A stretch of DNA of 64,000 bases from Paralichthys olivaceus (taxonomy: Eukaryota; Chordata; Actinopteri; Pleuronectiformes; Paralichthyidae), in assembly GCF_024713975.1 (NCBI RefSeq), contig NC_091114.1, forward strand, positions 11,566,001 to 11,630,000, in the 5' to 3' direction. The first letter of the stretch is position 1. Each line of letters starts with the position of its first letter. A program made the translations under genes and the position numbers. Below are positions 1-64,000 of the stretch, in pieces. The notes below the pieces were generated by a model. The model was not told where the DNA came from and searched no databases. It worked only from the letters and a program-made list of their open reading frames with translations.

Positions 1-399
1 ACTCTGTAAAAAAAAGACTGTTGAATTGACATAAAAAGCACTTGTGGAAAAACTATCAACCTGCAGAACGAAGTTTCCTAGAGCAGACAATCTCAATGAG
101 CTAATTGTTGGTTTGATGGGTGACAAACGCCATGATAAAGGTGTAAAATGTAATGTTCTCTGTGGTGAAGCAAAAGAAAAACATGAAACTTTGATGGGGC
201 CGTAACCTAAAGAGGCGGAAAAGCATGAAATGATCAGTGTCAGTGACTTTATCGCTGATGTAAACAATTGGTTGTCTTGCAATGAACGTTGCCTTCATGC
301 TGAAAGTGTCCATATTCATAATGATGGGATTCATGCGGAGCCTCAGGACGGCATTTCAAATGTTGAGTTTAATACTGTCTCAAAAAGCAGCAAGTCCAC

Positions 400-1330
400 A
401 CCATCATCTGCACTGCTGTACTCACAGCACGTGCTGCAGCGCTGCAGACAAAGAGCAGAGGAACAAGTGGAGCTACTTGAAACTGGAATAGCAGCAACTA
501 TGGCAAAATGATCAGTGTTAACTGCATCATATCAGGGCAGTGTTTCAAATGCACATTCGGATGGAATAGAATCCTATTTTAAAAAAGGAGCTGCACTCAA
601 TTCTCAAACTAATATAAGTGGACAACTGTGAAAATTCAAAACGCAGCTATGTAGACAAGCTTCAAGTGGCAAACACCTCAAATAAAGTCACGTCAATCAG
701 ATTTAAATTCTGGTGGTCAGCAAGCAACACATTCCCAAAGCAATCCTCAAGTACCTGGAGATCTCTACAGTCTGTCACTGAAGTAACAGCACCCTTTGTA
801 CAGACACAGAAGTCTCAGTTCCTACCACACAGAGGAGTTTCTATTTTTGATGGAGAGCCTCTACAATTTATTTCATTCATCGGAGCGTTTTGAACATTGT
901 GTGGAAGCAAAAGCAAACAGGAGATTGTTTGTATTATCTGGAGCAACTCACTCTGGGGCAGCCTAGAGATCTGGAGCACATGGCTCCAGAAAGAGGTTAT
1001 GCTGTGGCCAAAGACTTTCTTGGACATTTTTTTGGTCACAGCTGTCGATGTGGAGAAAATCATTGGATGGCCTGCTGTCAAGGCAGAAGATGTTGAAGGC
1101 CCATGCATTGTTTCACGGAATCACAGTATTTAGATGAACTCGCTGTGCCAGCAAACATGAAACAATAATGCAGAAACTTCCTCACAAGCTCAGAGAGAAA
1201 TGGAGAGTGACTGCATGTGACATCTCTGAAACCTAAGATCACAGATCTGGCTTTAGAGACATTAAGTTCATGGAGTTCCAAGTCAAACTCGTTTCTGATT
1301 TAATCTGTGGCGACATCAGGACACTCAAGC
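400..1330 (+). pseudogene. Decayed BEL/Pao retrotransposon gag fragment
   Basis: Reading across frames recovers the usual order of a fish BEL/Pao gag-like protein. A charged segment lies at about 430-510. An FDGEPLQFISFI segment lies at about 851-889. A CLYYLEQLTLGQPRDL..MAPERGY block lies at about 920-1005, then VEKIIGWPAVKAEDV at about 1050-1100 and LPHKLREKW..TACDISE at about 1168-1230. The frame changes near 890 (one extra T), again near 1040, and is interrupted by stops, so it cannot make a full protein. No pol or LTR was seen; the copy may continue left of the window. Family assignment is from memory of fish BEL/Pao proteins and the block order. Confidence 0.6.
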
Positions 1331-1880
1331 TTGTACAAACAAAGGAAGCAACAAGGCAAAGTTACGACATTTCAGAGACGGAAACTTGGATTTTGACATT
1401 TTTCGTTTTGCTCTCATAAAACCTTGAGTGCAGGTTGTGTGTGTAAGAGTTGTATTTGATGGAGTTTTAATGTAATGTATGCGTTTGTCTGATGTCTTTA
1501 CTTTTGCTGTTGAAAGAAACTAATCTGATTATATAAAGGCTCATAAAATATAAACAAATCAATATATTTTATTCAATCTATACCTCATCCACATATATAG
1601 TTGCAGTGCAGAATAAGACTGCATACAATTACCTTAAAAATGTGTTGTGAATAGCACCACGTCCACTTAATAATTATTTTTGATACTTAAATAACATTTT
1701 TTTTCTTACGTTTGCATGGATTTCTCTTTTTACATTCCTCTGTGGATCTAAACACATTTTATTGATTCATCAGATGAGTGACCACAGTTCCCAGTCCCCC
1801 TGTCGTGGATCGTCATTGTTCATTTGCTCTTTTAAACACATGGAAAAGCCACGAAGCGAGGAAACTTGGAGGAGAGGACA
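1331..1880. other. AT-rich gene-free stretch
   Basis: No open frame, RNA gene or structured repeat was recognised between the gag relic and the GC-rich block that follows. Confidence 0.5.
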
Positions 1881-2830
1881 GAAACAAAGAGCTCTTAACG
1901 TGGCTGCGTGCGAACACTGGGACTAACAACACCGCTGTGTAACCACTCTCCTCCCGATGCTAACCCACCACGGACGGGGGACATTAATCCAGCAGTGCAC
2001 GGTGCAGCCCGGACAACCAGCATCTCTCCACCTGCATCTCTCCACCTGCATCTCTCCACCTGCATCTCTCCACCAGCATCTCTCCGCCTGCATCTCTCCA
2101 CCTGCTAGCTAGAGGATGTTAGCTCGGAGGTGATCTTCTGCTAACGCCTGATGAGCCAGTGCGTCCAAACCCCCGTTAGCCTCTCGGGCTAAGCTAACGC
2201 TGTGCTCCGACCTCAGCACGGGGATGATTAGGCGCAAGGACTTTCTGATAATCGGCTGCAAGAAAAAAAAAAAAAAAAAAACCCAAGCCGGGCAGGGAGA
2301 TAACCAGCCCCGCTAGCACCAGGGGAGCTAACCGGGCTAACCCAGCCTGCTGCTGCAGGTGCCGCTGCTCGGTTCAGTCCCACCGGCTCCTCCGCCGCCA
2401 CATCACGGCTCTGACTCCCTGCTCACATTTAGAAATAGAAATCAGAATAAAAGAAATAGCGGAGTCCTACCTGACAGAGAGAAAATCTAGCGGAGGGTGT
2501 GTGTGTGACAGGTGATGGTGTAAACACAGATGTGATTGGTCTGCGAGCACTTCCTCTGTCGGCGGAGGGACACGAGCGCACACCCGGTTTAAAGCAAATG
2601 CCGCAGTATCTTTGCGCAGCGGGGACATCCACGTTGAATAGACCCACGTTGCGCCGCGCGTGTTTCCCTCGGCTCGCGCCGCCGATCGATTAAACCGATC
2701 TGGACCCACGCGCGGTGTCCCGATAGATGGTCGATCAATGAAAGCAGGTCCAAAGTGATCAGGTCCTGCAGCGTGTCACGTCCATCAGAGTGACCGGGTC
2801 TACTTCTCATTCATAATGGCCTGGTGCGCT
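1880..2830 (-). promoter_or_regulatory. GC/CpG-rich block, possible promoter and first exon of a leftward gene
   Basis: The base composition changes abruptly to CpG-rich here, in an otherwise AT-rich flank. On the minus strand a good splice donor (TGTCAG followed by GTAGGA) ends a possible non-coding exon at 2471, running up to roughly 2620. A poly-A run sits at 2262-2281. No coding exon can be tied to it; the gene would leave the window on the left. This is an inference from composition and one splice site only. Confidence 0.3.
2021..2104. repeat. 14-bp minisatellite, six units
   Basis: Six tandem copies of CATCTCTCCACCTG with one or two substitutions per copy (CACCAG and CGCCTG variants). 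It lies inside the GC-rich block. The open frames through it on both strands are by-products of the repeat. Confidence 0.85.
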
Positions 2831-2865
2831 CTGCAGGAATCACAGAACTTTAAGTTATCTTCATT

Positions 2866-5800
2866 AGATTAGATTAGATTAGATTAGATTCAACTTTATT
2901 GTCATTACACATGTACATGTACAGGGCAACGAAATGCAGTTTAGCATCCAACCAGAAGTGCAATAGGCAGTAAAGTGCATGTGGCATAAATATTGTGGTA
3001 TATAAAAAGTATGTTACATGTTGTTTTTACAGTGTATGGACAATATTTACAGATCAGAAGCTATGTACAGGTGAGACCATATATACAGGTTAAAGTGAGC
3101 AAGATATACATAATGATTGAGGGAGGTACTATGAACATATTATACAGATGGATTGTTCGTTAAGTGGGAGAAGACTATAAACAGGAACTAGCATAACATA
3201 ATTTACAATAGAGGAGATGGCAGATGATAAATTAGGCGATACAAAGACAGATGACATGAGCAACTTATAGTGCAAAATAAATAATAGCAGTGGCTAAGTT
3301 ACTAGACTAGTGCAATGTTCGGTACATAGTACTGTGCAAACAGATTGTATAAGTGAAAGTGAGCATGTGCAGAGTAGTCCAATAGTGCAGTGTGATGGTG
3401 TAAAAGTCTTTGGTCAGTGACTGAGTGACTGTGAATTGGTGTGTCAGCGGGGGTCAGAGTTCAGTAAGGTCACAGCTCTGGGGAAAAAGCTGTTCCTCAG
3501 TCTGCTGGTCCTTGTCCGGAGGCTTCTGAAACGCCTGCCAGAGGGCAGGAGGGAAAATAGTCCATGTGCCGGGTGGGAGGGGTCCTTCAGAATGCTGCGG
3601 GCACGACGCAGACAGCGCTTCTTCTGGACGTCCTCAATGGCAGGGAGTGGAGTTCCTGTGATGCGCTGGGCAGTTTTCACTACGCGCTGCAGGTGTTTGC
3701 GCTCCGCAGCAGAGCAGCTTCCGTACCAGACTGTGACACAGTTTGTTAGGATGCTCTCGATCACGCAGTGGTAGAAGTTCACCAGGATGGCTGAAGACAG
3801 ATGGTTCTTCTTCAGAGTCCTCAAGAAGAAGAGGCGCTGGTGAGCTTTCTTGACCAGGCTGGAGGTGTTGGTGGTCCAGGACAGGTCCTCTGAGATGTGG
3901 GTCCCCAGGAACTTGAAGCTGGAGACGCGTTCGACGGCCATTCCGTTCATGTGAATGGAGTCATGCGTGCTTCTTCTCTCCTTCCTGAAGTCCACAATGA
4001 GCTCCTTGGTCTTGCTGGTGTTAAGGAGCAGGTTATTGTCGGCGCACCATGTGGTCAGGTGCTGTACCTCCTCTCTGTAGGCTGTCTCGTCGTTGTTAGT
4101 GATGAGACCAATCACGGTGGTGTCGTCTGCAAACTTGATGATGGAGTTGGATCCATGCACAGGTCTGCAGTCGTGGGTGAAGAGGGAGTACAGGAAGGGG
4201 CTCAGCACACAGCCTTGTGGCACACCGGTGTTGAGTGTGACAGTGGTGGAGCAGATGTGGCCTGACCTCACGTGTTGTGGTCTGTTGGTCAGAAAGTCCA
4301 TGATCCAGTTGCAGAGGGCGGTGTTGGTGCCCAGGGCTCCAAGTTTGGTGATTAACTTGGAGGGGATGACCGTGTTGAATGCTGAGCTGAAGTCAATGAA
4401 CAGCAAACGTGCATAGGTGTGGTTATTGTCCAGATGTGAGAGCACAGAGTGCAGTGCTGTGGAGACTGCATCGTCTATGCTCCTGTTGCTACGGTAAGCA
4501 AACTGATGTGGATCCAGTGTGGGAGGGAGGGAGTCCTTCAGGTGCGCCAGGACCAGTCGCTCGAAGCACTTCATGATGATAGGTGTGAGTGCTACAGGGC
4601 GGTAGTCGTTGAGGCATGTCGGCTTGGAGTGTTTTGGCACTGGCACGATGGATGTCGCTTTAAAGCATGTTGGCACAGCTGCTTGGGCGAGGGACAGGTT
4701 GAAAATGTCCGTAAAGATCCCAGTGAGCTGCTCCGCACATGCTCTGAGCACACGTCCTGGGATGCCGTCTGGTCCAGCAGCCTTGTGTGCCTTGATTCTG
4801 CTCAGTGCCGTGTGGACATCAGTGGGGGAGAGTGAGAGGGGCTGGTGGTCTGCAGGGAGCGTTGTCTTGGTGGCGGTGTCTCTGTTGTCTCTCTCAAAGC
4901 GAGCATAGAAGTGGTTTAGCTCGTTCAGGAAGGAGACATCCGTGGCTGTGGGGGTGGGGTTGCTGGGCCTGTAGTCTGTGATGGCCTGGATGCCTTGCCA
5001 CATGCGTCGGGGGTCATAGTTGGAAAAGTGACCCTCTATCCTCAGCTTGTAGCAGTGCTTGGCCTTCTTGATGCCCCTCCTCAGGTTTGCCCTGGATGTG
5101 CTGTAGGCCTGTGCATCCCCTGATCTGAAGGCAGCATTACGGGCCTTCAGCAGGAGCCGCACCTCCTTGTTCATCCATGGCTTCTGGTTGGGGTAGGTGG
5201 TGATCTGTTTCTCTGTCGTGACGTCATCAATGATGGTGGTGATGTAGTCCATAACAGAGGAGGCATAATTGTCAATGTCCAAGTGTGAGCCACAGGTGGC
5301 TTGAGAAGCAAACGTACTCCAGTCTGTGTGTTGAAACCTGTCCTGGAGTACAGAGTCTGTCTCTGCTGGCCACACCTTGATGGTCCTCACTGATGGCCTG
5401 ACACGGTTGATGAGGGGTGAATATTTGGGGGTGAGGAACAAAGAAAGGTGATCTGACTGTCCGATGTGGGGGAGGGGGGTCGCGTTGTAAGCGGCAGCCA
5501 TGTTAGTGTAAACATGGTCCAAAGTCTTGTTTCCTCTAGTGTGGCAGGAAACATGCTGGTGGAATTTGGGGAGTACAGTCTTTAAGTTTGAGTGATTAAA
5601 ATCACCCGCAACAATAAAAGCCGCCTCCGGGTGGTCAGTCTGTTGTTTACTAATGGCCGCATAAAGTTCGTTCATTGCGAGCTTAGCATTAGCATCCGGT
5701 GGAATATAAGCAGCAGTGATGATGGTGGATGTAAATTCCCGTGGCAGATAGAAAGGTCTACATTTAACCATGAGAAACTCCAGGTTAGCTGAGCAGTGGC

Positions 5801-6420
5801 TTCCAAGAGTAACAGAGTCTGTACACCAAGCTTTGTTGACATAAATGCACAAACCTCCGCCTCTGGTCTTGCCGGAGTCATCAGCTGATCTATCCGCCCG
5901 GTGTGTGTGGCGTCCGTCAAGCTCGATAGCACTGTCCGGTACACCGCCGTGTAGCCATGTTTCGGTGAGAATCATGACATTGCAGTCCAAAAGTCTCTTA
6001 CTGTGAGTGAGGCGCAGTCGTATCTCGTCCATCTTGTTAGCCAAAGACCGAACATTAGCGAGGAAGATGCTGGGCAAGGGAAGCCGGTGTGGTGTAAGTC
6101 TTAGCCTTGCTTTTAGCCCTCCGCGTTTCCCTCGCCGTTGTTTACGATCTCTGCGCCGCCTGCGAGCACTTCCGCCTGGCCGGGTAGAGTGCGAAGCCAC
6201 CGGTGTTCTGGCGATCTCCGGGATGGAAGGGAGATCGGTGATAAAAGTGTCCGAGAAACGTAATCCGATCTCCAAAAGCTCATACCGGGTGTATGATGTA
6301 AAGGCACAGTTGTTTTGTCCAAACAGACCCGAGATGAGCAGGAATAAAACTGCAAAATTGCAAAAACTGGGGAGACGCTGAGCCGCGCGATGTTCTCGCG
6401 CCGCCATCTTGCATCTTTCA
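2866..6420 (-). mobile_element. Nearly full-length CR1/L2/Rex1-type LINE
   Basis: A non-LTR retrotransposon lying on the minus strand. Its 3' end is the short tandem repeat at 2866-2891 (AGATT units), followed inward by a 3' UTR of about 550 bases (2892-3443) and one long ORF. The 5' end is close to 6420, directly before the start codon, in the AAGATGGCGGC context common at LINE starts. Only a weak target-site match was found (ATCTTCAT on the left, ATCTTTCAT on the right), so exact ends are uncertain. The unbroken ORF implies a recent insertion. Assignment to the CR1/L2/Rex1 group rests on domain order and the repeat-tailed 3' end; the exact clade was not resolved. Confidence 0.85.
3444..6407 (-). 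CDS. LINE ORF: endonuclease plus reverse transcriptase, 987 aa, intact
   Basis: This single ORF encodes the retrotransposition enzyme of the element. An APE-type endonuclease spans roughly residues 110-325, with LANVRSL near 116, LTETWL near 147, GDFNH at 268 and the terminal SDHL at 318. A central linker follows. The reverse transcriptase spans roughly 540-810 and includes DPHQFAYR, FIDFSSAFN, TGVPQGCVLSP and the catalytic FADD at about 759. The C-terminal part carries several cysteines. The N-terminus has a hydrophobic stretch (residues 18-37) and an Arg/Lys-rich patch (80-102). No stop or frameshift was seen. The protein would bind its own RNA, nick the target and prime reverse transcription there. 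The start at 6407 is the first ATG and is almost at the element's 5' end. Confidence 0.88.
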   Translation of the reverse strand: MAAREHRAAQRLPSFCNFAVLFLLISGLFGQNNCAFTSYTRYELLEIGLRFSDTFITDLPSIPEIARTPVASHSTRPGGSARRRRRDRKQRRGKRGGLKARLRLTPHRLPLPSIFLANVRSLANKMDEIRLRLTHSKRLLDCNVMILTETWLHGGVPDSAIELDGRHTHRADRSADDSGKTRGGGLCIYVNKAWCTDSVTLGSHCSANLEFLMVKCRPFYLPREFTSTIITAAYIPPDANAKLAMNELYAAISKQQTDHPEAAFIVAGDFNHSNLKTVLPKFHQHVSCHTRGNKTLDHVYTNMAAAYNATPLPHIGQSDHLSLFLTPKYSPLINRVRPSVRTIKVWPAETDSVLQDRFQHTDWSTFASQATCGSHLDIDNYASSVMDYITTIIDDVTTEKQITTYPNQKPWMNKEVRLLLKARNAAFRSGDAQAYSTSRANLRRGIKKAKHCYKLRIEGHFSNYDPRRMWQGIQAITDYRPSNPTPTATDVSFLNELNHFYARFERDNRDTATKTTLPADHQPLSLSPTDVHTALSRIKAHKAAGPDGIPGRVLRACAEQLTGIFTDIFNLSLAQAAVPTCFKATSIVPVPKHSKPTCLNDYRPVALTPIIMKCFERLVLAHLKDSLPPTLDPHQFAYRSNRSIDDAVSTALHSVLSHLDNNHTYARLLFIDFSSAFNTVIPSKLITKLGALGTNTALCNWIMDFLTNRPQHVRSGHICSTTVTLNTGVPQGCVLSPFLYSLFTHDCRPVHGSNSIIKFADDTTVIGLITNNDETAYREEVQHLTTWCADNNLLLNTSKTKELIVDFRKERRSTHDSIHMNGMAVERVSSFKFLGTHISEDLSWTTNTSSLVKKAHQRLFFLRTLKKNHLSSAILVNFYHCVIESILTNCVTVWYGSCSAAERKHLQRVVKTAQRITGTPLPAIEDVQKKRCLRRARSILKDPSHPAHGLFSLLPSGRRFRSLRTRTSRLRNSFFPRAVTLLNSDPR

Positions 6421-7960
6421 TCACATCATCATAGGAAAATAATAAATAAATGAAATTCTACATGTGCACAAATACAGTGATCTTTAACTGCAGCAAGTAC
6501 GAAGTGAGAAATGAATTCTTAGTTTTAGTTTTTGGGAGAGTTTAAAGTCAGAATTATGATAAAAGTTCAAATTTTTGTGATTGTCAGCAACTCAAAAATA
6601 ACAATTCTGTATTGCAAGAAATTAAATCAAAATTCCAATTCTACATCAATAGTGATCTTATCTTACAAATAATATATTTGACTTTGTAAATTTATATCTA
6701 ATATTTCCCTGATAATTTGGAGATCGAAATCATTACATAGCATTAAGTGCTTTATGACACAGTCGATATTTTGTGTTGTATTGTAAAAACAAGGAGGCGT
6801 TTGACATGATTAGATATTCAATGGAATATATTTATATAGATAATTTAAAAAACTTTCAGAGACAAAGTTAAACTTTAGGAAAGGTGAAAACATTTTACAT
6901 AGAAACCCAATACTTTTTAAGATAGCAAATAATCTTGAATTGGCAATTAAACTAAAATTAAAATGGAACATTTATTAATTTTATCATTGTTGTCACTTTT
7001 TCCCTTGAGAGGATTCTTATTTTTTTCCTCTTCGAAATTAGATTTTTGCTAATATTTACAGCTCTGAATATTAGTTTAAGTATTAACACTTCGTGGATCT
7101 GCCACTAGATGGCGGTAGAAGACATAATTTGAACAAGGCGATGGGCAGTGACGTAGAAGAAAAGCACCTGCTTCAATCCACCTGTTATATGAAAACAAGC
7201 AACAGTGACATCATTTATTTATTTTTATTTACTATACCATATGATTTTATTTACAGGCAACAATCACCATATCGAAATGTGTCTTAAATATAATTGATCA
7301 CTGTTTGATACTGATAAATAAAGACTTATATAATGCATCTATAAAATCAACAGTAACATTCAGATTCAGGGTTTTGATGAGTTGAATTAATTGTCAGAAG
7401 TAAGAAGTTGTTGAAGTTTACAATGAAGAGCCGGAAACTGCTGCAGTTGTGATATTTTGTTCTTCAAAATAAGAGTCTCCATAAACTAATACTAGGCCTT
7501 ATGTCACCCTGATGTCACCAAAGCAACATTTCTGTTTGAAAACATCAACATACAATAATTAAAAAAGACAAATCGTAAGACAATAAGATATAATACCTAT
7601 AAGATGAATTTAACATGCATGTGACACAACTTTTACAGAGTTCTTTCTCGCAGTCATGAATCAAAATTCACGTGTTATAAAATACAAATTTACACAAACC
7701 CTAACTTTACATGTTATACTATATATTCTAATACAGTAGATATTACTTTATTTATTACTCTCTTAATGGTAAGTTTGATTTGCAGCAAAAATAATAAAAG
7801 AAAATGACGGTATTGAAAAATGTTAAGTGAACGGAATAAACAAACAAACTCTGCAAATGTTTTTTATGATCTTAAAATATGTGATATAACATGTGAAGTT
7901 ATACTTATTTGATGTATTAAATAAAAAAAACTTACAAGACTATGATGAGTTTTATTTTGA
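6421..7960. other. AT-rich intergenic sequence
   Basis: This 1.5-kb stretch is A/T rich, with only short open frames showing no family resemblance. The one element picked out is a CTCF-like motif near 7.1 kb, listed separately. Confidence 0.5.
7102..7115 (+). promoter_or_regulatory. CTCF-like motif
   Basis: CCACTAGATGGCGG fits the vertebrate CTCF core consensus (CCASYAGRKGGCRS) at every position. Binding is not shown. It lies between the LINE and the arhgef15 promoter, a plausible boundary position. Confidence 0.4.
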
Positions 7961-8339
7961 AATCATGTCTCCTCTCCTCGGGGCTGCTCTGGTTGGTCGT
8001 CTCTCTCCTGCCTCCTCCTCCTCCTCCTCCCTCTCCTCCCCTCCTGCCTCCCCTCTCCTCCCCTCTCACTGAACCGGAGCTCCGGGTAACAAAGGGGAGA
8101 CGTCGGGCCAGGAGGGGGATGATGGCAGCTTCGCCCAGACTCAAACAATGAGACACTGACCCGCGTCTCCTTCGTCTCATGCATCATTTTAACATTGAAG
8201 CCTTAACTTACACTGACGTTGCTGACAGATTTTAACCCGCAGCTTCCAGTCTTGGAAACGCTAACTACACCATGTTGGACTGCCGACACTAGAGCCGAAT
8301 AACTGAGGAGACACCACCAGACATGTCTGAATAACACTG
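7960..8339 (+). promoter_or_regulatory. arhgef15: arhgef15 promoter region and non-coding exon 1
   Basis: A pyrimidine-rich tract (about 7990-8070, CCTCCT repeats) leads into a GC-rich segment. A canonical splice donor (ACTG followed by GTAAGT) ends at 8339. The next good acceptor on this strand in the right position is at 11982, just before the coding exon. No ATG-initiated frame here joins the protein, so the exon is read as 5' UTR. Its 5' limit was not determined. Confidence 0.45.
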
Positions 8340-8971
8340 GTAAGTTTTATTTTTTTTTAATTCATGTTTTGTGCGAGATTTGTGAATTATTGGTTGTGTT
8401 TGCCAGTGGAGTTTGGTTGAATTGGGATGTTGGAGTCTGAAAGCACCTGTTCCCTTACGGGAAACCGCAGAAATACCTGTGAAAGCTGGTGAAAGATTAT
8501 AGTGAGGCTGCTATACTGTAAAGTAATTTTATACACTGCAGCATTTAATATTCTTTAACCACTGTTACTCCTTCACAGACCATATAAGGGACAGAAATAA
8601 AGACTATTATATACAAAAATACTGAATAATCTGTCATGACACTTAACTCATGTTTAGGAATATTTACATTGGAAACACATACAGGTTAGACCACTACTGG
8701 AAGATTCATTGTGCGTCCAAGTTGTGATAATTACCTATAACACATTATTTACAATGTAAATAAGTCAGATCTATGGAAAAGTGGGCTGCACCATTGTGTG
8801 TATATATGCAATAGAATTTATTCCCACCAATAACACCCCTAGTGTTTGTTGTGTGTGTGTTTTCTATTCCGACACACCTTTTCCGTCCCTGCTTCCTGGC
8901 CAGCGTGGAGCTTACAGGCACATCACATGTAGCATAATGGTTGGTGCAGCTCTCTTAAAGACCCCCTACCC

Positions 8972-8977
<6 letters not shown>

Positions 8978-9002
<25 letters not shown>
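8978..9002. repeat. (CA)n microsatellite
   Basis: About twelve CA units in arhgef15 intron 1. A second, similar tract lies at about 10389-10410 in the same intron. Confidence 0.9.
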
Positions 9003-9775
9003 TAACCCATTAGTCTCAGAGCAGATGGTAATCTGTATACACATGCATTGTGTTGATGGACCCCCTTAAAGCACTTAAGGATTGCTCTCGAGCTGCCCTG
9101 ATTGGAGGGATCACACCGTATCTGATACGAATTGGATTCACCAGGACAAACACACCCACTGGAATGAATGAGTGGCCCACTGACCCAGCCGGACTGTGAC
9201 AAGTCCAGTCGACCGCAGGATGCAGCTATTGAACGAACCAGGTCGAAAAGACAGCGGACAAAAGACCTGAAGTCTGGTGGGGGGGGCTGATTGAGAGAAA
9301 GTCAAGGGGGGGGGAATGTAACCTCAAGTGTAATACATATCAGACTGTTGTGAGTGCTTTGACTGTACACACCCTCCAATTAGGTTTATGTGTCATCCTG
9401 TGGACAATGATATAACCAGAGGGCCAAAACTGAAACCTTCACAAACCTGCAACACAAAAACACACACACACAATGTAATGTGTCAGATGCACATGACGGT
9501 CGCAGTCGCTTTTAATAATCAACTCCACTCAATATTGATTCCACTCCTTCCTGCTTTGTCGTGTTGTCATTATATTTTTATATTAGTGGTTCACAAAAAC
9601 AAACATTTTTCCCCTCAGACTGAAACGTGACACCCCGTTGGTGACTGTGCTGCAGCAGCAGCAGCAGGCGCAACTTCTTTCAAACTGGTCAGACACGCTG
9701 GTGCACTTTCTCAGAAACAAACAGCTCCAGTCAAGTTAGAGTATGAATCATGAAGCTTTGTTTTACCTGCTGATC

Positions 9776-10125
9776 TTTGGAGCTTGATCAATAAAACAGA
9801 AAAAAAGTCAGGATATCAGGGCCTCTGCTGCCCTTCCTTTTTTTAAAATCTGCCCTCCTGCACATCAAATCTGCAGAATAATAGGTGCTGACACATTCAC
9901 AAAGTGGTTTACTGCTTTATGACACATTAATTTAATTTTAGTGCCTCCGATTTTCAAGTGATGACCGCACCAAACGGTCTGATTGTTGTTGTTTGATGCG
10001 GTCATCACTTGAAAATCGGAGGCATCGGAGATTTGATGTGCAGGAGGGCAGATTAAAAAAAAGTAAGGGCAGCAGAGGCCCTGATATCCTGACTTTTTTT
10101 CAGTTTTATTGATCAAGCTCCAAAA
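9776..10125. repeat. Large near-perfect hairpin (inverted repeat) in arhgef15 intron 1
   Basis: The outer left arm (about 9776-9872) pairs with about 10026-10125. Shared blocks include TTGGAGCTTGATCAATAAAA, GATATCAGGGCCTCTGCTGC and GCCCTCCTGCACATCAAAT. The inner left arm (9941-9970, CTCCGATTTTCAAGTGATGA) pairs with 9995-10024 around a loop of about 24 bases. An unpaired segment of about 68 bases (9873-9940) interrupts only the left arm. No open frame, transposase or clear target duplication was seen. It may be a fold-back element or a local inverted duplication. Confidence 0.9.
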
Positions 10126-10694
10126 ACAAACAATCCTACAATTCCCACAATGCATTTCCAACTACATCTTTCAGACCTTTAACAACTCCTTTATCTTTCA
10201 AACTCCTCACCTCTAGTTTGAAGCTCTGATTTTTGACGAAGGTTTCTCCGAACTATCGCGGAGATAACCGGAATAGGTTGCGTGCCCCTTTAAGAGTCTC
10301 TCAAATCAGTGCAGTGTAACTGCTCTCTCATTTGTGTATGAGTCAGAAGATGAGTAACCCTCGTCCAGTTTGATATTGCATCAGCTCGCACACACACACA
10401 CACACACACATCAATAAAACATATGGTGAGAGGAATCTGCAGCGTGGACATTTGGTCGCCCAGAATGGAAAATGAATTTCATGTTATCATATTTCTTTTA
10501 TTAGACACTTACAGGCTGAAGAAAAGAGTCAGTGTTGGTTTGACTGCCTCCTTTGAATGATTTGGAGAAATTTGTTGAGGTTTAAGTTTTGAAGGATTAA
10601 AGATTTGGCAGAAAGACAACAATCTGTAAACTGGCTGAAAACATCATTTAGTGTTCAGAAATCACGAACATGACAGCTCCTCAAAAGTGAAGCC

Positions 10695-10860
10695 AAAGCA
10701 TCTTGATGGCCCCCTGGTGGCTGGCTGTAGTATACATCATAAACCCTGCCTCCACCGTGTTAATAGATCGGACAATGACCACTAAAATTAAAATTTCAAA
10801 AGAATGCATGGGTCCTTTTGGTCCCATCCTTCCACCAAATGTCAGTAGGTTTTGTTTTTT
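10695..10860. repeat. Short fish-type dispersed repeat with an embedded CTCF-like core
   Basis: The sequence starting GATGGCCCCCTGGTGGCTGG at 10705, followed by a segment about CATAAACCCTGCCTCC, resembles a dispersed element remembered from several fish genomes. The minus strand of 10707-10721 reads GCCACCAGGGGGCCA, a close match to the CTCF core. Family assignment is from memory only. Confidence 0.35.
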
Positions 10861-12073
10861 TTGTTGTAAACCTGCTCACAATCAAACAAAGCTGTGAGAA
10901 GAAAACCCGCTTAACAACAATTTGTAGAAACGATATAAGGCGTCTATGAGCGTCATAAGTGTTACCTGGCTGAAAGGTAAAACAAAGAACCTGGAATGAT
11001 TTGAACTGTCAGGAGGACAGGGTGGAGCAGGTGGTTGTTGTGTTGATGTGCATCTGTATTGAAAAAGTGGTTAGCTATTAATAACATTAATCACATCAGT
11101 GCACTCGAACCTGTGTTATACGTGAATCAAGAGCAAACAAGAGATGTTCTGATACAGCTGATACATTTCGCCTTTAAGGTAGTAAATTAATAAACAAAGT
11201 TGGGTGTTTGAGCTCTGAATCATGAGATTAGAACAGGTTGAAAAGTCGCAGGGACTTTCAGAGCAGATCGCTTCGTCACCTTTCAGTGCCTTAAACAAAT
11301 GACTTTGGTTTTACATTTCCTCCTGTTGTGTTATGTTGGAACGTAATCTCACAAGGAAGGTGTGGGCCCTTTAAGTGGGCAAAGTTCATTTTCCTCAGAG
11401 ACCTTACTGAGGGGGATTAGTCATCTGAGAGTCTCACAGTCTGACCCTAGGAACGTACCGTTATGGACACACTGACTGTTTCGTGCTTATTGCCTTGCTG
11501 AAAATGTTTGCTTCAGCTACAGAAAATTACTATAATTACAGTGAACCATGTTACGTAAGAGGCCACATGCCGAAAAGTTTGAGAACTATGACACGTGGAC
11601 CTTGAAACTGAAACTTTTAGACGAACCATGCAACTTAAATGCATGTTAATAATAATAGTTAGCTTTAAGTGTGCAGCACTTTTTACAAGCTGCTTCCCAT
11701 GAGGATAAAACAATAAAACCACAATAACATTTTATTTAATGTCTGAAAGGAAAGGCTCTTATCTGCTTTTTTTTTTTTACCGGTCAGCTGATGAATTGGT
11801 CAGGCTCTGGTTAAAGCTTTATTTATGAGGCCTGTTTACATGTGTCGTGGAGAACTTCTACATTTGTGAAAGAAGTCCTATTAATCCTTTTGATGAAATC
11901 TGATAACCTGCCTCAGGTCATGTCACTGAAGGAGCTGTTTTTATGAATTAAACTGGCATTGACTTTCTTTCCTCTTCATCAGGTGGTGATGACACCAACA
12001 CTGACCTTTGCCCTCAAAGCCTGACCTCTGATTGGTCAGGGCTCAGAGTGAAACACGCCGTAAGAGAGCTACG

Positions 12074-15000
12074 ATGTCTGTCCAGGAAGCTTCCCAGGGG
12101 CAAACGCTGCCTCCAACCATGAAACCTGAGGCCAAGCCAAGACCAGATATCCCCCCGAAGCCCTCAAGTCAAACTGGCTCCCCACCTCTGGGGGACGGAG
12201 GCGACGGCACAAACCTTTCCTCTGGGAAAGTCAAAAGGATTGTAAACAAGTTCAGCAAGCAGAACTCTGTGCAGGAGGAGGCAGAGGAACGACCCACCAA
12301 CGGTACCTCAGTCACACAGAGCAAGCGGCTCAGGAGGCCGCCGACAATAAAGCCCAAACCAGGCCGTAGCAGCCTGCAGCTTCAGATAAAGGAGGAGCAG
12401 GCTCCTCCGCTGCCCATGAAGAGGAGTCGCATCCAGCAGAAACAGACGAAGAGCCTGGGAGGAGACGGGGGCGATGGCATCAGTGTGGACGGAGGTCGAT
12501 CAGGTACAGTGACAGTTACAAAGACGTCAGACTGATTAAACCGTTGATTAAACTGAAACGAAAAACATAATCTCGAAAATTTTGAAAGTGTGTCTGCATG
12601 TAAAGGCATGTGCACAGATTGTGAAGCTAAATTTAGAGCACTGTCAGGGTGTTTTTCAGAGACAGGTGTGGTGCCACTGGCTGATCTGTTCCAACAGCCA
12701 TTAACAGGTTCTGTCAGTCAGCTGATTACCTGAGCACACACACATCTGTGCGTGTGTGTTGCGTGTGTGTGTGTGCTTATGTCTTTGTGAGGATCAGTTT
12801 GACTATTCGACACATTCAAAAGACTCAGGGTTCAGTGCAGAAATGGGTTTGCGGCTTGGTGATAATACAGCATATATATAGATGTAATATAAAGCACATT
12901 ATACACTGGGAGATTCTTTCACTTTCAGTCTGTATAATAGGGAACGTTCCTCAATGTGTCAAACTGATCAACATTGTCCATGTTCCAGAAAAGAGGAAAC
13001 CCCAAGAAGTGACATTTAATTGTTTGAGTGTAAATAATTTCCTCTTTGGTTACACACATTATCACTTCCTTGTTTTGATTTCCTGTCTGAAACACAAAGA
13101 CGTTATGCAAACCTTTCTTTGCCAATATATATTCATTTTTAAAATAATGTAATCCTTATTGGCTAACAGAAAAGTAGCAAAAGCCTCATATGAGGAGCTG
13201 GGTCCAGAGGATGTTTTGCATTTGTGCCTAAAAAATAACTTTCAACTTATGAATCCAATTTGAGAATAAGTCTCTAATTTTCTATATTGGCTGAATGGAT
13301 AATCGTTAAATCAATTCAACTCTACTGGTGATATTTGAGCAATTGAGTGTGAATAAATAAATGAGCAATAATGAAAAGTATTATACTCACTTAAAAATGT
13401 CTGAAAGGCTAAATCTGATTTATATCCTTAAACAAGTATATTTTAAAAGTGATTGAAGAGAATAATCTGTGTTTGGTTGAACTGTATTGTTCAAAATGTG
13501 TTTTTACTGACAGATATAGAAATTGTTTGACATTTAGTTCAACTCCCAAAAAAACAATCATTAGTACTCTATTCTGAAGGCGGCCGCCGTCCTAATTCTT
13601 CTCCCTCGTTCCTCCAACTCGTCCATTTCCTCTCGTCAATACTGGATCCTTCCTTTGCAATGATCCAAACTTTCCATGAATAGTTAAAGACACTTTACGC
13701 GCTGCATAGTAATGATCTGCTGACTTGACAGTCCAGCATGTGCCATGACAGCAGATGTGGGGAAAGAAGGGGCTCTTAATCAAAGTGAGCTGTTCTGTCT
13801 GGGGACGCGCGTGTAAGAAAAAAGTAGACAGGAAACCAATAAGATGAAGAGGAAGAAGTCATTTATTTTGTCCCCTTTTCATTTCAAAGCAGCTGATGCA
13901 TGTTGTCTTTTTTTCGATGCAGCGCCAGATGGAAAGGAGGTGGAGGTGCAGCTGATTGGAGGAGGTGAAGCGGAGGTGGGGCACAGCCCGGACACGCCTC
14001 TCAGTCCCTGCTGCGACCCCAGCTGCAGCTGCCTGTGCCACCGCCAGCGGCCTGGCATGAAACTGATATGGGTGCCCGTGGAAGTGGATGACGGTGGGGA
14101 GGAGGTTGGAGGCGGAGAAGAGGATGAGACTGATGTGGAGGAGCAGACGGGGGAGGATGGGGAAGACTGGCTGGAGTATGAGGAGATAGAGCTGGGAGGG
14201 GACGGGGGCAGTAAGGACGGGGACGAAGTGGACGGGGTTTCTGAGGCCGAAGAGACCGACATGCAAAACATGAAACAAGAGAAAGCAAAGTTCAACCAGT
14301 CTTTGGATGTTTTGATCTCTGAGGCTTACAGACGGAGGTCGGACCCCGGGCCCCACAGTGTCCTCACCTCTCTCGCTGTCCCTCGCTCTCAGTCTCCCCC
14401 TGTTCCCCCAAAACTAACTAAGTCGCCCCCAGTCCACCAAATACCTCCTCAAGATGACGAAGACAATATTTACGAGGCCACGCTTCCATTTTTTGACCCT
14501 GCTCCTAAAAAGACAGCACCTGTGTGTAAGGAACTGGATATTCCTCTTATCAAGGTGCGCAAACCGGCGCGTCGGTCTAAACTGTCCTACAGCACCTCAG
14601 ACCCTACATCTGAGTTTCAGATGAATGAGGAACCCTCCAGCCAGAAAGACGCGCCGCCTGCCATCCCCCCGAGGATGCCTGTGATTCCAGACAGCCGCTG
14701 CCTTTCGCCGGTGCACCGGGGCGGGATTCCTCTCCCACAGCCCACCCTGGAGGAGTGGAGGGCCCTTAGACCTTCATCGCCCTGCAGCTCCATTGCCAGC
14801 GGCCTGAGCCCCCAACGAGCCATCACTCCGCCCCTGGCCACCCCCCTGCAGCCTCACAGACCCCCGCCGGCGCCACCAAAGACAGACCCTCGCAGGCTCA
14901 GCAGCGCCTCGATGCAGTCCCTCGCGCCGAAAAGAGGTTTGTTTTCCGAACGCTTTCATCCTCGCCTGAGGGGAGAATGATTCACAAATTAATTACCTGT

Positions 15001-18000
15001 GTAATTGAAAGCAAGGGCGTGATTAACTTTTCTTTTTTAGAAGCAGAGGAGAATGGAGGAAATGAAGGAGATAAAGACGACAAAGTGGAAGAAGTGTGAG
15101 TTTTAAGACCTCTGACTTTAATTTTTAACAAGATGAAGCTAACTGAAATAGTTATAGATAGGATGTATTCAGGTGTTTTTAAGGAATCTGTAAATTATAG
15201 AAAAATATATAATTTCGCAGGTCAAGTTTTGTGTTTATGGAGGAATAAATAACTGTTTCATTCACTCTCTCATCCATTCATCCTCTGGCCTTACTTCCTG
15301 TTTCAGGAACAGCTCCCTCAGGGGTGTGTCTTTCTGGGAGTCCCGTCTACAGGATGGTAAGACTCACAGTTAACGAGGAATGACTCAAACGTGCACCGTA
15401 CTAAATCATCTGTGCATGGATGTTGGACATATAATTGGCCGCTCATTGTAAATTGTGGCCTCTGATTTAGAAAAATCCCAGATCCGCCACAAAAAAAAAA
15501 CACAACATAAAAAGTCAGCGTATGCATCACATGTAATGTCAGTGAATGCAACATTATAATTTAGCTTGAGTGTCATAGTCAATCATTTTATCTGCAGCAC
15601 ACAGTTGTTTGCCTTGTCCCAATTCTATACTGCAATCTTACTATGGACTATGTACAGCTTGTAGAGTTTGAACCATTAGAAGTAAAACAGTAACAGTGAG
15701 CAATTCAATATTTAACTCGCTGCTCCAGTTCAGAGCAAAGGGAATCGTGTCTGTGATTGGCCAAAACATGTCAGATAAACATTTCTGTTTTATGTATTGG
15801 GGACAACACGTGTCCCGGCTACATGCTGAACCTCTCATGTTCCTTGTTTCTCTCAGAGCCTCTTTACCAAACATACCGCGCCACTGTCATCAACAAGGAG
15901 ATCCGACGGCAGACAGTTTGCCGTAACATCAGTAAGGCCAGCGTGGACTTTGCTATGGATTTGACGGCCCGTCGCTCTGGGACTGGGGCCGGAGCCATGA
16001 CAGGAAACGGACCCCCCAGGGGCAGCCCTGTGGCCGCACCCCATCAGAGCACTCTGTGGCAGGACCTCCCGGCTGTGAGGGACAGCGGAGCGTTAGAGCA
16101 ACTCACCCCCGAGCAGTGCAAGTACCAGGAGGTGAGATGGGGGAGGGGCAGAGGCTAATGTACAGAGGAGAGATCCCATAAAGAAAAATCAATGAGGCAA
16201 GGAGGAGAGAAACTAGAGATGCAGTTTAGTTATAAATCACATCTTAAAGTAATAATGTGATGCTTTTATATGAATTAAGCTCCATTCTCCCTCACTCTAT
16301 CACTCGCATTATATTGATTTAACCCAAGTTCATGGAAGCTTTTACAGTCACACTTTCGACTTTCCAACACCAGATCAGATTTTTTTCCCCCCGCAAAAAA
16401 AAACAAACCACCAACTTTTCCATCCCCTGTTCTCCTGGCAGAGCATGTTTGAAGTTCTGACGTCGGAGGCCTCGTACCTTCGATCCCTGCGGGTCCTGAC
16501 CGAGCACTTCCTGGACAGCCGCGAGCTGGAGGACACGATGATCATCCGGGACAAAAAGACTCTCTTCTCCAACATCCTGAGGGTCAGAGAGGTCAGCGAG
16601 AGGTGAGACACAGCAGACGGAAGGATGAAGGAAAAGGGAAATCAGAGGATGATTAATGACTAGAGTTGCCATGAGGTCATTTGGCGTTTGTGATGAGTCA
16701 TTTGTTGACTTCAGGCAGACTTTAGTTTATGTGTTGGTCAAAAAAAGTTCTTGAATTGTTTGTGTTTCTGCTTGTTATGATTCTAAAAGCTGCTACTATG
16801 AGATTAAACAGTTTTCTGTTGGTTTTGAGGCTTTGCTATCTGATTCCACAGGTTCCTGAAAGACCTTGAGGACCGCATATTCCATGACCTGGTCTTCTCC
16901 GACATCTGTGACATCATCCACTACCACGCCCAACACAAGTTCCCCGCCTACATTGACTACGTTCGCAACCAGATCTACCAAGAAAAGATCTTCACTACTC
17001 TCATGTAAGCAGCAGCACGATGTCTCAGTGGCTTTCATAGGATTTAGTGAAGTGAATTTACACTGGTTTATATTTATATGTTTATATATTATTTACTTCA
17101 AATCTCTAAAATGTCACTTTTCTCACTTAAAAGTTGAGTGTTTTTAGCTCAATAGTTCAGCAAAACTTCACAAAAGTTGTTTTCCCTCACATCATATGGC
17201 ACGAAAGCTCGAGGCTATTTATTTATTTATTTATAGTTTATTTGTAGGAACAGGCACACTGTGCATAGACATACTAAGAAGAGCTGCGAGTCTCATACGG
17301 TTTCTAAATATAGCGTTAAAAAGAGGGATAAAAGTTAGAGAAAGATAAAACAGAGGAATAAAAAGGTGACAAATACAATATCGAATAATTAAAAAATAGG
17401 TTTTATCCTGGCATTAATCCACAGATATGTTTATCGTGTGCATTTTTATTTGTCAACAGGAAGAACAATACGCCGTTTGCTGCCGTCATCACTCGTCTCC
17501 AGGAGTCGCCGCAGTGCCAGCGGCTGCCCTTCATGTCCTTTCTGCTGCTTCCCTTCCAGCGGATAACACGTATCAAAATGCTCACGGAGGTGGGATTGAG
17601 ATGATGATATAATATAATCATAAATAGCAGGAGCACATTTATACACACACCACTTGTTGCATTGCTAATGCTAGAAAACAGCTTTATTGCTGCACAATGA
17701 GGTTTATTCTGAGTATGACCTAATCAGTATTAAGGTAATCAGAAAATGCTGTTTACATGACAGCGTCCTATTCAGACTATTGTTAATGGGGTTAATATCG
17801 GAATATTGGTGTCCATGGAAACGTTTCTTGTGTTTCAAGTGCTTGTTGGATCTTAGGATAAAAATGATGCGATCTCATATAGACTGAAGTGTCTGGATGA
17901 ATTCATGGTTTGCAGTCAGTACTTTTCACTACAAAGGAAGAAACGTATTGAGTTTTAGTCCTCGTCATGGAAATGTGAGTGGAGCGAGACCACTGTGCAG

Positions 18001-21000
18001 TTAGCCTTTGTAACCTTTAAATACTTTTCTAAACAGAAGTCTGCAAAATATTTAGTATACTTGACCCTGTGCTATTGAAAGGCAGTCGTCTGAGTCCATC
18101 AGGGTGTGTCGCTGCGTGGAATGTCGTCATTCAAACACAATCTTTACCTGCCACTGCCTCTTGACCGACAAGCAAACACTCTGACACGCCTCGCCTCAAC
18201 CTCATGACCCCTTTTTTTTTTAGACATAGATGGAAAAAATGCGTCCCGCTGTTTGTCCGTCGCAGAAATGGAAGGTTGTTGTTTGTCATTGCAGAACATC
18301 CTGAAGAGGACAAAAGAGGGGACGAAAGAGGAGGAGACTGCTTCCAAGGCTTTGGCTTCCATGTCGAAGGTAAACGTCCCTCACTCCTCACCCTCCTCCT
18401 CTGAATACAGGTTCATGTATTTGAATGCTGCACACGCCTCAGGAAATTTGACGTCAGCCTTTGTCTCTGTGAAAGATTTCCCATTGAACGAGCTCTGCAG
18501 TGACAGTGACTCATTCGTATGAGTGAGGACAATGGCAGTTAGAGCCTGATTTTTTTTTTTCCTCAAAAGAATGAGAGAACCTGATACTCCCTGTGAGGCA
18601 CAGCCAGTATTATATATTGACAGCTGGAGGTAAAATGAGGTGTGGAATGATACTGAAATTTTTCACTCATGATGCTGTTGTTTGATCATTTTGTCTCTTT
18701 CCTCGCTCACAGATCATCGACGAGTGCAACACTCAGGTGGGAAAGATGAGACAGATGGAGGAGCTGATCCACGTCTCTCAGACTCTGGAGTTTGACAAGC
18801 TCAAGGTAAACTCAGACCACTATAAAACGTCCATTTCAGCCGGACTTGAAGTAAAGAAGTTAACGTTTCTGTCCTTTCCCGTCGTCAGGCCATCCCGATC
18901 ATCTCTCAAAATCGATTCCTGGAGAAGAAGGGAGAGCTGCAGGAGATGTCCAAAGGAGGAACTCTGTTCAACATGAGGGCCAAGTTCACTCCCGTCCACC
19001 TCTTCCTCTTCAACGACCTGCTCATCATCGCTGCCAAGAAGGGGTGAGGCGGGGTCGAGTGGTGTTTGGGAAAAATAAACATTGCCACAGTAATAAAGCA
19101 GAACAGAGCAGGGCTGAGTCATACCAACATTTTCTGTCCATGGTTTTCAAAACTTCTATCAGTAATAATAATAATTATTATTATAAGAAACTTTATTTAT
19201 ATAGCAAATTTCAAAACACAGTAACAATGTGCTGTACAAGTGAAAAATGTAGAATTGAAGGCAAACAACAGAAACAAAAGGCAGAAAGTGTAAAAACAAG
19301 ATAAAATAAAACATTATAGAATCATTTCTTATTAATAATTTAATTCAGGCATCACTCTGCTCTAGTGCCCTAAACAATCATGTAAGTCATGGGACAGGGT
19401 TGAATTTGAAAGTGATAGTTCCGGCAGCTTCTGATAAACAACTGATCTGATTATGAGCCACAATAAATCCTGGCTTACAGTTAACATTGTGGTGGAGTGG
19501 TCTGTAAACTCATGTCACTCTTCAGTTGTTATGTCATATAGACTCAGTAGAAATGAGACTGCGGCAGGAAGATTTCCCGCTGTCTCCTTTTAATGAGCTG
19601 TCATTACGCCACTTCAACGATGATGAATGCTACCATCACAACAGGAGGTGAAATTACTGCACACTTCCCCACAGGGAGCAGGAAGTGGTGCGTGAGGAGA
19701 ACTGAGAAAGAGAGAGACAGAGGAGCCGATTTTTAATATTTCACGTTTGGGCATAGAAGAAACACAAAACAAATGCAACACGCCTGTTTTATGAAATACA
19801 ACAGTATCTCTTAAAGCTCAGCTTCGAGACAAAACTTACATGAAAATCTTTTGAAAGTGAAAACAGACAAAACTTCCCTTCATGCTTCAAAATACAGCGT
19901 CTCCTAGAAACTGTGATACTGTCCCTCTTAACCCGGGTTCTGATATCGCCTTCCCCGTGGTAGTTGGGGGGCGTGTCAGACAAAGCTAATGATTGAGGAT
20001 GCATCTGGGAAAAACGATGAAGAAGCATTTCAGCAGCTTCAGGATGTAAAAGCATCATGTGTCTCTTTTAACTTTATCTTCAGCAGTGCGGAGCGTTTTG
20101 TGGTTGTCGACCACGCCCACCGCTCTCTGGTGCAGATGCAGCCACTGGAGGAGGGCGGGAGTGGCAGCGGCAGCGGCGGCCCCTACGAGCACTGCTTCAA
20201 TCTCACCCTGCTGGAAAACCATCAGGGGCGAATGTTTGAGCGACTCTTCAAAGCTCCTTCCCAGTGAGTTGATGACGCAACACGGGTCTCATTCTGCAAC
20301 AAGAGAGAAGCAGCGTGCAGCGAGTGTGGAATGTTGTCATAACATCAGGCATTTTGAGACGCGTAACAAATTCGACCCGTTTCCGTCAACAGGTCAGACA
20401 TGCACAGGTGGATGGCAGCTTTCCCAAACCCCACCAAAACAACCACCGATGAAGATGAAGTGATTTATGAAGACTGGGGTGAGGAAGAACAAACGCAAGC
20501 ATAAAAAAGTGATGCATCTATTTATGTTATGGCGATTTTTCAAATGTCGTGCGTTTGTGTGTCAGACTGTCCTCAGGTGCAGTGTGTGGAGCAGTACATC
20601 GCCCAGCAGGCGGACGAGCTCACACTGGAGCCCACTGAGATCGTCAACATCATCCGCAAAACCAATGAGGGTAAGAACGTGGGAAATCCCAAGACGGAGG
20701 AAGAGTTGTTTATTTATCTGTTGCAGAGAGAAGCTGCTTTTCTAAATCCAAAACAAGATCATCAAATGAACCCACTATTCTTCTATTTGCCTACATTTGG
20801 TGTGATCAGTAAAATGCAGGAGAGACAGGGTTCCTATTAAAATAGTCAAATGCACTGATGTGATTTTACATTATGTGATTAACATGACCCCTCCCTTTAC
20901 TCTGCTCGTTCAAACACCCTGATCCTCGAAACTGCGTCAATCCTCCACCCTCCACCTTAGCAGTTTATTGATTTGTTTTGACTTTCTTGCATGAACGATA

Positions 21001-21257
21001 CAGACGCCTCCAATCTTCCCCTATTTGTTGTTCTCCTCCCTTCCTCCCTCTCCTCCCCTCTCCTGCTTCTCCTCTCTTTTCTCTCAGGCTGGTACGAAGG
21101 CAGCCGCCTGTCAGACGGACAGCAGGGCTGGTTCCCCGTGGGAAACGTCATAGAGATCACCAACGAGCACGTGCGGAGGCGAAACCTCCGAGAACGCTAC
21201 AGGGTCATTCAGGCCGCGGCTATGGTCTCCAACACCAAGGCCCGCACCATCAATTAG
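12074..21257 (+). CDS. arhgef15: ARHGEF15 (ephexin-5) Rho guanine nucleotide exchange factor, 15 coding exons, 1043 aa
   Basis: Activates RhoA by GDP/GTP exchange downstream of Eph receptors, in neurons and vascular cells. Exons: 12074-12503 (exon begins 11983), 13923-14936, 15041-15095, 15307-15356, 15857-16131, 16442-16602, 16852-17004, 17460-17589, 18295-18369, 18713-18805, 18889-19043, 20084-20263, 20393-20478, 20566-20670, 21088-21257; all joins are in frame. Seen: a basic/proline-rich N-terminus; a Cys-rich CCDPSCSCLCH followed by RPG..L.WVPV, as in mammalian ARHGEF15; an acidic tract; the ephexin EPLYQTY regulatory tyrosine motif (Y520, Y523); a DH domain from about 609 to 812 with LLLPFQRITRIKML; a PH domain (about 815-945); and a C-terminal SH3 (about 960-1018) with ADELTLE, GWYEG and GWFPVGNV. 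The ATG at 12074 opens MSVQE; an upstream in-frame TTG is ignored. It is longer than the roughly 840-aa mammalian protein. Confidence 0.93.
17217..17420. repeat. (TTTA)n and low-complexity repeat in arhgef15 intron
   Basis: A short ATTT tetranucleotide run (17217-17236) leads into A-rich sequence resembling a degraded element tail (TTTATTTGTAGGAACAGGCAC). No family was named with confidence. Confidence 0.4.
19165..19320 (-). repeat. LINE/SINE 3'-tail fragment (TTTATTTATATAGC type)
   Basis: The motif ACTTTATTTATATAGCAAAT followed by CAAAACACAG and GTGCTGTACA is the tail shared by many fish LINE/SINE copies. It follows an ATT/AAT-rich run. Related fragments lie at about 35440-35500 and 45845-45905 in this window. 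Confidence 0.5.
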
Positions 21258-22090
21258 CGCCGACCTAGTTGAAGTTTACATTGAATCATTTTCCAAAATG
21301 GAAAATGCTGTACAAAGATTATTCAGGGGCTTTAATTGGTTTTAAGTGTCAGCTTCTAACACCCAGGAAAGGAAAGAGGAAACGTCACAAAAGACCTGCA
21401 ATCATCAATTTATTTATACAAGTGTGTGTGCGTGCACGTGCGTGTGCATTTAAGCACCTCGGAACTTGACGTAAATCATTTATCACTGAAGCTCCAAGCA
21501 ACTATGTCGTTTGTGCATGTTTGCGTTCAATAACTGAGCAGCCCTGCACTAACCTCGTGCACAGCTGCCAAACAGCCAGACCGACGTGCCAATCATTCCT
21601 GCAATAACAAGTAAAATAGTCAAACCTGCTGCAAAGAAAAGAGACAGGCGTTCCTGTAGAACTCGCACATGCATAGTCGAGTTATGTCCTCCTCATTCCT
21701 GTCACGCATACAAACACGTCAGCTGTCAGCGAGGCGGGGAGAGTTTAAGATGTGACACATTCTGTAATTCGATTTGACAGATTAGAGATTGACTGCTGGA
21801 AAAATAAATCTAGTCACTTCAATAAATCCCAAAACTACAAACCCCAGACTTCTAACAAGCACAAAAGCTTTGGACATGCATGTGAATGGAAGCTGAGCTG
21901 TTGATGTTTCTCATGTTTCAGGAGCCGTTGACTAGCACGTCAGCTTATGCCACTGGTCGTTGTGGAGTAATGCTGCAGCTCCATCTGCAGTGAAGAGTTT
22001 GTATTATTTATGTATTAACTGCGAATGTACAATATGTTGTAAATAATGAGTGGAGGATTCTTTTCCTTCAAAAACACTAGCAGTGCTTTT

Positions 22091-22096
22091 AATAAA
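22091..22096 (+). terminator. arhgef15: arhgef15 polyadenylation signal
   Basis: AATAAA lies about 830 bases after the arhgef15 stop, which gives a 3' UTR of about 850 bases. It is followed by a T-rich downstream element. Confidence 0.65.
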
Positions 22097-22143
22097 AAAC
22101 TTTTTAGCTACAGTCAGACTGTGGATCTTTCTTCTTTTTTTTT

Positions 22144-22149
22144 TTTATT
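22144..22149 (-). terminator. sap25: sap25 polyadenylation signal (minus strand)
   Basis: TTTATT on the plus strand is AATAAA on the minus strand, about 350 bases after the sap25 stop. It is only about 50 bases from the opposing arhgef15 signal. Confidence 0.5.
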
Positions 22150-22495
22150 GAACACTGATGGAAAATAATGTGCAACACTCAAAACAGAGACATGAAAATA
22201 CTGAGTTCCTTCTCACCTGAAAGGGAAAATTTGCATCATAAACAAATAAAGGATTTTTTAGTAGATTTACTTTTCTCAACACAAAAACAAACAAAAATTA
22301 AGCTCTGCTTAAGTTTCCATCCATGGACAATGGGATCCTCAGGTTTGAAAACATCACTGCAGGACATTCAAAGTTCCTACGATTCCATTGACACTAACGT
22401 CCTCAACAGAAGAAGTCCCCGCAGCCTGGCTTCTCGTCCCAGGGACATTTTCAGCGGAATGAGTGGCTTTTATTGTGGTTAAACTCAGATCCTTG

Positions 22496-24109
22496 TTAGG
22501 TTTCGGTGCTTAACGCCAAATCTGTATTATTCTGGTGTGGGAGAGGATCAGGAGGTGTTATTGCTGTTTTCTGGAGGCACTGAGCCCAGATTCTGTCGTC
22601 CTCCACGAGGCTAAAGCGACTCAGAAGGGTGTCAGCCGCTTCAAGCTCTGCCTCGGACCAATATCTTCCCTCCTGCAGCTGATCCCCAAAATCATCCTGA
22701 CTCGGATGTTGCCCGTCCCCAAAGGAGGACTGGCACACTTCCTCAGTCGGGGTCTCATCACCGGGTCCAGGCTCCTGGTGGTGCAGTTTCAGGAGGTTAG
22801 TGATGGCCTGGTCCTCTTCCTGGGTGAGCTGGAGAATGGCCCGGCTTGACTGCACTGGTAAATGGACGGGGTTCGTTTTCCACTTGGGGCTGCCCAGGTC
22901 TCTAGTGGGGTGAGGCCCAGGTCCGAACGGGTCTGAGCAGTTCGGTGGGGCCAGGCAGGCGGACATGACCGGTGGTGGAGTGTTGAGCTGGAAACAATCA
23001 TAGAACTGAAAGGAAAATTTAAGTTTGTGTTTGGAGTCTAAATGCAGAAAAAAGTGTGTGCAGAAGCTTAGAAGTGATTTCTGCAAAGAAAATGGATACA
23101 CCTGTTTAACATCTCATTATTGTCATACTCTCTCACTCCTTCCATTCCCTCTTGTGCTGTTATTGTCTCTTGCTACAAAACAAAACTGACCCTTCCGTTG
23201 CCCTAAGTTTTAATTTCCTTCTCGTTCACAGGTTTACGGTTTTAGCTCCGACTGACAGGCCTGAGCCGCTCTTATTAAATGTCCCGGTCCGTCTGATCCC
23301 CTCCATAAACTCTACACCCCCAAACTAAAGCCTCAGAGGGATGGCCGTCCCCACGGGCTAATTCTAATCCTAATAAACTTCAGATGGATCACTGTATCAA
23401 ATACTTTGGTGTAACTAAATTCAATATTCAAGATTTAATGACATTCCAAAACACAAGGTACGGTAAGGGAATGAAACTAAGTGTATGGGAGTAGGATTTT
23501 ATGAGTACCATGGCAACCACTTAAGAAATCAGATAGCCTTTCTTGTCATTGTAAGCACTGCATACAATAAACTGACAACAAATGCATAAATGAAAAGAAC
23601 ACCTAATGATACAACATTAATATGTATATGACACTAAAGTATAAAACCTAAATATACTGGGATATGGAAATGATTTTATGAAGGCCCAGCACTTTGCAGA
23701 CTCACCCCAAAATCAGTCACCATGTTGGGGATCCTCCTCCCCCAGCTCGCGGTGGGGTCAGTGTAGTAGAACTCCTCGGGGGTGATGGCCTGGACTGAGG
23801 AGGAGACAAGAGTGAGACAGATGTTGCACAGATGTTGCACGGCTGCATGAAGCTGGCGCACAGATGTGGACTCACCTGTGTGGTTGACCCAGCCTCCATG
23901 CTGTCGAGCAAACCCAGCGGCCAGGTACAGAGGCAGGAAGGAGGGGTGCTGCAGGGTCCGGGAGGAGACGGAGGGGACCACCGGAGGCCTGGGCCTCTGA
24001 CAGCGAGGGGGGACAAGGGAAATGGAGCTGATAAGTTCAAGGTTGCATTTAAACTGAAAAAAGAAAGTGGTGGAGAACTCACGGGGGGATGTTCGTCTCT
24101 GGGGTTCAT
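22496..24109 (-). CDS. sap25: SAP25-like Sin3-HDAC corepressor subunit, 4 exons, 242 aa
   Basis: SAP25 binds the SIN3A corepressor in the nucleus and helps recruit histone deacetylase. Exons in transcription order: 24083-24109, 23876-23996, 23706-23794 and 22496-22987; splice sites are canonical and the joins are in frame. The recognisable parts are RTLQHPSFLPLY (exon 2), PEEFYYTDP (exon 3) and LNTPPPVMSA opening exon 4. These correspond in order to RTLxHPSFxPLY, the FLSDP region and PPPPIMSA of mammalian SAP25. A later QAITNLLKLH matches its LTGLLQM region. Exon 4 also has an acidic stretch and a YWSEAELEAADTLLSRF helix. It is somewhat longer than the roughly 200-aa human protein. The first exon is short (MNPRDEHPP), so a further upstream start cannot be excluded. 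Recognition rests on these short blocks. Confidence 0.68.
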
Positions 24110-24179
24110 CTTGTGCTCAGGTTTGAGGAGCGAAAACAGACACACGTGGCGAGAAGAAGAAGAAATTAACCAAAACAAA

Positions 24180-25200
24180 TGCTCGTCGCTAACAGGTGGG
24201 AACTACCGCCCCCTAACGGTGGATGTATGTTTGACTGAACCGCTAAACTAAAATTACACATTCACTTTAAAACACACTTAGAATAGTTTTTATTGAATGT
24301 CCTCATGTTCCCACTTTGTCATTATCAAGCAAACTGCACCGAGTGTCTCCAAATAAAGCTAATTAAGATATTTGACCAAAGACAGAATAACATTTTAAAT
24401 ATTAAATACAATCTGAAATAAAAATGACATTTTATAGCTTATGGTCACAAAAAACTTTAATGATCCCCTCCACGCATATTTTGAAGATAAAGATTTGTGC
24501 CGATATGTTTTAGTTAGATAAAAAAAGTAAATTTTCCTGGTTATATATTGTTAAAATCACCCAAATATACAATTAAAATGCAAGTTTCAGCACTAACCTT
24601 TTCTAAATTGCTTTACTATCTGTTTTATAAGACAGCCTTTTAAAACATTTTAACCATGTTTAGGTGAGTGCTATAGAAATGTCTTAAGTTCATACTTAAA
24701 CTATTCTAGATGACATGTCAGGTATGAGCCCTACATTTTCCTCTAATCGGCAGATTTAAAGTCTGTGTCCAACTCTAACATGTTATTTTGCCAGTGCAGG
24801 AAAGGCAACGATGACTGGGAGACACTTTAAATCAGTTTAGGATGATCAAGCTCTTATAAAGCAAAACATGAAAAATGTGCCACAATAGCAAGGAAGCAAT
24901 TAGTGCGTAGTATATTTTAAAATTATTGGATCACAACAGTAAAATGTATCTGGGATCTTTCACATCAGTTAACATAGCACTTTTTCTACAGGGAAATCCT
25001 TTTCATTTTTAAACTGCATTTGCCATTTTATTGCCTTTAAGTGTACCTCTAGCAGCCAAACAACATCACCACCATTTTAACGGAGTTGCATCTATGTACA
25101 AAATCTAAACTTGAATTGTTAAATAAAGATGTATCCCCACAGATCTTAAAAAGCTTTCTTTGTCACTTCGTAGGTGTTAATACAAAAAGGCACAAAGACA
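24180..25200. other. Intergenic, AT-rich, no gene seen
   Basis: Lies between the 5' end of sap25 and the 3' end of ZPAX gene A. Only short, unremarkable frames are present. The first bases (about 24195-24222, CCGCCCCCTAACGGTGG) faintly resemble a CTCF core and may belong to the sap25 promoter. Confidence 0.5.
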
Positions 25201-25217
25201 GAATTTAAGAACACAGC

Positions 25218-25223
25218 TTTATT
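25218..25223 (-). terminator. zpax: Polyadenylation signal of ZPAX gene A
   Basis: TTTATT on the plus strand is AATAAA on the minus strand, about 150 bases beyond the gene A stop. Confidence 0.6.
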
Positions 25224-25368
25224 CAATTACAGAGTTTTCTAAAAAAATATAAAATGTTACATCCTTTAAATCTGGTTAGGGTTGAGTTTGGTTTGTGAAG
25301 CTCTTTGAACGCCTGTGAAGAAATATGAGAAATTAACAAACTGAGACCGTAACTCTTTAAAAATGATT

Positions 25369-28300
25369 CTACAATATAGTTTGTTTTTTGCCTTTTATCA
25401 TTGAATGAAAATTCTGAAATGGATAAACTCTGATGTAGCGAGCAGGCGGGTGGAAAGCAGGCTGGAAAGCTGCCATTGCTCTGGATGTCCTTTTGGCAGC
25501 CGGTGTGGTCCGGAGCGCTGTGGTAGGCCTGACGGTTGTGGTCTGTGGAGCTTCTGCACAGGAACACAAACAAAGCTCAAAAACTACAAGGAATGTTGGA
25601 GGACTGATAACCGATGAGGTCCATCAGGTGACCCCCCTACTGTACCTGTGGTGGACTGCGAAGTGTGGATGATGTCGCCGATGCCGGCCGTGTCAGAATC
25701 AAACTTGTACACAGAGAAGAGGCGATGGAGCCCAGCCAGAGGGTACGAACACTGCACTATCAACCTGGAAGAAAAGGATTGATGGATCCATGGCGGTAAT
25801 TCAAAGGAATTTAAATAGTAAAGATGTGATACACACCTCTCAGTGATTGACTCGGTGGCCTCCTCGCTCTCACTTAAGTCCGTCTTGCTGTAGAAAATCT
25901 CATTTTGATAGATCACACTTTCCTTCTTAAGCTAAAAAGGTGTAAATAAAAGAAAAAGTGAGTATTTACCCATCTTTTCTTCAATCATTTAACTTATAAA
26001 CTCCAGGCAGGGTTAATTTTTTCTAGAGACGAGCTTTAGTTTAATTGGCATGAGCACAACCTTGACTGTGGATCCACAGCTGTTGAGAGGGAAAGAGAAG
26101 AGAGCTCTGGTGTCATCTGCTTCTTTGGGTCCACAGAATGTGTCCAGAAGGTTGCTTCTTGCAGGGATTTCTCCACTTGGGCTGACCAGAGACAAGTTGG
26201 CCAGCACAGTCATCCTGCCATCAGTGGAACACACTGCAGAGAGACGAATAGTAAAAAAAAAAAAATCATCTGCGTGTCAAGTCCACAATTAATCCAGTTA
26301 AGGACAGGACATTCTTACCAATAAATTCAGTAGCAGTGAATGGACAAGTCTTGACAGCTGAACTCAGGACCTCTGATGTTTCCTGATCCTTCACCAGAAT
26401 CTCAAAAGTACCAAGGAAGCCCTTCAAACCAAAGTTCTGCAAATACAAAAAAATGTTTACTCCCAGTACAAAGATTTGTTCCATTAACAAATTGCAGATT
26501 CATTAAAAGTGCAATTGTCCTCATCCTACCTTGTACTCGTATCCATGAGTGAAGAGCGGCACCTCGAGCAGCAGACTCTGGCTGTCGTTGGTCATGATGT
26601 AGCCGTGCTGGGTTGCAAGTTCTGGCGCCAGCCGGTCAGAACCGATACTGATGTACCACAGGTAGTCAAAAGGCCGGTGGTCCAGTTTGAAGCTGATGCC
26701 AGACTCAGAACAGACCGTGTCAAACTCTGGAGGAGCTGATGGATAAAGTAGAATGAATAACTCTATTTTTCAATTGGTTTGACAGTAAAAATACGAGGTT
26801 TGTGACTTACAGATGTCTGATAGTGCCATGACTGAAGTCAGGTGGAAATACAACTCATTTTCAGGCAGAACGGTCAGTGTGTAGACAATTTTCAGCATGT
26901 GCTTCATAACTTGATCTTCTTTAGAGAACTAGAAGAGAGAAAATATAACTAGAAAATACATTCCCTGCTTAAAATTGCTGAAAATGCAGATTTCAAAACA
27001 GTTGTTCACACACTATTTACTGACCTCAATTGTTAGATAGTATCTTATAATGCGTAAAAGAAACAATCATACCGAAGACCTTTTACCTGATTCTTGACAA
27101 CAGGGTCACCAAAAGGCACCGTCAGAGTGTAGCCATGGGTGTTGTTGGGATGAACGACTTTGGTGATAGAGTAGCCACTTGTATTTGTAAACGGAGAGGC
27201 ACACGTGTGCCCATTCAGCTCAACTGCGGACAGCTCAATGTCATCGAGGACATCTCCGAGGTAGATGGTGAACATGTGCTCTTCAACAACAGTTCGGTTT
27301 TCAGTGAAGAGGCGACGCGGCAGCATGGGAGTGGCCAGTGCCCTGTGAAACCTCAGTCTGGTCTCCGCGAGATCCTCATCCACAAAGATTTGCTCCAAGT
27401 AGAGGTTGAAGACATACAACTCGTGGAGGCCACCAGTCACAAAGCTCTGCAAGATATGACAAGTTTAAAATTCAGGTCAATAGTTTTGTTCTATTGCTTT
27501 TCTTAAATGCTACTAAAGCAAAGAAAGCAGCACACTCACATTAATAATACGCCTGGCTGCTGTAAATATTTAATGCATTACAATACAACAGAATTGTAAA
27601 AATGTGTATTCATATCAGCCATCAGGGGGTGCTCAAGGCTCTTTGGCTTGAGTTTCATGGGAGCTGCCATGCTGTCTATCTTTATATAATGTCTATGGTT
27701 TAACCTACCCACTTTCTAGTTTTAACAAATACACTACTGTGCCTTCTCACCTTCCTGTATCCTCCTTCAGCAGTATAGGGGATGCTGATCTCCAGTGATC
27801 TGTTGTGCTTCTCCACAATGTAGCCTCTCTCCTCTGCTGCGTTTTGCTCCATAAGTTCACCCCCGACACCGATGTTGACCTGTGTGTTGTTCAGACCAGA
27901 CGCTAGCAGGTGCAGCAATTCAGGAGTCTCCCACACCATGTATCCACTGTCATGATATGATCCTTCATCTGTGGAGATTAAAACAATGCACATTTACTTG
28001 TTCATCAAGGGAAAGCAGCCACAGTATAAAAGATTGTTATACTGACGCATGGAGCAAGCAGCCACAAGGTCGACAATGAGGACAACCCAGCTTTGTCTGG
28101 AGAACAGAGTTGCATGAGCGACCTCTACTGGAACACCCTTCACCTGGACAGAAACAGAGTCAGAACCTGTTTTGGAATAAATGCTTCACAAGACAAGACG
28201 TTACATCTTTGCTGTTTACCTTAATACTGGATGAGTCAGGTTGTCCATATGGTGTACGAAACACAAGACGTCTATCCGTCAGGTCAAACACATAGCCCTG

Positions 28301-29875
28301 CTTACGAGCTTCAGAGAGGTTCATGGGTTTCAATTGCTCTTCCTCTCTGTGAAACATCACCTGCCAGTCTGAAGCAGCTGAAGCTTGGGCCTGGAATATA
28401 ATAAATATATACAAGTGGCTGCTGAAGATAAAAAACTCAGTAACATTCAACCAGGTTTTAACATACAGGCTTTTCAGCATTCCAGTCATCACTCTTCTCT
28501 CCAGATGGACAGGCCACCTCACTCCTCACAGACACCTATAGAGAAATCAAAATTAGTTAACGTCTGAATACGTAATAAAAAGTGTTCAAAATATAAAACA
28601 AGCTTACTTCCATGTAGTTGGCCTCACAGGTAATTTCTCTTGGAGACCAGGCCAGAGAGGGAGAACAGCTTTTGTTCAAGACATAGGTGACCTCCTTTCC
28701 TTCATGCTTTGCTATCAGGTTGAAGTTGAATGTGAAAACCTCATCGTCCTGAAAGAGCGAAGAAAGTTATAAATAGGGAGGATGGCTACCATTTTGTTCC
28801 CATTAGCCACAGAATGCCTGTATTTTTTTGTGTGTGTTTGAATGTACTTTGTTGTCAGTGTGACAGCTGAAGTAAGAGGCTCGGAGCTCCACTTGGCCTG
28901 GTAGAGGGAGAACGGTGTAGCCACACTCGGCTGAATACTGCTGAGTGATTGGGTAAACACCTGTTCCATCTGAAAGAAATGGAAAGTAGTTTAAAAACTG
29001 CATAATTTTTAAATCAGTTTCTGCAAAGTTAAATCTAGGGTTTGTTTTTGCAAAAAAGGTGTTTTATAGTTCAAGAGTAACATTTCTTCTCTTCCGCTCA
29101 AGATTAGAGTTGAAATAAATGATCATGTAGAGTAATTTAATAGGTGTCAGGATTATGTGAAGCATGGTTTGATGAAAAAGCAAATTTAGATCCCTGTAAT
29201 GGTTCCTTGCAGCAAAAGAGGGGGGTGCAACTCTACCAATAATCAAAACCAGCCTGTACAGCCCCCCCAAAAATCATACCATCACATTGAATAAATAAAA
29301 TCTACAGTTTTAAAAAGATAATTGAGTTGTTGGTTTTCTTGATTCAATGTAATTCAGACAAAATATGTTTACTTTAGCTATCAGCTACTGGTATTATCTG
29401 ACAATTCAAAGAAAGTGATTTTTCCTGAGGTATATCAAGCAATTATTAATTGCTAAGAAATAAAAATATAATAATCCAGTATTTGACGCTGGGCCCTGTT
29501 GGATTAACCCAAAATTACGCCCTAATGAAACAGTTCCGGACTCACCTACAGCCTCAAAGCGAGGTTCCTCTCCAGTGAAGGAAATATCAACAGCTATCTT
29601 GAAGTAGCGATCAAGACACTCCGTACGATGAATTCCTGTATGAACAAACATGTTTACGTCTCTACAATCTCCTAATTCTTACAAGCCTACACAGATTTAA
29701 TTTAATTACCGTCAGGGATGTCATCTGATTTTGCAGGCAACAATACAAACAGGAGTAAGGCTATGCTGCAAGACAAATACACACAATTTACACAACTTGA
29801 CACTTCTGAATGTCAGTTGTAAATATGACCCTGTTTATTTGCCACCAATCCAACTCACCGAAACCCAAAAGACAT
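25369..29875 (-). CDS. zpax: ZPAX-type egg-envelope protein, gene A, 784 aa
   Basis: A secreted egg-coat (vitelline envelope) protein of the ZPAX family. Exons in order: 29859-29875, 29710-29765, 29546-29635, 28848-28969, 28608-28748, 28467-28535, 28220-28390, 28047-28143, 27751-27968, 27087-27446, 26811-26928, 26530-26735, 26319-26436, 26061-26233, 25837-25931, 25646-25764, 25369-25553. All joins are in frame. A signal peptide (MSFGFRIALLLFVLLPAKSD) precedes repeated beta-sandwich-like ectodomain segments. Near the end is a ZP-N-like module with four cysteines in CSTDGRM, DTFCGP, NSCGS and VQCSYP. No ZP-C half and no membrane segment follow. Unlike its neighbours, the 27087-27446 exon is a fusion of two exons (intron absent). 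The last exon may be spliced further: an acceptor-like CAG lies at about 25312. The 5' end faces gene B across a shared promoter. Confidence 0.85.
27590..27715. mobile_element. Short non-autonomous element fragment in a gene A intron
   Basis: The intron between exons 9 and 10 of gene A is longer than those of B and C (about 300 versus 71 bases). The extra sequence contains CATCAGGGGGTGCTC and TATCTTTATATAATGTCTATGG, a pattern remembered from abundant fish non-autonomous elements. Its ends were not delimited. Confidence 0.45.
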
Positions 29876-30309
29876 AGTTGCCAATGTGTTGGCAGTGTCT
29901 AAAGCTAGCCTGGCTGCTAGAAAAACTACACCTGCTACCACAAGCTGAATCACTTGCTTGATATAAACGGATCACACTGGCACCATGTGGTTCTGTGTCC
30001 TTCACCTGCTTTTATAAGTTATTAACTTGACCTCATGAGGTTGGACGTGAAGTCAACTCCAACCTGATCAGCTGCTGGTGATTGGACGTCACTGTGATTG
30101 CCAATGAGCTGCACATGTGTCACCTGGAGGCCTCTGATTAGCTGGTGAATGAAGTGACCTATAAAGGCAGGTTTAAGGAGACAGAACAACATGGTGCCAG
30201 TCCGATCAGGTTGTATCAAGCAAGTGTTTGACATTAGCTTGTGTTGGTCAGCAGGTGTAGTTTGCTAGCAGCCAGGCTAGCTTTAGACACTGCCAACACA
30301 TCAGCAACT
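29876..30309. promoter_or_regulatory. Divergent (bidirectional) promoter of ZPAX genes A and B
   Basis: This 434-bp block separates the two start codons. It carries a minus-strand TATAAAA (30010-30016) for gene A and a plus-strand TATAAAG (30160-30166) for gene B, each about 135-150 bases from its ATG. The two flanks are imperfect mirror copies: both contain GGTGCCAGT, ATCAAGCAAGTG and a leader with GCTAGCTTTAGACACTGCC. Between the TATA boxes lie E-boxes CAGCTG (30069), CACATGTG (30112) and CACCTG (30121), a CCAAT near 30101 and GACGTCA near 30085. E-boxes bound by FIGLA control ZP genes in vertebrate oocytes, so oocyte-specific use is a reasonable inference. Confidence 0.7.
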
Positions 30310-33300
30310 ATGGCTTTTTGCTTCAGCCTTGGGTGAGACTCTTTGATTATCATTTACAAGCACTTTGTTGACCTGTTGCTTGATTTATTTACACGTGGGT
30401 TTTGTCTTTCAGGTTCGCCCTGCTCTTGTCTATGTGGTCAACTGCAAAATGTGACCAGATTCCCAGTGGTAAGAGTTAAAGGCTGCAGACACATTTATCT
30501 CAAACCATTGGCATACATTAAGCTCTCATTGTTTGTTCATACAGGAGTTCATATGGAGTGTCGTGATCGCTACTTCATGATAGCTACTGATCTCTCATTT
30601 GCTGGGAATGAAGCCCGCTTTGAGGCTGTTGGTGAGTCCTGCACCTTTAACCCCTACAGCAATCTTTACTATGTCCCACGGGTGGAGGAAGCAATGAACC
30701 CCCACCCAATGAATCTCTATGTCCATTTTTAGATTGAAGTTGAAATGGGACATCTGTAACCTTTCACAGAGGAGTGCAATAAGAGTTTGAGCCTCAAACT
30801 AATGTTTCTCTTGCAGATGAAACAGGCATTTACCCCATCACAAAGCAGAATGCAGCTGTGTGTGGATATACTGTCAGTGTTCTCCTTAACGGCAATGTGG
30901 AGCTCCGGGCCTCTTACTTCAGCTGTCAGGTTGACAACAAAGTAGGCTATGATTTATCCAAACAAAGGCAATTACTCTAAATGCAGGACATGTGGCTGAC
31001 TCTCCTTGAAATTTCCTGTTTCTGCATTATTTTTTCAAGGATGATGAAGTTTTCACATTCAGCTTCAACCTGATTGCAAACCATGAAGGAGAGGAGGTCA
31101 CCTATGTTTTAAGTAAGACCTGTTCTCCCGCTCTGCCCTGGTCTCCGAGAGAAGTTACCTGTGAGGCCAGTTACATGGAGGTGTGCTTAGTTACATTTTA
31201 ATATTTATAATTTAGAACTATCTTGGCTGCTTGCTTACCATGATCCTCCATAGGTGTCTGTAAGGAGTGATGTGGCGTGTCCAACTGGGACAAAGAGAGA
31301 CGACTGGAATGCTGCTGTCCAAACTGTATGTAAACCCTTTTGCTCTCTCGGAGATTTGAAAGCAAAGTTTTAAATGGCTGTTAGTGTTTTTTTGTTTTTG
31401 TAAACCACCAGTGTTTTAAACAATCTTCCCAGGCATATGCTTCAGCCACGTCAGACTGGCAGGTGATGTTTCAGAAAGCGGAGGAGCAGCTGAATCCCAT
31501 GGAACTGTCTGAAGCTCACAAGCAGGGCTATGTGTTTGACCTGACAGAGGGACGGCTTGTGTTTCGTGCACCATATGGACAACCTGACTCATTTAGCTCT
31601 GAGGTAAACCACAGCCGTTTATCTAGTTCATAGGATTTGATAATTCCTCAACACTAATTGTATTCACTGTACAGTGCCTGTCTTGTGAAGCATTTACTCC
31701 AAAGCAATTGACTTGCATCTCTCCCCAGGTGAATGGTGTTCCAGTAGAGGTCATCCATGCAACTCTGTTCTCCAGACAAAGCTGGGTTGTCCTCATGGTT
31801 GACCTTGTGGCTGCTTGCTCCATGTGTCAGTATCACTATATTTTATGCAGTGGCTTCTTTCCCTTGACGAACAAGTAAAGGTTTTATATTGGTGTCTTCT
31901 CCACAGCCAATGGATCGTATGATGAGGGTGGATACATGTTGTGGGAGACTCCTGTGGTGTTGCAACCGCTGGTGTCTGGTCTGACCAACACACAGGTCAA
32001 CATCGGTGTCAGTGGTGAACTTGTGGCGCAGCCTGTTGCAGAGGAGAGAGGCTACAATGTGGAGAAGCACAATGGCTCAGTGGAGATCAGCATCCCCTAT
32101 AATGCTGAAGGAGGATACAGGAAGGTGAGGTATAGAGGAGCATATCAGTTGTGTTTATTCTGACATGATGGTGTGTTAAACAAAATATTTTTCAGAGCTT
32201 TTTGTCTGATGAACTCTATGAGTACTACATCTTCCATCTCTATCTGGAGCTAATCTCAGTGGATGAGGATCATGTTGACTCCAGAATTCGCTATCACAGG
32301 ACAATTGCAACTCCTCTGCTGCCATGTCCTGTTTTTACAGAGAACCGTAAGTTTATCTTTGACTTAACATTTATTAAAACGAGCTCCATCTAAACGTCTC
32401 TTTTATTTCAGGAACAGTCCTCGAGGAACGAGTATTCACAATCTACCTGGGAGATGTTCCTGAGGATGTTGTGGTCTCTGCTGTTCAGCTGAATGAACAC
32501 AAATTTATAACCAGAAATGAGAGAAGCCAGAGCCTCACAAAGGTTGTTCATCCCAACAACACCCATGGCTACACTCTGAAGGTGCCTTTTGATGACTCTG
32601 TTGTCATACAGAAGGTAAACTGTCTCTAAACCTCAGGCTGGTTTTATAAATGGTGCTGTCGTCCATCTAAATCTGTAAGAATCTGTATTGTTCTGTCTGC
32701 AGTTCTCTAAAGAAGATTCAGCTATGAAGCACATACTGAAGGTCAACTTCACACTGACAGTTCTGCCTGAGAATGATTCTTATTTCTACCTGACCTCAGT
32801 TATGGCACTATCGGATGTCTGTAAGTCACAAACCTTGTATTTTTACTCTGTCAAACCAAAAAGAATTGAGTTATTCATTCTACTTTATCCATCAGCTCCT
32901 CCAGAGTTTGAGGCTGTCTGTTCTGAGTCTGGCATCAGCTTCAAACTAGACCACCGGCCTTCTGACTATCTGTGGTACATCAGCATCGCTTCTGACGTGC
33001 TGACGCCAGAACTGGCAACCAAGAACGGCTACATCATGACTAACAATAGCCAGAGTCTGCTGATCGAGGTGCCACTCTTCACTCTAGGATTTGTGTACGA
33101 GGTATGATGAGGAAAACTACTACAGACTCATACTGCAGGGAGCCAGTTGTTTTGAACATGTCAAGCTATAACCAAGCTGTGTTTTGCAGGACATTGCTCT
33201 GAAAGGATTCCTTGGTACTTTTGAAATCCTCATTCGAGATCATGAAACATCAGAGGTCCAGAGTTCAACCATGAAGACGTGTCCATTCACAACTGCTGAG

Positions 33301-34258
33301 TTCATTTGTAAGAGCGTCCTGTCTTTTACTATGAGAACAAGTGGGCTTTGACACATGAACTAAAAGTCGTCTCTCTGCAGTGTGTTCCACTGATGGCAGG
33401 ATGACTGTGATGGCTGACTTGTCTCTGGCCAGCTCAAGTGGAGGAATCCCTGCTAGAAGCAACCTCCTGAACACATACTGTGGACCCAAAGAAGCAGATG
33501 ACACCAGGGCCCTCTTCTCTTTCCCCCTCAACAGCTGTGGATCCATAATAAAGGTATAGTTGATCATTACAGTCTAACATAACAGTAGCATTCAATCAAC
33601 TTGACTTTAACATTACTGTACTCAAAATTCTTGTCTTTCCAGCTTGGTAAGGAATATGTGACATACGAAAACGAGATTTCCTTCAGCAGGAAGTTCAATC
33701 TTCAGAAAAATCCATCAGATTCCAGCGTTGAGATTGACCGGTATAAATCTCTAACCTCCTATACTTTCAGTTATTTACCCCTCTAAACTACTATAACTGC
33801 AACACTGACTGTCTTATAGGGTAAAGGTGCAGTGTACGTATCCTCTGTCTGGACTCCATCGTCTCTTTTCGGTGTACAAGTTTGATTCTGACGCAGTTGG
33901 TGTCGGCAACATTGTTCATTCTACACTCTCAAATGAAGGTACGTAGCACACTGGTCAGATTTTATTATCTCCTAAACCTCTTGATTACTGACTTTATTTG
34001 TTTATATTTCACTCTAGTTTTACAAAAACCCACAATGGAGTTCAACACAGTGTTTCGAACGCCAGTGCCTGCAACCAGACGTACCAGACCTGTGTTGGTG
34101 AAGCCTGGTCACCACCCTTCTGCTCAGCACATCAAAATGCCAACTTACTTACAGAATCTCAAAAAAAGTCAGTATTTTTAAAACTGATAATACACTTACA
34201 GTAAGAAGTGTGTTCTACAATCTATCTTCTCTTTACAGGAGCTGAAGGATCTTCATAA
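30310..34258 (+). CDS. zpax: ZPAX-type egg-envelope protein, gene B, 19 exons, 781 aa
   Basis: Egg-coat protein, the inverted near-twin of gene C. Exons: 30310-30332, 30413-30468, 30545-30631, 30817-30941, 31040-31180, 31254-31325, 31433-31603, 31729-31825, 31907-32124, 32196-32346, 32412-32614, 32703-32820, 32896-33101, 33190-33307, 33381-33553, 33643-33740, 33820-33938, 34018-34167, 34239-34258; every phase matches and the stop is TAA. It starts with a signal peptide (MAFCFSLGFALLLSMWSTAKC). The ectodomain follows, and a ZP-N-like module has cysteines in CSTDGRM, NTYCGP, NSCGS and VQCTYP. The protein then runs into a basic tail (RRTRP, NLKKRAEGSS) without ZP-C or a membrane anchor. AATAAA lies at 34314. 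Introns are mostly under 200 bases. Confidence 0.87.
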
Positions 34259-34313
34259 GTCAAAGTGAATCTGGGTTTGTTTTAGATTGACAATCCTTTT
34301 AAATGCAATTGTT

Positions 34314-34319
34314 AATAAA
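34314..34319 (+). terminator. zpax: Polyadenylation signal of ZPAX gene B
   Basis: AATAAA lies 56 bases after the gene B stop codon, followed by a poly-A run at 34329-34340. Confidence 0.65.
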
Positions 34320-34344
34320 ATGGTTTATAAAAAAAAAAAACTCA

Positions 34345-36300
34345 CGCCTTCTATGTTTCTTACTTGAACCTGTAATCAAACCCTTGAGTAGCTGATTCAA
34401 AGTGAGAAAGTAAAGCTTGAACTGATTTTATTCAGAAAAATGTAAGATGCCAATACTGAATTTAAATGTGACTTCTTAAAGATTTGTGATTCTTGAGGTA
34501 ATGTCAATTTTGGTGATTGCATGCAAGATTTCTTCCTGGCAGATAAGTGGATGATAAATGGCTCTTATGTGAAATTTTTTTTTTTTTTTTAAAAAGGCAC
34601 ATGGATCTTATTGCTAAGTTCCAAGTGGTGTTAGCAACTTGAGTGAGGGGAAATATAGTTGTAGTAATATTGCTGTTGTATCTGTCATGAGTACTAGACT
34701 GCATTCAGGCACAATTAGACCATTTGAGCTTGAACTGCATGGTGCAGTAATTTGAAATCCTTGTGTGCTGTTTTGTTCGACCATGGGACTAGAGGCAATC
34801 TGATGCCTGTATTCGGGACTATAGAAGTGATTGGTCAGAAAATCTCATAGTGCTGTAACTTGCAACCAACTAAGTTACAATTAACCAATGGTTTGTCATG
34901 TATCAATGTCATGAAATTCAGTGGTGCTGTGATTCTCTCATTAGCCTGGCTACAGTGCTGAAGAGAAACCTGGGATGGTTTTTATTTTCAATGTGAAGCA
35001 ATAGGCAGCTCTTGCTCGCATACCTCAACAGTATCTTTTCAGGATTCGTGGTTTAACAGTTGAGTGCCACTTTTCTAGTATTCTTAACACTTGTTTTAAT
35101 TTGTGTGTTGGAATTGTACCAGGGAACTAATCTGTTTGACATTCTTCTTTTTATTACACTATGGAGTCTAATGTTAATTGAGTTTATAGAGCTACCTACA
35201 AGGTCAATCTCTGGAGCTAGGGTTTTAAAATTCCTGTTTTATTGAGGGATGACACTGAGTTAAATTAAGTTACGGCATTCTGGTAGACATCAGGAAAATG
35301 AGTTTTTCATTAATGCATTCAGTCTGATAAGTTTTTTTTGACACCATGTAATAGTACAAGGTGAAGTGTGTGAATACGAGTGGGTTTGTGTACAGACTGA
35401 AAGCAAATGAGTAATGTTGAAATAAACAACATTAATAGCTTGAATTTATATAGCACCCTTCAAGAGACCTAATGCTTTACATGTCCATGGGGAGAAAAGA
35501 AAGTAACATGAATATTAAAGTCACTGAATAACTTTTTAGAACTAGGCTTGATGAAAACAGTTTGTAAAAATGCAGTTACTTTAACTGAACTTTAATTCAG
35601 TCAAGAAAATTCAGAATAAGCCCCAGGAGCACAGAAAAATACAGCATGTGATTGGCTGTTGTGATTTCTTGGGTGGTTAAGAGTCTTGGCAGACCAGAAC
35701 AAAACTTTTAAATGAGTTATAGTTTGAGTAATTTATAATCAGGAGTTAAAAAACAAACTCCACCTCATTGCCACAGGACTCATCAATTGCAGTGTTTACA
35801 CTTGGCTCAGATAATTGGGACCATTTTGTACCTTTTAAAACTACATCAAGGTAAATGATTCAGAGGATCCTAAAATCCAAATCTCTCTTTTCTGAATTAG
35901 TTACTTGAAAACTATCATTGCAGATCTTAGAAATGACTTGTAAAACCAATTTAGTTACCATAAAGCTGCAGCTTAGTCATTGGTGGAATAGTATTCATTG
36001 TGGCTTTTAGTTAAGTATTCTATGGACTGCAAAGTTTCAATAGCAACTAGCTGAACCATAAACTGAAGTGGATATTACCCCTGACCAAAGCTTCCAGAAC
36101 CAGAAGGGCTACTGCTTAGCACAACTGTTAGAATTCTTATTTTTAAAAGCTGTTTTATAGACAAACACATTTTAATTCATCTGTTCAGCATTACTCTTTA
36201 AGTGGCTCACAATACAAGCTGTGATGTCAGTTCCATACTTCTCCCAGGAGACTGTACCCACTCAAAGTTACATAGAGCAAGAAGACATAAGAGTATTTTT
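34345..36300. other. Unique spacer between the inverted ZPAX genes B and C
   Basis: About 2 kb of AT-rich sequence forms the centre of the inverted duplication. No convincing open frame was found. A LINE/SINE-type tail fragment (TTTATATAGCACCCTTCAAG) lies at about 35446-35480. No left-right symmetry was seen inside, so the arms end near the two polyadenylation signals. Confidence 0.6.
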
Positions 36301-36308
36301 AAACAAAC

Positions 36309-36314
36309 TTTATT
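36309..36314 (-). terminator. zpax: Polyadenylation signal of ZPAX gene C
   Basis: TTTATT on the plus strand is AATAAA on the minus strand, about 20 bases beyond the gene C stop. Confidence 0.6.
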
Positions 36315-36331
36315 AATTCATTAAATCACAA

Positions 36332-39300
36332 TCAAACAGATGGTGTCATTTTAGCTTGCAATGGATTTCTGGCTCCTGTGAAGAGAATTCAAGGTTAATG
36401 AACGTCTTAGAATTCACACTTAAACTACATTTTAAATAACTGACCTTTCGAAAGATTCTTTAGATACGTGGACACTTTAATGTGTTGAACAGGCTTCACA
36501 AACATGGGATTTGTGCGTCTGGTGGGGGGCAGTGGAGTTTGCAGCACTGTGTTGAACTCCATGGTGGGTCGCTGTACAACTAGAATACAATATGACCAAA
36601 TAAGTCAGGGAGCAAGCTGGAGAAAGACGACATTTAAGCAATTTGACGAGTTAACCACCTACTGTACCTTCAGTAGAACGAACAATGTTGCCGATGCCGG
36701 GAGTGTCAGAATCAAACTTGTACACCGAGAACAGACGATGGAGCCCAGCCAGAGGATACGTACATTGCACTTTAATCCTAAAGGACAAATTCAGTGTTGC
36801 AGTCATGAGTAATTCAGTGAGGGATGAATAAATGAAAGTTGATGATTTATACCCGTTTAACTGATTGCTGGTATCTGATGGATTTTTCTGAAGACTGAAC
36901 TTCTTGCTGAAAGAAATCTCGTTTTGGTACGTCACATATTCCTTTCCGAGCTGGACAGACAAGAATTTAAAGTAAACGATAAGCATATTCATGTGAAGGT
37001 AAATTACAGTTACAGCCACATTTGTAATCAGTTCTACCTTTATTATGGATCCACAGCTGTTGAGGGGGAAAGAGAAGAGGGCCCTGGTGTCGTCTGCTTC
37101 TTTGGGTCCACAGTATGTGTTCAGGAGGTTGCTTCTAGCAGGGATTCCTCCACTTGAGCTGGCCAGAGACAGGTCGGCCATCACAGTCATCCTGCCATCA
37201 GTGGAACACACTGCAGAGAGACAACTTTTAGTTCATGTGTCAAAGCCCACTTGTTCTCATAGTAAAAGACAGGACGCTCTTACAAATGAACTCAGCAGTA
37301 GTGAATGGACACGTCTTCACGGTTGAACTCTGGACCTCTGATGTTTCATGATCTCGAATGAGGATTTCAAAAGTACCAAGGAATCCTTTCAGATCAATGT
37401 CCTGCAAAACATAGCTTGGTTATAGCTTGACATGTTCAAAACAACTGGCTCCCTGCAGTATGAGTCTGTAGTAGTTTTCCTCATCGTACCTCGTACACAA
37501 ATCCTTGAGTGAAGAGCGGCACCTCGATCAGCAGACTCTGGCTATTGTTAGTTATGATGTAGCCGTTCTCGGTTGCCAGTTCTGGCGTCAGCAGGTCAGA
37601 AGCGATGCTGATGTACCACAGGTAGTCAGAAGGCCGGTGGTCTAGTTTGAAGCTGATGCCAGACTCAGAACAGAAAGCCTCAAACTCCGGAGGAGCTGAT
37701 GGATAAAGTAGAATGAATAACTCAATTCTTTTTGGTTTGACAGAGTGAAAATACAAGGTTTGTGACTTACAGACATCCGATAGTGCCATAACTGAGGTCA
37801 GGTAGAAATAAGAATCATTCTCAGGCAGAACTGTCAGTGTGAAGTTGACCTTCAGTATGTGCTTCATAGCTGAATCTTCTTTAGAGAACTGCAGACAGAA
37901 AAATACAGATTCTTACAGATTTAGATGGACGACAGCACCATTTATAAAACCAGCCTGAGGTTTAGAGACAGTTTACCTTCTGTATGACAACAGAGTCATC
38001 AAAAGGCACCTTCAGAGTGTAGCCCTGGGTGTTGTTGGGATGAACAACCTTTGTGAGGCTCTGGCTTCTCTCATTTCTGGTTATAAATTTGTGTTCGTTC
38101 AGCTGAACAGCAGAGACCTCAACATCCTCAGGAACATCTCCCAGGTAGATTGTGAACACTCGTTCCTCGAGGACTGTTCCTGAAATAAAAGAGACGTTTA
38201 GATGGAGCTCGTTTTAATAAAGGTTAAGTCAAAGATAAACTTACGGTTCTCTGTAAAAACAGGACATGGCAGCAGAGGAGTTGCAAGTGTCCTGTGATAG
38301 CGAATTCTGGAGTCAACATGATCCTCATCCACTGAGATTAGCTCCAGATAGAGATGGAAGATGTAGTACTCATAGAGTTCATCAGACAAAAAGCTCTGAA
38401 AAATATTTTGTTTAACACACCATGTCAGAATAAACACCACAACTGATATGCTCCTCTATACCTCACCTTCCTGTATCCTCCTTCAGCATTATAGGGGATG
38501 CTGATCTCCACTGAGCCATTGTGCTTCTCCACATTGTAACCTCTCTCCTCTGCAACAGGCTGCACCACAAGTTCACCACTGACACCGATGTTGACCTGTG
38601 TGTTGGTCAGACCAGACACCAGCGGTTGCAACACCTCAGGAGTCTCCCACAACATGTATCCACCCTCATCATACGATCCATTGGCTGTGGAGAAGACACC
38701 AATATAAAACCTTTACTTGTTCGTCAAGGGAAAGAAGCCACTGCATAAAATATAGTGATACTGACACATGGAGCAAGCAGCCACAAGGTCGACCATGAGG
38801 ACAACCCAGCTTTGTCTGGAGAACAGAGTTGCATGGACGACCTCTACTGTAACACCGTTCACCTGGAGAGAGACACAAGTTAAAACACTGTAGTTACCGG
38901 TTGATGGTACAATTAGGGTTGAGGAATTAAACACTATGAACTAGATGATAAAACTGCTGTGGTTTACCTCAGTGCTCAATGAGTCAGGTTGTCCATACGG
39001 TGTACGAAACACAAGCCGTCCCTCTGTCAGGTCAAACACATAGCCATGTGTGCGAGCTTCAGAGAGGTTCACAGGAATCATCTGCTCCTCCTCTCTCTGA
39101 AACGTCACCTGCCAGTCTGAGGTTGCTGAAGCATAATCCTGGGAAGATGAATCATTTTAAAACAGCTGTGGCCTGGATTCTACTCATACTAACAGTCAAT
39201 TGACAGATTCAAACATACAGGCTGTAGAGCAGTATTCCAGTCATCTGTTGTCTGAGCTGGACAGGTAACTGTATTCCTCACAGATACCTGAGCAGAAACC

Positions 39301-39580
39301 ACAATTAGCAAGCATTTTAAACTGATCCCAGAATGCATTACTACAAAAGTTACTACAAAGTTTAAACAAACTTACTTCCATGTAGTTGGTCTCACACGTA
39401 ACCTCTCTGGGAGACCAGGGGAGCAATAGAGAACAGGTCTCATTCAAAGCATAGGTGATTGACTGACCATAATGGTTTGTGATCAGGTTGAAGTTGAATG
39501 TGAAAACGTCATCACCCTAAAGACACAGTAGAAAATGTTGGTGGGTTTTCTAAATCCATTCCTATTTGGCTGCAGAAGAC

Positions 39581-39632
<52 letters not shown>

Positions 39633-40166
39633 TGTTTTCAGTCTGACAGCTGAAATACGAGGCTCGGAGCTCCACGTAACCCTGAAAAGGGAGAACACTG
39701 ACAGTGTAGCCACACTCAGCTGCATACTGCTCAGTGATGAGGTATGCGCCTGTTCTATCTGGAAGAGAAGCAGATCATGAACTTCATTCAAGATTCACTA
39801 TTGGGTCTTCACACTGGACTTCCTGGGTGTACAGGACTCACCAACAGCCTCAAAGTGAGGTTCTACTCCAGCAAAGGAGAGATCAACAGCTATCATGAAG
39901 TAGCGATCATGACACTCTGTACGATAAACTCCTGTATGAACAAACAATGAGAACTTAATGTATGCCAATGGTTGGAGATAAGTGTGTCTGCAGCCTTTAA
40001 CTCTTACCACTGGGAATCTGGTCACATTTTGCAGTTGACCACATAGACAAGAGCAGGGCGAACCTGAAAGACAAAACCCACATGTAAATAAATCAAGCAA
40101 CAGGTCAACAAAGTGCTTGGAAATGATAATCAGAGAGTCTCACCCAAGGTTGAACCCAAAAGCCAT
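36332..40166 (-). CDS. zpax: ZPAX-type egg-envelope protein, gene C, 19 exons, 782 aa
   Basis: Inverted duplicate of gene B with the same exon plan. Exons in order: 40144-40166, 40008-40063, 39842-39931, 39631-39758, 39376-39516, 39219-39287, 38968-39138, 38766-38862, 38467-38684, 38245-38395, 37977-38179, 37771-37888, 37490-37695, 37284-37401, 37038-37210, 36853-36950, 36668-36777, 36445-36579, 36332-36375. The phases join without error. It has a signal peptide (MAFGFNLGFALLLSMWSTAKC) and the same four-cysteine ZP-N-like module near the end. There is no ZP-C and no anchor; the tail ends QAKMTPSV, unlike gene B. A (CA)n tract directly follows the exon 4 splice donor. It is nearly identical to B from exon 8 to exon 15 and in the promoter, but clearly diverged elsewhere. 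Confidence 0.87.
39583..39628. repeat. (GT)n microsatellite at the exon 4 donor of gene C
   Basis: About 22 GT units (CA on the transcribed strand). The tract begins right behind the GTAC donor of gene C exon 4, so intron 4 opens as a CA repeat. Confidence 0.9.
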
Positions 40167-40450
40167 AGTTGCTGATGTGTTGGCAGTGTCTAAAGCTAGC
40201 CTGGCTGCTAGCAAACTACACCTGCTGACCAACACAAGCTAAAGTCAAACACTTGCTTGATACAACCTGATCGGACTGGCACCATGTTGTTCTGTCTCCT
40301 TAAACCTGTCTTTATAGGTCACTTCATTCACCAGCCAATCAGAGGCCTCCAGGTGACACATGTGCAGCTCATTGGCAATCACAGTGACGTCCAATCACCA
40401 GCAGCTGATCAGGTTGGAGTTGACTTCACGTCCAACCTCATGAGGTCAAG
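40167..40450 (-). promoter_or_regulatory. Promoter of ZPAX gene C
   Basis: A minus-strand TATAAAG (plus 40310-40316) lies about 145 bases before the gene C ATG. CCAAT and E-box sequences (CACATGTG near 40358, CAGCTG near 40401) follow in the same order as at gene B. The sequence mirrors 30020-30309 with few differences. Confidence 0.65.
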
Positions 40451-40507
40451 TTAATAACTTATAAAAGCAGGTAAGGGAGACAGAACCGCATGGTGCCAGT
40501 GTGATCG
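40451..40507 (+). promoter_or_regulatory. Orphan, truncated copy of the gene A promoter
   Basis: TATAAAA at 40460-40466 points to the right and is followed by a leader (GCAGGT..AGGGAGACAGAACC..GGTGCCAGTGTGATC). This matches the gene A promoter at about 29967-30016 read on the minus strand. The match stops at about 40507, before any start codon, so this is a promoter without its gene. Confidence 0.7.
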
Positions 40508-40867
40508 ATGAGTTTCTTATTATGAGCGGTTAATTCAGCCACAAATCAGAGGCTCTCGGCCGGGAAATACAGTCATGCACGGTTTATTCGAAGAATACAG
40601 TCACCTGTCCATCGAAGACAATGGACGAATGGAATGCTGCTCATGTGCAGTTTATTCTATGTTTAAATAGAAGATGACTTATTTCTCATTAGACAAAAAC
40701 AAGACAATCATGAGAGGCTAAATTCACCTCTGGGAAGTCATGTGTCAAGAAAATAACTATGACTGAATAATTAAAATAACTTCGAGAAAATAACCATGCA
40801 TGGAAAGCCTCCGTTAGAATTTATCATAATTCTTTAATGAACACTTCAACCAAAGCACAGAAGGGAA

Positions 40868-40873
<6 letters not shown>

Positions 40874-40903
<30 letters not shown>
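40874..40903. repeat. (AT)n microsatellite
   Basis: About fifteen AT units between the orphan promoter and the 3' end of ZPAX gene D. Confidence 0.9.
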
Positions 40904-40905
<2 letters not shown>

Positions 40906-41138
40906 GAGAGAAGATACAAAATTCAAAGAAAAAAAAGACTTAATATAAATGCAACTCCAGCAGGATGAGAACATGTGATCCTCACTGAAACTCCAGAAAA
41001 GAGAAGACACAGGTTAAACATCATCAAATACTGTATTTAAATTATTGAACTGAGAACAATCAGAGGGAAATAGACAAAAAAACATTTTTGCACACTTAAT
41101 GATTTTAATAGTTTTACACCACCAATACCTTGTTGATC

Positions 41139-44100
41139 CTACAAATGCACCCTCCATTTTCTTTGTCCTGGACAGGGAGGAATTTATGTATTACACATTT
41201 TTACAGATAACTCTCACAAATCATGAGTAGATCAAAATTATTTTAATACTACTACACACACATATTTACCTGTGTTTGCTTCCCTGCGTGTGCGATTGAC
41301 CGGCATCATGGGTGAAAGGTCCAGATGTGAATACACAGGATACTGGAGCGACAGGGTGCTGCTCTTGTTTGCAGGGTAGCGACACTGGATCGTCAGTCTG
41401 CAACAGACAAGACGTGACGCTAACATAACACTAATGTGGCTTTTCTAAAAGCAAAAAGAGTTCAGGGTTGTTTCCTCACCTGTACGGAGAATCTCTGTGT
41501 ATAACAGGATCATCCAGAGGCAGAAAATCTTGGTTGTAGCGGATCTGGTTTTCATAAACCAGGAAATTCCCCTCAGTCTAAAGAAACAGGAGGAGATCAG
41601 AGCAGAGGCCCGACAGTATGTTTTTGTGAGTGGAGGTTGAATAATGAAATTCCCTCACAGTGACGATCGTCCCACAGGAGTCCAGGCTGAAGTTGAACAG
41701 AGCTCTGGCACTGTCTGTCTCCATGGGAGCACAGCTGGGGTCCAGCAGAGTGGTTCGGTTGGGGTGAGTCGGGGGGATGGTGTGGGTGGTGTCGACCACG
41801 GCCATCATCCTCCCTTCTGGCAAACACACTGTCAGAGACAAACTGAGTGTGAGGGATGTTATGAAAAACCACTAAAACATAGATTAAGCTGCAGTTTGAG
41901 CTTCTGTCTTATACCTAAAAGTTCTGTCACAGCAAACGTGCATTTGAGGAGAAGGCTGTCCCGTACTTCCAGAGACTCAGCATCCACAACGAACACATTC
42001 ACACCGGCAACGACACTCCACAATGTCAACTCCTACACGGGAGAAAAAGAGAAAACACTTGATGGCGTCATTGCATCTGACTTAAATCGATGGACATGAG
42101 TGATTAAACCTTATTCAACTTATCCAACTGAAATAAGATAAAAGTCAATATGGTCCTGAAGATGAAAACAAAGATAAAATGTAAATCACAAGGGCATGAA
42201 CGTTGAAAAGTTAATTATGTTTGTTTGCAGGGGGGTTGGTTGACCTCATAGTTCATCCCAGGGCTGTACAGAGGGATCTCCACAGTTAAGTAGTCGTCCT
42301 GAGCCTCCACTACGAACCCGCCCATCTCCACCAGCTCCCAGTCGAGCTTCCGGGTGCCGAGGTAGAGCTCCCACTGCAGCTCGGCCTGGGCCCCGTGATG
42401 CAGCAGCACCAGCAGGCTGCTCGCTGTGCACTTCCCCTCCAGTCTGGGTGAATCTGGAGCTGCAGCAGGAGAGGAGGTCAGACTTTATTAACTACTACTG
42501 TTTAGGTTATTTAGCAAATAGAATTTCACACCATTTACTATCAGTTTAATGCACTTTTATATTATTGTTACATAATTTCTGTTCATATCATAATGAGATG
42601 AACAGACAATCAATGGCCTTATGTTATCTACAACTAGAATAACCATGAAGAATCACCAGCTCTCTTTCTCTTATGTTATGGTTTTAAATAATGGCCAGAA
42701 ATGAAGCTGACCTTTGACCTTTTGTGGATACAATTTCATCACTTCCCATCATTTTATCGTATCAGACATTTTTCTGTAAATATTTCAAAATTAGAGAGTG
42801 ACGTGATGTCAGAGTGACCTTTGAAATTCCATCGAGCTGTACTGAGTTAACTAATAATCAATCAAAAAGAAAGATAGGAACATATGCATGTACATATATA
42901 AGGATAGAAAACCCACAACAAAAAGCATCCAGCTACAGTGATGACATATATACACCTACAGTCCAGTGACATACACTTATTATTGGTCTGAATCATCAGT
43001 TTGGTGATGGTAGATGACAAAAAACAAAAATAAAGAATAACTCACCCGTGTACTCGACGCTATGCTCAGTGGAGACTTGATGGTACAACACCTCTTTATT
43101 GGGTGAGATGTTAAGAATGAAGATGAAAGTGATGCTGTACGTCTTATAACCAGCACCTATGAACTGGGATCAGATCCGTACATCGTCTCACATGGTTTTT
43201 TCTTCTCCAAATGACAGAGACATATTGTGTTTCGTGTTTCTCACCTCTGGGATTACTTTTGGGTGTGACAACAGGAAACTGAGCTGGAAGGAGACGCTCC
43301 CGTTGACGTAGGAGAGTCTGGAAACCGCAACGTCTGCGTCACTCCGCGTTTGGTGGCTTTGGGTCCAGGTTAAAATGTCACCACCACCATCTATAGTCAC
43401 CTTCTGAATGGAGACGTCAGGTGCAAACGGGCCTAAGGTAACAGAAAATAATCCCTCGGATGTTTCTGTGAAGAGAGACAGATGTATAATAGTGATACTT
43501 TCCTTTTCTGTGTAATTTAATGTATTTAGTTTGTTTTTATCAACAGAATTTGGATTTAACTGAAATCTTAAAATCCTTACTGCTGGTTAAGAAAAGAGTT
43601 TGAGGGATGAGTGGAGTCTTCAGGAGCCTGAGGGAGCGGAGCTGTGTGAGAGGCCAACGGTCATCCTCCCACTGACTCATCAAAAACAGATCAACAGACA
43701 TGTGCTGTCTGTACTGTCCCCTGACAACACCGCTCTGAAAAAGAAATCACAGCAGCCGGAGTATCAGGGAACAACAGGGAAACGAAGAAAGATCAAATAT
43801 TAATTGACATAAAATAAAAGACATTTTAAAAGGATAAACAATAAATCAAATTTAACAAAAAGATATATCTATGCTAACAGTATTACTTTAGGTACTGGTG
43901 ACATCCAATCTTTTAAGGTACAATGAAAAAGTAGATTAATATATAATATATATGTATAATGCCAGAGTAAAGAAATTAATCAAATACACAGAAAAATCTA
44001 TAAAAAACAGACAAATGCACTTGCGGTGTGTATTCAGTATATATTTATACTGCATATATTTATCCATGTACCTTGATGTGTCCACCAGAGGCTCCTGTAG

Positions 44101-46232
44101 GAACCCTGACCTCCACTCTCCCCTCCTTTATGCCGATCTTGTATCGTCTCTCTTTAGCATCAGACTCGCTCAGAGCTTGGCCGTTGACTCCCACCCTCAC
44201 GCCTCTGTCCCTGAACTGCCCGTGAACTAGAGGAGAAAGAATGAAAGGGAGAGTCCACAACAGGTCCGACCCATCTGCTGTGGCCTCACCTGGGGGAGAG
44301 GAGAGAGAAATTTGAATCCCTTCGCTGTGGTATTTTACCAAATAGCCCAGTACTAGTAAACTGTACTAACTCAGTACACATGCGACAGTGGTGTCAACAG
44401 CGAGGAAGTTGCTCTGGAGTCTGTAAAGTGTGGTTGCACTGACAATCTCCACATCTACTCCCTTCACCTGGAAAAACAAAAAAAAGTATTTGTGAAAGTA
44501 CAAGCGAACGATGCTGGTTTGATCCTGAGTGAAGGATATTTCCTCCGAGTACCTCTCTGATGTATGAGAGAGGGGAGGAATAGGGACAGCGGAGGGTGAG
44601 ACGTGAGCCACTCATTGAGACGTGGTAGCTCAGAGCAGCAGCTTCAGTCAGGGACAACACTGTGGCTCTTTCTGACGGCCGGTCCGCTCTGTGGAACATC
44701 ACAGCCATCTCTGCCTGAACGAGGGACATCCAATCAATTTAACTGACACTATTTTAAAAGACATAAAGCTTAAAAACATCTTCACGCTGGTCGAAAATTT
44801 CCTAGCCAAACTCCCCTTTTTTCTCTCGTCTTAGGAATCCTGTGTCATGATTGGTGACTCAAATAAATGTCAGAGCATCTACCAACACTTACCTTCCTGT
44901 CACTGTCATATTTCACAGGCAGGACAGGTAGATAGAGGGACACCTAGAGAGAAAATAAAATTCATATTTACAGCTTCATCCATTCTGCAGCATGTGTTGG
45001 AAAAGTTAGACTAGAAGTTCTGCCCTGCTGTTTTATGCCGTTAACTGTTTGGAATCACCTCCATGTAGTTTTCCTCACACACGATCTCTCTGGAGCTCCA
45101 TTGCTCCTGGAGAGAGCAAGTGAGCTGGAGGGGGAAAAGCCCCAACACCTTCCCATCTGCCTGGAGGTTCACAAACCAGACATGCAGGTGATAGTCTGAT
45201 CCCGTCTGTAGGGTGGATACACAGTTAAAGAGGAAGGGCACAATGTATAACATATTAAAGCACAAAATGTCAGTCGAAAGTACCTGGGTGTGGACGTGAC
45301 AGGCCAGGAAGGAGGCACGAAACACCAGGTCTCCGACATCATTGATCAGGGAGGTGTAACCACAGAGAGCGGCCTCCTGCTCAGACAGGATGTGGTATCC
45401 AGACCGGTCTATTGATGACAGACGTTTACAGTGAATGAAAGTGAAAAGAAAACAACAAATCTGACTGAGAACTAAGGTGCATACCCTCGAAGTCAAAACG
45501 GATCATTGAGCCGAGGAAGCTGGACTTGACAGACAACCAAAAGTGACGCTCCAGGCATTTGGTCTGAAAAGCTCCTGGAAAAATGATTAATGCCATTTTT
45601 TTTTTTTTTGCCAGATTCATATATTTCAGCCTACGTCAAGATTCACTGCAGAAATTCAGTATTACCTCAAACAAGGATTAACTGCAGTGGAACTATTCAT
45701 TTGATTCTTATGGAAAAATTTGATTACTTGAGTTATTTTGCATGCACACATACACTGTCATAACATTATGTAGAAAAATATTAATATAATACTATGAATA
45801 TCTTAAAATTAAGTTTAGGCATATGTCCTGTCCCTACACATACAAATAATAAAACATTTTATTTATATGCATTTTAACAGTGCTTGAAGACACTTTACAT
45901 AGATTTTTAAAACCAAAAGCAAAATATAAGAAGACTAAATTTACAGAGTGGGTCTGATGTGTTGTTACATTCACTGAATCCTCTACACAATGTGATGTTC
46001 TGTTGAGTCTTTGCTTTTATAACGTTGCAGACTGCATTTTTTAATATTGTGTTGTTGACCTCCACATCCTGTGCATTATCTCACAGATAAGGAATATTTC
46101 CCCTGTGGATCCTGTTTCATTTATCTGAACATCTGTACAATAAGGAAACAGGTATTTTGTCCTCACTGTTTCCTGTAGTCACTGGACTGGAGACACTCAG
46201 AGGTGAGAGCAGGAGCAACACAACACTGAAAC

Positions 46233-46288
<56 letters not shown>

Positions 46289-46375
46289 CACTGTATGAGT
46301 CCACTACACTTACTACACTTTATTTCAACATGTAAAAACTCACCCACACTGAATATGGAACGATGATATTTTCAT
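41139..46375 (-). CDS. zpax: ZPAX-type egg-envelope protein, diverged gene D, 18 exons, 732 aa
   Basis: Older paralogue of genes A-C. Exons in order: 46344-46375, 46167-46225, 45485-45574, 45284-45408, 45059-45205, 44893-44943, 44553-44714, 44371-44467, 44072-44289, 43581-43734, 43245-43432, 43046-43163, 42245-42459, 41915-42032, 41659-41828, 41480-41577, 41270-41397, 41139-41167. Intron positions and phases match gene B, and total length is in frame. The signal peptide ends around [13 protein letters not shown]. The C-terminal ZP-N-like module has cysteines in [18 protein letters not shown] and IQCRYP. A furin-like RTRR follows near residues 716-719 with only 13 residues after it. No ZP-C or membrane segment is seen. 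Exon 6 is short (51 bases). A donor-like site at about 46451 suggests a non-coding leader exon. Exons 8 and 11 needed a choice between nearby splice sites. Confidence 0.78.
46228..46286. repeat. (CA)n microsatellite in intron 1 of gene D
   Basis: About 28 CA units next to the acceptor of gene D exon 2. Confidence 0.9.
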
Positions 46376-46499
46376 TTCTAAAGAGGAAGTGGTGGATGTG
46401 AAAACTGTGTCCTGTGTTTACCTTCCAGGAAGTGACGCCATCTTCACTCACCTGTAATTAGAGTAGGAGCTAATTAGCAGGAGCATGCTTCACGTCCAT

Positions 46500-49000
46500 G
46501 AGCACAGACACACGTCACCACTGCAGAGTAAGTACATCAACTCAAATCAAATCAAATCAAATCTGTTATCGTTTTACTTTTGTTGCACTTTACGTAAAAA
46601 CTGCGTTTCGCTTGAAAAACTCTTAATTTAACAGAGTGAGGTGCTGGATTAATATGTGGTGTTACAGTGACATCTAGTGGTCAGAGTGTGTTCTGGCTCA
46701 AATGAAGAAACTTGTACTGTGTATACATATATATTTTAGGGTACAGCCAAAGTGAAGTACAAATTCTTTGTCACAGTATTTAAGTATATTTTTCAGGTAT
46801 CTGTTCTTTTCTTCAGAATTTGTTCTGAACCTTTGACTCTTTACGTTTTCAAACTTTTGTTTTAATGAATTTTAGGATAATTATCTGTCATTTGATTTGA
46901 TTTAGCATCATTGAAAACACCGCCTGTCCAATAATTAAGGCAGATTCAACCTAAATGGACAAAAACGATCCCTTGCTCTATGAAAACCTGTTCCCATATA
47001 CTTCTACTTGAGTAGAGAGTTTGAATCAGTACTAGTACTTTTACTTGAGTCATCTGTACTTCTACTGGATTTGTGTGTACTTTTACCACCTCTGGCTACA
47101 CCTTATATAAATATGAATAGATCATATTGATTCTCTCAAATATTGTTTAATTTACTGCATTTTAACTTATCAAATCATAAATCCAATCTCACTCTTTCAT
47201 AGTTTATTTGTCGACACTATACAGAAAAAATCGAGAAGAGAATAGACACAAAGGAGCAAAGATAATTCTTCTAATATCTTTTGCTTTTATGCTGTGAATT
47301 ATTTCAAAGATGTTAAATGTGAATTAAATTCTAGTTTTGGTCATTTGCGGGATTCAAATTCAATCGAATTGTCAGTCAGTACATCATCTCTAAATGCAGG
47401 TTCTGCTAAATATACATTCTACATTGACTAACCTCATTTTAATGGTTGAGTAAACACTTTCCTTCCATTTTACTTCTAATAATTCATCATTTTTGCTGTG
47501 ACGAGGGAATAAGAATGTTCCAGCATGATTCCTTTTCACCATGATTTACATTGAGGGGAACTATTTTGGGAAGATTGTCAGTAAATATGATTTTTTTTTA
47601 TTTTATTTAGTTATTTAATCCTCCCTGACAAAATGTTGGCACTATTTTGTATCATGGAGCAGCACATATGTGGGCGTTGGGTGTGTGTGTGTGTTGATTG
47701 ATCATCACAGCTGGAGCTCTCTCCCTCATCCAGGGCGGCACAGCTGGACGCCTGCAGTCACTGCATCCTCCGCTTCTTCACTCCACGACGAAATGTTAGT
47801 CAAGAACAAGTCGTGTCGTGATTAAAGACGGAGTAATTGGACTAATCAGTGAGCGTCCCGCGGAGAAGAAATGAGAAATCTCAGCCCCAGAAAAGGTCAG
47901 TGTCTATTTAAAGAACGAGAAAGTGAAAATAATACCGGTTAATGTCATTTCAGGAACAAGATGTAGATATATTTGATTATGTCCTCCTTTAAACCTGTAA
48001 TATTTCAAATACAGGGCTGTTTTCCCAATTTTATTTGATTCATTTCCAAATTACAATGAGAATCAAAAATGAGTGTGGAGGAAGATTTGTAGTATGATGT
48101 GGCAACGACTGGAGTCATAAACAAAGACGAATGAAGGAGGACATTCAAATATTCAATTGAACAAATCAAAAATATGATAAAGACGTCCTGGTGTTGAGTT
48201 CACTGTCAGGAATTTTATCTGCTTTCTAACTTACGAAACAAAATCATGTCAAAAAAGTATTTTCAAAAATGGCCTTTAAAATGTTTTTTTGTGTTGAGCA
48301 GAGCAAGTAAAGATGTTAGTAGGTTAAAGTAGATGAAGAAGAAATTACAAAATAAATGGTAGATTTCATTTCCGCCCAAAAGAAATATATATTATATGTA
48401 TATCATTTTAGAGTGAATATCTCCTGTGGAATCATGTCGATGAATCTCCTCAGATTGAATTTATGAGTTTTCGGGGGTCTCGCCTGGATTAGGAGGCATT
48501 ACCTGTGAACGTTCCCTTATTTTGACATTAGGGGATTAAAACAGCCACCATGTGAATACCATGTGCATCTCCTTTGTTTATTTTGCTCAAAGTGACGGCT
48601 TGCGTGGTGTTGGAGAGCTGGGCTGCTTCACACTGTCCAGGCAGCCTCATTAACATTTGAGTCACATTGTGTCACTGACAACGCTCCACACAATACAGGA
48701 AGTCGTGCTGTGCAGGACGCCTCACGAGCTAATCATGGCTGACGCAAGCGAGCGACGACAAAGCCCCAGTTTGTTGTGTTTTCCGGGTTAACACTTTTAA
48801 TTGAAAAGTTCTTGAAACGCAGAAGTCAGGTCTGGGAGGTTCTGGTGGCTACATCACAGGAGCTGTTGATCCTCGCTGTCACAGCTGATGATGACCTTAT
48901 CCCGTCCAATGACACTTATGACCTCAACCTCCACCACGCACCCTCAACAGCACTTCCTCCCCTCCACCAATCACATCGTTCGCTCGGCCTGCGAATGAGG
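46500..49000. other. Intergenic region between ZPAX gene D and somatostatin
   Basis: Mostly AT-rich with no coding exon recognised. An AAATC tandem run at 46543-46562 is followed by sequence resembling a LINE 3' end (TTTTGTTGCACTTTACG). ACATCTAGTGG at 46671 is close to a CTCF half-core. Around 47730-47894 a GC-richer segment ends in a plausible splice donor (AAAAG followed by GTCAGT), which may be a non-coding exon on the plus strand. Confidence 0.4.
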
Positions 49001-49140
49001 AGGATGCAAGGATGACGAGACGTATTTATCAGCTCAGCGCTTCCCCACTCAAACAGTTAAACTCTCGCACCACCTCCTCGCTCGTTGCTCAGAGGTCATA
49101 TTTTGTTTTTATTCCTTTGGTTTGGCGTCGCGAGGGGAAG

Positions 49141-49857
49141 ATGCTCCGCTCTCAGGTGCAGGTGATTCTGGTGGCTTTGCTCTCCTCTGTGCTGCTGGTC
49201 AGCGGTGCTCCACGCAGGGACATGCAGACATCAAGACCAAGAGCAGAACTCACAAACGACAAGGTAATCCACTGATATATTTCATTTCATATATATTTAT
49301 ATATATATATATATTGGCTGGGTGAGGATATCAGCAGATGTGACACTTTCACAGATTTATCAGTATTAAAGTTTGTTTGCAGATATTAAAACTTTTATTT
49401 TGCACAATAAACAATTCTGAAAAAATGTACATAAATAGAAATATATATAATTGTCTTAATCTAAGTTCTATGTATTGGTTGTATTTGTGCTGAATTTTTT
49501 ATTTATAGTAATATAAAGTTTGTATTTACACTGTAAAATATCAAACTTTGATTACATTTCTTTGTCATAAGAATGGAGGGATGGATATATACATAGATTC
49601 TGAGATTCACACTTTCAACCATTTCCTGTCCTGTCCTCCTTCAGGCTCTCGTTCACTTGCTGCTTTTGCAGTTTGTCTCTGAGCTGATGGCGACGAGGGT
49701 AGAACAGATGCTGCCCGAGCTGGAGGAAGAGGAGGAGGAGGAGGAGGAGGCGGCTGGAGGCAGAGTGGAGGTGATGCGGCGGCACCTTCCCCTCTCTCAA
49801 AGAGAACGCAAAGCAGGCTGCCGCAACTTCTTCTGGAAGACGTTCACCTCGTGTTAA
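49141..49857 (+). CDS. sst: Preprosomatostatin with an Arg4 SS-14 variant, 2 exons, 111 aa
   Basis: Precursor of the secreted peptide hormone that inhibits release of growth hormone and other hormones through GPCRs. Exons: 49141-49263 and 49645-49857, joined in phase 0. The first exon encodes a clear signal peptide ([15 protein letters not shown]). The second encodes a leucine-rich propeptide segment, an acidic run of nine Glu, a dibasic RR, the conserved processing site QRERK and the C-terminal [14 protein letters not shown]. Cys3 and Cys14 for the ring and the FWKT receptor-binding core are intact. Lys4 of classic SS-14 is Arg here. Length and the single intron fit the family. The ATG at 49141 is chosen because it directly starts the signal peptide, although the frame is open upstream. 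The exact fish paralogue (for example sst5 or sst6) was not settled. A TATTTAT at about 49021 may be the TATA element. Confidence 0.92.
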
Positions 49858-49869
49858 CACCAAGAGCTG

Positions 49870-52600
49870 GAATAGTTTTGTTTGAAACTTTTAAGAATGA
49901 ATTCATCCATGTTTGTCACTTTTGTTGTAACCACTGCAAGATGTCAAATCTACAGGTTTAGGTGATTGTAAACAGTAATAAGGATGTATGTTTTAAGACT
50001 GGCAGGGATGTACACAGTATCTGAAATACAATTTTCTGATTTAAAATGGAAACTTCTCAGGCTACAATTTTTGGTGTATTAAAGGGTCATTTCAGAGATT
50101 TACGATGTGCACAATGAGGAAACTTTTAAAATATGCAGAATTCTGAAATATTTGTTGGATTTGTTAATTACGTGTCAGCTCTTCTGGTTCAGGACTCTGG
50201 GGCTCATGGATGAAATCTGTTTATTCAATTGTTTTTTTTCCTGCTCAGACACAGAGCCCCGACAGAATTAGTCACCATGTAGGGCTGCAGAGGGCGCTGT
50301 TGCTCAAGAAAAGTTAATTGTCTTGTAACCTAGTATTGTTAAAATTCAATAATCTCATACAAAAATAGTTGTCTTCAAGCCCGAGATGTAATAACCTGAT
50401 AGATAATCATGTTGACATCACCAGGGTGAAAGTTTGGGGCTTAAGAAGACGTCACCAGTTTGTACAGACTGATCCAAACTCTGACTATCCACTGAACTTG
50501 ATGTGTTAAATGTTCTATATGTAGCAATTTATGGTAAAATATTCTGAAATAACACATCATCAGGAATCAAGGAAACATAAGCTGAAATACACTTGCTCCG
50601 ACAACAATACTACAGCCAGTAAATATCTGAAATGTTTTCTTTTCCGTGCCCAAAATCCTACTTGTGTTTTGTCCTGGTTGATCCCGCCCCTTCCTAATCT
50701 CGTAGTACCAGAGGCAAGAGCAGTTCGGGTTGCAAGATAAGATACAGGCGAACACGTGGAAGGTAATTCCACGCTTACGGGTTTTAAACGTGGAAGCGAT
50801 TGTAGAAAAAGTGACGAACACACAGATGAACTTGCTGACATTTTAATAATTAATCATGTTGCTACAACCTGCGTTAGGAGAAAAATCCACCTCTGGGTTC
50901 ACATGCATGTAACCGTCATTTCTACTTCAATAGTCTGTTTACTCAGACCAAAATGCTTCCCGCTCTTTTCCACTGTGTGAATTCATCCGCGGACTGACGT
51001 CTGCTGCGGTACCGTGGGCTCTGATCTCCAAGCTCCAATTCACAGCATTTCAAACACAACACCCAGTAAGGATATTAAAAAAAATTAATGAGTTGGCGTG
51101 AATACAGGTTTTTGAAATGACACATTATCGAAATGATCACCTTAATGACAAAAAGCAGTATATACATCATGAGATAAATTAACAACTCAATACCGTTTTA
51201 GCGAGATCACGTTCTGTCGCACAATAAGCAGAATTCACAGTTTAAAAAAAAAAAAAGAGGGTTGTTATGAAACTGAATGACGTCCTTGAGGTAAGGCTGT
51301 TCCAATGTCTAGCCCTTTAAGTTACACGTGTACAAAAAAGGAGGACGGAAAAACGGCAGTTAAACGCGATTGTGACAAACACTTTAGCTCCAATGACTCA
51401 GAACATGTGAAACTCAGCCCACGTGAGTGCAAGGACGATTAAAAGAAACTTCACATGTGAGGATCCAAAGATACTATTAATGTTTTCTTTAGAGCAGGGG
51501 ATTCATTACATTTAAGTCCAAAAAAGTATGTAAAAGTATTTGTCAAGTAAATGAATCTTTTAAATTTACTTCAACTTCAGTTTGTTTTCACAGACTCTTC
51601 ACATGTTTTCACCCTGTTTTCCTTTAGCGTTTGACTTCATTGCACCATTGTCTTCAATGTAACAGTCAAGTATAAACCAAATCAACAAATATCAAACAGA
51701 ACCAAAGCAAGATTGTGTATCGTAGACATTCAAAAATGTTATTCTGCATGATTTAAAAAGAAGAAAAGTCCTGTTGAGAGCTTTGATTTATCAAACGATA
51801 TCATGATGTTTGAATGTCGAGATCTGTTCTGGCAAATGTTGTAGTAGCGTTCAGTAAAAGTTAAAGAGGAGAAAAACCCTTGTTCTGTAACTACACATTC
51901 CTTTGTCTACATTTCTTGTGCTACTGTGCTACTCACTGCAAAGATTCACTGCACTACATGCTGTACAAACCAAACCAGTCTGTTATGTACAGTCACAGTT
52001 GCTTTGTGTGTGTTTAAAATGCTTGCTTTGAGGCAGTTCTGCACTTTTACAAATGTACAGATCCCAGAGTTTAACAGCCTGCTTATCATTTATGTCGCTT
52101 ATATGTCGAAATAAACATTTTAAGGCCAGAATCTGTCACATCCCTCCATACTTTCATGATCTCTATCAGTAGCGACAACGTGCAAGCTAACAGATGAGCA
52201 GTACCAGAATGAATAAATGTTAAGTGGAGCCCAAGCTGCCTGCAGGTCAGGCCTCTGTTGTGCTAATACTGAGCTGAGTGTGAAAAGCAGGGGCCGTTGA
52301 GTATGTAAAAGACAGAAATGTGGTAGGATATTTGAATGGAAGGGAATAAGTGAGATGGTTGCTCTGTCGTTATTTGGATCGGTAACTCTGAAACTGAAAA
52401 AGTCTTTCTGTGAATGTAACTGCAACAGCACACCACCGGAGGGCGCTGTAGAAATGTCTGCCAATTCACGATCAGAGCAACCACAAAAAAAAGAAAAAAG
52501 TAATTTATAGCACAGAACAAAGCCGGAGGTGAATCCTGTCTGTGATATCGATCTTGTGTACAACACGTGGTTTGTAACAGTGTGGCTGCAGAAAGAAGCA
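49870..52600. other. Region between sst and trip6 (3' UTRs and intergenic)
   Basis: Both flanking genes end towards this stretch. It probably holds the sst 3' UTR on the left and the trip6 3' UTR on the right. No additional gene is supported. CTCF-like cores lie near 50288 (CAGAGGGCGCTG) and at 52434-52449 (CCACCGGAGGGCGCTG). Confidence 0.5.
52434..52449 (+). promoter_or_regulatory. CTCF-like motif
   Basis: CCACCGGAGGGCGCTG matches the extended CTCF consensus except for one core base. It lies just downstream of the trip6 stop. Function is inferred from sequence only. Confidence 0.4.
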
Positions 52601-52624
52601 GGTTGGGAGGATAAAGGAGGTCTG

Positions 52625-55600
52625 TTAGCAGTCGGTGGAGATTTTGGCTGAGAGGTCCTGGATGCGGCGAGCGCTGCAGCTCTTGCACAAGATGTGGCCG
52701 TCCAGCGGGTAACAGCCGCGGCCCTCCCCTTCAGACGACAGCAGGAGACCGCATTCCTGACCAACACAGACACTCCAGTCATTTCATTGCACATGGACTC
52801 GTACTGTAAACATTTGCACACTGTGAGTGAATTCAACTGTAGATGATATGATAATTTATGGAAATTGAATCCTACATTTTCCAGGCAACTTCGGAATTGC
52901 TGAATAAATTATTTTGAGTCCCTAAAGTCGTTAAGATTAAAAGAACTACATAGACACATTGAATTCAAAGTGTCACCAGCTCTAACGATGTGAACATTTT
53001 GGCTCAAGACTCACCTCACAGACGTAACAGTTGACATGGAAGCTCCGGTCCAGAGCCACTATCCTGACCGTCTCCTCCTGGCCCGGTTCAGGCATGATAG
53101 GCCCGCCACACACCGAGCAGCGCGGCGCATACTTTCTGTAACAACCATTAAAAATCTCACTTCAAAAAATCTGTGATATTTTTGCTTTTGTGCCAAAAAA
53201 AAAGATAACCCAGGCATATATAAGAGTATTCAGCTCGGTGTGAGAAGGTGTTGGTACCTATGGAAGTCGTCTATGCAGTGTATCTGGGAGGTGGCGTCCA
53301 CGGTGAAGGGCACGCCGTCCAAGCAGCAGTTACACACCACGCATGTGAAACAGCGAGGGTGGTAGGCTTTTCCCATGGCGCGTAGGATCCGGTCCAGGAT
53401 GGGCTTGGAGCACTTTGAACAGCGCTCTAGTGTACTCTAAACACAAATATGGAAATGGAAAAAGAAAGTACAGCAACGATCAAGATTTACCAGGAAATAT
53501 TAAAATACAAATCATCAAAACAATTAACTCACAATGTAACAACTCTCGCAGTAACTCCTCTTGTCCAGGGCGTAGAAGGGTTGTCCCCGGAGACGGGCGT
53601 GGCAGGTGATGCACGTAAAACACTCCACGTGAAACACCTGCTCCATGGCGATGCAGCCACTGCCGTCGCCAACCACGTTGTCACCACAGCGGGCACAGCG
53701 GCCTGAAACGGAGAATCAAAAACAAACTGTTTCTTGGTTTTGTTTTATTTAAAGCGCTTCAGTAAAGTCATTAATGGGACAAGCTGAGACTGTACCAAAA
53801 TAGTCCTCTGCAGGGGGGTGGTTCATATCGTATACCAACTTCTTGGTGAGTCGGTCCAGCTCCTCCTCAGGCCTGGTTGTTGGTAAAACCTGCTGAAAAA
53901 GAGAGAATTCATAAAATGACTTTAAGTATGGAAGTGGAAAACCAAAAAAAAAACTTTTATAACAGACTTAAGATACAGATTCTTACCTTACTGGACTGAT
54001 AAGCAGGATTCTGTGCAGCTCCTGCTCCCGTCTGATTGTTTTCCATCCCTCTCTTAGTTATCGGAACCTGGTTGACTCTTCCTCCAGACCCTGAGCCACT
54101 CCCCTTGTACCCCGTGTCAGAGTGCAAATCTTGACCTTGTGACCCGGGGTGCGGGGGGTACCAGCCCTGAGGACTTGCCTGAGTCTGGTGTTGGGGGCGT
54201 GACACATGCTGGCGAGGTGGGGGCGGGGTGTAGGCCTGTTCAGCCTGCCTGCCCGTCTGCGAGTAGGTGACGGGCTGCGCTGTCTTGACCTGGACGCTGA
54301 ACCTTGGCCCGGTAGGGGTGGAGGCGGTGGTGTAGGAGGCTGGTACGGGCTGGGGGTAGGGTTTAGGTGATGAGGAGGAGGAGTAGTAGTCCTGCTGGTG
54401 GGAGGTGGAGTACTGAGGTGTATGATGCTCGCTTGGGTAGGGCGGTGCAGGGTGGTATTGGCTATGGGGGTGAGGGGGGTAGCCCATGGATGGCCGACCC
54501 TGAGGAGGGGCTGCGCTCTGGTGTGCAGGCTTGTAGTGATCCCCTGAGAGGTATTTGTTGTAAGGCACATTGTCGTACAGCTGTAGAGAAGCGGAGTGAT
54601 GGTTAACCAAAATAATGATGAGAAAAATTATGATGCAATTGTTTTCTCAACCACGCACACCAGGTATTCTCCTACTTGTGTGCTGGTGTCCTGTGGGTGA
54701 CTGTCGAGATCTGCGAGCATACTGGTGAGGGAGTCGATATCAGCATCTATTTTAGAGTGATAGCTCACAGGCTTTTCAGATCCACGATGCTAACATCAGA
54801 ATAAAATGAGAAAAATATCACAACATAAGAACCGTGAACAGATTTTATGACATAATATTGCGAGTGGAGGTCGAGATTTAAGTTTGTACCCACCATCAGC
54901 TCGTAGCTTTCCATGTGAGGGCCCCAGTGGCGATCTTCCTTGGGACCGTGGGGAGGGGAGTAATAGTGATCGCTAGATGGATGATGAATGGATCCACCTT
55001 TTGGTTAAAGAACAGACATTGCAAAACTATTAATAAAAAAAACATTATCTTTCTTAAAGAGCAGGTCTTTGAGTGATAGCTTCACTTTCTTTACGTCTGT
55101 CTTAAAGCAGCTCACATGCCTGTATGTGTGTTGAAAGCGTTATTAGTCACAGAAAATATTGTGTATGAAGATGTAAATTCCAACTGAAGCGAAGGGGACA
55201 AAATCCACAGTTTAAATTCTGTGTTAAAAATACCTGCAACAATAGGCCAAGACTAAAAACAACTTTCTGAATTATCTTCGTTACGTTATTTTACTATCAA
55301 ATTCCCTCTTTGCATCACTATCTGTCTGCTGCAGCTCAGCAAAGAAACAGTCTATTAAAAAGACTTTGGATGCTACCCACTTGATTTAAAGCCGCACATT
55401 TTCTGCAACTGAAGAATGCATTTTTACAGAGACAGGAATTTCCACTTGAATACACTGATGATGCTGCCATGAGGAAGGAGGTTTTACAGTACAGTACGAG
55501 TCAGCTCTTCCCAAAAAATGGCAATAAATAACCTAATTGAAGGCAGTGATGAGGAACTATGTGTGTAGCGAGAACAAATGCATGGAAGAATGAATCTGGT

Positions 55601-55932
55601 GTGTAATAATTCAAACCTACTGCCTGTGTAGTTTTATCAGAGAAGCTTTTTCTTATAAACCTCAGTCCCCAACTCCAGTGTGTGACTTGTGTAATTGTCT
55701 TACCTGTGGGTCCAGTTGCCATGTACCTGTTGACCATCTCTCCTCCTCCTCCTCCACCCCCTCCCCCTCCTCCTCCATTCTGGTCATAGGGACCATATTT
55801 CGGCCGGAAGTCGGACACGCCCTTCTTGTTGGGGGCTCGGTAGATTGCTGACCCGGCAGAGTGGGACATCTGTGGGACGGCTCGCTCTGGGCTGTCCAGA
55901 GTCCTTGGTGGAAGCCAGGTGGGACCGGACAT
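52625..55932 (-). CDS. trip6: TRIP6 (zyxin-family LIM protein), 9 coding exons, 579 aa
   Basis: An adaptor at focal adhesions that also enters the nucleus and regulates actin, adhesion and transcription. Coding exons in order: 55704-55932, 54894-54997, 54676-54789, 53987-54580, 53796-53892, 53533-53702, 53258-53436, 53015-53135, 52625-52756; frames join exactly. The N-terminus MSGPTWLPP is the same as in mammalian TRIP6. A run of about 12 Gly lies near residues 52-63. A leucine-rich possible export signal ([14 protein letters not shown]) and a long proline/tyrosine-rich region with [13 protein letters not shown] follow. The [17 protein letters not shown] signature precedes three LIM domains, about residues 380-575: LIM1 (CARCG..), LIM2 ([21 protein letters not shown]) and LIM3 ([28 protein letters not shown], given here with gaps in mind). 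The protein ends STDC, the PDZ-binding type tail of TRIP6, which separates it from LPP and zyxin. Confidence 0.93.
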
Positions 55933-58083
55933 GGCACGCTTCTGAGATCAGAAAGAGGAAGGTAAATGCTTTATTTTGTTGAATAATTGCTGCATGCATT
56001 TCACTTGAACAATGGCATCCTGAATGCAAACTAGTACAAGGTTGATTTTGCTTTGCTGAGAGTTCAGTTAGTGTGCATGCTTAAGTTTTTAGCATTCAGA
56101 CATGACTTGCATGAAAAAAGCTGTAGTTGTGTGTTTATGTCATAAGTAACCAATGGAAACGACAGGATGCTTCAGAATTTTGTTTCCTATGGCAACGAGG
56201 ACACACACACACGGAACAATAGGTTTCTAGTTGAGGAGCAGGAAGAGAGAAGCCACTCTGAAATACATGGGGGTTTCCAGCAGCTTGGACATTGCTCACA
56301 AAAAAAAAATGTGTGAGTGCATTTTTTGTGTGCTTCGATATACAAACACTCATGCATGTGTTGTCCAGCGCACATGAAGTACACACTCATACAGATACAC
56401 AAACAGGTGCAAATGTGTTGCGATCCTCCACAATGGTTATTGTCTGCGGGTGTTTACACACCAGTATCACTGATTTCCAAATAGAGCGGACACAAAAACA
56501 AGGCAGGAAACGTTGTGCAATGAAATACGTCCGTGTGCATGTGGACACCTGGCTCATAACAATATATTATGTATTCTCTGTGGGATAAATAACAACACAG
56601 AGAACACACAGCTGAGCTGACAAAGTGCTGACTGAGGGATAATGGTGTGAGTGAAGGAAAAAAAAAAGGAAAGGTGCATTTTTAGCACCAGAGAATGAAT
56701 CTAATGTCGATCATTTCGTATCATTGGGAGGAAAACCAAACATTGCTCTTCATGCATACTACAATTGTAAGAATTTTAACAGTAAAATAAATTAATATAA
56801 ATAAATATCAGTCCTATAAACATGCCTGTTTTTTTTTCATCGAGATCCATGAATCCATGAAGAAATCAATGACAATGTTGAAAAACACTATCTCACAATG
56901 TGAAACAAAGTAAAAGAAAATCCTCGATCTGCACCAAAATTTAACGGGTTCTTCTTTGACCCATATCGAATACTTCCACAAAGTGTCATCGTAATCCGTC
57001 CAGTAGTTTTTGCGTAATTCTGATAACTATCAAACAAATGGAGATGAAAACATAACCTCTTGGCGAAGGAAGACATGTAAATACATCCCTTTGTGCTCTG
57101 GGGATCTCTGATGGGACTTAAGTACGAATGATTGACTCAAATTTAACTGTGATAAAAATCGGTGCACGAAGCAATCAGGCTTATGCACAAACTAATCCAC
57201 GGTGTGATTGACACAGTTCCAGAAAACACAGATACAAGCAGATCTGTATTGTCCGGCTGGAGAAGTGAATAGCCCACTCAGACTGATTGTGTGTAGCCGT
57301 CATAAATCCCTGTCGCTAAGAGGATTATAATGACGGATGAGAGAATGATGCAGCCATACAATAATGCAACGCTCCAACACAGGATTTAAGCCTTTTGATT
57401 TGATACTTCATTCTTTTATTATTTCTACTCATGAGGTTGTTGCAGGTACGGTTTAACCCTGCAGGGAGAAGAGTGACCACCAACCACCTCCATCGTCCAC
57501 CTGGTGAACGCCGGTCTCAATCCGGATGAGCACGCACTCAAATCCGAGGATGGCCGGGAGATTAATCTCAACGGGTTTAATCACGTGTGTCTGAGGAAAA
57601 GTGGGATGTTTCCATGTGATTTCAAACACAAAGCTGAAGCATCAGTCTGTTTATTGGCTTTTTGTGCTGCAACTCAGGAGATGTCACAGTGGATGACAGT
57701 GGACAGGACATCCGGTGTTTTTGTTACTTTTCAAAATAAAATATCTCTAACTCAAGCGTGTCACAAATACGAAAAACCGATGGAGAATTAACGCAGCGAC
57801 GCTAAAAATACGTCAACACCAATGTTAGCTGGACGGAGGGCATCCTGGATTATTGATATTCACGGCTTTCACGCAGTTGCTTGTTTATTTTGAAGGCGAA
57901 AGTCAACAGCTAGCGTAGCACGTTGACACCATGTAGCTTGACGTGGCTATGCATGCTAGCTAAAACGTTTAAACAGCAAGACGCCACCGCGAATAAAAAG
58001 CAAAATGTTGGGAAATGAAATGAGATAAATGAACTGCAAACACCACTGCTAATGAACACTAGCGTCCCGTTAGCATCTCCTAC

Positions 58084-58660
58084 CTTTTACAGTGGCTTCA
58101 CAGTGGCTCCTCTTCACTTGGGTCTCATCTGCAGAATCAACAACAAGGTGGAATTTAACAACAACAACAGCATCAAAGACACGATGTTTGCTTTGTTCTC
58201 AGTGGTTTCGTTACTTCCGTGCAACACGATCAACGTCGTGTTCGTCCGAATCTGTCATCGAGTGTGAAACAAGCCACTTACATGGTGAAATGAGCCATAA
58301 TGGAGGACGATCGGCGACGGGTAACTTTAACAACAGGCTTGTTTACTTGTTTGCTAGCACGGTTAGCCGCAGTTCACTGTAACAAACAGGCTTGTTTACT
58401 TGTTCGTTAGCCTGAGTGGAACTCGCGCAGAGCTCGTGCCTCGCCTCCAGGCTAACGACGCACCGAGGAGGAAGCGGAGAGTTAACCCGACACCCAGCGC
58501 CCGATCCCGGCCGGACAAACGCACCCTGCACCCCGCGTCCAACCGTCCGCGGGTCGGTGGAAGGGAAGTTGTCCCGGGACAACTTTTCTTTTTACCCGAG
58601 CGTCGTTAACCTACTTTGTCACGGATCCCGAGGCCTTCAGCAGCAGCAGCTCCGCATTCC
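58084..58660 (-). promoter_or_regulatory. trip6: trip6 promoter and non-coding leader exons
   Basis: A 45-base exon at 58084-58128 has both splice sites (CTGCAG before it, AAAAG followed by GTAGGA after it) and a tiny upstream ORF (MRPK then stop). A further 5' exon ends at 58282 with donor GTAAGT. Its start probably lies in the CpG-rich segment 58430-58660. The coding exon acceptor is at 55942. Leader exons of this type fit a TATA-less CpG promoter. Confidence 0.55.
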
Positions 58661-58678
58661 CGACGTGTGACGTAGCTG

Positions 58679-58778
<100 letters not shown>

Positions 58779-60639
58779 AGAGGTGGGTGGTCTGTCACAC
58801 ACGGTTTTCAAAATAGAAATACAAGAGTCAGCTGTATGTAAATACGACCCCACTGTGTTACTATGAATGAAATGCATAGACAAACCTTTCCAGCCATTAA
58901 GAGACTGAAATAAAATCCAAGTAATTAAAGCTAAGATACAAATATTTTTACCAAAATGAGGTAAATACATAAAATAAAACATGAAATATGTCAAGTGTGA
59001 TTGAGTTTGTGTCCTTGGAGCAAGTTTATATAGCAGAGCAAAGACTATAAACTATAAAAGGTAAAGTTCAATACATAAACTGAATACTAATATATCAGTA
59101 TGTACAGTAAAGTGGTGTTCTTTTTATATCGATTTCACAATTTTACTAGTAGCTGCTTTAAATGTCACAATGAAGTAATGCTAAACTAAATTAAGAGAGG
59201 TGAAAACTCTAAATAATTTGCTCTCTAGGTGTTATCATATAAAAATTAACACATTTACTCAAAACCAAAGCAAAGTGTGAAAACTGGGGCTAAATGAACT
59301 GTATCATGGTGTTTTTTTAATATTATTATTAAGGATTGTTTTGAAATATAAGGTTGTTTAATTTAGGGACTGGATTGTGAATATATCAGATTTACTTTGA
59401 GTTTTGTGTTATTGGTTTATTTTCTCTAAATACGGTACCTTGTTGTTTACCACTCTGAGCAACAGTTATATGAAGGTTAAGCGCTCGCTTATTATTATTT
59501 TGCGGTTCATGAGATTTGGGTCAACTGTCCCTCTCCCATTACCCCCACCCAATCTATTCCTCTTCCTCCAACTCCAGCACCATGTTGGAGGCCCACTGCT
59601 CTCCCCAAGGCACATCTCCAAAGGGAAAAGTTTCACAACTGTCAATTATCATTTCTTTAATTTTTCTGCCAGTGAGTGAACAAACAACCAGAGCTGCTCC
59701 CTGGGATATCCTCACATCCTCCTCCTGCCAGAAGCTGTGTGCCATTTGCCCATATATGTCCAGAGTGCTCTGCGATCACAGGAAGAGGGAGTTGAGGCAG
59801 ATCTGTTATTGTTGCAGGAGCCATCAACACTTTGGCACCAACGGGAGGATTTGAAGTCAAAGCATGGCCTCAGTCCACATCATTATCAGATGAACAATAT
59901 ACTTCTAGGCAGGCAACCAGGAACCAACAAAACAAGGGGAATCCCTGTCTTTGTTCAGTGTGACAGGCAGTGACAGCAGTTAAATAGGTTCATCATCATG
60001 ATATTTAACAAAATTGACTTTGCTTTCGACTCCAGAAGTTGACTGAGTCTTTATATTTATCACAAACAGGGCCAAAGGGTCATGACGGCCGCTGACAGAC
60101 GAGGTAAGATGCAGGAAGTCACTATGAGCATTGCCCAGCCTTGCCAACGGGATAGACTCAATGGTTTCCGCCCATTGGTTAACCTGTTTAGTAATGTTCT
60201 CACTTTTCCTCAGCCCTCCCCCCATCCGTTCTTCTCACAATGCCTGGAAGTAGCCGAGACCCACATCTCCCTCTCTGTTTTCTTAATTGTTGTTTTCCTT
60301 ATGCTTTTTTTTTTTTTTTACTTTTAACAAAGCGGACATTTGATTCAACCTCCATCCAATCAAGTCAAAGCAGAAGGACACACACACACACACAAGCTCC
60401 TCGCCGCATGCAAACACTTCCGGTTCACATTTACAAAGGATTTATTTTAAATTCAGTCAAGTAGTTGGATTTTTATTCATTAGCTTAAAATAATACCATA
60501 TACAGTGGGTCGCATGCAATGTGTTCACATCAAGGATCCTTTATGTGCAATGATAAAGCACAGGGAGGAAAGAGAAGCTCCATGTGGGCTGAGGACAGAG
60601 GATGTCGCACCTTGTACAGATTGTCAAGCCCTATGTGGT

Positions 60640-60725
60640 AAACAGATGGATGGATAGATTCTTTATTTATTCCCATAGGGAAATTGGTTTCCAGCAATAA
60701 TCTCAGGGCATTTTCCACAAACCCA
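60640..60725 (-). mobile_element. LINE 3'-end fragment (TTTATTTATTCCC..GGGAAATT type)
   Basis: GGATGGATAGATTCTTTATT, then TTCCCATAGGGAAATTGG, matches the very common fish LINE 3' end that reads GATACTTTATTGATCCC..GGGAAATT. It is truncated and non-coding. Confidence 0.55.
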
Positions 60726-60844
60726 CATAGCAAAAAACATGCAAGAATATTAAGAGTTTACTGTAGGTGCTGTTCTCTGCAATACACGTGATGGAAAATG
60801 TAAATAACTATAGTTTGTTAGAACCTCCAACAAACCAAAGCTAC

Positions 60845-60902
60845 CCAGAACGTTCTTGGGTGAGGTGACAGTGCTAACCACTTAACCACTGTGCCGCTTC
60901 AT
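60845..60902 (-). mobile_element. Short fish dispersed-repeat fragment
   Basis: On the minus strand this reads GCGGCACAGTGGTTAAGTGG, then TTAGCACTGTCACCTCACCC and AAGAACGTTCTGGGT, the head of a well-known fish dispersed repeat. Only about 58 bases remain. Confidence 0.55.
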
Positions 60903-61423
60903 TGCAAACTGCATACACTATTATACATTGTAGGGTTGTAGAGTTGCAGCTGGAAATCAAATAAGGATTTTTCACTTTTAGCTTTCCTGCTGTAGATGCA
61001 GCACAAAACCAATCGCTGTGCATGTGCATTACTCAAAATAAAAATTATTTTCTGTCTCTGTATTAATCAAATATCCACTTTTCCAGCTTTTTCTGCATCA
61101 GCGCTTCTCTGATGATTCCCCTCATCCGTCCTCGAGGTCTCCTCCTGTGAAATACTTTGATGTAAAGGAAAACAGTTCACAGTTCATTTCTGCACAGCTC
61201 CAGCTCCTCTGTGAACCCAGAGGCTGCAGTCCGTCAGGATGAGGTAACTTTCCACTTGTTTTTGTAGTTATTGGTGACCTCTGAAACCCCCCAACTCCTC
61301 TCCCACCTCCCCATCTCCATTTCTCCTCCCTTGTCTTCTGCTCGCTTTATTGTTGACGGATGTCCTGCGCAGGCGTTTTTCATTCATGTTTTTTGAGCAG
61401 CCTCGCAGGATGCCTACATCAGT

Positions 61424-61441
61424 GTGTGTGTGTATGTGTGT

Positions 61442-61503
<62 letters not shown>
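61424..61503. repeat. (GT)n microsatellite, interrupted
   Basis: About 40 GT units with two AT interruptions near the start of the tract. Confidence 0.92.
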
Positions 61504-61506
<3 letters not shown>

Positions 61507-62289
61507 GTAGGGGGGATTGAAGGGCAGTTCCTGTACATCTGTCGGTCGCAGCTCTCCCGGTCAGGGCGGGGTAAAGGTTGTTTTTCAGCACCAGGAGAAG
61601 GTGTCTCCCATCCAGAACGATCGATTTTTGTCCTGCTTCCTTCCTCCTCATCCTCATAACACAACGCCTCTGCACTCAGGCAGCAGGCCAGAAGCTTCCG
61701 GACACTGTTGTGGAGCCTTTATTAATCCCCATTTACCTGAACCAGTCAACTCAGCAATGACACAGTTGCTCTTTGCAAACCACTGATTCTTATATTAAAG
61801 AAATACTCTTGCAAATTCAGGTGAAAGATTAAATCTTACACCAACATTTCAGAAACTTGTGGCAATCATTTATAAAGTTGCTTGATAAGACAGAATCTCA
61901 ATGATGAGGGGATTGCTTGTTTACGCCACAACGATTTCCAGCTTCCTGTCAGTCAGCTTCCTGTGAACCTGGAGAGGGGTGAAGGGTAGGAAAGCGTTGG
62001 TGGGGGAAGCCTGATGTTCTCTGGTTTACCCCTGGATAGCCAGGCACGTACCGCAGCTCCCCGAGGGGTCCTCGTATATATTTTCTCAACATGGCACACA
62101 AACACACTTTGCTTTCCTGCCATTACTTTGCTCAGAGCTATGGGGGTTTAGAAAAACTAATAGCTCACTAAAAATACTTGGAGCCTGGGCCGGGGCCTTT
62201 TTCCTGCGTTGCTTCCATGTGTGCACGTGGGCCATTGAGGAAGGAAGAAACCAGCAGCTCTGGTTGTACGGGGGCTTCCTGCGCAACAT

Positions 62290-62439
62290 TATAAAGAGTC
62301 CCCTCCCTGCAGTCTCCCTTCTCAGTGTCGGCCAGAGCCAGTGGAGGCTGCTCCACGTCTTTGACTGTAGACTGAACGCTGAGGCGAAGGGGTTTGACGT
62401 CCGCGTGGTGCACGTCAATTCTCGTCCCTGCTGGTCGGG
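62290..62439 (+). promoter_or_regulatory. bcl6b: bcl6b TATA box and non-coding exon 1
   Basis: TATAAAG lies at 62290-62296. A leader exon of roughly 62320-62439 ends in a donor (GTCGG followed by GGTGAGT). It has no start codon that continues into the protein. Confidence 0.5.
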
Positions 62440-62780
62440 GTGAGTTGGAAAACTGTTTTCTTTTTATATTTTTCATTGTTAGTCTGTTTGATAACTGCTT
62501 GGGTTGGTTTTTAAGATGATTTTCTCTGTATTTGATTGATCCTGTATAGTTTGAAAAAGTGATCACTCTTTTTTTCAAATGAGGGTATCCACATATTTGA
62601 ATTTAAATGTATATTTGATGTTAGAAATGGTTGAATATTTGCATTTTTTCATATTTAATATCTTGCTTGCTATCTGAAATTATCACTTTGCTGTTTGTCA
62701 ACTCCACTGTTATCTATACTATTAATAACAGTAAGGATCAAGTGGATTAAGTTTGAATTTCCTTGTTTGTCCTCATGCAG

Positions 62781-62858
62781 GTACGAGTAGGGAGCTGGTC
62801 TCACCTAACAGATGTGTCTGGGACACTCCAGTCTATTTATTCTTTCATTTACACACAG
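62781..62858 (+). other. bcl6b: bcl6b non-coding exon 2
   Basis: The acceptor CATGCAG ends at 62780 and the donor ACACAG followed by GTAGGT begins at 62859. The 78-base exon is part of the 5' UTR; the reading frame starts in the next exon. Confidence 0.5.
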
Positions 62859-62958
62859 GTAGGTTTTCATTTAGGGCCTCTGAATCCAGATTGTCACACA
62901 TTCTTAAATCCCAAAGTTGCACTTTATATTTCCTTTATCTTCTAAATTTCAGACAAGC

Positions 62959-64000
62959 ATGATGGAAGTATTGGGAGGATACAGGAGCGACAGGGACCAG
63001 GAGCTGAGGGCAGAGGGATACGTGAAGGAGTTCACTCGCCACTCCAACGACGTGCTGCTGAACCTGAACGAATTGCGGCACCGCAACATCCTGACTGACT
63101 TCACCCTGGTGGTTGGGAACGTGCAGCTACGGGCGCACTGTGCTGTGCTGGTAGCCTGCAGGTCGGTGCCACTTTAATCAAGAAACAAATAGTCCCTCTG
63201 CATTCTTATGTCAAAAAAGAGGCTTGAGTTGTTTTTCTGATTGGTGCCATTTTAAAATGACTATTTATCTGATGACAATGTGTAATGAATAATATTTTTC
63301 TTTTATGACACAATCCTTAGTAATGATGTCTTTCATCTCCTCCTCTGGTTGACTCACACTTCCCTTCCCTCTGATGCTTCTCTGCCACTTCTTCCTGCTC
63401 AATTGTCTTCTCTCCATCTTTTTTTCCTCCATTTCTAGCAAAGCAGTTTTGCGATGAATCCATAAAATGCAGATACATTGAAAATCTTACTTAGAATATT
63501 TCTACCTTCCTCTCTCTCAGTGGCTTCTTCTACTCGCTGTACTCCCGCCGTGTGCTGCTCCAGGGGCGTGGTGTTGGTGGTAGTGGGGAGCAGCTCATGA
63601 CCGTGTCCCTCCCCAACACCTTGGATCCGTCCAGCGTCTCCCTGCTGCTCGAATTCATGTACACCTCCCGCCTCCCTCTGACCCCGAGCATTGTCCCCGG
63701 GGTGCTCGCTGTGGCGACCTACCTGCAGATGGACCACGTGGCCGAGACCTGCAGGGATTTCATGCACCTGCACTGGTGAGGGGCTGGAAAAAAAACGTCT
63801 GTCGTCAAAACATCTATATTACTGTGATTTTATTGCTAAGAAGTAAATCCATCTTTTGACTTGGGTGATCCCTGTTTTTCAGCAGGGAGAATACAAGTGC
63901 AAGACACTTACGATTGGAGCTGGACTCCAATGTGTCTGTCGCCTCTGTGGCCCCTAAAGGAGGAGATCTGCCTCATCCAGGACCAATGGCAGCAGCAACA
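62959..64000 (+). CDS. bcl6b: BCL6B (BAZF) transcriptional repressor, 5' part, cut by window end
   Basis: A BTB-zinc-finger repressor acting in the nucleus. Exons: 62959-63161 (exon begins 62953), 63521-63775 and 63883 to the window end; frames join. After a short N-terminus the protein reads [60 protein letters not shown] and [10 protein letters not shown]-like ([14 protein letters not shown]). This is the BTB/POZ domain, and the GYV(R/K)EFTRHS start is closer to BCL6B than BCL6. A few variable residues follow before the cut; the C2H2 zinc fingers must lie to the right. Two ATG codons stand in tandem at 62959; the first is used. The mammalian protein is about 480 aa, so roughly two thirds is missing here. 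Confidence 0.88.

What the first reader, a model, noticed from the sequence alone, without database searches (positions are those of the whole stretch)
29960..40507. Inverted ZPAX duplicate with a mosaic of identical and diverged blocks (gene conversion)
Genes B and C face each other tail-to-tail around a 2-kb unique spacer. By eye, exons 3-7 differ by about 13-20%, with different exon lengths and introns. Exons 8-15 with their introns (31729-33553 versus 37038-38862) are almost identical; intron 8 (31826-31906 versus 38685-38765) shows no difference in 81 bases, and exon 15 shows 3 in 173. Exon 16 drops again to about 85%. A second near-identical block runs from the promoter to intron 2. Introns as similar as exons argue against selection alone and fit repeated conversion between inverted arms. 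Such a palindrome is known mainly from sex chromosomes, so an egg-coat example is notable.
Basis: partly seen in the sequence, partly recalled or inferred. Interest (0 to 1): 0.85.

Follow-up and report, generated by a model that had tools for sequence, protein, structure and literature searches.

The report
Egg-coat gene copies overwrite each other
In the olive flounder two mirror-image egg-coat genes are nearly identical in two blocks and very different elsewhere because one copied DNA onto the other, and in many related fishes the same central part of these proteins shows the mark of repeated copying while the end stays different.

Summary
The window is olive flounder. Genes B and C are intact zpax4-type egg-coat genes, tail to tail, 2 kb apart. 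Promoter to intron 2, and exons 8-15 with introns, are 97-98% identical; exons 3-7 and 16-19 differ by 13-55%. Synonymous divergence is 0.041 in exons 8-15 against 0.38-0.41 in exons 3-7 and 16-17. Halibut's protein follows B outside the block (84/81% against C's 70/69%) and is 82% from both inside, which fits an older duplication and a recent B-to-C conversion. AU tests alone do not reject a B+C clade outside the block.

The wider result: a third copy, A, faces B head to head. In exons 16-18 A-type and B-type zpax4 form two deep groups across 30 percomorph species holding both. In exons 13-15 copies mostly group by species: own paralog closest in 14 of 17 families, against 0 of 17 in exons 16-18; at least 17 label changes are forced. 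The switch lies at the exon 15/16 border, where the flounder B/C block ends. This suggests a recurrent conversion corridor. For other fishes only proteins were compared.

The parts
30310..34258 (+). gene B, zpax4-like, 19 exons, 781 aa, intact
   Evidence: identical letter for letter to Paralichthys olivaceus protein P0001
36332..40166 (-). gene C, inverted copy of B, 19 exons, 782 aa, intact
   Evidence: identical to P0003
25266..29875 (-). gene A, A-type zpax4, head to head with B, 18 exons (lacks intron 10), 792 aa
   Evidence: 787 of 792 residues equal to nr LOC109634918 (P0056)
29970..30545 (+). conversion tract 1 in B (promoter to intron 2); 97.2% to C 40506-39931; outer 34 bp look unconverted
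39931..40506 (-). conversion tract 1 in C
31754..33556 (+). conversion tract 2 in B (exons 8-15 with introns), about 98% to C
37035..38837 (-). conversion tract 2 in C
30545..31753 (+). unconverted exons 3-7 and introns of B (73% to C; A, B, C about equally far from each other)
33557..34258 (+). unconverted exons 16-19 of B (70% to C, 55% to A)
32818..33084 (+). older A~B/C tract: end of exon 12, intron 12, exon 13 (19 of 257 sites at which B equals C differ from A; intron 12 A-B 4 of 73)
33367..33545 (+). older A~B/C tract: end of intron 14, exon 15 (12 of 175 sites at which B equals C differ from A)
29862..30318 (.). mirror-image promoter region shared by A and B: inverted halves 84% alike, TATA-like boxes at 30004-30016 (-) and 30160-30172 (+); that they act as promoters is inferred
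40460..40472 (+). outward TATA-like box upstream of C, counterpart of A's promoter half; the homology ends at 40506 and no A-like gene follows
34259..36331. spacer between the two 3' ends (no match elsewhere in the window at the settings)

Best explanation
B and C are an older inverted duplicate pair of zpax4 egg-coat genes. After their exons, introns and ends had diverged widely, ectopic gene conversion overwrote two stretches of C with B sequence: promoter to intron 2, and exons 8-15. Since then both have gathered mutations equally. This is one case of a wider process: A-type and B-type zpax4 copies of percomorph fishes have repeatedly converted each other in the same corridor. The corridor centres on exons 13-15 (the module before ZP-N and the first half of ZP-N) and stops at the exon 15/16 border, beyond which the two types keep old, distinct C-termini. 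Shown: the mosaic, the tenfold dS drop, equal mutation on both sides, segment-dependent trees in flounder, and species-wise grouping in exons 13-15 with type-wise grouping in exons 16-18. Inferred: conversion as the cause in the other species (protein data only, gene order not seen), direction B to C, pairing of inverted arms as the route, and the age. Two things may limit the corridor: loss of homology in intron 15/exon 16, and selection keeping different C-termini.
For: Introns 8 and 10-14 are 97.7-100% alike and intron 9 differs by two indels, while introns 3-7 and 15-18 are 43-83% alike; dS 0.041 in exons 8-15 versus 0.384 (exons 3-7), 0.411 (16-17), 1.02 (18-19); permutation P=0.0002, introns alone P<=0.0005. 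A to B and C is 77.5 and 77.8% inside tract 2, so the tract is not slow-evolving. Derived changes 13 in B, 11 in C, 5 unpolarised of 1732 sites, symmetry P=0.84. Halibut P0004 versus B/C: 0.84/0.70 in exons 3-7, 0.82/0.82 in exons 8-15, 0.81/0.69 in exons 16-19; B+C grouped 100/100 in exons 8-15, and a clade of B with pleuronectid B-type proteins without C rejected there, p=3.5e-7. Across species: A/B label changes 1 in exons 16-18 (labels come from that segment), 26 (at least 17 forced) in exons 13-15, AU p 1.9e-89 on a quick tree; own paralog closest in both views in 14 of 17 families for exons 13-15 and 0 of 17 for exons 16-18. Flounder A-B intron 12 differs at 4 of 73 sites against 49% pooled in 12 other introns, so the old A~B tract crosses an intron.
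Against: For exons 3-7 a B+C clade is not rejected by AU (p=0.177; 0.086 without exon 7), and the tail cannot decide (p=0.498), so the age of the duplication relative to the flounder-halibut split rests on identity and bootstrap. C has a long branch, so fast evolution of C outside the tracts could mimic age. For other fishes I had proteins only: no introns, no gene order. Over exons 8-15 as a whole the own paralog is closest in both views in only 11 of 30 species by the rounded values (2 of 17 families for exons 8-12), and in the flounder itself A and B are not (0.73 against 0.76-0.77). Exons 5, 9, 11 and 12 show the pattern in a quarter to a third of the species. No reads were available to test the assembly, and the whole-genome search for further copies did not complete.
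Confidence: 0.87

Rival explanations
1. Recent duplication plus patching: C was copied from B recently, and exons 3-7 and 16-19 were later replaced from another, diverged paralog.
For: Tract 1 runs almost to the sharp end of homology at 29970/40506, as a fresh duplication breakpoint would.
Against: No donor is known: searching with C residues 24-225, every listed protein other than C itself is at most 74% identical, B being 71% and A 69% (best 120 of 291 listed). The outermost 34 bp differ at 4 sites, P=0.0066 against the tract rate. It needs two or more patches where the other scenario needs two tracts.
Confidence: 0.06
2. Selection alone: exons 8-15 are strongly constrained, or both copies evolve in parallel to match one partner.
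For: The corridor codes for folded modules of the predicted protein; egg-coat proteins can co-evolve with sperm proteins (established for abalone, PMC3567151, passages).
Against: Introns and silent sites are homogenised too; A is 22% different in the same stretch. Constraint would make orthologs as alike as paralogs, but in exon 13 paralogs average 0.93 and same-type copies of other families 0.79. Parallel adaptive change in other species is not excluded, since no intron DNA was available for them.
Confidence: 0.03
3. Assembly or annotation artefact: collapsed or chimeric copies.
For: No reads were checked; two sea bass proteins (P0050, P0055) look like chimeric models and were dropped.
Against: The window holds no N. 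Both genes are intact; copies differ by scattered substitutions split evenly between them, which collapse would not give (inference). Across the 30 species pairs exon 13 differs at one or more residues in 26, so most pairs are not one sequence annotated twice.
Confidence: 0.04

Closest known systems
LWS opsin inverted tandem pair of livebearing fishes (PMC2732921, passages read)
   Different: few species; here the corridor recurs in 14 of 17 families tested and concerns egg-coat genes
Fugu and zebrafish protocadherin clusters, regional gene conversion (PMC1852091, passages read)
   Same: conversion confined to one ectodomain region of paralogs, lineage by lineage, with raised GC3
   Different: large tandem clusters with conversion in the 3' region of variable exons; here a few whole genes with introns, some inverted; GC3 rise here inconclusive
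Saccharomyces Centroid inverted repeat (PMC9731477, abstract and outline read)
   Same: inverted gene pairs, fast evolving, reproductive, continually homogenised within species
   Different: 4-kb repeats kept almost identical and flanking a flipping 24-kb region; here only part of each gene is kept alike
Abalone VERL egg-coat repeats (PMC3567151, passages read; concerted evolution of VERL also recalled)
   Same: egg-coat protein with homogenised internal ZP-N repeats and distinct first repeats
   Different: homogenisation within one gene, not between two genes
Sex-chromosome palindromes (PMC3723533, PMC8981503; search listing and start of abstract seen)
   Same: inverted arms and conversion
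   Different: those arms exceed 99% identity; here much of the arm is free to diverge

Membership tests
ZPAX (zpax4) egg-coat proteins | ZP-N domain | tested here: met
   PF23344 at 597-694, above cut-off; choriogenin H is the one PDB sequence match (8bqu, residues 585-694, E 0.00018)
ZPAX (zpax4) egg-coat proteins | N-terminal ZP2/ZPAX-like Ig/ZP-N modules | tested here: met
   PF23736 above cut-off; best fold matches are human ZP2 N1N2N3 (8rke), though with low whole-chain TM (0.18 of query)
ZPAX (zpax4) egg-coat proteins | closest named relatives are zpax4 | tested here: met
   where relatives bear a specific name it is mostly zona pellucida protein AX 4; most are 'uncharacterized', Scophthalmus P0006 is named Y1, others ZP2 or ZP4
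canonical ZP proteins | ZP-C half of the ZP module after ZP-N | tested here: not met
   only 87 residues follow ZP-N, no Pfam match there at E<=1 (B, A) or 0.01 (C); residues 722-781 modelled at pLDDT under 50
interlocus gene conversion | silent sites and introns homogenised with sharp edges | tested here: met
   (B/C only; A-B intron 12)
interlocus gene conversion | different segments support different gene trees | tested here: met
   for exons 3-7 alone not significant
interlocus gene conversion | GC-biased tracts | tested here: inconclusive
   exon 13 has the highest GC3 of exons 3-18 in B (0.62) and C (0.65); exons 8-15 only slightly above exons 3-7
sex-chromosome-type palindrome | arms kept over 99% identical throughout | tested here: not met
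   70-73% outside the tracts
sex-chromosome-type palindrome | location on a sex chromosome | not tested
   window lies on contig C22; its status is not known from any call

The most novel reading that the evidence does not exclude
Percomorph egg coats keep two zpax4 proteins with different C-termini but a shared, species-specific central face. A conversion corridor at exons 13-15 with a fixed edge at exon 15/16 has kept the two copies in step within each species since early in percomorph history, so that a change in one copy spreads to the other, while selection against conversion protects the C-termini. Conversion would thus be the means by which an egg-coat module evolves as a unit and comes to differ between species.
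Probability: 0.35. Interest if true: 0.85.

Novelty: new variant of a known kind. Interest (0 to 1): 0.64.

Why it matters
Partial conversion between duplicates is well known, but a corridor with the same edge recurring in 14 of 17 fish families tested, in genes of the egg surface, is a natural replicated experiment on what limits conversion and whether selection uses it. It also warns that whole-gene trees of zpax4 mix two histories and will misplace orthologs and dates. In my ten literature searches no title, abstract start or passage that I looked at reports conversion in fish zpax genes; I did not read the listed papers whole, and subscription journals are mostly missing from that library.

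Tried and rejected
Whole-genome search of G000 with protein B for further copies was asked twelve times and each time the machine was busy; a region request meant to show whether the contig length equals that of the database protein's contig also did not complete. So the absence of another paralog rests on the protein search, which lists only the best 120 of 291. The ZP Pfam search of the genome listed no hit in this window, probably because the domain is split over exons.

The apparent ten mismatches in intron 9 were rejected as a diverged island: a gapped alignment shows two 3-bp indels. Gap-tolerant pairwise alignment of A and B introns gives higher figures (intron 12 70/72, but also intron 9 68/71 with a 304-base partner) and was judged inflated; the column counts of the three-way alignment were used. 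The permutation test also found A-B and A-C segments in exons 4-6 (P=0.0002 each), where about as many sites join A with B or A with C as B with C, weak A-B and A-C segments elsewhere (P=0.0026 to 0.038) and, outside the blocks, an older B-C likeness at 33620-33808 (P=0.0002); these were not followed up. Label changes on very short segments (exons 3-4 gave 21, exons 5-7 9, exons 8-9 14, exons 10-12 12, exon 13 31) are inflated by poor resolution, so the forced counts and AU tests are quoted. AU tests for exons 3-7 did not reject a B+C clade nor an A-type clade. A test of GC bias was inconclusive.

Rows used: the trees hold 36 and 30 proteins picked by hand (35 and 36 rows, then 28 and 30, after a coverage filter). 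Of 139 proteins listed, 87 of 45 species were chosen by hand (species with two or more copies, flatfish and a few others); 86 entered the tail tree. P0101, P0098, P0089 and P0110 were left unlabelled, and P0050, P0055 and P0104 dropped from then on as likely chimeras or duplicates; still held them. One search held 76, 80 and 78 rows. Species are the names printed; the grouping into 17 families is from memory, and one search does not print which 3 families fail.

Full report
What is there. The window is from the olive flounder: a protein search with my model of gene B returned a 100% match named Paralichthys olivaceus, and the models of B (781 aa) and C (782 aa) equal two flounder proteins letter for letter. 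Three related egg-coat genes stand side by side: A (29875-25266, minus), B (30310-34258, plus) and C (40166-36332, minus). A and B are head to head, B and C tail to tail. All three have intact reading frames; introns are GT-AG, save one GC-AG in A. Pfam finds ZP-N and the ZP2-type Ig domain, and where relatives bear a specific name it is mostly zona pellucida protein AX 4. A fourth, distant ZP relative lies at 41506-45584 (26-42% identity in pieces).

The mosaic is real. Between B and C, identity is 97.2% over 29970-30545, 73% over exons 3-7 with introns, about 98% over 31754-33556, and 70% in the tail. Synonymous divergence (Nei-Gojobori) is 0.384 in exons 3-7, 0.041 in exons 8-15, 0.411 in exons 16-17 and 1.02 in exons 18-19. 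Permutation of variable sites places two B-C tracts at 30180-30547 and 31825-33556, P=0.0002 each; introns alone give 31725-33556, P<=0.0005. Copy A serves as yardstick: inside tract 2 A differs from B and C by 22%, so this part of the gene is not slow; in exons 3-7 the three copies are about equally far apart (site patterns BC 117, AC 100, AB 94). Since the overwriting, B has gained 13 and C 11 changes that can be polarised by A, 5 cannot, of 1732 sites.

Old duplication, recent conversion, B to C. The halibut B-type protein (P0004) is 84% identical to B and 70% to C in exons 3-7, and 81% and 69% in exons 16-19, but 82% to both in exons 8-15, where B and C are 97% alike (per exon). So the shared block is of B type, and B is the likely donor. 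Where B and C differ outside the block, pleuronectid consensus residues match B 27 times, C 12 times and neither 14 times in exons 3-7, and 20, 6 and 1 in the tail. Trees agree in part: in exons 3-7 B groups with pleuronectids (99/96) without C, in exons 8-15 B groups with C (100/100; a B-pleuronectid clade without C rejected, p=3.5e-7), in the tail B, C and pleuronectids form one clade (100/97) whose inner order is unresolved. AU tests do not reject a B+C clade in exons 3-7 (p=0.177, or 0.086 without exon 7) or in the tail (p=0.498), so the relative age of the duplication is likely rather than proven. No listed protein other than C itself is more than 74% like C's residues 24-225 (best 120 of 291), which speaks against a patched recent duplicate. 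With the rate of 4e-9 per site per year quoted for an icefish in PMC9560024 (passages read), dS 0.041 gives about 5 million years, all sites (29/1732) about 2, and dS 0.4 about 50; these are rough.

How the pair may have arisen. A and B share a mirror-image promoter region: two inverted halves 84% alike with TATA-like boxes facing apart. Upstream of C stands the same module, including the half that in front of B serves A (box at 40460-40472), but the homology ends at 40506 and no A-like gene follows. The simplest reading is that C is an inverted copy of B taken out of the A-B context. The last 34 bp before that end differ at 4 sites, more than the tract (P=0.0066), as expected if the breakpoint is older than the tract. 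That these boxes are promoters is inferred from sequence alone.

The wider result. From the 139 proteins listed I took 87 from 45 species. In exons 16-18 they fall into two deep groups, A-type (36 rows, 96/95) and B-type, with one Myripristis and one Centroberyx row joining at the base of the A-type group; 30 species hold both types. Labels taken from that segment need, in other segments, 8 changes in exons 3-7 (at least 4 forced by strongly supported branches; AU of an A-type clade p=0.227), 10 in exons 8-12 (at least 7; p 6e-42) and 26 in exons 13-15 (at least 17; p 1.9e-89) (quick trees). In exons 13-15 the label is no more clustered than in shuffles (393 of 500 as low), in exons 3-7 and 8-12 it still is (0 of 500). 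By exon, the own paralog is closer than every same-type copy of other families in 26 of 30 (A view) and 28 of 30 (B view) species for exon 13, in 12-16 of 29 for exons 14-15, in 7-11 of 28-30 for exons 5, 9, 11 and 12, in 0-5 for exons 2, 3, 4, 6, 7, 8 and 10, and in 0 of 30, 0 of 30 and 0 of 27 for exons 16, 17 and 18. With one species per family: 14 of 17 for exons 13-15, 4 of 17 for exons 3-7, 2 of 17 for exons 8-12, 0 of 17 for exons 16-18. The difference within minus between species peaks at +0.21 (residues 510-525), is -0.02 at 646-661 and turns to -0.14 at 654-669, at the exon 15/16 border (residue 653). This is where the flounder B/C tract ends (33556). In the flounder itself the A-B relation shows the same corridor in faded form and across an intron: 19 of 257 sites over exon 12 end-intron 12-exon 13, intron 12 4 of 73, against 49% in twelve other introns. 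Exon 13 is identical in four species pairs; their exon 14 is 0.74-0.97 and their exon 16 0.31-0.43 alike, so whole-gene copying does not explain it.

The protein. The AlphaFold model (73 sequences, mean pLDDT 76) shows a row of beta-rich modules; on my reading there are six, about one per two exons, and exons 9, 11, 13 and 15 start near module starts. The corridor covers the module before ZP-N and the first half of ZP-N. The best PDB matches are the N-terminal modules of human ZP2 (8rke; E 1e-9, low whole-chain TM). After ZP-N only 87 residues follow, the last 60 modelled at very low confidence, so the usual ZP-C half is absent.

Mechanism. Inverted neighbours can pair within a chromatid or between sisters; conversion without crossover overwrites, and a crossover would flip the spacer rather than delete a gene (established recombination knowledge). 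Tracts end where homology has decayed, here intron 7/exon 8 and intron 15. Why the tail stays distinct in all 17 families tested is not shown: decayed homology, or selection for different C-termini, or both.

Verdict. The finding is true and its main interpretation holds.

Noticed in passing
29862-30318 and 40153-40506: A and B share a mirror-image promoter region with two outward TATA-like boxes; C carries the same module with an orphan outward half that has no A-like gene behind it.
   Followed up: partly
36332-40166 (gene C, exons 3-7): C's N-terminal part has no listed relative above 74% identity (best 120 of 291 hits in a 5.8-billion protein collection), while B and A have clear flatfish orthologs; C may be fast-evolving or a survivor lost elsewhere.
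   Followed up: partly
33557-34258 and P0001 residues 695-781: The flounder zpax4 proteins end shortly after ZP-N and lack a recognisable ZP-C half of the ZP module.
   Followed up: partly
27087-27446: Gene A lacks intron 10 of B and C, and its fused exon is much more diverged from B (dS about 0.83) than exons 8-9 (0.19) or 12-15 (0.33) beside it.
   Followed up: no
41506-45584: A fourth, distant ZP-type relative (26-42% identity in pieces) on the minus strand next to C.
   Followed up: no
39583-39628: A perfect GT dinucleotide repeat of 23 copies in intron 4 of C, absent from B, in the unconverted part.
   Followed up: no
3444-6407: Open reading frame of 987 aa of a non-LTR type retrotransposon (endonuclease and reverse transcriptase domains).
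   Followed up: no
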